Source: a virus
IMG/VR virus record: IMGVR_UViG_3300022745_000135
Coordinates: 1-25,314 of that record
DNA length: 25,314 nt
Reading direction: 5' to 3' (one strand)
Part shown: one piece after another, positions 1-25,314 of the stretch
Layout: every line of letters starts with the position of its first letter
Numbering within the stretch: the first letter of the stretch is position 1
Notes under the pieces: model-generated
Databases searched by the model: none
Seen by the model: the letters and a program-made list of their open reading frames with translations, nothing else
What the model was told of the DNA's origin: nothing
Position numbers and translations under genes: made by a program

Positions 1-185
1 CCATGCGGATGGGGAATGACATTGAAACCGTTCGCAATTTGCTAGGGCATGATTCCATTGCCACCACGGCGATTTATCTTCACGCAGATGCGGCCGAGGG
101 CAAAAGCCCGTTGGATAAACCGATGGTGCAACCGTTGCCGGATTTAAGCGCACTACCCGCCCGCGCCCAACTTGTCGCCGCCTAA
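1..185 (+). CDS. Tyrosine recombinase / phage integrase, C-terminal part (5' cut by window edge)
   Basis: The visible 60 residues carry the end of a tyrosine recombinase catalytic domain: NDIETVRNLLGHDSIATTAIYLH. The GH pair supplies the conserved histidine of box II and IY the nucleophilic tyrosine that forms the covalent 3'-phosphotyrosyl link during strand exchange. This matches the usual LLGH-x4-TT-x-IY-x-H signature. The reading frame is open to the first base, so the real start and the R...HxxR half lie outside. After the tyrosine comes a proline- and alanine-rich tail that ends in AA and a TAA stop. The next gene begins 12 bases later on the same strand. It probably integrates the element, but no attachment site can be recognised inside the window. 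Confidence 0.88.
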   Translation, partial: MRMGNDIETVRNLLGHDSIATTAIYLHADAAEGKSPLDKPMVQPLPDLSALPARAQLVAA

Positions 186-197
186 ACAACCCAACCC

Positions 198-518
198 ATG
201 TCCACCACCGCGCAACCGAATCAGCTTGGACTGTTTGAGAAGTCCATTGATGAACGGTTTGCGGATCTGATGAGCAAGCCGGGCGGCAAACAGTTGGCCA
301 ACGATTTTATCCGGCTGGCGTTGTATTGCAAAAATCGCCTCGGCAAGCGCGTGGGGCAGCGCGCCATCTGGGAAAAGTTGCGCTGGGAATACGAGGTGGA
401 GCGCACGGATGCCGCGTTCAAGTTGAACGATCATTTTACGAGCCGCATGGTGCGGTTCGCGGAGAGTCGAGTGCCGGAGTTGCAGGGGTATTTTGAGAAA
501 CGCCAGTTGAAGGCGTGA
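198..518 (+). CDS. Phage-type hypothetical protein, 106 residues
   Basis: Starts at ATG 12 bases after the integrase stop. A low-complexity N-terminus is followed by a helical, charged region with FIRLALYCKNRLGKRVG (about residues 38-53), an IWEKLRWEY motif (about 58-66) and a FKLNDHFTSRMVRF segment (about 74-87). From memory this pattern (LA..., then IWE-x-LRW, then a KLN-x-x-x-SR segment) recurs in small prophage proteins of unknown role. No catalytic motif is visible. Its place beside the integrase suggests an early or accessory function. The frame is well supported by composition and by its tight spacing to both neighbours. Confidence 0.7.
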   Translation: MSTTAQPNQLGLFEKSIDERFADLMSKPGGKQLANDFIRLALYCKNRLGKRVGQRAIWEKLRWEYEVERTDAAFKLNDHFTSRMVRFAESRVPELQGYFEKRQLKA

Positions 519-524
519 GGTGAT

Positions 525-561
525 TTAACCGCAGAGAACGCATAGAACACAGAGAAAATTT
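525..561 (+). repeat. Border repeat (CAGAG family), forward copy
   Basis: TTAACCGCAGAGAACGCATA and onward, ending in GAGAAAATTT directly before ATG 562. Confidence 0.85.
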
Positions 562-768
562 ATGATGACCATGCAAACCAGTAGCCTGTTTTTCGGCACA
601 TTTTTTATTTCGTTCGCGCCATGTCTGGTGCTGTTCATCATTTCGGACATCAAAATCCCGCCGCATCGTGGAATCTTTTCGTGCCTGTGGGCGGCTGCGG
701 TCTTTTCTCTCATTGCCGCCATCACCGTTACCTTTCTTGGAATGGGACTACACCTTCTGTTCCGCTGA
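562..768 (+). CDS. Small two-helix membrane protein, 68 residues
   Basis: Two strongly hydrophobic stretches, about residues 9-26 (LFFGTFFISFAPCLVLFII) and 42-64 (LWAAAVFSLIAAITVTFLGM), are joined by a short polar loop with D, K and H residues, giving a likely helical hairpin in the inner membrane. The start is placed at the first ATG because it follows the border repeat directly; an ATG three codons later is equally possible. No family is recognised. Small membrane proteins in phages can be holin-like or superinfection-exclusion proteins, but nothing here decides this, and it sits in the early rather than the lysis region. Confidence 0.6.
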   Translation: MMTMQTSSLFFGTFFISFAPCLVLFIISDIKIPPHRGIFSCLWAAAVFSLIAAITVTFLGMGLHLLFR

Positions 769-802
769 CCATCAACTATCCACCACCCACTATCAACTAA
801 CA
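769..802 (+). repeat. ATCAAC-type repeat, forward copy
   Basis: Runs of ATCAACTATCCACC and CACTATCAACTAACA leading straight into ATG 803. Confidence 0.8.
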
Positions 803-1015
803 ATGCCCGCCACCGAAACTAATTTAAGCGAGGTCGCGCAGAAGGCGCTGGATCTCATGGCAGCGAACGAGATGCACGCGGCGTATCTGCACTTGCGCGC
901 CGAGGGCGAAGCCTGCGGCAACGCCGAGTTGCTTCGCATCGCCAACATGATTTTACCCTGCCAGATGCACACGCAAGCGATGATCGCGCTGACGCGGTTG
1001 CAGCAGGGGATTTAA
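803..1015 (+). CDS. Hypothetical helical protein, 70 residues
   Basis: Start taken at ATG 803 rather than an upstream in-frame ATG at 668, because the longer form would read through the neighbouring membrane-protein gene and a repeat. The protein (MPATETNLSEVAQKALDLMA...) is almost wholly helical and alanine-rich, with two Cys residues and no recognisable motif. Its TAA stop is formed by the following border repeat. Function unknown. Confidence 0.55.
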   Translation: MPATETNLSEVAQKALDLMAANEMHAAYLHLRAEGEACGNAELLRIANMILPCQMHTQAMIALTRLQQGI

Positions 1016-1045
1016 CCACGGAGACACAGAGACACGGAGAAAAAA
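1012..1045 (+). repeat. Border repeat, forward, ACGGAGACACAGAG variant
   Basis: TTTAACCACGGAGACACAGA and onward; supplies the stop codon of the 803-1015 gene. It pairs with an inverted copy at 1068-1097, with only about 22 bases between them. Confidence 0.8.
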
Positions 1046-1067
1046 CATAATTGATCTCAGAATTTTG

Positions 1068-1097
1068 AACTTTGTGCCTTTGTGACTCTGTGGTGAA
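1068..1097 (-). repeat. Border repeat, inverted copy
   Basis: Contains TTTGTGACTCTGTGGTGAA, the reverse complement of the CACAGAG variant. Together with 1012-1045 it makes an empty inverted pair in front of ATG 1104. Confidence 0.7.
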
Positions 1098-1103
1098 TAA
1101 AAA

Positions 1104-1436
1104 ATGAACACTGACACCATCCATCCCGAAACTGAATTGCGCCTGGCCTCGGCGGCGTTGCGGGCGCAGGCGGCGTATCTGAACAGCCCGCGTTTCACCG
1201 CCGAGATCATGGCGGCGGCGCAACGCGGCACGTTTCTGCAAAGCGTGGATCTGTTGCGCGCGGAGTTGGCGTGCCTGGTCGCCGGGGATTGTTCCCGCGA
1301 GGAACTGGATCACAACGCCAAGGCGGGAGTCATTGAAAAGTTTGAGCGCGCCGGCGCGGTGGTTTATTCGCGCAAAAGCATCGAGGACGCCATCCGCGCC
1401 GGCCGGTGGCTGGGTCGGAAGATGAAAACAAATTAA
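1104..1436 (+). CDS. Hypothetical protein, 110 residues
   Basis: The ATG follows the inverted repeat pair. The sequence is alanine-rich and helical (LASAALRAQAAYL, then FTAEIMAAAQRGTFLQSVDL). It has an acidic centre and a basic C-terminus (IRAGRWLGRKMKTN) that may bind nucleic acid. A segment around residues 75-100 (KAGVIEKFERAGAVVYSRKS) could be a small alpha-beta unit. No named family is recognised. The stop codon lies in the next border repeat. Confidence 0.6.
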   Translation: MNTDTIHPETELRLASAALRAQAAYLNSPRFTAEIMAAAQRGTFLQSVDLLRAELACLVAGDCSREELDHNAKAGVIEKFERAGAVVYSRKSIEDAIRAGRWLGRKMKTN

Positions 1437-1466
1437 CCGCAGCGAACGCAGAGAGCACAAAGATTT
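1433..1466 (+). repeat. Border repeat, forward copy
   Basis: TTAACCGCAGCGAACGCAGA and onward; gives the TAA of the upstream gene and ends in AAAGATTT before ATG 1467. Confidence 0.85.
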
Positions 1467-1664
1467 ATGCCGAAAAAACTATCAACTAACCGTCATCAAC
1501 TATCCACCAGCAATGTCGGGCGCAAGCGGATGGTGATTGCGGCGTGGCTGAAAACCAATGGCTGCAACTTTGGCGGCATCGCCCAGGTGATGCGCTGCAC
1601 AAAAAATGAGGCGCGCACGTTGGTGGCGCGGGCCAATCGGCGCGGGGTGTTGAACGAAATCTGA
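1467..1664 (+). CDS. Small HTH-like protein with a repeat-encoded N-terminus, 65 residues
   Basis: The core IAAWLKTNGCNFGGIAQVM-x-CTKNEARTLVARANRRG (about residues 24-62) has the spacing of a helix-turn-helix or winged-helix DNA-binding unit: a helix, a short turn at GCNFGG, then a basic helix. Residues 4-16 (KLSTNRHQLSTSN) are the translation of an ATCAAC-type repeat. The functional protein may instead start at the internal ATG near 1530. The ATG just after that repeat (1513) is in another frame and stops quickly. Possible small regulator; function not known. Confidence 0.55.
   Translation: MPKKLSTNRHQLSTSNVGRKRMVIAAWLKTNGCNFGGIAQVMRCTKNEARTLVARANRRGVLNEI
1477..1512 (+). repeat. ATCAAC-type repeat inside a reading frame
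   Basis: ACTATCAACTAACCGTCATC and onward; translated as KLSTNRHQLSTS in the 1467-1664 gene. Confidence 0.75.
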
Positions 1665-1679
1665 ACCATTGATTGATCC

Positions 1680-2003
1680 ATGACGAATTATCAGCAACTT
1701 GCCAATGAATTGAAGGACGCACTTGCCCGGTATCGTCCCGTGGCCGCCCACGATTTTAACCGTCGTTCGGCTTCGCTGCGCCGGACGGATCCGCTGGTGG
1801 CGCGCAAATACTATCTGAAATGGCGCGCCAAAAACCCGCCGCGCACGGCCGCTGGCAAACGCTGGGGGAAGGTCGGACTGAATCGCATCCTAAAAAACCT
1901 TTCCGAGTTGCTTGGCATTTCAACGTCCGCCGCGCGTGGACGGTATTATCGGAATCAGGTTCCAAAGCGGATCGTTGAACAGGCAAAGGCAAAGAACAAT
2001 TAA
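1680..2003 (+). CDS. Basic hypothetical protein, possible DNA binding, 107 residues
   Basis: A very basic protein (many R and K) with no acidic cluster. Residues about 68-95 (LNRILKNLSELLGISTSAARGRYYRN) look like a helix-turn-helix: a leucine-rich helix, the turn LLGIS, and a recognition helix TSAARGRYYRNQV. The N-terminal half has RRTDPLVARKYYLKWRAKNP. This fits a small DNA-binding or replication-control protein, but no family is recognised. It starts 15 bases after the previous gene, and its stop is in the next border repeat. Confidence 0.6.
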   Translation: MTNYQQLANELKDALARYRPVAAHDFNRRSASLRRTDPLVARKYYLKWRAKNPPRTAAGKRWGKVGLNRILKNLSELLGISTSAARGRYYRNQVPKRIVEQAKAKNN

Positions 2004-2029
2004 CCGCAGAGAACACAGAGAACGCAGAG
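2000..2029 (+). repeat. Border repeat, forward copy
   Basis: TTAACCGCAGAGAACACAGA and onward; gives TAA 2001-2003 and ends as CGCAGAG right before ATG 2030. Confidence 0.88.
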
Positions 2030-2371
2030 ATGAACACAGAAAATAAAATGGAACAAATGTCCAAACGCCTGGCGGTTTCAACGCTCGCGTTTCAAGTCCG
2101 CAGCCATGCTCGGCAGTTGGAGAAATACAAAGACGAATTATTTCCCTGCCGCAAAACCGTGATGGTGGATTGCGACCGTTATCGCGGCTTAGGTGTGGCG
2201 ACTCGCTGGGATGGTTGTCCGGCGGATCAATTGCCGGTGATGTTGCCGAATGGGAACACCTGGTTTTATCCGGTGGAGGCGTGTCATCCGGTGCCGTTGG
2301 AACAATTGAAGAACCTCCCGCGCAGCGAACGGCGCAATGTGCTCCGAGCACGCGGCAAACGGGTTTTGTAA
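2030..2371 (+). CDS. Hypothetical protein, 113 residues
   Basis: The ATG abuts the border repeat; in-frame ATGs at residues 7 and 10 are alternatives, and the first residues (MNTEN) still resemble repeat sequence. The middle is a compact beta-rich stretch, VMVDCDRYRGLGVATRWDGC then QLPVMLPNGNTWFYPVEACHPV (about residues 45-87). It has three Cys residues and ends in a basic tail. The GNTWFYPVE phrase suggests a small barrel or SH3-like fold. No named family is recognised. Confidence 0.6.
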   Translation: MNTENKMEQMSKRLAVSTLAFQVRSHARQLEKYKDELFPCRKTVMVDCDRYRGLGVATRWDGCPADQLPVMLPNGNTWFYPVEACHPVPLEQLKNLPRSERRNVLRARGKRVL

Positions 2372-2398
2372 CCAGCAACTTTCAACCAGCAACCAACA
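2371..2398 (+). repeat. ATCAAC-type repeat, diverged CAGCAACT form
   Basis: ACCAGCAACTTTCAACCAGC and onward, between the stop at 2371 and the TTG at 2399. Confidence 0.6.
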
Positions 2399-2527
2399 TT
2401 GTCCAAAAAACACAAAAAAGCGCCCGCGGCGTTCCAGTTTTACGCGGATGATGCGCTGGGAGGGATCGCCGCGCTGACCTGCGAGGAGCGCGGCGCGGAC
2501 CATACGCCTAACCAAACGCGCAACTAG
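2399..2527 (+). pseudogene. Truncated N-terminal remnant of a second DUF1376-type gene
   Basis: Starting at TTG 2399 the frame reads 42 residues containing AAFQFYADDALGGIAALTCEERGA, then DHTPNQTRN and a TAG at 2525-2527. The first part aligns closely with the start of the next gene (AFQLYADDFLAGTADMTAEEVG): F-Q-x-Y-A-D-D-x-L-x-G-x-A-x-x-T-x-E-E-x-G is shared. The homology ends at EERGA, exactly before the conserved YI/YMRFL helix of the family. Its stop touches the ATG of the intact gene. The DNA of the two copies differs strongly, so this is not a recent tandem duplication; it looks like a scar of gene replacement. Confidence 0.72.
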
Positions 2528-3289
2528 ATGAAACCACCCGCATTTCAACTTTACGCTGATGATTTCTTGGCAGGAACAGCCGATATGACTGCTGAGGAAG
2601 TTGGTATCTACATGCGGTTTTTGTGCCATTCGTGGAGCAAGAACGGATTGGAAAACGACGAAAAAAGGCTGTCATTACTGGCTGGGCAATGCAGCGGCAA
2701 TGCAGTGGCAGAAGCCGTGCAAGTGCTGAAACGCAAATTTGAGATTGGATTGGACGGCCGATGGCGCAACCAGCGGCAAGAAGAAGTTCGCACAAATCTT
2801 GAACTTTATCGCAAGCAGCAATCGGAAAAAGCCCGTAAATCATGGAAAAATCGTCCAAATAAGAATCATTTGAACGACCTCGATAAAGGCCGTGCCGCTG
2901 CATCTGCACCGGCATTGGCTGGGCAATGCTCTCCATCTCCATCTCCATTAAATAGAGAGAGAGAGGCGGAACTGGAAAACCCCCATCATTTTCCAGAAGT
3001 GTCTATTCCATCATGGGATGAAGTCAAATTATGGGCAGAAATGGATGGCGTCCCAGAAGCAACCGCCCGCGAATTCTTTGATCACGAAAATTCATTTGGA
3101 CAGTGGCGAGCCGGCGGAAAAATAAACGGAATGCCAATCAATGCCAGAAACGCAATGAAAGTGTGGTTTAACCGAGGAAAAAAAATCAATGCAACCAATT
3201 CAAAATCTAGTCGGCCAAGCAATGACCGCAACGCAGGAACCTACAACCAAGACCGCGATCTCACCGGCGCAAAGGCAAAAATACGCTGA
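2528..3289 (+). CDS. DUF1376 (YdaU-type) phage replication protein, 253 residues
   Basis: The N-terminal domain AFQLYADDFLAGTADMTAEE followed by VGIYMRFLCHSW (residues 5-36) is the hallmark of the DUF1376/YdaU family, found in phage replication modules ahead of a helicase loader, where it acts as a replisome organiser or primosome component. Residues about 95-155 are a lysine-rich and then serine/proline linker. The C-terminal part (WDEVKLWAEMDGVP...AREFFDHENSFGQWRAGGKINGMP...WFNRG, about 166-220) matches the helical tail often seen in replication organiser proteins. It is visibly more AT-rich than its neighbours and free of the border repeats. It overlaps the following DnaC-like gene by up to 101 bases. 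Confidence 0.8.
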   Translation: MKPPAFQLYADDFLAGTADMTAEEVGIYMRFLCHSWSKNGLENDEKRLSLLAGQCSGNAVAEAVQVLKRKFEIGLDGRWRNQRQEEVRTNLELYRKQQSEKARKSWKNRPNKNHLNDLDKGRAAASAPALAGQCSPSPSPLNREREAELENPHHFPEVSIPSWDEVKLWAEMDGVPEATAREFFDHENSFGQWRAGGKINGMPINARNAMKVWFNRGKKINATNSKSSRPSNDRNAGTYNQDRDLTGAKAKIR

Positions 3290-3803
3290 CGTATTGGCTT
3301 TTCAGACTTGCAACGATCCAGAGCTTGAAAAGGTTTCACTGGCCTGCATGGAGTGGTTGGCGGCTTTTGACGCCAAGGAATCTCCCCGGTGGCTTTCGCT
3401 GCTCGGGATGAGCGGAACCGGCAAGACGCATTGCGCTTTGCGGTTGTGGAAGTATGCCAGCCAGCGGGCAAATTTTTCCAGAACGGATTATTTTCCAAAA
3501 CGGTTCTTTTGGCCTGACTTTGTGGACGAGCTTCGCAGTGGAAACGCTTACGAACAATTTAACGACCTGAAAAAATGGCCCGTGTTGTTTTTGGATGACA
3601 TCGGAGCGGAACGGGACGCCAGCGGGTTTGCGGCGGAAAAATTGAACACGTTGCTCGGTTGCCGCATGGATAAATGGACGCTGCTCACCAGCAACAAAGA
3701 TTTTGATGCGCTGGCGGCGATTGATGGTCGGATTTCATCTCGGCTTATCCGTGATAAAAATATCTGTGTTGGAATCAAAACAAAGGACTTTTCAGAAAGA
3801 TAA
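3189..3803 (+). CDS. dnaC: DnaC-like AAA+ helicase loader
   Basis: An AAA+ ATPase of 204 residues. Walker A is GMSGTGKT (residues 73-80), Walker B is VLFLDD (132-137), sensor 1 is LLTSN (165-169), and the likely arginine finger is in GRISSRLIRD (180-189). Order and spacing match the DnaC/IstB family, which loads the replicative helicase onto single-stranded DNA. The start at 3189 lies inside the upstream gene; an in-frame ATG at 3222 (MTATQEP) shortens the overlap and may be the true start. Neighbouring DUF1376 and SSB genes support a replication role. IstB of transposons is unlikely because no transposase is nearby. Confidence 0.87.
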   Translation: MQPIQNLVGQAMTATQEPTTKTAISPAQRQKYADVLAFQTCNDPELEKVSLACMEWLAAFDAKESPRWLSLLGMSGTGKTHCALRLWKYASQRANFSRTDYFPKRFFWPDFVDELRSGNAYEQFNDLKKWPVLFLDDIGAERDASGFAAEKLNTLLGCRMDKWTLLTSNKDFDALAAIDGRISSRLIRDKNICVGIKTKDFSER

Positions 3804-3807
3804 TAAA

Positions 3808-3848
3808 TTTGCGCATTTGCGTGATGTCGAAACTATCAACCATCAAAA
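3808..3848 (+). repeat. Composite repeat: TTTGCGCATTTGCGTGA plus ATCAAC unit
   Basis: TTTGCGCATTTGCGTGATG followed by AAACTATCAACCATCAA. The same pair in the same order recurs at 4182-4245 and 5397-5448. Confidence 0.75.
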
Positions 3849-3864
3849 ATTGAATTCTAAAAAA

Positions 3865-4176
3865 ATGAGAACACACACAATAATTCCCCTTCCTGAACCA
3901 ACAAAGTTTATCTTGGCAGGTCCAAAACCAAAGCTACAAAAAAATTCCGTTTTGCCGTCTAGGAGGAAAAAGCCGGTAAATATAAAAATTACTTGTTCAG
4001 GCAACAACCGCATCAAATGCCAACTGAAAGCATCTGTTCGTGATGAGTCTATTGCTTTTTCTACAACCGCACCGGATGGATGGCCGCACATATCTCAACG
4101 TGATGCCCTGAGACTTGCTGAATGGCTCGTTTTTGCAGTTGGTGAAATTCGTATTCGTAAAATCTATGTTGTCTAA
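3865..4176 (+). CDS. Basic hypothetical protein, 103 residues
   Basis: ATG 3865 is chosen over an in-frame upstream ATG (3703) because the latter lies inside the ATPase gene and would translate the intervening repeat. The N-terminal 40 residues are basic and proline-rich (LPEPTKFILAGPKPKLQ...SRRKKP). The rest looks like an alpha-beta domain: VNIKITCSGNNRIKCQLKAS, then a helix SQRDALRLAEWLVFAV, then IRIRKIYVV. It shares the AT-rich composition of the preceding replication genes. Function unknown. Confidence 0.6.
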   Translation: MRTHTIIPLPEPTKFILAGPKPKLQKNSVLPSRRKKPVNIKITCSGNNRIKCQLKASVRDESIAFSTTAPDGWPHISQRDALRLAEWLVFAVGEIRIRKIYVV

Positions 4177-4181
4177 TTTTT

Positions 4182-4245
4182 ATTGCGCCTTTGCGTGAGG
4201 CGAAAACTATCAACCATCAACTTTTAACTATCAACCAACCAACCA
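4182..4245 (+). repeat. Composite repeat: CCTTTGCGTGAGG plus ATCAAC unit
   Basis: ATTGCGCCTTTGCGTGAGG, then ACTATCAACCATCAAC, then TTTTAACTATCAACCAACC up to ATG 4246. Confidence 0.8.
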
Positions 4246-4899
4246 ATGAAAAACCATTTTGAAACGACCACCGCCGCCGATGAAGGGCGCGGGGAATTAT
4301 TGTCGGCGCTGATTGATGATCCGCAGGCGGGCACCCGCGAGGGCGAGGCGAATGTGGAGGAATCCGATGGCGGCGCGGATGACGGCCCGCTCGCCCGGAT
4401 GGTGGCTGAGTTCGGCGCGGAGATTCCGCCGGCGGTCTGCGCGGATGTCCTGGCGTGGATGGCGGAGCAGGGGTTGCTGGTCGGCTCGGCCAAAAGGCAG
4501 ACGGGTGGCGCGGAGGAGGCCAAGTGGCGTCCGCTGGCGGCCAAGGCGTTGAAGATTCTCGATTACATCAAGAGGCATCACAAAGATTCTTTAGTGGTTT
4601 ATGGCGCGTTAGCGGCGTGGGACATGCCGCTGTTTGACGTTTTAAACCAGAATTTGAGCCAGCAGGATTTTGCCAACACCATCATCGTGCGCTACAAGCC
4701 AACAGTAGAAATTGTAAAAGGGGAACACGGTGATGATTTAGTCACAAAAATGGTGCCAGAATATATGACCAAGGCAGCCGTGAATAACGCACTAAAAGAC
4801 GCGCAGAAACATTTTGAGATTGGGCCAAGGAAAGATCAGCGCGATGAGGATGCGCGCGACAACATGCGGGAGAAACGCATCGGGCAACTGGCGAAGTGA
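4246..4899 (+). CDS. Hypothetical phage protein, 217 residues
   Basis: The acidic N-terminal third (about residues 1-50, rich in E, D and A) is probably disordered. It is followed by LARMVAEFGAEIPPAVCADVLAW (48-70) and a helical C-terminal domain with ALKILDYIKRHHKD (105-118), LSQQDFANTIIVRYKPTVEI (137-156) and YMTKAAVNNALKDAQKHFE (172-190). The last piece, TKAAVNNALKDAQKHF, has the spacing of a recognition helix. The architecture suggests a DNA-associated adaptor, but I recognise no family. It starts right after a composite repeat and ends a few bases before a border repeat. Confidence 0.65.
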   Translation: MKNHFETTTAADEGRGELLSALIDDPQAGTREGEANVEESDGGADDGPLARMVAEFGAEIPPAVCADVLAWMAEQGLLVGSAKRQTGGAEEAKWRPLAAKALKILDYIKRHHKDSLVVYGALAAWDMPLFDVLNQNLSQQDFANTIIVRYKPTVEIVKGEHGDDLVTKMVPEYMTKAAVNNALKDAQKHFEIGPRKDQRDEDARDNMREKRIGQLAK

Positions 4900-4906
4900 G
4901 ATTTAT

Positions 4907-4936
4907 TTAACCGCAGAGAACGCAGAGAGCACAAAG
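4907..4936 (+). repeat. Border repeat, forward, near-consensus copy
   Basis: TTAACCGCAGAGAACGCAGA then GAGCACAAAG, ending exactly at ATG 4937. Confidence 0.92.
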
Positions 4937-5176
4937 ATGAAACTTCAAAAAATCAATTTGGACACGGTTTGTTTTACGCATGGGCGGAAGGTTCATTGCG
5001 TGTTTGGTGACGCGCCGGACCGTGAAGATTCGCTGATGTATTGCAACCGGCGGCTTTCAACCAATTGGCGGCTGCGGAAAAAGAGTGACCGGCATTGCAA
5101 AGAATGCACCAAGCAACTGCGCCGCGCGGGAATGTCGTGGCAATGGTATGAGAAAGACAAGTTCAAGAAAGTTTAA
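4937..5176 (+). CDS. Small Cys/His-rich protein, possible zinc ribbon, 79 residues
   Basis: ATG 4937 touches the border repeat; an upstream in-frame ATG (4814) lies inside the previous gene and is rejected. Cys/His residues occur as CFTHGRKVHC near the N-terminus, a lone Cys in MYCNRR, and RHCKEC (C-x2-C) near residue 55. This is compatible with one or two zinc sites. The C-terminus is very basic and aromatic (MSWQWYEKDKFKKV). It could bind nucleic acid; no family is recognised. The stop lies in the next border repeat. Confidence 0.6.
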   Translation: MKLQKINLDTVCFTHGRKVHCVFGDAPDREDSLMYCNRRLSTNWRLRKKSDRHCKECTKQLRRAGMSWQWYEKDKFKKV

Positions 5177-5202
5177 CCACAGAGAACGCAGAGAGCACAA
5201 AG
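5173..5202 (+). repeat. Border repeat, forward copy
   Basis: TTAACCACAGAGAACGCAGA then GAGCACAAAG; gives TAA 5174-5176 and ends at ATG 5203. Confidence 0.9.
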
Positions 5203-5224
5203 ATGAGAACCTACAAAATTTATT

Positions 5225-5461
5225 ATGAAAACAAACCCTTGCGGACACACATTGCCAGCACACGGATTGCTTAATTTTCTAACCCTAAATCAAATCAATG
5301 AAGTGTTGAAAGAGCCGTTTTTCCAAGATCGAGAAACAAAATACTGTGGTAAATGCGGGCAGTATTATTGGGAACGTAAACCTATTTCTGATTCTGCGCT
5401 CTTTGCGCCTTTGCGTGAGGATCAACCATCAACTATCGCCGATCAACTCCGTAATTTTTGA
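5225..5461 (+). CDS. Small zinc-ribbon-like protein, 78 residues
   Basis: MKTNPCGHTLPAHG at the N-terminus and KYCGKCGQYYWER at about residues 40-52 give a CGH plus C-x2-C arrangement typical of a small zinc ribbon. The last 20 residues (LFAPLREDQPSTIADQL...) are encoded by a composite repeat, so the natural C-terminus has been replaced or extended by repeat sequence. An ATG at 5203, placed exactly after the border repeat, opens only a 23-codon frame and could be a leader peptide overlapping this start. Function unknown. Confidence 0.55.
   Translation: MKTNPCGHTLPAHGLLNFLTLNQINEVLKEPFFQDRETKYCGKCGQYYWERKPISDSALFAPLREDQPSTIADQLRNF
5397..5448 (+). repeat. Composite repeat inside the 3' end of a gene
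   Basis: GCTCTTTGCGCCTTTGCGTG then ATCAACCATCAACTATCG; third copy of the composite unit, translated in the 5225-5461 gene. Confidence 0.75.
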
Positions 5462-5480
5462 CAGTCAACCATTGCTGAAC

Positions 5481-6251
5481 ATGAAACACACAGACAATTC
5501 TCCCCAACTGGAAACGCCCGCCTCCGCGCCCATGGCGGTGCTCACGAATCGCGCGGCTTACTTGGCATCCAACCCCGAGGCGCGGCGCGTGCATGAGGAA
5601 CACATGGCGGAATTCCGCGAAAAGGTAGCAACTCTCGGATCGGGTAACATTTCTGCCGTAATTTCAGAAATTCGGCGGAACAATGATTTAACTGAAGAAA
5701 AAATCATTGGAATGATTACACAAAATCTTCCCGCCAAATCGGTGATGCTTTCCATGATTTATTCGGCGGAAAAATCCCGCCAAATCGGCATCACGCTTTT
5801 GAATTGGAGCGAAACGCTTCCCGGTCGCAGGTTGACGGTTGATTTATACGAACAACACAAGCACGAGCTGGTTGATCCTCATGGCCGGATTGCAACTTAT
5901 CAGCAAATCATGTGGTGGATTGATCAGGCAAAAAAACACCCAGAGCCAATTGTTAATCTTTATGAATCATTAAAATGTTATCAAGGGCTTTTGATTGCAA
6001 ATAGCCTCGGAGAGAAATGGGAAGATTCCAACCGTCGGATGCAGAAAGCCGTCCCGCCGCCGGACCCGCTGGTGGATCTCAAAAAAATTTTAGACCCAGC
6101 TTCGCTCAAAGATACATGGAAACGGTTACAGGCGAACTCGGATTATTTCCATGGCGGCCATCTGCGCGAGGATCTGCGCGATACGTTGATCGAGGATTTC
6201 CGGCCCGTGTTTGAACTGGTGGAACAGATCAAGCGGGAATTTGCGGTGTGA
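5481..6251 (+). CDS. Hypothetical helical protein, 256 residues
   Basis: ATG 5481 follows an ATCAAC-like stretch; a longer form from 5346 would translate the repeat and is rejected. The protein is helical with no Cys motif. Segments include VLTNRAAYLASNPEARRVHEEHMAEF (residues 20-45), ISAVISEIRRNNDLTEEKIIGMI (about 57-79), a WW-containing helix IATYQQIMWWIDQAKKHPEP (about 141-160) and PPDPLVDLKKILDPASLKDTW near the C-terminus. Codon use changes to AT-rich between about 5650 and 6000, which hints at a mosaic origin. It sits just upstream of the DNA methyltransferase. No family is recognised. Confidence 0.65.
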   Translation: MKHTDNSPQLETPASAPMAVLTNRAAYLASNPEARRVHEEHMAEFREKVATLGSGNISAVISEIRRNNDLTEEKIIGMITQNLPAKSVMLSMIYSAEKSRQIGITLLNWSETLPGRRLTVDLYEQHKHELVDPHGRIATYQQIMWWIDQAKKHPEPIVNLYESLKCYQGLLIANSLGEKWEDSNRRMQKAVPPPDPLVDLKKILDPASLKDTWKRLQANSDYFHGGHLREDLRDTLIEDFRPVFELVEQIKREFAV

Positions 6252-6256
6252 TGATT

Positions 6257-6286
6257 TTACCGCAGAGAACGCAAAGAGCGCAGAGG
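6257..6286 (+). repeat. Border repeat, forward copy
   Basis: TTTACCGCAGAGAACGCAAA then GAGCGCAGAG. If the frame is extended upstream it would read FTAENAKSAEG, a typical sign of wrongly translated repeat. Confidence 0.88.
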
Positions 6287-6294
6287 GAAACATC

Positions 6295-7104
6295 TTGAGT
6301 GAATATCAACCAACCCAATTCGGTTTGTATGCTGGAATCGGAGGCTTTGAACTTGCCTTCCATGCTGAAGGATTCCGCTGTGTCGGAATGTCCGAATACG
6401 AGCCGCACGCCGCCCACGTCAGCGGGCACTGGTTTGCCGGAACACCTAATTTTGGCGACGTGCGGGCCGGAGATTTCATCCAGCGAGTTCGCGCGACGTG
6501 CGGGCGTGTTGATGTCCTTACGGGAGGCGTGCCGTGCCAGCCTGCAAGCCTGCTTGGAAAGCGGCTGGGTGCAGCCGATGAACGCTGGTTGTGGGATCGA
6601 ACCATCGAAATCACTGACGGATTACGACCCGGCTACGCGGTCTTTGAGAACCCGCCAGCAATCCTTACGCTTGATGATGGACGAGCCGCCAACGGAATTA
6701 TTTCAAGACTGGCCGAAATCGGGTTTGATGCTTTCTGGCAAAATATACCCGCTGCCCTCACTGGTGCGGGACATCTGCGCGAACGACTTTTCATCATCGC
6801 TACCAACGCCGATTGCTCGGGATTACAAAGACACACCGGGATGCACGCCGAATCGCATCCGCAGGGAGCGCAGCGAGAAAGCGCAGGAGGACACCTTGCC
6901 ACGCCGGATTTACGAGGCCGAACAGAACGCACCCAAGGGGGGGGGTATTGGTGGCAAGAAACAAACACCGGAGTTCCGGTCTTGGCTGATGGGCTTTCCG
7001 GCAAACTGGTTGAAGCCGCTTGCCGACTTACCGGAAATGCAGTTGTCCCGCAAGTCGTCCAGCCGATTGCCCGCGCCATCTACAACCACATGACTCATGG
7101 GTGA
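6295..7104 (+). CDS. DNA cytosine-C5 methyltransferase (Dcm family), 269 residues
   Basis: It transfers a methyl group from S-adenosylmethionine to C5 of cytosine in DNA. Motif I is FGLYAGIGG (residues 9-17). Motif IV is GGVPCQPAS (78-85) with nucleophile C81. Motif VI is FENPPAIL (117-124), where the usual ENV is ENP. Motif VIII is HLRERLFIIA (160-169). Motif X is GNAVVPQ (247-253). TTG 6295 is chosen as start because upstream in-frame ATG 6211 would translate the previous gene's end and a border repeat. The target-recognition part between motifs VIII and X is short and contains nine consecutive Gs. The gene is overlapped almost completely by a second open frame. It is likely a phage self-methylation or anti-restriction enzyme. 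Confidence 0.88.
   Translation: MSEYQPTQFGLYAGIGGFELAFHAEGFRCVGMSEYEPHAAHVSGHWFAGTPNFGDVRAGDFIQRVRATCGRVDVLTGGVPCQPASLLGKRLGAADERWLWDRTIEITDGLRPGYAVFENPPAILTLDDGRAANGIISRLAEIGFDAFWQNIPAALTGAGHLRERLFIIATNADCSGLQRHTGMHAESHPQGAQRESAGGHLATPDLRGRTERTQGGGYWWQETNTGVPVLADGLSGKLVEAACRLTGNAVVPQVVQPIARAIYNHMTHG
6299..7093 (+). CDS. Candidate overlapping gene in the +1 frame of the methyltransferase, 264 residues
   Basis: A GTG start four bases after the methyltransferase start opens a frame that stays open to 7093. Its translation does not look random. WPKSGLMLSGKIYPLPSLV (residues 138-156), LPTPIARD (168-175) and TPEFRSWLMGFPANW (223-237), followed by LSRKSSSR, match in order a phage protein pattern I remember (WPRSGM...G.AY.LP, WPTPTA.D, NP.FVEWLMGFP.GW, SRKS). 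Back-translation shows why the first two motifs go with Dcm: the conserved LAEIGFDAFWQNIP and FIIATNAD regions give them when read one base on. So this may be a true dual-coded product, or a shadow whose database relatives are also shadows. Not resolved from sequence alone. Confidence 0.4.
   Translation: MNINQPNSVCMLESEALNLPSMLKDSAVSECPNTSRTPPTSAGTGLPEHLILATCGPEISSSEFARRAGVLMSLREACRASLQACLESGWVQPMNAGCGIEPSKSLTDYDPATRSLRTRQQSLRLMMDEPPTELFQDWPKSGLMLSGKIYPLPSLVRDICANDFSSSLPTPIARDYKDTPGCTPNRIRRERSEKAQEDTLPRRIYEAEQNAPKGGGIGGKKQTPEFRSWLMGFPANWLKPLADLPEMQLSRKSSSRLPAPSTTT
6937..6945 (+). repeat. Nine-G homopolymer tract inside the methyltransferase gene
   Basis: ACCCAA is followed by nine Gs and TATTGG. 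In the methyltransferase frame it reads TQ-GGG-YWW, in the overlapping frame PK-GGG-IGG. Loss of one G would join methyltransferase residues 1-217 to the other frame's WLMGFP tail and delete motif X. Confidence 0.9.
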
Positions 7105-7369
7105 GCTTTTCAACATTCCGGTTTGCGAATCGCCGCGGTTGAAGTGGCTGAAGAAGCACGATGTAAAAACGCAATTCCACAAGGGCGTGGCGGTGGGCGA
7201 TGAGGATGAGTTTGGGAATGAACTGTGGCCGTGGACGGCGGGCACCAGTCACGGAATTTCGCCGGATCGGGATTACGATGGCACTTGGAATCGGGGCGGA
7301 GCCACCGAGCACGAGGCGATTGTGGCGCTCGCCATCTGGCAGGGCTGGAAATTGTGGAATGAGGAATAG
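7097..7369 (+). CDS. Hypothetical protein, 90 residues
   Basis: Overlaps the methyltransferase end by 8 bases, which suggests translational coupling. It is acidic and tryptophan-rich: RLKWLKKHDVKTQFHKGVAV (residues 14-33), DEDEFGNELWPWTAGT (35-50), then ATEHEAIVALAIWQGWKLW (69-87). No catalytic motif is recognised. Sitting between the methyltransferase and a nuclease, it may belong to a DNA modification or anti-restriction unit, but that rests only on position. Confidence 0.65.
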   Translation: MGELFNIPVCESPRLKWLKKHDVKTQFHKGVAVGDEDEFGNELWPWTAGTSHGISPDRDYDGTWNRGGATEHEAIVALAIWQGWKLWNEE

Positions 7370-7401
7370 AACCGCCTGCGTCTCCGGCTCCGGCGCGGCA
7401 G

Positions 7402-7431
7402 GCTATCAACTATCAACTCTAAACCATCAAC
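7402..7431 (+). repeat. ATCAAC-type repeat
   Basis: GCTATCAACTATCAACTCTA then AACCATCAACT, before the TTG start at 7437. Confidence 0.82.
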
Positions 7432-7436
7432 TCGCC

Positions 7437-7787
7437 TTGCACTACAACACCAAACTTGTTCTCGCCAATTGGCGGCAGTTGGGGTTGCCGGCGGCGGTGC
7501 CGGAGCACGGGTTTTGCGCGGAACGGAAATGGCGGTTCGATTTCGCGTTTCCCCAACAGCGGGTGGCGGTGGAAGTGCAGGGCGGGATTTTTGGCACGGG
7601 CCGGAAATGTCGGACGTGCGGGCAACGCAAAGCGGGTCGGCACACGCGCGGCACGGCGTTGGTGGATGAATACGAAAAGTTGCGCGCGGCGGCGATGCTC
7701 GGCTGGCGGGTGCTGCCGTGTTTGCCAAAACAGATTTATACGAAGGCACTGGCGGAGGAGATACGGGCAGCGTTGGAATTTATTTAA
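7437..7787 (+). CDS. Small PD-(D/E)XK-type endonuclease, 116 residues
   Basis: The sequence KWRFDFAFPQQRVAVEVQGG (residues 31-50) is the core of a PD-(D/E)XK nuclease. D35 and E46-V-Q48 are the metal-binding D...E-x-Q set. The later LGWRVLPCLP (88-97) matches the 'AALLGWRVLRF' strand of phage and DUF559-like nucleases. GRHTRG (67-72) is the usual following loop. Just before it lies an insertion with a C-x2-C pair (KCRTCGQ, C58 and C61). TTG 7437 is the first suitable start after the repeat; longer in-frame forms would read through the preceding gene and repeat. Its place near a cytosine methyltransferase suggests host DNA degradation, a Vsr-like role or a minimal restriction pair. Confidence 0.78.
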   Translation: MHYNTKLVLANWRQLGLPAAVPEHGFCAERKWRFDFAFPQQRVAVEVQGGIFGTGRKCRTCGQRKAGRHTRGTALVDEYEKLRAAAMLGWRVLPCLPKQIYTKALAEEIRAALEFI

Positions 7788-7815
7788 CCGCAGAGAACGC
7801 AAAGAGCACAGAGAT
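7784..7815 (+). repeat. Border repeat, forward copy
   Basis: TTAACCGCAGAGAACGCAAA then GAGCACAGAGAT; provides TAA 7785-7787 of the nuclease. Confidence 0.9.
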
Positions 7816-7850
7816 TGACCGGAAACCTTTTGTGAACACGCGGGGCAGAG

Positions 7851-7885
7851 CTATCAACCATCAACTTTTAACTATCAACTGACCA
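7851..7885 (+). repeat. ATCAAC-type repeat, forward copy
   Basis: CTATCAACCATCAACTTTTA then ACTATCAACTGACCA, directly before ATG 7886. Almost the same as the unit at 4203-4245. Confidence 0.85.
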
Positions 7886-8353
7886 ATGGCATCGTTTAAC
7901 AAAATCGTTTTGCTCGGCAACCTCACGCGCGATCCCGAATTGAGATACACCCCCAAGGGCACGGCGGTGGCCAAGTTGGGGCTGGCGGTGAATCGCGTTT
8001 GGACGAACGAGGCGGGCGATAAGAAAGAGGAGGTGACGTTTGTGGATGTGGATGTGTTCGGGCGCACGGCGGAGAACGCAGGCCAATACTTGCGCAAGGG
8101 GCGTCCGGTGCTGATTGAGGGTCGGCTCAAGCTGGATCAGTGGGAGGACAAGACCACCAGGCAGAAGAAATCACGCCTCGGCGTGGTGGCGGAGATGATT
8201 CAGTTTTTGGGGAGTAGTCAGGAGTCAGGAGTCAGGAGTCAGAATCCAGAAGGGAAGGTGCAGGATGAATCGGTGCAGGCGGATGCGCCGGTTGAAAGCC
8301 AGCAAGCGCCGCCGGATGGTCCGCCGGAAAATGATGATGTGCCTTTTAATTAG
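7886..8353 (+). CDS. ssb: Single-stranded DNA-binding protein
   Basis: Classic bacterial/phage SSB of 155 residues. The OB-fold (about residues 1-110) begins MASFNKIVLLGNLTRDPELR and continues with FVDVDVFGRTAENAGQYLRK and VLIEGRLKLDQW. The acidic C-terminal tip DDVPFN is the partner-binding peptide that recruits replication and repair proteins. It protects single-stranded DNA in phage replication together with the DnaC-like loader. The linker at residues about 109-122 (SSQESGVRSQNPEG) is encoded by an inserted GGAGTCA repeat; the OB-fold and the tip remain intact, so the protein should work. Confidence 0.95.
   Translation: MASFNKIVLLGNLTRDPELRYTPKGTAVAKLGLAVNRVWTNEAGDKKEEVTFVDVDVFGRTAENAGQYLRKGRPVLIEGRLKLDQWEDKTTRQKKSRLGVVAEMIQFLGSSQESGVRSQNPEGKVQDESVQADAPVESQQAPPDGPPENDDVPFN
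8210..8251 (+). repeat. GGAGTCA-type repeat within ssb
   Basis: Four tandem-like AGTCAGG units (GTAGTCAGGAGTCAGGAGTC and onward) ending CAGAATCCAGAAG, in frame with the SSB linker. Confidence 0.85.
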
Positions 8354-8381
8354 GCGGAAGCGACACCGCCAAAAAAACACC

Positions 8382-8837
8382 ATGAAACAATGTTTTAAAT
8401 GCAAAGACACAAAGCCGTTGAGTGAGTTTTATGCTCACTCAAGAATGGCAGATGGTCATGTGAACAAATGCAAAGAATGCAACAAGATTGACGTTGTAAA
8501 AAACAGGCTAAAGAAACTCGAATACTATCACAACTATGACCGAAACCGCGCCAAACTAACACCAAGAAAAATCAGCGCCAGCAAGCGCAACTTTTGGTCA
8601 AAAATAGTTTCTCCTGATAAATACAAAGCTAGGATAAAAATTGGAAACGCCGTCCGGCGCGGCAAAATCAAGAGACTTCCGTGCGAAAATTGCGGCAATG
8701 AAAACACTGAAGCTCACCACACTGATTACTCTAAACCTTTGGAAGTTCGTTGGCTCTGCCCGAAATGTCATCATGCCGAACATAGGAAATATGATTACAA
8801 TAATTTGCCGGAAATAAAATCCAAGTTAGGTGGCTAA
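8382..8837 (+). CDS. HNH-type zinc protein, 151 residues
   Basis: The N-terminal zinc site CFKC...NKCKEC uses C4, C7, C30 and C33 in the 'F-x-C-K-x-x-K-x-x-x-x-F' style common in phage HNH proteins. The C-terminal site has CENC (C101, C104), EAHHTDYSKPLEVRWLC (110-126) and PKCHHAEH (127-134). The HH and DYSKP motif with a following C-x2-C-H matches HNH-like nuclease relatives of phages. The gene is lysine-rich and clearly more AT-rich than ssb and the following gene, so it is probably a later arrival. Its stop overlaps the GTG start of the next gene by 8 bases. It may be a homing-type or packaging-associated nuclease. Confidence 0.72.
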   Translation: MKQCFKCKDTKPLSEFYAHSRMADGHVNKCKECNKIDVVKNRLKKLEYYHNYDRNRAKLTPRKISASKRNFWSKIVSPDKYKARIKIGNAVRRGKIKRLPCENCGNENTEAHHTDYSKPLEVRWLCPKCHHAEHRKYDYNNLPEIKSKLGG

Positions 8838-9972
8838 GAACAAAAAACCGGAAGCAACTTGGTTGCGCGACATCGAGGCGATTGCTGCCGCGATGGGGTT
8901 GCGGCTTTATGATCAGCGCCCGAAACGGTTGGCGCAGTTAGCGGCGTTGCGGGCATTGACGGAAGCGGCGAGGTTTCCGGCGAAGGATAAGGCGAAGGGG
9001 TATTGGCCGCGCGAGGCGGTGGGTGCGTGGTTGGCGGAGCGGGTGGAGGTGGCGAAAGGGAAGCGGGAATTTACGGTGAAGTCAGAAATTAGAAGCCAGG
9101 AGTCAGGAGCAAAAAAAGCCAAGCTCACGGATTCGGAGGCGCAGCGGAAAGCGGTGAGTCAGGAGCCAGAATTACCCGCGCAGCCCAACGCGCCGGGGGA
9201 ATTGAATTTAGAATTGATGCCGGAAGACATTGCGGCGCAAAAAAAACGGCGGTTGGATTATTTGCAGGATATTTACCTGAATCCCGGCCAAAGACTTTCG
9301 CCGTCGGGTGGTAGTTTTTTAAGGTTGTCGGCTCGGGAGGAGGATGAATTACTGCGGGAGCGTCCGTGGTTAAAGGCACCAGAATCACAAGAAATCCAAG
9401 CGGAGAATGGCAATGAGAATATCGGGTCCAGCCTGCAATCGGTGGCCAATTGGATCCGCAACAATTTTCCCGGCACGGTCTGCAATAAGGTGGACATCAG
9501 CCGATGGTTGCACGGGGAATATCTGCCGGCGGGTTGCCGTGAGAATTTTCCGCCGCCGGACGAAGGGAATCGTTACAAGGCATCGCTCACGCGCGCGTGG
9601 GTGGAGAGATACCTGGTCAAACCCGCCACCGGCCAAAACCTGCCGATGGTGGTGGATGATCGGGCGCGCAAGGAAAAGGCGGATGCGGACGTGGCGGAGA
9701 TGGAAGCAGAGGAGTTGCGCCGCAGTCTAGATAAGAAATGGATTTTGCGCGAGCAAGCCTTGGCCACGGGCGTGGCGGTGGTGGCGCGTTTGCACAAGAT
9801 GGTGAAGGCCGAGGACGAGCGGAACCTACCCAAGTTGCGCCGCGAACGGTTGCTGGCGCTGGGCGTGGATGCCGCCGTGGTGGCGAAGTTCAGTGAATGG
9901 GATGTGGAGCAGGCCAAGGCACTGACGGATCGCCGTGAGGAGGCGATGGCGCAGGCGGGGAAAACTATTTAA
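8830..9972 (+). CDS. Terminase small subunit-like protein, 380 residues
   Basis: A GTG start inside the HNH gene end. It has three parts. Residues 10-75 form a first helical domain (WLRDIEAIAAAMGLRLYDQR...YWPREAVGAWLAERVEVAK), compatible with a DNA-binding domain. Residues 80-160 are a low-complexity linker. Residues about 195-260 (SLQSVANWIRNNFPGTVCNKVDISRWLHGEYLP) look like a second winged-helix unit. The C-terminal helices RKEKADADVAEMEAEELRR and WILREQALATGVAVVARL resemble Nu1-type small terminases, which recognise the packaging site and recruit the large subunit. The linker contains GGAGTCA repeats. The large terminase is 1.2 kb downstream, which supports but does not prove the call. Confidence 0.6.
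   Translation: MAKNKKPEATWLRDIEAIAAAMGLRLYDQRPKRLAQLAALRALTEAARFPAKDKAKGYWPREAVGAWLAERVEVAKGKREFTVKSEIRSQESGAKKAKLTDSEAQRKAVSQEPELPAQPNAPGELNLELMPEDIAAQKKRRLDYLQDIYLNPGQRLSPSGGSFLRLSAREEDELLRERPWLKAPESQEIQAENGNENIGSSLQSVANWIRNNFPGTVCNKVDISRWLHGEYLPAGCRENFPPPDEGNRYKASLTRAWVERYLVKPATGQNLPMVVDDRARKEKADADVAEMEAEELRRSLDKKWILREQALATGVAVVARLHKMVKAEDERNLPKLRRERLLALGVDAAVVAKFSEWDVEQAKALTDRREEAMAQAGKTI
9081..9110 (+). repeat. GGAGTCA-type repeat in the small-terminase candidate
   Basis: GTCAGAAATTAGAAGCCAGG then AGTCAGGAGC; read as SEIRSQESGA at residues 85-94. Confidence 0.75.
9154..9170 (+). repeat. Short GGAGTCA-type remnant
   Basis: GTGAGTCAGGAGCCAGA; read as VSQEPE at residues 109-114 of the same gene. 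Confidence 0.55.
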
Positions 9973-10000
9973 CCGCAGAGAACGCAGAGAGCACAAAGAA
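9969..10000 (+). repeat. Border repeat, forward copy
   Basis: TTAACCGCAGAGAACGCAGA then GAGCACAAAGAA; gives TAA 9970-9972 and stands four bases before ATG 10005. Confidence 0.92.
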
Positions 10001-10004
10001 TTTT

Positions 10005-10367
10005 ATGGATGAACGCGAAAAAAGAGAGTTGGACGCTTGGATTGAGATAAACATTTTTGGGCGGGACGACGTGACGATTGAGCCGCCGCAGAATGGCGAC
10101 GTTTATCGTGTTGGGTGGGATAGCGCCAAGGGTTGTGTCAGAAATTTTACGACCGAACCGGCGGCCGCGATGGTTTTGTTGCGGAAGTGCAACGAGGAGG
10201 TTTCGCGCCGCCACATTACAGAACCGCGAACGCCGTATGAAATCCGTATCGGGTTCGCAACGCAAGTGAAACAACATTGGGTTAGCTGGACGCCTTTGAT
10301 TGGCGGGCAATCAGAATCACTTGAACTCGCCATCTGCCTGTTCGCCAGAAAACTATTCACAAAATGA
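10005..10367 (+). CDS. Phage ABA-sandwich domain protein, 120 residues
   Basis: The N-terminus REKRELDAWIEINIFG and the C-terminus SLELAICLFARKLF frame a small domain with beta strands between (DVYRVGWDS, YEIRIGFATQ) and a central helix EPAAAMVLLRKCNEEV. This order matches the 'phage ABA sandwich' family: LDA-x-I...V-x-G at the start, the helix with AAAM in the middle, ELAIC near the end. Its members are common in prophages and have no proven function. The next small gene starts within its stop codon (ATGA), so the two are coupled. Confidence 0.68.
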   Translation: MDEREKRELDAWIEINIFGRDDVTIEPPQNGDVYRVGWDSAKGCVRNFTTEPAAAMVLLRKCNEEVSRRHITEPRTPYEIRIGFATQVKQHWVSWTPLIGGQSESLELAICLFARKLFTK

Positions 10368-10459
10368 ATAATCCACTGACACCATACTGGTTCTATTTGC
10401 TGGGGTGCATCTTGTTTCTTGTGGGCACGTTGATTGGGATGTGGCAGGTGGGGAAGTAG
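10364..10459 (+). CDS. Single-pass membrane micro-protein, 31 residues
   Basis: ATG 10364 overlaps the previous stop by the ATGA pattern. The product MNNPLTPYWFYLLGCILF... has one hydrophobic helix (about residues 8-26, FYLLGCILFLVGTLIGMW) and a short basic end VGK. Coupled translation and the clean membrane segment argue that it is real in spite of its size. Function unknown. Confidence 0.5.
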   Translation: MNNPLTPYWFYLLGCILFLVGTLIGMWQVGK

Positions 10460-10482
10460 GCAGTCGTCAGTTGGCAGAAATA
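10460..10482 (+). repeat. Diverged GGAGTCA/GTCAG-type remnant
   Basis: GCAGTCGTCAGTTGGCAGAA, just after the micro-protein stop; weak match to the GTCAG-rich family. Confidence 0.4.
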
Positions 10483-10488
10483 CAATCT

Positions 10489-10626
10489 ATGAGCACAATA
10501 AAAGGTAGTTGGAGCCGGGTGCAAGACACGGAGAAATTCCGCAAAGAGTCAGACCGGATTTTTAAGAAAAATTCAGCCAAGCGATATTTAACCGCAAAGA
10601 GCGCAAAGAACACAAAGAAACCATGA
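10489..10626 (+). CDS. Small basic protein with a repeat-encoded C-terminus, 45 residues
   Basis: ATG 10489 opens MSTIKGSWSRVQDTEKFRKE..., a lysine- and arginine-rich peptide. Its last third (YLTAKSAKNTKKP) is the translation of a border repeat. The stop overlaps the ATG of the next gene (ATGA at 10623). Either a genuine small protein was extended by repeat insertion or the frame is accidental. Confidence 0.35.
   Translation: MSTIKGSWSRVQDTEKFRKESDRIFKKNSAKRYLTAKSAKNTKKP
10588..10620 (+). repeat. Border repeat, forward copy (left bracket of zinc-protein copy 1)
   Basis: TTAACCGCAAAGAGCGCAAA then GAACACAAAGAAA before ATG 10623. Confidence 0.88.
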
Positions 10627-11171
10627 GTGAACTTACCGAGCGTGATTTGAATTGGTTCCGGCTGGCAAACAGCGCGGCACCAGATGGATTCTACGATTTC
10701 AAACGGCGGTTTCTCGCCCGCTTTGCCGCGCGCGATGGCTGGGATTTGCAGACGATTGAAAAATACTGTTGGACGTGCGACGGTAGCGGGGAATGCGCAA
10801 AAGGTGTTGAATGTCATTCGTGCGATGGTTCTGGCATCCATCACACCGCCGAGCATTGGCTTCAGCGGTGGAATCTCTGCGGGCAAATCTATCATGTGCC
10901 CGAATTTTGCGCTCCGCCGCATTGGCAGCGCGGGGATTCTCCGAAAAACGAAATCCACGGCCGCATCGCGCACGGCAATGTTTCTTTGTCCGCCGCCCGT
11001 CGGGCGTATCTTCGCCTGCTTCTCCGACATGAACCAATGAATTTTTATTGGGCGGTGATCAATCGGATGAAATGGCGCGGGCAGGAATTCAAAGCCAAGT
11101 GGCATTGGCGATTATTGAAGCTGCGAAACAAGATGGATTTATTTCCTGTGGTGGACGAAATCCCTTTTTGA
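10623..11171 (+). CDS. DnaJ-type zinc-finger protein, copy 1, 182 residues
   Basis: Two C-x-x-C-x-G-x-G knuckles, CWTCDGSG (C49, C52) and CHSCDGSG (C64, C67), form one DnaJ-like zinc centre. No J domain is present. The flanks are aromatic and basic: DLNWFRLANSAAPDGFYDFK before the knuckles and FYWAVINRMKWRGQEFKAKW near the C-terminus. A copy at 14059-14607 differs by about 32 bases (about 94% identity, counted by eye) but only four residues (S17G, Y48E, C58Y, R128Q). In both places it is bracketed by a forward border repeat on the left and an inverted one on the right. A role in capsid assembly or packaging is possible from position only. Confidence 0.75.
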   Translation: MSELTERDLNWFRLANSAAPDGFYDFKRRFLARFAARDGWDLQTIEKYCWTCDGSGECAKGVECHSCDGSGIHHTAEHWLQRWNLCGQIYHVPEFCAPPHWQRGDSPKNEIHGRIAHGNVSLSAARRAYLRLLLRHEPMNFYWAVINRMKWRGQEFKAKWHWRLLKLRNKMDLFPVVDEIPF

Positions 11172-11176
11172 ATTTT

Positions 11177-11203
11177 GAGCTCTTTGCGTTCTCTGCGGTT
11201 AAA
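11177..11203 (-). repeat. Border repeat, inverted copy (right bracket of zinc-protein copy 1)
   Basis: AGCTCTTTGCGTTCTCTGCG then GTTAA, ending just before ATG 11206 of the large terminase. Confidence 0.88.
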
Positions 11204-11205
11204 TC

Positions 11206-13398
11206 ATGTCCACTACCCAAACCATTGAACCTGTGTTGCCGGATGAATCTCTGATCGCGGAGATTTTTGCGGCGCAGGGGAAATCGTTTCGTGGTGGGGC
11301 GGTGGAGAACCTCGGCGGCGCGCCGATGGGCAAGGGGCACGGGAACGATGGGCAGCCGTTCGACATCGAGACGGCGTGTTATCTGAAACCAATCTTTGCG
11401 GAGTATGACAAGGCGCGGGCGAATGGCACGCGGCTGAAGCTGGTGCTCAAGGCCGGCGTCAAGACGATGAAAAGTTTTGCGCTGGAAGTCTGCGCGGCGG
11501 AGCACGTTTGCAATGGGTCGGGCGATGTGGCGTTGTATTTCGGCACGGAAAGCGCCGCCGAGAGCACGGCGACCACGCGCATCCTGAATTTTTACAAGGG
11601 CGATGATCAATTCGGCGGCGGCATCCCGCGTTTCCGCGAGAAGATGCAAACGATGCGGAGTCGGTTTGATGAGACAAATGGCGCGCTGAAGTTTCCTGAT
11701 AAGACGTTGTTTATACTGTCCGCCAACCTCGGCAACACGCAGCAGAAAAATCTGGCGTTCGTGGGGTTAGAAGATGGGTTTGTCACCGAGAAAAACGGGA
11801 TGATTAACGAAATGATTGCCCGCACCACGCAGTATCAGAAAGAGGCCATCATCTTTCTGGAAAGCCAGGGCGGGGAGAAGGAATTCGATTTTGATGACCA
11901 GTTTAAGGACACCGACCAACGGGAATTGCACGTCAATTGCCCGTGCTGCGGCAAGCAACACATTTTCAACTGGAAAGCCTACGATAAAGAGTGGATGACG
12001 CGGCCGGAGGATTTCGTTGCCACCGTGCCGGTGTCCGAAGTGGATAGGATAAAGTTGATGGTTGATAGCCAATACCCGTTGGCATCCGAAGCGGAAAAAC
12101 AATCAACGATCAGTCAGGAACTATCAACGCTTCAAAAAGAACTTTCCGAAAAACTCAAAGGCAAGATTGCGGGGTTTCGGCGCGGGGCGGATGAGTTGAT
12201 TAAGCTGCCGAATGGCGCTTACAACGAGGCGGCGGTGTTGCGCGAGACGCATTTTGAGTGTTTCCATTGCGGCGGCATCTGGCGCGATGACGGGGAGTTC
12301 GGGCCGACGCGCATTGCCTTGGATCAATCCGCCGGCAATCCGGAGAATCATGTGCCGCTGCGGCCGGATGCGTTGCAGGGGAACGTGGGATTCAACATCC
12401 CGCAATGGATTAATCGGCGTATTCCTTGGGGTGAGTTGATGCTGGAAAAGCTAAAGGCGGACCGCACGGCCAACGAGTTGGGGAATTTTGCTCCACTAAA
12501 GCAATGGTGGCAAAAGAAAGCGGCGCGGACGTGGGATGAAAACATTTCCGCCAAAGCCCCGGAAAAAATCGGCGCCACGCTCTACGAGATTGATCCGGCC
12601 AAGAAAGTGCCGGGCGAAAAGGTCCGCATCTCGGGCACGGACATCCAGTTCAACCTCACGCACATGATTTATCAGGCGTGGTCCATCTGCGAACGTCCGC
12701 GCTTGTTGGATTACAAGTGGATCAAGCCGGCCACGGCGGGTTTGAGCGACCAGGATGCGCGGGAGTTCTGTAAAGCGCGCGTGCGGGAGCTGGATAAACT
12801 TTACGGCATCGAACCACAGAACAGCATGAAAGATTGCGGGCATCGTCCTGATCTCATGCGGGAATGGGCGGCGGAAGATGCCATTCTCGTGCCCGTGCCG
12901 GATTACATGGGGCGCAAGATGATGAAGTGGATTTCCTACGGCTTGCTCATCGGCGACGACAAGGCGGGTTACAAATGGGCGAATCCCGGTCGCGCCGCCA
13001 CCATCGCGCGTTACAAACAATACGAATGGACGCAGGTGGATGCCGTGAAGGATGGCCGCCGCGTGAAAGTGCCGGTGCATCATCGGTTGTGGAGTAACCC
13101 GAGCATCAAAGAAATCGCCGTGCGCTGGCGGGATGGCGATTCCGCGCCGAAGATCGAGGTGCACGAGAAATTTCTGCAATTGCCGCCCGGTGCTACCGAG
13201 GCGATGAAGAAAGAAAGTTTCATGGCGCAGATGACGAGCGAGCGGTTGTTGCCGTGGCGGGGGCGTCCGGGCAAGTTCCGGTGGGATAACGAAGGTCGCC
13301 CGAACCATGCGTGGGATGGGTTTTGCATGGTCATCGTGCGGATGGATGAGCTGGGGATGTTGAACCACTTTGACGCGCCGGCGGATGACTCGGAGTGA
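11206..13398 (+). CDS. Phage terminase large subunit (GpA type), 730 residues
   Basis: The motor and nuclease that packages DNA into the prohead. The ATPase part has a variant Walker A, LKAGVKTMKS (residues 81-90), then YFGTESAAES and FVGLEDGF. Two zinc knuckles typical of GpA terminases follow: CPCC (245-248) in NCPCCGKQHIFNWKAYD, and CFHC (352-355) in FECFHCGGIW. The C-terminal part holds the nuclease region (GHRPDLMREWAAED, then VPVPDYMGRKM...) and ends with GRPNHAWDGFCMVIVRM, as in the family. Length fits GpA (about 640-700) with an insertion. That insertion (about residues 280-310, between the zinc knuckles) contains ATCAAC and GTCAG repeat sequence in both orientations. Confidence 0.9.
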   Translation: MSTTQTIEPVLPDESLIAEIFAAQGKSFRGGAVENLGGAPMGKGHGNDGQPFDIETACYLKPIFAEYDKARANGTRLKLVLKAGVKTMKSFALEVCAAEHVCNGSGDVALYFGTESAAESTATTRILNFYKGDDQFGGGIPRFREKMQTMRSRFDETNGALKFPDKTLFILSANLGNTQQKNLAFVGLEDGFVTEKNGMINEMIARTTQYQKEAIIFLESQGGEKEFDFDDQFKDTDQRELHVNCPCCGKQHIFNWKAYDKEWMTRPEDFVATVPVSEVDRIKLMVDSQYPLASEAEKQSTISQELSTLQKELSEKLKGKIAGFRRGADELIKLPNGAYNEAAVLRETHFECFHCGGIWRDDGEFGPTRIALDQSAGNPENHVPLRPDALQGNVGFNIPQWINRRIPWGELMLEKLKADRTANELGNFAPLKQWWQKKAARTWDENISAKAPEKIGATLYEIDPAKKVPGEKVRISGTDIQFNLTHMIYQAWSICERPRLLDYKWIKPATAGLSDQDAREFCKARVRELDKLYGIEPQNSMKDCGHRPDLMREWAAEDAILVPVPDYMGRKMMKWISYGLLIGDDKAGYKWANPGRAATIARYKQYEWTQVDAVKDGRRVKVPVHHRLWSNPSIKEIAVRWRDGDSAPKIEVHEKFLQLPPGATEAMKKESFMAQMTSERLLPWRGRPGKFRWDNEGRPNHAWDGFCMVIVRMDELGMLNHFDAPADDSE
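12053..12129 (+). repeat. ATCAAC-type repeats inside the large terminase gene
   Basis: AGTTGATGGTTGATAG (inverted unit, 12053-12068) and, about 30 bases on, AATCAACGATCAGTCAGGAA then CTATCAACG (forward unit). Read as KLMVDSQY and STISQELST in the protein. Confidence 0.7.
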
Positions 13399-13412
13399 TT
13401 GGCGAACACGAT

Positions 13413-13451
13413 TTAACCGCAGAGAACGCAGAGAACGCAGAGAACATAAAG
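13413..13451 (+). repeat. Border repeat, forward, with an extra GAACGCAGA unit
   Basis: TTAACCGCAGAGAACGCAGA, then a second GAACGCAGA unit, then ACATAAAG, ending exactly at ATG 13452. Confidence 0.92.
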
Positions 13452-13550
13452 ATGAAAATTTTTATTGAGCTTTTTAAAGCAGATCCGTGGTGGTGTTTAT
13501 ATGTAATTTCCGTTTCGGTTGGTTGCGTTGGTGCTTACTTGTATTTTTGA
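13452..13550 (+). CDS. Single-pass membrane micro-protein, 32 residues
   Basis: MKIFIELFKADPWWCLYVIS and a hydrophobic run to the end (WWCLYVISVSVGCVGAYLYF, residues 13-32). It begins at the end of a forward border repeat, and its stop codon touches an inverted repeat, so the gene fills a repeat bracket. More AT-rich than its neighbours. No family is recognised. Confidence 0.45.
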   Translation: MKIFIELFKADPWWCLYVISVSVGCVGAYLYF

Positions 13551-13574
13551 GTTCTTTGCGTTCTCTGCGGTTAA
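13550..13574 (-). repeat. Border repeat, inverted copy
   Basis: AGTTCTTTGCGTTCTCTGCG then GTTAA, three bases before ATG 13578. Confidence 0.88.
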
Positions 13575-13577
13575 TCC

Positions 13578-13790
13578 ATGAGCAACATCCAACCCATTCC
13601 CGGTGAACCGACGCGGTGGATTGTGCCGAGCCGGACGCGGAAACAATATGCGTTCATCGTGGATTCGGATTACCACGGGCGCTGGGCGTGCGGGTGCGAG
13701 CATTATTTGGTGCGCGAGCAAGAGTGCGGGCATATCCGCATGGTTAAAAATTTAACGCAGAGACGCAAAGGAACAGAGGCGCAAATATGA
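13578..13790 (+). CDS. SWIM-type zinc-finger protein, 70 residues
   Basis: RWACGCEHYLVREQECGHIR gives C38-x-C40-x9-C50-x-H52, the C-x-C-x(n)-C-x-H signature of the SWIM zinc finger, which is involved in DNA or protein contacts. Before it, IPGEPTRWIVPSRTRKQYAF and IVDSDYHG form the usual strand pair. The last 12 residues (LTQRRKGTEAQI) are the translation of a border repeat, so the C-terminus is repeat-derived. Its stop overlaps the next ATG (ATGA). Small stand-alone SWIM proteins of this kind exist in phages; the role is unknown. Confidence 0.68.
   Translation: MSNIQPIPGEPTRWIVPSRTRKQYAFIVDSDYHGRWACGCEHYLVREQECGHIRMVKNLTQRRKGTEAQI
13752..13785 (+). repeat. Border repeat, forward, inside the end of the SWIM gene
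   Basis: TTAACGCAGAGACGCAAAGG then AACAGAGGCGCAAA, ending just before ATG 13787. Confidence 0.8.
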
Positions 13791-14032
13791 ATCCAACAAT
13801 CATACAACGCGGGCACCCCATCCTCATTGGTGTGAAGCCAGAGTGGGCCGCCGCACCGATTACCAATCTTCCGCCGGACACGGTGAAAGTGCGCCGCCGG
13901 TTCCGCCGCAATAGTTTTGGTAAAGCGTTTGTGAAAACCAGCACCGGAATTCAGGAATGGGTTTTGTTAGCGGATGGCGACGACGGTTTGCGCCTTGGAG
14001 TCCTGCGCGGGGTGAATGCGCGGCAGATTTAA
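13787..14032 (+). CDS. Hypothetical protein, 81 residues
   Basis: Coupled to the SWIM gene by a 4-base ATGA overlap. It is basic in the middle (VKVRRRFRRNSFGKAFVK, residues 33-50), flanked by ILIGVKPEWAAAPITNLPPD before and a beta-rich end EWVLLADGDDGLRLGVLRG after. This suggests a small barrel that might bind nucleic acid or a head component. No family is recognised. The TAA stop is in the following border repeat. Confidence 0.6.
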   Translation: MNPTIIQRGHPILIGVKPEWAAAPITNLPPDTVKVRRRFRRNSFGKAFVKTSTGIQEWVLLADGDDGLRLGVLRGVNARQI

Positions 14033-14057
14033 CCACGGAGACACAGAGGCACAGAGA
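14029..14057 (+). repeat. Border repeat, forward, ACGGAGACACAGAGGC variant (left bracket of copy 2)
   Basis: TTTAACCACGGAGACACAGA then GGCACAGAG; gives TAA 14030-14032. Confidence 0.88.
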
Positions 14058-14058
14058 T

Positions 14059-14607
14059 ATGAGCGAACTTACCGAGCGTGATTTGAATTGGTTCCGGCTG
14101 GCAAACGGCGCGGCGCCGGATGGTTTTTACGATTTCAAACGTCGGTTTCTCGCCCGCTTTGCCGCGCGCGATGGCTGGGATTTGCAGACGATTGAAAAAG
14201 AATGTTGGACCTGCGACGGTAGCGGGGAATACGCCAAGGGTGTTGAATGTCATTCGTGCGATGGTTCTGGCATCCATCACACCGCCGAGCATTGGCTTCA
14301 ACGATGGAATCTTTGCGGGCAAATCTATCATGTGCCCGAATTTTGCGCTCCGCCGCATTGGCAGCGCGGGGATTCTCCGAAAAACGAAATCCACGGTCGC
14401 ATCGCGCACGGCAATGTTTCTTTGTCCGCCGCCCAGCGGGCGTATCTTCGCCTGCTTCTCCGACATGAACCAATGAATTTTTATTGGGCGGTGATCAACC
14501 GGATGAAATGGCGCGGACAGGAATTCAAAGCCAAGTGGCATTGGCGGTTGCTGAAGCTGCGCAACAAGATGGATTTGTTTCCCGTTGTGGATGAAATTCC
14601 GTTCTGA
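14059..14607 (+). CDS. DnaJ-type zinc-finger protein, copy 2, 182 residues
   Basis: Same length as the 10623-11171 gene and nearly the same protein. CWTCDGSG and CHSCDGSG are both kept; only residues 17, 48, 58 and 128 differ. ATG 14059 is chosen because it matches copy 1 and follows the border repeat; a longer form from 13957 would read through the previous gene. Most of the roughly 32 base differences are silent third positions, which means both proteins have been under selection since they split. Flanking DNA outside the gene differs between copies, including a different variant of the border repeat, so the duplicated unit is essentially the gene itself. Confidence 0.75.
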   Translation: MSELTERDLNWFRLANGAAPDGFYDFKRRFLARFAARDGWDLQTIEKECWTCDGSGEYAKGVECHSCDGSGIHHTAEHWLQRWNLCGQIYHVPEFCAPPHWQRGDSPKNEIHGRIAHGNVSLSAAQRAYLRLLLRHEPMNFYWAVINRMKWRGQEFKAKWHWRLLKLRNKMDLFPVVDEIPF

Positions 14608-14634
14608 CTCCGTGCCTCTGTGCCTCTGTGGTTC
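14608..14634 (-). repeat. Border repeat, inverted CTCCGTGCCTCTGTG variant (right bracket of copy 2)
   Basis: CTCCGTGCCTCTGTGCCTCT then GTGGTTC, between TGA 14607 and ATG 14638. It is the same variant family as its left partner. Confidence 0.88.
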
Positions 14635-14637
14635 ATC

Positions 14638-14928
14638 ATGCAACCCGTTTTAAAAGGTTATGCGGAGATTCCATCCATGCCGGCGGCGGTGGGGCGGATT
14701 CAGATTTGGGATGAGGATGGGCAATCCAGTGGCGCGGCGCATCTGATCGTGAATCTCGTGAGCGGGTTTCAATGTATCTGCGATGAGTGGATGAAGGATT
14801 TGCGCGCGGGCCAGCGGGTAACGTTGGACGGCGTGGACTGGCAGTTGCGGCTGTTTGAACAATTCCCCAGCCCGCATCCGCGCAGCCAATGGCCGTTCTG
14901 GTGTATCAAGTTGGAGCTAGAGAAGTGA
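14638..14928 (+). CDS. Hypothetical protein, possible small beta-barrel, 96 residues
   Basis: ATG 14638 directly follows the inverted border repeat. The sequence alternates strands and turns: GRIQIWDEDGQSSGAAHLIV (about residues 19-38), NLVSGFQCICDEWMKDLRAG and QRVTLDGVDWQLRLFEQFPS, ending FWCIKLELEK. The pattern fits a small barrel domain. It contains three Cys residues without clear zinc spacing. No family is recognised. Confidence 0.6.
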   Translation: MQPVLKGYAEIPSMPAAVGRIQIWDEDGQSSGAAHLIVNLVSGFQCICDEWMKDLRAGQRVTLDGVDWQLRLFEQFPSPHPRSQWPFWCIKLELEK

Positions 14929-14935
14929 CTAAATG

Positions 14936-14961
14936 AACCACAGAGGCACAGAGGCACAGAG
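14936..14961 (+). repeat. Border repeat, forward, CACAGAGGCACAGAGG variant
   Basis: AACCACAGAGGCACAGAGGC then ACAGAG, ending at ATG 14962. Confidence 0.88.
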
Positions 14962-15318
14962 ATGAAAATTGACAAAACCACAATGGAGATTATCCGCGAG
15001 ATGGAAGCGCAATTGCAATCGTTCCACGGAATGCGGCATCTGTGGGCGGAGTTGGTGGCCAATCGTGAGCCGTGTGGATTAACCAAAGAAAAATTGGAGG
15101 AGCAACAAGCCGCTCGCCTCACCGCTGCGCTTGGGCAGGCTTACACGCTAGCAACCATGCATGGCATTCAATGGGTTGGATGCTCAAAAGAACGCGACTT
15201 CATAAAAGAGTTTGCCGATGAGCCATGCCAATACGGCGACAACTGCCCCGACCACGGCACAAAGCATTACCGATGCGTGCCATGCAAAGCACGGCTTGCG
15301 TTGAAGATTTTTGATTAG
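14962..15318 (+). CDS. Hypothetical protein with a C-terminal zinc-binding motif, 118 residues
   Basis: The first 75 residues are helical (TTMEIIREMEAQLQSFHG, then LTKEKLEEQQAARLTAAL). The C-terminal part has CQYGDNCPDH and HYRCVPC (about residues 89-112), a likely Cys/His zinc knuckle. The gene begins at the end of a forward border repeat and ends at an inverted one, filling a bracket. A DNA-binding or assembly role is possible but unproved. No family is recognised. Confidence 0.6.
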   Translation: MKIDKTTMEIIREMEAQLQSFHGMRHLWAELVANREPCGLTKEKLEEQQAARLTAALGQAYTLATMHGIQWVGCSKERDFIKEFADEPCQYGDNCPDHGTKHYRCVPCKARLALKIFD

Positions 15319-15349
15319 CCTTTGCGCTCTTTGCGTTCTCTGCGGTTAA
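15319..15349 (-). repeat. Border repeat, inverted copy
   Basis: CCTTTGCGCTCTTTGCGTTC then TCTGCGGTTAA, starting right after the TAG of the previous gene. Confidence 0.92.
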
Positions 15350-15382
15350 GTATCGCCCCAAGTTTGACTCTCATGGATTGCG

Positions 15383-15970
15383 ATGGCTACCGCTCCACTC
15401 CCGACGCGCGAACCGGAACAATTTGTTGCCGGTGACACGCTGCTGCTGAATCGCAATCTGCCGGATTACCTGCCGTCGGATGGCTGGGTGTATCGGTTGA
15501 CTGTCACGCAGCCATTGCCCAACGGTTCGCAAGTCGTGGCGCAGGTGGATGGCACGGCGGACGGCAATTTGCACACGTTCAACGTGGTCAACTGGCTTTC
15601 GGCGCAGGCGGATGGCATTTACATCCTCACCGGCAGCGTGGTGAAAGCCAGCGGCGAGCGGCATCAGGTCTATCACAACGATGCGTTCATCGTCAGCACG
15701 AGCGATGCGGCGGGCGCGGCTTCGGTGAACATCAAGACCGAGGCGCAACAGATGTTGGAGATCATCCTGGACACGCTGAAGGAACTCTACAAACGCAAAT
15801 ACACCGAGACGGATGTGCAGCGCAATAAGTTCGTGCTCCAAAAATCGTCCGAGGCGCTGGCGGATTACAAATTCTGGTTTGCCAAACGGCAGCAGGAAAT
15901 CCAGCAACAGAATGTGCGCAACGGTCGTTCCTCCGGCGCGGTGCAGGAACCCATTTTCCGAATCTTTTAG
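15383..15970 (+). CDS. Head protein in the gpW position, 195 residues
   Basis: Sits directly upstream of the portal gene with a 3-base gap. The N-terminal half is beta-rich (EQFVAGDTLLLNRNLPDYLP, then GWVYRLTVTQ, GIYILTGSV). The C-terminal half is two helices, AQQMLEIILDTLKELYKRKY (about 132-151) and LADYKFWFAKRQQEIQQQN, followed by SSGAVQEPIFRIF. The C-terminal helical hairpin is like the small gpW-type or 'pre-portal' proteins found between terminase and portal in lambda-like phages, but with an added N-terminal domain. Likely a virion or connector component; the exact role is inferred only from position and helices. Confidence 0.55.
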   Translation: MATAPLPTREPEQFVAGDTLLLNRNLPDYLPSDGWVYRLTVTQPLPNGSQVVAQVDGTADGNLHTFNVVNWLSAQADGIYILTGSVVKASGERHQVYHNDAFIVSTSDAAGAASVNIKTEAQQMLEIILDTLKELYKRKYTETDVQRNKFVLQKSSEALADYKFWFAKRQQEIQQQNVRNGRSSGAVQEPIFRIF

Positions 15971-15973
15971 CCC

Positions 15974-17851
15974 ATGAAAATCTCTTTTGAACTGGCGCGC
16001 TCGGTTCCCGCCTCGGCCAAAAACATCACGGGCGCCTCGCTGAAATCGCCGTTCCCGCCGGAAGCCTTGCGCGTGCCGGCGCAGGCGGTGCGGGATTATC
16101 AGGAATTCCGGCATCTGGCGGAAAAGATGAATCGCTCGTTTGAAGCCGCGAGCACGGATAATTACAACTTGGATTTGCGCGGCACCTACGGCTCGGCGAA
16201 TACGGAGATCATGCCGTATCGCTACACGGTGCGGAATCGCGGCCGGACGATGACGAAAGACACCGCGCACGGGCGCGGGCTGAATCGCACTTACGCCGAT
16301 AGCGTGGTGGGCGATGATCCGTTTGAGTTGGAGATGGAGCTGGGCGATCTGGACGGCGACAACGATTTGACGGCGGAAAACAAGGTGGCCGATGCCATCG
16401 AAACCGCGTGGAAACGGTATTGCCGCAAAGGGAATTTCACCGTGCGCAAAAACATGAGCGCACTGGAAGCGTATCGCGTGATTGAAATGGCGCGGATGCA
16501 CCCCGGCAGCATCATCGTGCGCCTCTACGAAGGATTTCCGCACAACGAATTCAAGTTTGCGGTGGACTTGCTGGAAGAAGATCGGTTGCAGGAAACGTAT
16601 CAGGGACGTTCCCCGCAAGACGGTATGTTTGGCGAGGGTAATCCCATCCGCGGCAGCATCGAGTATCATCCCGAATACAATTTTCCGCTGGCGTATTGGC
16701 TGTTGCGCAAGCATCCGGGCGAATTTTTCTCACAAGGCGCGGTGTTGAGCGATGGTAAAAATTTCCGCGTGCAGATTCCGGCGTCGGAGATCATCTATTT
16801 CAACAACATGCGGACGCGGCCCGAGCAAGACAGCGGGTTCACCGAGTTGGATGCCACGATGTTGCCGCTCTGGCGCATCCATCAATATGACAAAAGCCTG
16901 ACGCTATCCAGCATCGCCAGCGCGAGCAAACCGTGGTGGATCGAGCAGAAAGAACCGACGGGCTTTACGATGCCATCCGATCCGGCGACGGTGTTCGCAC
17001 CGAACGGCGATGCGGTGCCCGGTATTTCGCCGGTGGGCGCGCTGCCATCCGATCCCGCGCAGACGCAAACGGGGCCTAACACGCCCACGAACACCATCAA
17101 ACCCGCCGCGCGCGAGATGTTGCCGCCGGGTTTCACACTGAAACAGGCCGACCCGCGTTTCCCCATCGAAGCCGCGCACGAATTCCGGTTGGACAATCTC
17201 CGCGATGTGGCGGTCGCCACGCACGGTAGCTATCAGCAGGCCACGAACGATTACCAGAATCTCGGCTTCATGGCGGCGTTGATGAGTCAACAGGCGTTCC
17301 AGCGCCACATGCGTTGCCGTCAAAAGACGTTCGCCGAGGATTTGCTGGAATGGTTTCGCGCCTGGCTGCGGGCCACCATCAATTCGGGATATTTCGACCG
17401 CCGCGGCGTGGATGTGTCCATCGAGAAACTGGACGAGTATGTGGATGCGGCGCGGTTCAAAGGCCAGCAATTTGAATTCGTGAATCCGCTCGTGCAGGCG
17501 CAATCGCTCATCCTGTTGCATCAAGCGAAACATCTCAGCCGTCAGGATGTGCAAGACGCGCTCCCGAACGGGAAGAAGATGAAAAAACTGCTCAAGCAAC
17601 TGAAGCGCGAGCAGGACGATGCGGAAACCGCCGGCGTGACGTTGGATCCCGAGCCGGAAGCGGAAGGTGCGTTGGATGCCGAGGCCAAGGCGAACGAAAA
17701 CAAGCCCAAGCCGGACCACAAAGATTCCCAACCGCCCGCAAAGGGAAAAACCGGCACGCTGAAAACGCGCAACTTGCTGCGGATGAAGCGCGGCGAGATT
17801 GATCAAACCACAATGGCGTTGATCCAGCAAAGCACCAACGGGGTTCACTGA
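15974..17851 (+). CDS. Phage portal protein, lambda family, 625 residues
   Basis: The portal forms the dodecameric ring at the unique capsid vertex through which DNA enters and to which the head-tail connector binds. Features fitting the lambda portal family are an early RTYADSVVGDDPFELEMELGD region (about residues 103-123), ENKVADAIETAWKRYCRKGN (135-154), the HPGSIIVRLYEGFP strand, then EIIYFNNMRTRPEQDSGFTE, corresponding to the family's IxHxxxxxRPGQxRG loop. A Gln/Pro-rich spacer (about 350-375) and a long acidic/lysine C-terminal tail follow. The length exceeds the usual 500-550 mainly because of that spacer and tail. The strong call rests on motif order and on position between terminase and protease. 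Confidence 0.85.
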   Translation: MKISFELARSVPASAKNITGASLKSPFPPEALRVPAQAVRDYQEFRHLAEKMNRSFEAASTDNYNLDLRGTYGSANTEIMPYRYTVRNRGRTMTKDTAHGRGLNRTYADSVVGDDPFELEMELGDLDGDNDLTAENKVADAIETAWKRYCRKGNFTVRKNMSALEAYRVIEMARMHPGSIIVRLYEGFPHNEFKFAVDLLEEDRLQETYQGRSPQDGMFGEGNPIRGSIEYHPEYNFPLAYWLLRKHPGEFFSQGAVLSDGKNFRVQIPASEIIYFNNMRTRPEQDSGFTELDATMLPLWRIHQYDKSLTLSSIASASKPWWIEQKEPTGFTMPSDPATVFAPNGDAVPGISPVGALPSDPAQTQTGPNTPTNTIKPAAREMLPPGFTLKQADPRFPIEAAHEFRLDNLRDVAVATHGSYQQATNDYQNLGFMAALMSQQAFQRHMRCRQKTFAEDLLEWFRAWLRATINSGYFDRRGVDVSIEKLDEYVDAARFKGQQFEFVNPLVQAQSLILLHQAKHLSRQDVQDALPNGKKMKKLLKQLKREQDDAETAGVTLDPEPEAEGALDAEAKANENKPKPDHKDSQPPAKGKTGTLKTRNLLRMKRGEIDQTTMALIQQSTNGVH

Positions 17852-17854
17852 TAT

Positions 17855-17884
17855 TTAACCGCAGAGAACGCAGAGAACACAAAG
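17855..17884 (+). repeat. Border repeat, forward, near-consensus copy
   Basis: TTAACCGCAGAGAACGCAGA then GAACACAAAG, ending at ATG 17885. Confidence 0.92.
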
Positions 17885-17953
17885 ATGAAAAACCGCGATA
17901 AAAAATGGAATTTGCAGACGATTGCCAGCGGCAGCTTGCCGCTCTGCGGTTAA
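17885..17953 (+). other. Short frame inside an inverted repeat bracket, 22 residues
   Basis: MKNRDKKWNLQTIASGSLPL followed by CG and a TAA that belongs to the inverted repeat half at 17941-17954. Probably not a functional gene. It shows the bracket layout: forward repeat, short frame, inverted repeat. Confidence 0.25.
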
Positions 17954-17954
17954 G
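17941..17954 (-). repeat. Border repeat, inverted partial copy
   Basis: GCTCTGCGGTTAAG, the end of the inverted repeat only; ATG 17963 follows. Confidence 0.75.
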
Positions 17955-17962
17955 TAAAGCGT

Positions 17963-18346
17963 ATGACCAATCCTTTCTCCGAGCACGCGCAGAACATGGA
18001 GGAGTATGAAAACATGCTCTCGGCACCGATTGCGGGCGTGGTGGGCAATTTTGTGAGTTGCGCGTTGTATGTCGCCGGCGGGTCCGTGCCCGAGGCGCAA
18101 TACCCGGCCACCATCGGGCAATTTGTCGTTCAACAGGTGCTCAAAGACGGCGGTTTTTCCCCGCGCCTCATGGGGCAAGCCATCCTTCGCAAGTCTATTC
18201 TGCCAGCGGGAACGTATTTCAAGACCGGCCAGAAAATCACCGCCACGCAAGCGGGCGGCTCGGTGCGCAGTTGCCAGGTGGACAGCATCGAAGACACGTT
18301 CACCGAATGGCGGTTGAACCTGTGGGATGTGAATGAGAAGGCGTGA
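17963..18346 (+). CDS. Head connector candidate, 127 residues
   Basis: Lies between portal and protease-capsid. An N-terminal helix (NPFSEHAQNMEEYENML) and a loop lead to a beta-rich domain: GVVGNFVSCALYVAGG (residues 25-40), ILPAGTYFKTGQKITATQAG, then SVRSCQVDSIEDTFTEWRLN. Size and beta content are similar to head-tail joining proteins of the lambda FII kind. There is no sequence motif that proves this. The ATG follows an inverted border repeat. Confidence 0.45.
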   Translation: MTNPFSEHAQNMEEYENMLSAPIAGVVGNFVSCALYVAGGSVPEAQYPATIGQFVVQQVLKDGGFSPRLMGQAILRKSILPAGTYFKTGQKITATQAGGSVRSCQVDSIEDTFTEWRLNLWDVNEKA

Positions 18347-18353
18347 CCTTTAT

Positions 18354-18383
18354 TTAACCGCAGAGAACGCAGAGAACACAAAG
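18354..18383 (+). repeat. Border repeat, forward, near-consensus copy
   Basis: TTAACCGCAGAGAACGCAGA then GAACACAAAG, ending at ATG 18384. Confidence 0.92.
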
Positions 18384-18530
18384 ATGGGGAAATTTAAAAA
18401 AATGCTGCGGGAATTTTGGGCAGGCATCGGCGCAACGTATCGGTTTGATACCATCAACAATTTGCCGCATCCGCCCGCCCCGCCGGTTCCTTTGCGCTCT
18501 TTGCGTTCTCTGCGGTTAAATAACGGTTGA
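18384..18530 (+). CDS. Small basic peptide with repeat-encoded end, 48 residues
   Basis: MGKFKKMLREFWAGIGATYR is an amphipathic, basic start, followed by a proline run, and the last 13 residues (PLRSLRSLRLNNG) come from an inverted border repeat. It fills a repeat bracket (18354-18520). It may be a real micro-protein that lost its own C-terminus, or chance. Confidence 0.3.
   Translation: MGKFKKMLREFWAGIGATYRFDTINNLPHPPAPPVPLRSLRSLRLNNG
18489..18520 (-). repeat. Border repeat, inverted copy
   Basis: CCTTTGCGCTCTTTGCGTTC then TCTGCGGTTAA; almost identical to 15319-15349. Confidence 0.92.
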
Positions 18531-18666
18531 TTCAATACTTTTTGTGCGGGCTGGCGGTGTCGGGTTTGGATCCACCCGCGCGGACGTTGTTCTGCGCTTT
18601 CCGACCTCAAACCGCCGCCCGCGCTTCTTTTTCCCCAAGTCAATTTGACTTCTCCGGGTTGCTGCT

Positions 18667-21315
18667 ATGGCAACCGAACCTACCGCTCCTGTGGTGATGT
18701 CCCGCGAGGACGAAACCCCGAACTTCCGCTATTTCCGCGCCGGCAAATCCGATTTCACCGATGACAACACGTTTCAAGTGTGCATGTCCTCGGAATTTCC
18801 GGCGGAGCAACGCGCCACCAAGGAACACGAAAAGCTCGGCATCGCCAAGGCGGGCGAGAAATACGTTGAAATCTTGAGCCACGATGAGGGCGATGTGGAT
18901 TTGAGCCGGTTCGTCGGCGAAAACCGCGCGCCGTTGCTGGATGAGCACAAGGATAACCGCCATCTCGGCTACATCAAAGACGCCCGTTTGAGCACGGACA
19001 AGCATGTGCGCGGCGTGATCGTTTTCGATCAGGTGAGCAAACTCTCCAAAACCCGTTGTGCGGAAGTGCGCGCAGATAGTCGCCGGAATTTCTCCATCGG
19101 TTACGCGCACACCCGCTATCTCGGCAGCGTGAAACTGGATGACGGTCGCACGGGTCATCGGTTTGCGTGGGCAGGATTGGAGCTTTCCAATGTGGCGGTG
19201 CCCGCCGACCCCGGCGCGCAAAAAGGCCGCAGCGCCAAGAATCAGGAATGCTCGTGCATCGCCTGCGGTGATCGCTATGCGCGGAAAGATTTGAACGACG
19301 ATTACGTTTGCGCGGATTGCGCGGAAGCGGAAAGCCCCGCGGAAGATGCCACCGATGCCGGCGAACGCAAAACGGGCGGCGAACAGCGACAGTTTCGCGC
19401 GAAATCTGCTGACAAAGAATTTTGCATTTCTCACTCCGAACTCCGCCGCAAGGTGGATGAGGCGTTGAACGGCGATACTCGCTTCAAATCCAAGCGCGCC
19501 AATGGCGATGTATTTTCGGATTACTACCTGCACGACGTTCATCAGATTTCCGATGACGCCACTTCCTTTCAAGCCGTCGTCAGCAGTCCCGCCTGGCGCG
19601 ATGGCAGCAAACTCTACGCGGTGGATTTTTCCTACGACGGCGCAGCCGTGACGCTTGGCGAGCGCACGCATGTGGAAGCCAAGACCACTTTAGAAGCCGT
19701 TGAGCGTTCCATTCCGTTTGATGCAAAACAATTCCGCTCCGTTCCCGAGGCGGAAAGTCAAGTTGACTCCGAAACCTTGCAGAGAAGTGCTCCGGCACAA
19801 CAACCAAATTTAACCCAAACCATTATGCCTAAAACCGCCGCTGAACTCGCCGCTGAAAACCCGGATGCTGTTGCCCAGATCCGCAGCGAAGCCGAAAAGT
19901 CCACTCGTTCCATCGTGTTGAACGAGATCAATACCAAAGCCCAAAAGGTTGAGGAAGCCAACAAGGAAGTCCGTGCTCGTGCCAACGACATGGTGAAAAC
20001 TCACGGCATGAAGTGGGTCGGCAAGCCGGGCGATGTTCAGGTGGTCGCCGATGTCATTCGCAAGATTGAATCGGAAATCTGCGCGATGGATGATTCTCAC
20101 GACGCCGTGGAACGCCGGACGGAATTCTCCCGCCGCGCGATGGCTGCGATTGAAGGTGCGCGCGCGCCGCTCAACCAAGTGGATGCGGCCACGTTGCCGT
20201 TTGAAGTTGCGGGCCGTTGCAGTCTCCGCCGCCTTTACAATGCCGCCGCTGAAGAAGCGGGTCGCGGCAATCGCACCTCCGCTTTCAAACCGAAAGATGG
20301 CGCGGAAGCCGAAGCTGATGCCGAACTCCGCAAAAATGCGCGCAACTTCCCCGGTGGCGATGCCATCGAAATGGCGGGTGTGCAGTTGCCGGTCAATATG
20401 CCGGCGCGGCAGTTGAATCTCTCGGATCGCCAGTTGCGCCGCATGACTCGTGATGCCCTCGCGGGTGATTTCGGTTCCGCTGGTGCGCTCATCGCGCCAG
20501 ATTTCCGCTTCCCGACCATCGAATTGCTCCGCAACAAGATGGCGCTGGGTCGCGCGGGCATCACCATCCTCGGTGGTGCGGTCGGCAACATCGTTCTCCC
20601 CCGCCAAACGGGTGCCACCACGTCGCAATCCGTTGCGGAAGGTGCCATCCTCGCGGCTTACGACCAGACCTTTGACCAGGTGAAACTCACGCCGCATCGC
20701 ATCGGCTCCAAGCAAAATTACAGCCGCTTGACCTTGCTGCAATCCGGCGATGATTTTGAAGCGTTGGTCATCAACGATCACATGGCGCAAAACGCGCTCC
20801 GCGCCGATTATTTGGTGCTCAACGGTTCCGGCGGCAACGACGAGCCGGTGGGTATCTTGAATCAGCCTGGTATCGGTGCCGTGGTGTTCGCTGGCTCGGC
20901 CGCGAATGCTTACAAGAATATCATCGCGCTGGAAACAGCGATCAAGAAGGCGAACATTGACGAACCGCCGACTTACATCACCACCTCCACCGCCCGCGGC
21001 ACGCTCCGCATCACGCCGGCCACCCTCACGGGCAGCACGGTGGTGAGCGGTCAGACGCAAGCGCTCTGGGTCGGTGAACAATTGGTGGGTCGCGATGTTG
21101 TGGACAGCCAACAGGTTCCCGGCGACATCCTCCTCGCCCTCGTCGGAAGGCACGTAGTCATGGCCCAGTGGGGCGGTTGGCAGTGCGTATTAGATTCGCT
21201 AACATTAGCGGACTCGGATAAAATTAAGCTCTCTATGAATACTTATATTGATAGTGCGCTTCGTCATCCGCAGGCGGTCGCCCGCAGCGTGGACAGCCTG
21301 GCGGTGCTCGCCTAA
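18667..21315 (+). CDS. Fused prohead protease and HK97-type major capsid protein, 882 residues
   Basis: Residues 1-185 are an HK97-type prohead protease: LLDEHKDNRHLGYI with H94, NFSIGYAHT with S143, and the closing strand LELSNVAVPADPGA. A zinc knuckle follows (C197-x2-C200, C215-x2-C218). A domain with DYYLHDVHQI and KLYAVDFSYDGAAVTLGE (about 285-335) is similar to one often attached to such proteases. A helical delta/scaffold-like region runs from M387, and the HK97 capsid fold covers about 597-882 (ALAGDFGSAGALIAPDF ... DEPVGILNQPGI ... LVGRHVVMAQWGGW). An in-frame ATG at 19825 (MPKTAAELAAENPD) could give a separate 496-residue capsid chain. Protease, scaffold and capsid in one chain imply self-cleavage during maturation. 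Confidence 0.88.
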   Translation: MATEPTAPVVMSREDETPNFRYFRAGKSDFTDDNTFQVCMSSEFPAEQRATKEHEKLGIAKAGEKYVEILSHDEGDVDLSRFVGENRAPLLDEHKDNRHLGYIKDARLSTDKHVRGVIVFDQVSKLSKTRCAEVRADSRRNFSIGYAHTRYLGSVKLDDGRTGHRFAWAGLELSNVAVPADPGAQKGRSAKNQECSCIACGDRYARKDLNDDYVCADCAEAESPAEDATDAGERKTGGEQRQFRAKSADKEFCISHSELRRKVDEALNGDTRFKSKRANGDVFSDYYLHDVHQISDDATSFQAVVSSPAWRDGSKLYAVDFSYDGAAVTLGERTHVEAKTTLEAVERSIPFDAKQFRSVPEAESQVDSETLQRSAPAQQPNLTQTIMPKTAAELAAENPDAVAQIRSEAEKSTRSIVLNEINTKAQKVEEANKEVRARANDMVKTHGMKWVGKPGDVQVVADVIRKIESEICAMDDSHDAVERRTEFSRRAMAAIEGARAPLNQVDAATLPFEVAGRCSLRRLYNAAAEEAGRGNRTSAFKPKDGAEAEADAELRKNARNFPGGDAIEMAGVQLPVNMPARQLNLSDRQLRRMTRDALAGDFGSAGALIAPDFRFPTIELLRNKMALGRAGITILGGAVGNIVLPRQTGATTSQSVAEGAILAAYDQTFDQVKLTPHRIGSKQNYSRLTLLQSGDDFEALVINDHMAQNALRADYLVLNGSGGNDEPVGILNQPGIGAVVFAGSAANAYKNIIALETAIKKANIDEPPTYITTSTARGTLRITPATLTGSTVVSGQTQALWVGEQLVGRDVVDSQQVPGDILLALVGRHVVMAQWGGWQCVLDSLTLADSDKIKLSMNTYIDSALRHPQAVARSVDSLAVLA

Positions 21316-21324
21316 GCCATCATC

Positions 21325-21352
21325 GCCCGCCGGAATTAAAACTCCGGCGGGC
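21325..21352 (+). terminator. Perfect 10-bp hairpin after the capsid gene
   Basis: GCCCGCCGGA pairs with TCCGGCGGGC across an 8-base loop. There is no good T-run (AGCTTTC follows), so it is a weak terminator or an mRNA-protecting or attenuating stem that limits read-through from the capsid gene. Confidence 0.55.
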
Positions 21353-21396
21353 AGCTTTCAAAACCTGAAACCTAAAATTTACTGATTCCCAAAAAT

Positions 21397-22014
21397 ATGA
21401 AGCTCAAAAATTTGTTCGTTCTCGTCGCCACCGTGTTCGGTTTGGCGATCTCCGCCAACGCGCAGCTCGGCTTTGATGCCTTTGCGGGCACGCGCACGCT
21501 GGTTGTTTCCGCCGCGCCAAATCTGGCGGCCGCCAGCTTTGTCACCAACACGATTGATAAAGTTCGCCTCGGCGGCACGGGTGCCCTGACGTTCCTGACC
21601 GCCACCAACACCGGCGCGACGGGCGGCACGCTCACCGCCACGTTGTATGGTTCCACGGATAAAACCAATTTCGTGGCCATCAGCAACTATGCGTTGCTCA
21701 CGGCACCATCCACCGAAACCATCACCAACTACTTCTACGGCGGCACTAACCTGACGACTGCGAATAGCGTGTTCCTTGGCGGCACGGTGGTCACTCCGAC
21801 CGCTTACACGGCGGGATGGGCCACGCCTTACATCGCCCCGGCGCAATTCACCAACTCCGGTGCCATCACGCTCAACGGTTCCAGTGCCTCGGCGGTGCAG
21901 GTCGGTCTGCGCCTCGTGGATTACCCGCGCTACCTGCATGTGGTGTATAACGGCGGCGGCACGGTCACAAACTTCACGGTGCAAGCCATCTTGACCGCTG
22001 GCAACTCATTCTAA
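21397..22014 (+). CDS. Exported or surface beta-rich protein with signal peptide, 205 residues
   Basis: A clear Sec signal: MKLKNLFVLVATVFGLAIS then ANA, with cleavage likely after residue 22, before QLGFDAF. The mature part is rich in T, N, G and A with many short strands (LTFLTATNTGATGGTLTATL, FVAISNYALL, TVTNFTVQAIL) and no Cys, like a virion decoration or a bacterial surface protein. A signal peptide is unusual for a protein encoded next to the capsid gene. It could be a cell-envelope protein, a cargo gene, or a virion protein with an N-terminus that only mimics a signal. It is preceded by the hairpin at 21325 and followed by a strong terminator, so it may be its own transcription unit. 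Confidence 0.72.
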   Translation: MKLKNLFVLVATVFGLAISANAQLGFDAFAGTRTLVVSAAPNLAAASFVTNTIDKVRLGGTGALTFLTATNTGATGGTLTATLYGSTDKTNFVAISNYALLTAPSTETITNYFYGGTNLTTANSVFLGGTVVTPTAYTAGWATPYIAPAQFTNSGAITLNGSSASAVQVGLRLVDYPRYLHVVYNGGGTVTNFTVQAILTAGNSF

Positions 22015-22032
22015 CCTCCGCCTAGTCGCTCG

Positions 22033-22068
22033 CCCGCCGGTGCCGCAAGGTGCCGGCGGGTTTTTCTT
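22033..22068 (+). terminator. Intrinsic terminator, copy 1
   Basis: CCCGCCGG and CCGGCGGG arms close a stem with inner CC/GG and loop GCAA, followed by TTTTTCTT. Strong Rho-independent form after the signal-peptide gene. Confidence 0.9.
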
Positions 22069-22069
22069 A

Positions 22070-22100
22070 TTTAACCGCAAAGAACGCAGAGATCACAAAG
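22070..22100 (+). repeat. Border repeat, forward copy directly after the terminator
   Basis: TTTAACCGCAAAGAACGCAG then AGATCACAAAG, ending at ATG 22101 (short frame not considered a gene). Confidence 0.88.
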
Positions 22101-22142
22101 ATGGAAAATTTCCGCTTGCCGATTTTCAGTGTTTCCGCTTTT

Positions 22143-22173
22143 CCTTTGTGCTCTTTGTGTTCTCTGCGGTTAA
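22143..22173 (-). repeat. Border repeat, inverted copy
   Basis: CCTTTGTGCTCTTTGTGTTC then TCTGCGGTTAA. It pairs with 22070-22100 with about 42 bases between them. Confidence 0.9.
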
Positions 22174-22228
22174 ACCCGTTTGACTAGGGTTAATTTACGC
22201 ATAACCGCACGAAACCAAATAAACACAC

Positions 22229-22609
22229 ATGAAACTTGTCGCCGCTCAGGATTTTTTTAACACCAAAGCCTTTGATATTTCCGTCCCGGAAAAGGATGTG
22301 AACTTTCAACACGCCGCGCTGATCCACAAAGGTCTGCGCTTCACCATCGGCAAAAGCGATGTCTATGAAGAACTCTCCAACACCGAGAAAGAGCACGTCG
22401 GCCTGCTTTTGAGCCGCAAGCTCGCCGTGCTGGATGTGGCCGAAAACAAGCCCATCATCGTCAAGATTGACGAGGCCGCTGCGAAGGAAGCGGAAATCCG
22501 CAAGCAAAGCCTCAAGAAAGTGCCGAGCCTGTTGGACGTGATCGAAACGCTCGGCAAACAGAACGCCGAACTCCTGGCCGCCGTGGCGAACAACGCCAAC
22601 AAGAAATAA
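22229..22609 (+). CDS. Hypothetical protein downstream of the head genes, 126 residues
   Basis: The N-terminal half has beta segments (KLVAAQDFFNTKAFDISV, then HAALIHKGLRFTIGKSD). A helix in the middle, SNTEKEHVGLLLSRKLAVLD (about 50-69), is followed by a charged C-terminal helix KEAEIRKQSLKKVPSLLDVI and an Asn/Lys end. It is reminiscent of small head-completion or decoration proteins by position, but no family is recognised. A terminator almost identical to the previous one follows. Confidence 0.6.
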   Translation: MKLVAAQDFFNTKAFDISVPEKDVNFQHAALIHKGLRFTIGKSDVYEELSNTEKEHVGLLLSRKLAVLDVAENKPIIVKIDEAAAKEAEIRKQSLKKVPSLLDVIETLGKQNAELLAAVANNANKK

Positions 22610-22638
22610 TTTGTCCGTTCATCTGTTGGGTTCATCCA

Positions 22639-22674
22639 CCCGCCGGTGCCGCAAGGTGCCGGCGGGTTTTTCTT
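22639..22674 (+). terminator. Intrinsic terminator, copy 2
   Basis: Same stem, loop GCAA and T-run as 22033-22068, and again followed by a border repeat, so terminator plus repeat form a duplicated unit of about 60 bases. Confidence 0.9.
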
Positions 22675-22676
22675 AT

Positions 22677-22706
22677 TTAACCGCAGAGAACGCAAGGATC
22701 ACAAAG
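22677..22706 (+). repeat. Border repeat, forward copy
   Basis: TTAACCGCAGAGAACGCAAG then GATCACAAAG, ending at an ATG (22707). Confidence 0.9.
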
Positions 22707-22726
22707 ATGGGAATTTCCGTTCTGCA

Positions 22727-22757
22727 TTTCTCCGTGTCTCCGTGCCTCGGTGGTTAA
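22727..22757 (-). repeat. Border repeat, inverted CTCCGTGTCTCCGTG variant
   Basis: TTTCTCCGTGTCTCCGTGCC then TCGGTGGTTAA. Pairs with 22677-22706 about 20 bases away, but the halves belong to different variants. Confidence 0.82.
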
Positions 22758-22898
22758 TTCAATCACTGTTTTGGAATCACCAGTGTGCCATACATCGGCG
22801 TGAAAAACTCATCCAGCACTCGCCACCACAATTTGCGCGCCCGCCATTGGCGCAGATGAATTCGCTTCATCCGTTTTCGGGAAAGTGGTTTTCTCATG

Positions 22899-22930
22899 TC
22901 TTTGTGTTCTCTGCGTTTTCTGCGGTTTAA
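22899..22930 (-). repeat. Border repeat, inverted copy
   Basis: TCTTTGTGTTCTCTGCGTTT then TCTGCGGTTTAA, just before the end of the - strand gene at 22943. Confidence 0.88.
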
Positions 22931-22942
22931 AAACGGGACTAG

Positions 22943-23227
22943 TTAAAACAGGGGGTCTTTTTTCTTCACCTTGCCGGCGGCGGCAGCCGCGCGCATCCGC
23001 AATTTCATCTTCTCATTATGCCGCTTGCGGCATTTCGGGCCTTGCGAGTAGGGCTTGCCGAGCTTGGCGTTCCAATCGCGCTTCTCCTGCCCGCACGGGC
23101 ACAGCCCTGCCGCCATGTTGCGCCGATATTGGCCGCGATAAAAGATTGCCTGGCGCGTGACGCCTTCTTTCCGCGCCAACTCGGATAAGCCGGTGGCTTT
23201 GGTGGATTTAAAGACTCGCTTTTTCAT
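22943..23227 (-). CDS. Small HTH-like protein with Cys pair, 94 residues
   Basis: TGLSELARKEGVTRQAIFYR (about residues 12-31) is a good helix-turn-helix: a helix, the turn EGV, and a recognition helix TRQAIFYRGQYRR. Then CPCGQEKRD gives C-x-C, with a further Cys in PKCRKRH. The C-terminus is basic and alanine-rich (MKLRMRAAAAAGKVKKKD). Probably a DNA-binding regulator of the right-hand operon or a small nuclease accessory. It is the last gene of the - strand module. Confidence 0.62.
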   Translation of the reverse strand: MKKRVFKSTKATGLSELARKEGVTRQAIFYRGQYRRNMAAGLCPCGQEKRDWNAKLGKPYSQGPKCRKRHNEKMKLRMRAAAAAGKVKKKDPLF

Positions 23228-23248
23228 GGGATTGATTGAACCGCACTA

Positions 23249-23280
23249 TTTAACCGCAGAGAACACAGAGAACACAAAGA
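23249..23280 (+). repeat. Border repeat, copy oriented against the surrounding - strand genes
   Basis: TTTAACCGCAGAGAACACAG then AGAACACAAAGA. Confidence 0.9.
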
Positions 23281-23293
23281 TTAAACACGGGGG

Positions 23294-23632
23294 TTATTTT
23301 TTCCCGAGATCGGTGAACATATTTTCAAAATACTGGTGAAGCGAATGGTCTTTATCCACTTTTGCAAACCACCCATCGCCCACCTTTACGGCTTGCGGCG
23401 TGTGCAGATGCGGCGCGCTGATTTTTAACAGCGGCGCAAAAGCGATCATGTATTCAGTGAACCCGTTTAAATCAGGGGATTCTTCAACCCGCTGGCGCAC
23501 TTCAATGCCCGAATCTCGCATTTTCAACCCGAGGCTGATAATCTGCTGATGCTCGCGGCAAATATCGCCCCGCTTTTGGACGGCGGTGGCGCACAGGCGG
23601 CAATGCGGTGATTTGGTTTTCTTTTTGCTCAT
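23294..23632 (-). CDS. Hypothetical protein with an N-terminal zinc knuckle, 112 residues
   Basis: PHCRLCATAVQKRGDICREH (about residues 9-28) gives C-x2-C...C-x2-H, a likely zinc site. The remainder is helical with some strands: MRDSGIEVRQRVEESPDLNG, EYMIAFAPLLKISAPH, then VKVGDGWFAKVDKDHSLH. No family is recognised. On its own strand it starts just after a forward border repeat (23636-23668), as the + strand genes do. Confidence 0.58.
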   Translation of the reverse strand: MSKKKTKSPHCRLCATAVQKRGDICREHQQIISLGLKMRDSGIEVRQRVEESPDLNGFTEYMIAFAPLLKISAPHLHTPQAVKVGDGWFAKVDKDHSLHQYFENMFTDLGKK

Positions 23633-23635
23633 AAA

Positions 23636-23668
23636 TTTCTCTGTGTTCTCTGCGTTCTCTGCGGTTAA
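23636..23668 (-). repeat. Border repeat, forward with respect to the - strand operon
   Basis: On the - strand: TTAACCGCAGAGAACGCAGA then GAACACAGAGAA. It gives the stop of the 23665-23838 gene and leads to the ATG of the next. Confidence 0.9.
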
Positions 23669-23838
23669 ACGCGGGGCATCTTCAGTTTGATTTTGTGCGG
23701 GGTGTCAAAAGCGTTCAGCACTTCCAAAAACGCTTGCCGCTTGCCGCGCGTGTCAGGATGATCCCCAAACCGATAGCTATTGCATTCCTGCAACCACCGC
23801 CGCCGGACAAATTCCCGAACTTGTTTGGCTGATTTCAT
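23665..23838 (-). CDS. Hypothetical small basic protein, 57 residues
   Basis: MKSAKQVREFVRRRWLQECN is a basic helix, then SYRFGDHPDTRGKRQAFLEV and LNAFDTPHKIKLKMPRV. The compact open frame, its start 3 bases from a border repeat and its TAA formed by the next repeat follow the general gene layout of the window. No family is recognised. Confidence 0.55.
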   Translation of the reverse strand: MKSAKQVREFVRRRWLQECNSYRFGDHPDTRGKRQAFLEVLNAFDTPHKIKLKMPRV

Positions 23839-23840
23839 AT

Positions 23841-23867
23841 TGTGCTCTCTGCGTTCTTTGCGGTTAA
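23841..23867 (-). repeat. Border repeat, forward with respect to the - strand operon
   Basis: On the - strand: TTAACCGCAAAGAACGCAGA then GAGCACA. It gives the stop of the ligase-like gene. Confidence 0.9.
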
Positions 23868-24562
23868 TAGCTCACCAACCATTCCCGGCAGGGATTCGGC
23901 TGGCGGATCTTGCCCGCGTCGGTCAGGCCCATACCTTCCACGCGGATGATGCTGCCCGCGCGCACCTGGTCACACTTGCCGCCGCGCAATGCCACCGCCC
24001 CGCGCGCCTCGCCCGTGGCCGCATCCGCGATGAACACGCTTTGCCCCGCGCTCCGGCCCGTGACCTTGCAAACGAAAATTTCCGCAGCCTTGATGACTTG
24101 CATCTCGCCATACGGCGCGGACCAATCCTGCCAGCAAACGCCCTCGCCGCCGCGCGCCATGACCGCTTCCGCGCTTTCCGTGACGGTTTCCGCCAAGATG
24201 ACGGGAACAAACCCGTTGACCGCCTGCGGACGGATATTTGATGGCGGCAAAATCTGATTTAAAATATCCACCCGCCAAGCGGTGTTAAAATGCCGAACCG
24301 ATTGCCCGTCGTGACTCACGACATCAAACGCCGCGTAAAACGCGCCGTGCTGGGCAATCAATGCCCGATCTTCCGCCGTTAAAAACGCCCCGGACTTGGC
24401 CGTGACCCGTTCCGCCAACACCGTGCAGCCCGCCAGCTCGATCACCGAGAATTCCCCATCGTATTTCCGCGTTCGCCGCCCGCCCACCGGGAACGATTGC
24501 ACGATGGTTTTGCGGGGGTGGGGGATAGTTGCTGGTTCAAAGTTGATAGTTGATAGTTGCAT
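23864..24562 (-). CDS. ATP-dependent DNA ligase-like protein, 232 residues
   Basis: The nucleotidyltransferase motif I is RKYDGEF (residues 32-38). K33 is the predicted AMP-accepting lysine in K-x-D-G, but the following arginine of K-x-D-G-x-R is Phe. Motif III-like FYAAFDVVSHDGQS, motif IV-like GGEGVCWQD and motif V-like MQVIKAAEIFVCKV follow, then an OB-fold-like end with VEGMGLTDAGKIRQPNPCREW. Length is shorter than T7 ligase (359) or Chlorella virus ligase (298). Start: ATG 24562 gives MQLSTINFEPATIPHP, whose first residues are repeat-encoded; ATG 24604 overlaps the upstream stop (ATGA) but would translate a leader shared with the next gene. It would seal nicks if active; the altered motifs leave doubt. 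Confidence 0.68.
   Translation of the reverse strand: MQLSTINFEPATIPHPRKTIVQSFPVGGRRTRKYDGEFSVIELAGCTVLAERVTAKSGAFLTAEDRALIAQHGAFYAAFDVVSHDGQSVRHFNTAWRVDILNQILPPSNIRPQAVNGFVPVILAETVTESAEAVMARGGEGVCWQDWSAPYGEMQVIKAAEIFVCKVTGRSAGQSVFIADAATGEARGAVALRGGKCDQVRAGSIIRVEGMGLTDAGKIRQPNPCREWLVSY
24525..24560 (-). repeat. ATCAAC-type repeat at the ligase N-terminus
   Basis: On the - strand: CAACTATCAACTATCAACTT then TGAACCAGCAACTATC, read as QLSTINFEPATI. Confidence 0.82.
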
Positions 24563-24566
24563 AATT

Positions 24567-24594
24567 TTGTTTTGATTTTTGAGGAGATTAAAAC
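24567..24594 (-). repeat. Leader repeat, copy 1 (before the ligase-like gene)
   Basis: On the - strand: CGTTTTAATCTCCTCAAAAA then TCAAAACA. Nearly the same sequence precedes the upstream gene at 25163-25189. Confidence 0.72.
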
Positions 24595-24600
24595 GCCCCC

Positions 24601-25149
24601 TCATTTAGCGTTGGCAATCTTTTCAATTTGCGCGGCCATTTCTCGAATGAAATAGCTGCTAGAATCTTCAGATTGCTGCTCCTCATAGACGCTGTAAATT
24701 TTTTCCACCTCACAGCCAAAAACTTCAGCCGCCCAGCCATACGCATCGCCATCACACCCATCGTCGCACATTTCAACCTCCGCCATCACACCGTCGCCGC
24801 GGCGATGATTTACGAATCCTGCCGCCGCCAACAATGCTTCGGCGGAAGCGAGGTCGTCGTAGGCAGATTGGTCAATGATGCCACGGCTGCTAATCGGCTG
24901 GCCGTCTGAATTTTTGAAGCTGACCACCGGCGATGTTAGCCGCGGAAGTGCTTTAACAAGAGCGCAGCGCAGGCCCATTGGCTTGTCGCTAATTGGGGCG
25001 ACCAGCACAGCGTATCCGGGCGGCACGGCGGGGAGTTGATCCGGTGCGTCCGCCGCTATCTCGTTCAGAGCCTTGGCGGTCGCGTGATTATTCCAGCCGC
25101 CGCCGTTTAGGATGACCCAGCCAACATTTGATTCGTTTGTGATTTTCAT
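24601..25149 (-). CDS. Hypothetical acidic protein, 182 residues
   Basis: The N-terminus (MKITNESNVGWVILNGGGWN) and AVPPGYAVLVAPISDKP look like an alpha-beta domain. The centre has DLASAEALLAAAGFVNHRRG. Then comes a strongly acidic Cys-containing part, EVEMCDDGCDGDAYGWAAEV (about residues 124-143), and a helical Ser/Glu-rich end. No catalytic motif is recognised. Its stop touches an ATG of the ligase-like gene, which suggests an operon. It is preceded by the leader repeat at 25163-25189. Confidence 0.6.
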   Translation of the reverse strand: MKITNESNVGWVILNGGGWNNHATAKALNEIAADAPDQLPAVPPGYAVLVAPISDKPMGLRCALVKALPRLTSPVVSFKNSDGQPISSRGIIDQSAYDDLASAEALLAAAGFVNHRRGDGVMAEVEMCDDGCDGDAYGWAAEVFGCEVEKIYSVYEEQQSEDSSSYFIREMAAQIEKIANAK

Positions 25150-25162
25150 AGTAGTATTTTTC

Positions 25163-25189
25163 GGTTTGATTTTTGAGGGTATTAAAACG
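25163..25189 (-). repeat. Leader repeat, copy 2
   Basis: On the - strand: CGTTTTAATACCCTCAAAAA then TCAAACC; ATG 25149 follows 13 bases after its end. Confidence 0.72.
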
Positions 25190-25213
25190 CAAAGAGCGCA
25201 GAGAACGCAAAGG
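25182..25213 (+). repeat. Border repeat, diverged copy
   Basis: TTAAAACGCAAAGAGCGCAG then AGAACGCAAAGG; partly overlaps the leader repeat. Confidence 0.7.
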
Positions 25214-25244
25214 AAAAAGTTTCATGAATTTAAACAGCGGGCGG

Positions 25245-25314
25245 TTATTTACTGCCTTTGTATTCTTCCAAGAACCAATCAAACAGCTTGGCATCCTTGA
25301 ATGCTTGGCTGATG
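25245..25314 (-). CDS. C-terminal end of a protein cut by the window edge
   Basis: On the - strand the frame reads ISQAFKDAKLFDWFLEEYKG followed by SK and a TAA at 25247-25245. Aromatic and charged residues suggest a real helical C-terminus. The rest of the gene lies outside, so the family cannot be named. Confidence 0.5.
   Translation of the reverse strand, partial: ISQAFKDAKLFDWFLEEYKGSK

Follow-up and report, generated by a model that had tools for sequence, protein, structure and literature searches.

In canonical C5-cytosine methyltransferases the target recognition domain is followed by motif IX, a sequence of the form LTPRECARLMGFP. M.EaeI is a heterodimeric m5C methyltransferase like M.EcoHK31I, and Lee, Kam and Shaw are said to have traced the small subunit of M.EcoHK31I in 1995 to an alternative frame inside the large-subunit gene. 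Two further kinds of enzyme bear comparison: the monomeric M.HhaI and M.HaeIII, which have their own small domain and motif IX within the chain, and M.AquI, in which two chains, alpha and beta, make up one C5-methyltransferase with motif X on the small subunit. For M.EcoHK31I, the excerpted text of PMC3404938 places motifs I-VIII and X on the large subunit, together with the predicted recognition domain, and has motif IX only on the smaller polypeptide.

Here we analyze a methyltransferase gene carried by a stretch of viral DNA (the window, 25,314 nucleotides in all), in which a second frame, shifted by +1, is open over nearly the whole gene. An earlier note on this DNA had offered two outcomes: a conserved overprinted partner protein, or a frame shadow that has entered the databases as a family. 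We consider it probable (about 0.8) that the +1 ORF is a nested gene for the small (beta) subunit of a two-subunit C5-cytosine methyltransferase of the M.EcoHK31I kind. Compared by motif layout with the excerpted account of M.EcoHK31I, the window agrees in that the large chain (alpha, frame 0) has motifs I-VIII and X but lacks motif IX, and in that the predicted +1 product, the smaller polypeptide of the nested frame, would supply motif IX. It differs in that the recognition domain seemingly lies in the small subunit, whereas that account puts it in the large subunit of M.EcoHK31I, and the present family occurs both in phages and in genomes from many bacterial phyla. Unlike M.AquI, the window has motif X in alpha and a nested beta; an M.AquI-like division with motif X on the small subunit was seen, among the loci read, in L350, Streptomyces phage Samy and Gordonia phage Camerico. 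Alpha has the large-domain fold of M.HhaI and M.HaeIII, but the small domain and motif IX that those enzymes hold in their own chain are lacking.

The two-subunit kind of enzyme is thus known, and what is new is its breadth in phages, the evidence of selection, the signs that the recognition domain goes with beta, and beta proteins unmatched in Pfam and NCBIfam. Judging by titles and the openings of abstracts, we found no paper devoted to a +1 subunit nested in phage methyltransferase genes; the sections of PMC6070908 that we consulted do not discuss a nested gene, and the only literature match on the family number was phrog_10089, a different family. The question of overlapping gene or shadow receives a direct answer, and the gene a name. 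The result suggests that, for many phage and prophage records in which a single 'DNA cytosine methyltransferase' is listed, cloning that gene by itself may yield an inactive enzyme. If our reading is true, M.EcoHK31I passes from a laboratory curiosity to a widespread kind, and the family becomes an alignable and rich case for the evolution of two proteins on one stretch of DNA.

Two reading frames at the locus

The two frames and the conserved elements of the +1 product are as follows.

6295-7104, + strand: C5-cytosine methyltransferase, large (alpha) subunit; TTG start, motifs I-VIII and X, 269 aa
6299-7093, + strand: +1 ORF, stop-free for 264 codons; GTG at 6299, stop codon at 7091-7093
6512-7093, + strand: likely nested gene for the small (beta) subunit; ATG at 6512, 193 aa, placed by the family-wide stop depletion that starts there
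6620-6667, + strand: conserved beta element DYDPATRSLRTRQQSL (family form YDpaTSSWRTSQ.SL)
6710-6739, + strand: conserved beta element WPKSGLMLSG
6800-6841, + strand: beta PTPxARD element LPTPIARDYKDTPG, presumed target recognition region
6965-7009, + strand: beta motif-IX-like element TPEFRSWLMGFPANW (family form LNPxWVEWLMGFPxGW)
6937-6945, + strand: nine-G run within the overlap, 5' of motif IX, a candidate slippage site
6255-6307, + strand: dispersed-repeat copy bearing the methyltransferase start

Reading of the ORFs bore out the 264-codon open +1 frame (6299-7093) described in the earlier note, and the three +1 motifs named there are the last three beta elements above. They are one-base-shifted readings of the methyltransferase segment LAEIGFDAFW and of the FIIATNAD region, as had been claimed. 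The methyltransferase ORF itself is stop-free also 5' of TTG 6295, back to a TTG at 6211. For the +1 protein, a functional start near 6506-6514 is more probable than one at 6299. Loss of one base from the nine-G run would join alpha to the +1 motif IX with loss of motif X, and the run is a possible phase-variation site.

The phage protein family to which the earlier note pointed is real: the +1 protein matches phrog_1008 (E 1.4e-15, 58.5 bits). Twelve +1 proteins (set A5) match PHROG families 1008 (12/12), 26627 (12/12), 27243 (11/12) and 31772 (10/12), which are labelled 'DNA methyltransferase' or are nameless, none being described as a nested subunit. Against Pfam the window +1 protein gave no confident family (best E 0.16, below the cut-off), and the 12 beta proteins tested had no match in Pfam or NCBIfam; nor did beta proteins match PDB sequences.

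Occurrence of the +1 frame and selection upon it

A scan of IMG/VR with a profile of eight +1 proteins gave 80 loci (L009-L088), the best 80 of 177 confirmed. As these were picked by the +1 motif and hence carry a selection bias that could affect the test, a second set was picked by methyltransferase motifs only, two DNA patterns bringing in 120 and 103 new loci respectively.

Each of the 88 loci first assembled (the window, L006, and others that include the 80 top-ranked of 177 confirmed) has the +1 family in the +1 frame of a C5-methyltransferase. In bacterial genomes a scan confirmed 374 relatives of the +1 protein, of which the best 80 come from many phyla; all 80 are in the +1 frame of a methyltransferase match, 75 of them cleanly and the other five with methyltransferase matches spread over more than one frame. 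Hence the question raised earlier, whether +1 hits always overlap a methyltransferase, is answered in the affirmative for the 88 loci and for these 80 (the best 80 each time), and standalone +1 copies lacking a methyltransferase were absent from both the 88 loci and the best 80 of 374, although rarer cases may lie outside these samples. With better profiles, a +1 match was found in 215 of the 222 methyltransferase-selected loci having a methyltransferase match (the first, weaker profiles gave 200 of 205). The seven exceptions have weak or short methyltransferase matches (26-148 bits, ORFs of 93-271 aa), and L183 has no methyltransferase match. Nineteen matches fell off the +1 frame of the matched methyltransferase piece; the eight such loci that were read comprised partial methyltransferase matches, frame switches and in-frame cases. 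That each examined +1 match overlaps a methyltransferase also suits a frame shadow, in which the +1 motifs would follow from conserved methyltransferase residues and codon habits and the +1 frame would go untranslated, but we read the co-occurrence as reflecting part of the enzyme.

Selection was measured against synonymous shuffles that keep the protein and the codon usage; a second kind of shuffle also keeps the +1 codon composition. From 310 loci (the window copy L006 excluded), 278 had a methyltransferase match of at least 150 bits. Removal of 18 with stops in the matched span, and then of short or near-identical genes, left 177, of which 119 were methyltransferase-selected. An earlier shuffle test had used 81 of 87 genes, six with stops in the span being excluded.

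The 119 non-redundant methyltransferase-selected genes contained 492 +1 stops over their whole length versus 860 in shuffles (SD 18). Over core columns 60-209 there were 26 versus about 415 expected, a depletion of about 16-fold. No depletion was found in columns 0-59 (259 observed, 238 expected) or from column 240 onward, nor in the +2 frame of the whole gene (1512 observed, 1414 expected). The borders of the depleted region are sharp: it starts at columns 58-64, just 5' of catalytic motif IV, and ends just past EWLMGFPxGWT. In the window gene, none of 2000 synonymous shuffles had a 264-codon open +1 stretch (the median longest stretch was 102), and the gene has 2 +1 stops versus a shuffle mean of 6.1 (P 0.0035). 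The first of the two outcomes offered by the earlier note, a conserved overprinted partner, is thus supported by stop depletion in genes chosen by their methyltransferase motifs.

The +1 protein sequence is also better preserved than the methyltransferase residues dictate. Scored with a profile trained without the window locus, the window +1 frame gave 120.5 bits; the highest scores were 77.7 among 1000 codon shuffles and 103.8 among 1000 shuffles that also kept the +1 codon composition. For the 119 genes the profile was built from 50 training rows, taken neither from the window nor from any gene under test, and the median score was 152 bits. The two shuffle kinds retained medians of 63 and 82 bits, and methyltransferase residues alone therefore yield part of the resemblance, as a shadow would have it. 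Nevertheless, in each of the 119 genes the real score was higher than that of any of its 100 codon shuffles, and in 118 of them it was also higher than that of any of 100 context-keeping shuffles; only L231 fell short in the second comparison. Protein identity in most matched pairs of these genes is just 30-50%, which makes retention of ancestral codons an improbable explanation.

The earlier note had held that +1 stops in most close homologues, together with no excess synonymous conservation, would speak against a coding +1 frame. The outcome did not refute such a frame: stops are depleted about 16-fold over the overlap. Among pairs at 45-55% protein identity, the overlap has clearly more codon identity at identical residues (0.514) than the part upstream (0.404; 975 of 1198 pairs). 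Less favourable to our reading, the excess was slight at 55-65% (0.571 versus 0.542; 134 of 249 pairs), and at 65-75% it was uneven (0.745 versus 0.696, with 9 of 24 pairs).

In the reverse test the +1 protein was held fixed, using the 87 of the 119 genes in which the +1 frame is open throughout. The recognition region of frame 0 had no stops, versus 132 (core columns) or 254 (all codons), and was barely conserved beyond what the +1 frame imposes (mean z -2.3). Frame-0 conservation was strong in motifs IV-VIII (z -11 to -15) and moderate in the IX-like part (z -6.6). Salmonella phage S9-5 and E. coli PT62 provide a comparison on a short time scale. Their 28 differences in the overlap include 20 that are silent in frame 0 and 7 that leave the +1 protein unchanged. 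With 28 differences in 438 nt, the overlap shows no lower density than the 186 nt upstream, which have 6. Over this short span the beta frame changes faster than alpha and strong +1 constraint is absent, which counts against our reading.

Beta is probably started inside the alpha gene, judging by codon positions and spacing. The window has GTG 6506, TTG 6509 and ATG 6512 in succession as alternative beta starts, of which ATG 6512 is the presumed one. A TTG stands at column 62 in 59 of the 119 genes versus 33 expected, and in 99 of 116 genes a start codon is found among the 12 codons that precede column 68, versus 73 +- 4 in shuffles, an excess that follows in part from the lack of stops. No single beta start codon is conserved across the family. 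Shine-Dalgarno pairing is modest in the family (mean -4.3 versus -3.4 kcal/mol in shuffles), and no strong Shine-Dalgarno sequence was seen at the window ATG 6512. Between the upstream +1 stop and column 68, 5 of 50 P1-selected genes and 1 of 112 methyltransferase-selected genes have no start codon.

Division of the motifs between alpha and beta

Alpha belongs to the C5-cytosine DNA methyltransferases: it matches Pfam PF00145 (E 6.9e-34, 118.2 bits; cut-off 22) and phrog_363 (E 1.2e-51), and motifs I, IV, VI, VIII and X were located.

6319-6360, + strand: alpha motif I region, FGLYAGIGGFELAF
6523-6564, + strand: alpha motif IV region with the catalytic cysteine, GGVPCQPASLLGKR
6640-6666, + strand: alpha motif VI region, VFENPPAIL
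6775-6813, + strand: alpha motif VIII region, LRERLFIIATNAD
6832-6999, + strand: alpha residues 180-235, the expected place of the recognition domain and motif IX; no secondary structure from residue 181 on in the AlphaFold2 model
7027-7080, + strand: alpha motif X, LTGNAVVPQVVQPIARAI, located in the sequence and in the AlphaFold2 model

The AlphaFold2 model of alpha (pLDDT 83.7, pTM 0.79) aligns with M.HhaI over 217 residues (Z 26.3, rmsd 2.9), the best rows having Z of about 26 with 203-217 residues aligned. Its large domain is modelled with confidence (residues 1-172 mostly above 90 pLDDT, the motif X helices about 93-95), and pLDDT falls below 50 at residues 180-188 and 190-224, that is, over 180-224 but for one residue. 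The model has no folded small domain at the place of the recognition domain. Alpha therefore lacks the combination of motif IX and small domain in one chain that marks a monomeric C5-methyltransferase. The earlier note had credited this frame with all key C5-methyltransferase motifs; that is not so for motif IX, which in the family is absent from frame 0 and sits in the +1 frame.

One loose pattern detected motif IX in frame 0 in 3 of 118 methyltransferase-selected genes; among 119 genes it matched 81 in the +1 frame and none in +2. An in-frame motif IX was thus absent by pattern in 115 of 118 relatives. We also took 30 PF00145 loci from 25 bacterial genomes that were picked because they hold a beta locus. 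Nine of the 30 have beta in the +1 frame and no in-frame motif IX, and of the other 21, an in-frame motif IX was found in 15 and none by pattern in 6. Given an in-frame motif IX in 3 of 118 family genes, a +1 motif IX in 81 of 119 and an in-frame one in 15 of the 21 other loci, we conclude that the motif has moved to the other frame. A frame shadow as a general effect of C5-methyltransferase genes was considered with the same 21 loci and rejected: one has a weak beta match (23 bits) without stop depletion, and the 17 that were testable had 274 +1 stops versus 264 expected, with no depletion as a group.

The beta protein alone gave a poor predicted structure (pLDDT 62.8, pTM 0.23), a point against our reading, although an obligate subunit need not fold by itself. 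Its N-terminal half is conserved in the family and had no counterpart in Pfam, NCBIfam or PDB sequences. Comparison of the alpha profile with the beta profile found no similarity.

In the mechanism that we propose, alpha would provide AdoMet binding and the catalytic cysteine, its motifs I-VIII and X forming the large domain. Beta, translated from an internal start, would contribute motif IX along with, most likely, the small domain for target recognition, by which the DNA sequence is read. Both chains would assemble in trans as one enzyme, and the phage DNA would be methylated, presumably against host restriction.

Fused and split relatives and the alternative readings

Several natural variants carry the beta module in other arrangements. 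In L231 PTPTARD elements and LSPIFVEWMMGWPNGW lie in the methyltransferase frame itself, with motif X after them, and this PTPTARD-IX region, the small-domain region of a single chain, matches the C-terminal half of beta by profile comparison (probability 97.9, E 3.2e-13). Motif IX also lies within the methyltransferase frame in L093, L140 and L277. Gene 71 of Mycobacterium phage Martik is a single chain in the fused order, of which the smaller beta profile matched only 18 motif IX columns (probability 41, E 0.00028). In the split relatives L350, Streptomyces phage Samy and Gordonia phage Camerico, alpha stops after motif VIII and the +1 ORF contains PTP elements, motif IX and motif X; in L350, stops break the methyltransferase frame where the +1 frame remains open. 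As the module is fused in some phages and separate in others, it probably works with the enzyme in trans. The depositors of Paenibacillus phage Jacopo had already called a nested +1 CDS, gp57, inside gp56; no beta CDS is annotated at the two E. coli RefSeq loci that were looked at.

A further set of loci departs from the usual layout. In L113, L308, L356, L380 and L005 (Mycobacterium phage Llama genes 74/75) the methyltransferase changes frame at differing places, and in L113, L308 and L356 the methyltransferase and +1 segments adjoin within one frame. These switches are either natural frame swapping or assembly errors. The prophage methyltransferase of L400 (E. coli PCP07014, locus 1501-2262) is marked as a pseudogene and has an in-frame stop in frame 0; its +1 frame has a stop at nearly the same place, as in a decaying copy.

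The adjoining segments of L113, L308 and L356 bear on the alternative that survives best, ribosomal frameshifting from alpha, which would join alpha motifs I-IV/VIII and the PTP/motif IX part in a single chain, made in place of a separate beta or alongside it. It would also accord with the fused single-chain order of L231 and Martik and with the few genes lacking a start codon before column 68. However, beta conservation begins 5' of motif IV and includes a half that is absent in frame from the single-chain methyltransferases seen here, and TTG at column 62 and starts near column 68 are in excess. Moreover, inspection found no conserved slippery site, and because motif X usually lies in frame 0 again, the ribosome would have to shift twice; some of the frame switches, as noted, may be assembly errors. 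We regard frameshifting as unlikely, but it keeps some weight because the beta start is not fixed across the family and the Shine-Dalgarno signal is modest.

Less probable still is an independent role for the +1 protein, for example in anti-restriction or methyltransferase regulation, its overprinting on the methyltransferase being a matter of chance. A conserved N-terminal half and the lack of matches in Pfam, NCBIfam and PDB sequences would suit such a factor, but the C-terminal half of beta matches the small-domain region of the single-chain L231, motif IX is absent from alpha, and the split relatives place motifs IX and X on the +1 chain. The frame shadow has the least to commend it and in our view is refuted for this family, given real scores above every codon shuffle, stop depletion that starts and ends sharply within the methyltransferase gene, 20 of 21 other C5-methyltransferases without a +1 match and an L350 methyltransferase frame broken by stops where the +1 frame is open.

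Returning to the nested beta subunit, we lean, with less assurance than for the subunit itself, towards a particular history. Across a large class of phage C5-methyltransferases, the catalytic and sequence-reading halves of the enzyme would be overwritten on one another in two frames. The recognition domain of alpha would have decayed until it is an unfolded stretch that merely reads through the beta frame, and the overlapping gene would extend across most of alpha. Specificity would then evolve under a double-coding constraint, and one-base insertions or deletions would shift the module between the separate and fused states.

Elsewhere in the window, the following PHROG matches indicate that the contig comes from a tailed phage.

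8265-8837: endonuclease
11206-13398: large terminase
15974-17851: portal
18667-21315: major head protein

A dispersed repeat (about TTTAACCGCAGAGAACGCAGAGAGCACAAAGATG) occurs at 17 places, for example 4906-4958, 5172-5224, 6255-6307 and 17854-17906, and related sequence is found on the other strand at 6 places, for example 11173-11226. Copies often lie just 5' of a likely start codon, and the copy at 6255-6307 holds the methyltransferase start. A 300-nt duplication, 95% identical (10623-10922 and 14059-14358), flanks the terminase gene.

Follow-up and report, generated by a model that had tools for sequence, protein, structure and literature searches.

Facing repeats at the gene junctions of a virus record

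The stretch of DNA analysed here (25,314 bases, hereafter the window) is a complete record of the IMG/VR virus collection. Its products include a DnaC-like helicase loader, a primosomal protein, a terminase, a portal and a protease-capsid protein, and a weak integrase-tail match lies at its left end. The phage host is likely to be verrucomicrobial, since contigs of Limisphaerales and other Verrucomicrobiota hold the exact phage form of the repeat described below. An Rfam search of the window returned no matches, and the bracket elements there do not lie in rRNA.

The window repeat is built of three 9-mers in tandem, TTTAACCGCAGAGAACGCAGAGAACACAAAG, and an 8-mer variant, of the type AACCACAGAGGCACAGAGGCACAGAG, also occurs; such a triplet is not palindromic. 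Allowing at most one mismatch, AACCGCAGAG occurs 28 times in the window versus 1.6 expected (shuffle maximum 5), and a profile search gives ~30 repeat copies in the 25 kb of the window. Between 10587 and 22757 the copies follow a strict + - + - order that yields eight facing pairs, or brackets, an arrangement with a chance of 1/12870 for 8 plus and 8 minus copies in random order. Copies in positions 1-10000 are mostly single, forward and in gene orientation, those without an inverted partner being at 524, 1433, 2000, 4906, 6256, 7783 and 9968. The features are collected in Table 1.

Table 1. Repeat copies, brackets and genes of the phage window
Feature	Position	Strand	Remark
Single forward copy	524..554	+	intergenic
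Nearly empty bracket	1012..1097	+	8-mer type
Single forward copy	2000..2029	+	ends at ATG of gene 2030-2371
Single forward copy	4906..4936	+	intergenic
Forward copy	5172..5202	+	possible badly decayed partner 5393-5407
Single forward copy	7783..7813	+	
Single forward copy	9968..9998	+	
Zinc-gene copy 1, left arm	10587..10618	+	three 9-mers
Zinc gene copy 1, bracketed	10623..11171	+	182 aa, CxxCxGxG-type motif
Zinc-gene copy 1, right arm	11173..11203	-	inverted
Terminase	11206-13398		
Left arm, bracket of tiny ORF 13452-13550	13412..13443	+	
Right arm, bracket of tiny ORF 13452-13550	13547..13575	-	
Zinc-gene copy 2, left arm	14028..14057	+	8-mer variant
Zinc gene copy 2, bracketed	14059..14607	+	
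Zinc-gene copy 2, right arm	14608..14633	-	8-mer variant
118-aa gene bracket, left arm	14934..14962	+	8-mer variant
Bracketed 118-aa gene	14962..15318	+	no assigned function
118-aa gene bracket, right arm	15320..15350	-	9-mer variant, discordant with left
Portal	15974-17851		
Short bracket, portal/next gene junction	17854..17953	+	22-aa ORF inside; right arm partial, 17942-17953, ~12 bp
Bracket, 127-aa gene/capsid gene junction	18353..18520	+	48-aa ORF (18384-18530)
Protease-capsid protein	18667-21315		
Nearly empty bracket	22070..22174	+	
Nearly empty bracket	22676..22757	+	arms discordant
Bracket of 112-aa ORF 23632..23294	23249..23669 (arms 23249-23280 / 23638-23669)	-	window's best-matching arms

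The initial annotation had described genes enclosed by inverted copies of one short repeat that abut the gene ends. A check of the window sequence found every bracket that it listed in its place, with facing arms of three tandem 8-10-mers, and bore out the abutment: left arms end 0-8 nt upstream of the ATG, and most right arms start within 1-2 bases of the stop codon. The list was nevertheless incomplete, as it had overlooked the gene-holding minus-strand bracket at 23249-23669. The further claim, that both arms of a bracket tend to be the same sequence variant, was not significant within the window (permutation p = 0.19), where brackets 14934-15350 and 22676-22757 are discordant; both arms of zinc-gene copy 2 are of the rarer 8-mer variant.

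Many window ORFs run into the arms at their ends (for example 18333-18530 and 22885-23160) and thereby acquire peptide tails such as LTAENAENTK or LRSLRSLRLN; similar tails in databases may flag unrecognised bracket repeats. Heptamer tandem repeats, of the type that brackets IVP genes (see below), are present at 8212-8245 (GTCAGGAGTCAGGAGTCAGG) and 24535-24559 (AGTTGATAGTTGATAGTTG), the former within the ssb reading frame, where it encodes the ssb linker. Several copies of the window repeat are also carried by each of the IMG/VR contigs L131, L133, L138, L140, L142 and L144, so this phage is not alone; the copies on these virus contigs are nearly all in the same orientation along the contig, with 12 of them on L131.

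The two copies of the zinc gene are 94% identical (517/549 nt) and differ by 4 amino-acid changes. Both are under purifying selection, as 27 of the 32 differences fall at third codon positions. Beyond the ATG and the stop codon the two copies are no longer similar, and the arms are of different variants, which suggests either that a copy was acquired separately together with its arms or that arms were exchanged. No relatives of the zinc gene were found in IMG/VR or INPHARED, and the only one among 384 genomes (in G474) is 37% identical and lacks arms, so that the zinc gene is not inherently a bracket gene. A search for relatives of the 118-aa gene found none. The bracketed genes 10623-11171, 14962-15318 and 23294-23632 gave no match to PF13366 or TIGR04256, the bracketed window genes tested gave no IVP match, and no GxxExxY gene (see below) was identified in the window.

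A search with the terminase gave only weak matches in cell genomes, and its sole useful relative is L009, whose terminase is 54% identical to that of the window; a search with the portal, as a hunt for moving phage cargo, found no relatives. No copies of the window repeat were found in L009. It has homologues only of unbracketed window genes (terminase, 15383-15970, portal, 17963-18346 and capsid), a comparison for which the tiny bracketed ORFs are too short to be informative. Because L009 lacks homologues of the bracketed genes and its terminase overlaps the next conserved gene, positions 13399-15382 of the window, which contain three brackets, are regarded as an accessory region.

GxxExxY nuclease genes between facing arms in cell genomes

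A search of sequence collections with exact long repeat patterns gave no matches, and a degenerate pattern was matched. The repeat is dispersed across genomes of several phyla, also in the absence of the gene discussed below, and many of the facing pairs in cell genomes are short hairpins; numerous copies stand as lone arms. Among pairs of at most 700 bp at cell loci, convergent (facing) pairs outnumber divergent ones by 22 to 2, in a sample picked by the repeat pattern itself. The long brackets in three cell genomes (L048, L082, L085) all hold a gene of the GxxExxY family (PF13366/TIGR04256), small RecB-like PD-(D/E)XK nucleases of ~130 aa; the family is present in 83 of the 141 genomes that were sampled from one class. 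In a Microcoleaceae genome (UBA9251, L091, 5587-6378) a long facing pair surrounds a 195-aa ORF which, by eye, is not GxxExxY, and this is possibly a cargo-bearing bracket in a cell genome.

The association was tested independently of the repeat sequence by locating GxxExxY genes with the protein profile and asking whether their two flanks shared an inverted repeat of whatever sequence, with the threshold kept constant. Facing arms flank 25 of 30 GxxExxY genes in Verrucomicrobiota and 25 of 26 in Cyanobacteria, compared with 0 of 23 PIN toxin genes of the same class, 0% for shifted flanks, and 8% and 21% when arms were swapped between loci. When Verrucomicrobiota, Cyanobacteria, Acidobacteriota and Chloroflexota are pooled, the count is 72 of 83, with arms made mostly of 8-10 bp units in triplets, and single cases in Alphaproteobacteria and Bacteroidota fit the same picture. 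It does not hold everywhere: GxxExxY genes in Fusobacteria, in Treponema and on Gemmatirosa plasmids showed no clear arms. On a plasmid of Fusobacteria bacterium ZRK30 (L445, ~1486-1860), the gene lacks facing arms and is flanked by an apparent direct repeat of ~20 bp (AGATTTAATCCGTGTACCTAT), which also occurs in the region before the next gene. Across 63 GxxExxY proteins, conservation reaches 97-100% for the catalytic D, E and K and for the QxxxY motif, a pattern that fits what would be expected of an active nuclease.

Elements with similar proteins also have similar arms (Mantel r = 0.385, a value not reached in any of 5000 permutations; for Cyanobacteria alone r = 0.705). Two GxxExxY elements that share a genome resemble each other in their arms no more than random pairs do, related GxxExxY proteins in different phyla share arms, and in G006 and G010 the dispersed copies match the arm class of the resident GxxExxY element. 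The arms thus belong to the element and its nuclease lineage, not to the host genome. The agreement between arms that was claimed for the phage is very strong in GxxExxY elements, with a median arm score of 24 within and 7.5 between elements. The same odd insertion sits in both arms of one element at L267 and at the G288 site in L374, which points to arms that evolve in concert, perhaps by arm-to-arm copying or hairpin repair. The association of GxxExxY genes with facing arms, together with this co-variation, is our firmest result, and we have not found its wider context described in the open PMC literature. There, with subscription journals outside the scope, nothing was found on the repeat sequence or on mobility of GxxExxY; the family is named in two papers, a reverse-transcriptase classification that refers to it in passing and a viral genome paper, and neither was found to deal with mobility.

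Presence and absence of bracket-plus-gene units

The comparison of related genomes proposed in the initial annotation was informative for the GxxExxY units of cells, which vary in presence; for the phage it yielded, in L009, homologues of unbracketed core genes only. In Microcoleus, bracket-plus-gene units are present or absent between species at two sites. At one of these several species have the unit, one retains only the arms, another shows a scar and two lack it; in two species a copy with an internal deletion lies next to the unit. The other is a dnd junction, where 4 of 15 species have the unit. GxxExxY units lie at one junction beside a dnd-type gene in G282, G283, G277 and G275, which are different species, and in two cases the intergenic sequence was replaced, as if this were a preferred site. 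A single-arm copy is also present or absent in Microcoleus, as a stretch of ~110 bp.

In Sphingomonas parapaucimobilis, a complete unit (arm, GxxExxY, arm) separates fabD from fabG, which are directly adjacent in S. paeninsulae, Methylobacterium and Sinorhizobium; these empty junctions are without an arm. Gene-less remnants were found at the same sites as GxxExxY units. Together the comparisons show that in cell genomes bracket and GxxExxY gene are gained or lost as one. Target-site duplications were not seen consistently across the sites checked: there was at most TGA/TGA at one Microcoleus site and none at fabD-fabG. At several Microcoleus junctions DNA had been replaced, not simply inserted. 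The cargo-carrying miniature element with terminal inverted repeats which the initial annotation had envisaged is thus the right kind of object in cells, where presence and absence of the bracket with its gene can be followed for GxxExxY; it fared less well for the phage's own genes, the zinc-gene relative being unbracketed.

Proposed mobility, its alternatives and related systems

Facing pairs round phage genes, and round GxxExxY genes in several phyla, suggest an overlooked class of small mobile elements. We consider it probable, with some reservation, that the facing pairs serve as terminal inverted repeats in one family of short mobile elements, which enclose a GxxExxY gene when complete and on which the nuclease acts in cis or in trans. 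A complete element would have one GxxExxY gene between arms of three tandem 8-10-mers each, with the AACC-type end outward; the left arm would extend as far as the start codon, and the right arm would set in at the stop or close to it. We infer that the nuclease moves the unit by acting on its own arms, and that it would also mobilise in trans gene-less or cargo-bearing copies, such as the hairpins and single arms of cells and the ~30 phage copies. The latter would have settled only at gene junctions, where insertion leaves the operon unbroken, and some would now enclose other genes, which may have been captured, may have come to lie there by recombination between arms, or may have been flanked by two arms that inserted separately. 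Since the bracketed phage genes tested do not match PF13366 or TIGR04256, the phage brackets are best read as gene-less or cargo-bearing derivatives, that is, as putative non-autonomous relatives of the GxxExxY element, some of them holding cargo, in an organisation like that of REPIN/RAYT.

That phage genes have moved inside their brackets is a candidate explanation, and its main rival is the independent insertion of arms at gene edges. According to this rival, a single arm or short hairpin is the moving unit, selection retained only copies that lie forward ahead of a start or inverted behind a stop, and the genes look bracketed although they never moved with the arms. The several lone forward copies in positions 1-10000, all in gene orientation, would follow naturally, as would the two discordant brackets with the non-significant variant test, the armless zinc-gene relative in G474 and the single-arm stretch that comes and goes in Microcoleus. 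We nonetheless think it unlikely, given that the eight brackets alternate strictly, that L009 is without the bracketed genes yet has the flanking core genes, that zinc-gene copy 2 has the rarer 8-mer variant on both sides, and that in cells complete GxxExxY units clearly come and go as a whole. Insertion of GxxExxY into pre-existing host repeats, whose sequence the arms would then be, could draw on the dispersal of the repeat without the gene, but is very improbable: elements of one genome differ like random pairs, related proteins across phyla share arms, and the empty fabD-fabG junctions have no arm. Host-derived arms were rejected on the comparison of elements within the same genome.

The arms might alternatively act as RNA-level punctuation, pairing in the transcript into a long stem round one gene that is cut by RNase III, so that the phage would process its operons in this way. 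As RNA duplexes the window arm pairs have computed energies of -22 to -48 kcal/mol, and IVP/S23p genes, the cargo of rRNA intervening sequences, share the bracket plan with 7-mers, the Coxiella intervening sequence being cut out by RNase III (PMC4990558). Such a role, which is compatible with mobility, seems improbable as the explanation of the brackets: it leaves unexplained the tie to one nuclease family and the arms that follow the protein lineage across phyla, single arms cannot make such a stem, and L009 keeps the same core gene order without arms.

More tentatively than for the family of terminal repeats itself, we propose that GxxExxY may be the core of an undescribed class of transposable elements. 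Its nuclease would recognise the co-evolving triplet arms, insert its own gene between the genes of an operon with no polar damage, and mobilise other DNA between arms, including phage genes, and IVP/four-helix-bundle genes with 7-mer arms would form a sister class. The link to triplet repeats gives a testable role to a family as common as GxxExxY, and suggests an origin for an intergenic repeat that is very widespread. Repeats at phage gene junctions round unrelated genes provide a possible route for shuffling small genes between viruses and hosts. The intervening sequences of 23S rRNA and REPIN-like systems would be joined in one architectural class.

Among known systems, integron gene cassettes also combine single genes with a recombination-related repeat, and the brackets had initially been likened to gene cassettes. 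Integron attC sites all have one orientation and require the integron integrase, whereas the repeats here face each other and no integron integrase was seen; an integron-like cassette was rejected on the + - alternation. Miniature inverted-repeat elements (MITEs) resemble the brackets as short gene-less facing terminal repeats of high copy number, presumably mobilised in trans, but here the arms are tandem triplets, and neither a known transposase family nor a consistent target-site duplication was found.

IVP/four-helix-bundle genes (PF05635; IVP/S23p), familiar as the cargo of 23S rRNA intervening sequences, are bracketed by 7-mers in 27 of 29 cases, and those outside rRNA have the same bracket plan as GxxExxY elements. 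The 23S rRNA intervening sequence with an S23p ORF likewise places one small ORF within inverted repeats of tandem short units, in Coxiella reportedly with three tandem heptamers before the ORF (PMC4990558). It differs in the protein, in its 7-mers as against 8-10-mers, and in the classical setting within rRNA, from which RNase III removes it.

The closest likeness is in organisation, to REPIN/RAYT (PMC3116915): a small gene beside short repeats, gene-less facing doublets as hairpins, single-repeat remnants, repeat classes that co-vary with the protein, and facing doublets that outnumber divergent ones, as in the cell loci here. RAYT, however, is a Y1 (HUH) transposase, whereas the gene in the cell-genome brackets encodes a PF13366 PD-(D/E)XK nuclease, and REP units are palindromic whereas each arm here is a tandem triplet. 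The gene-bearing GxxExxY form is, moreover, itself multi-copy and variable in presence, with copies in phage around other genes. By analogy, the GxxExxY system would work like REPIN/RAYT without being a member of it, because both the protein and the type of repeat differ.
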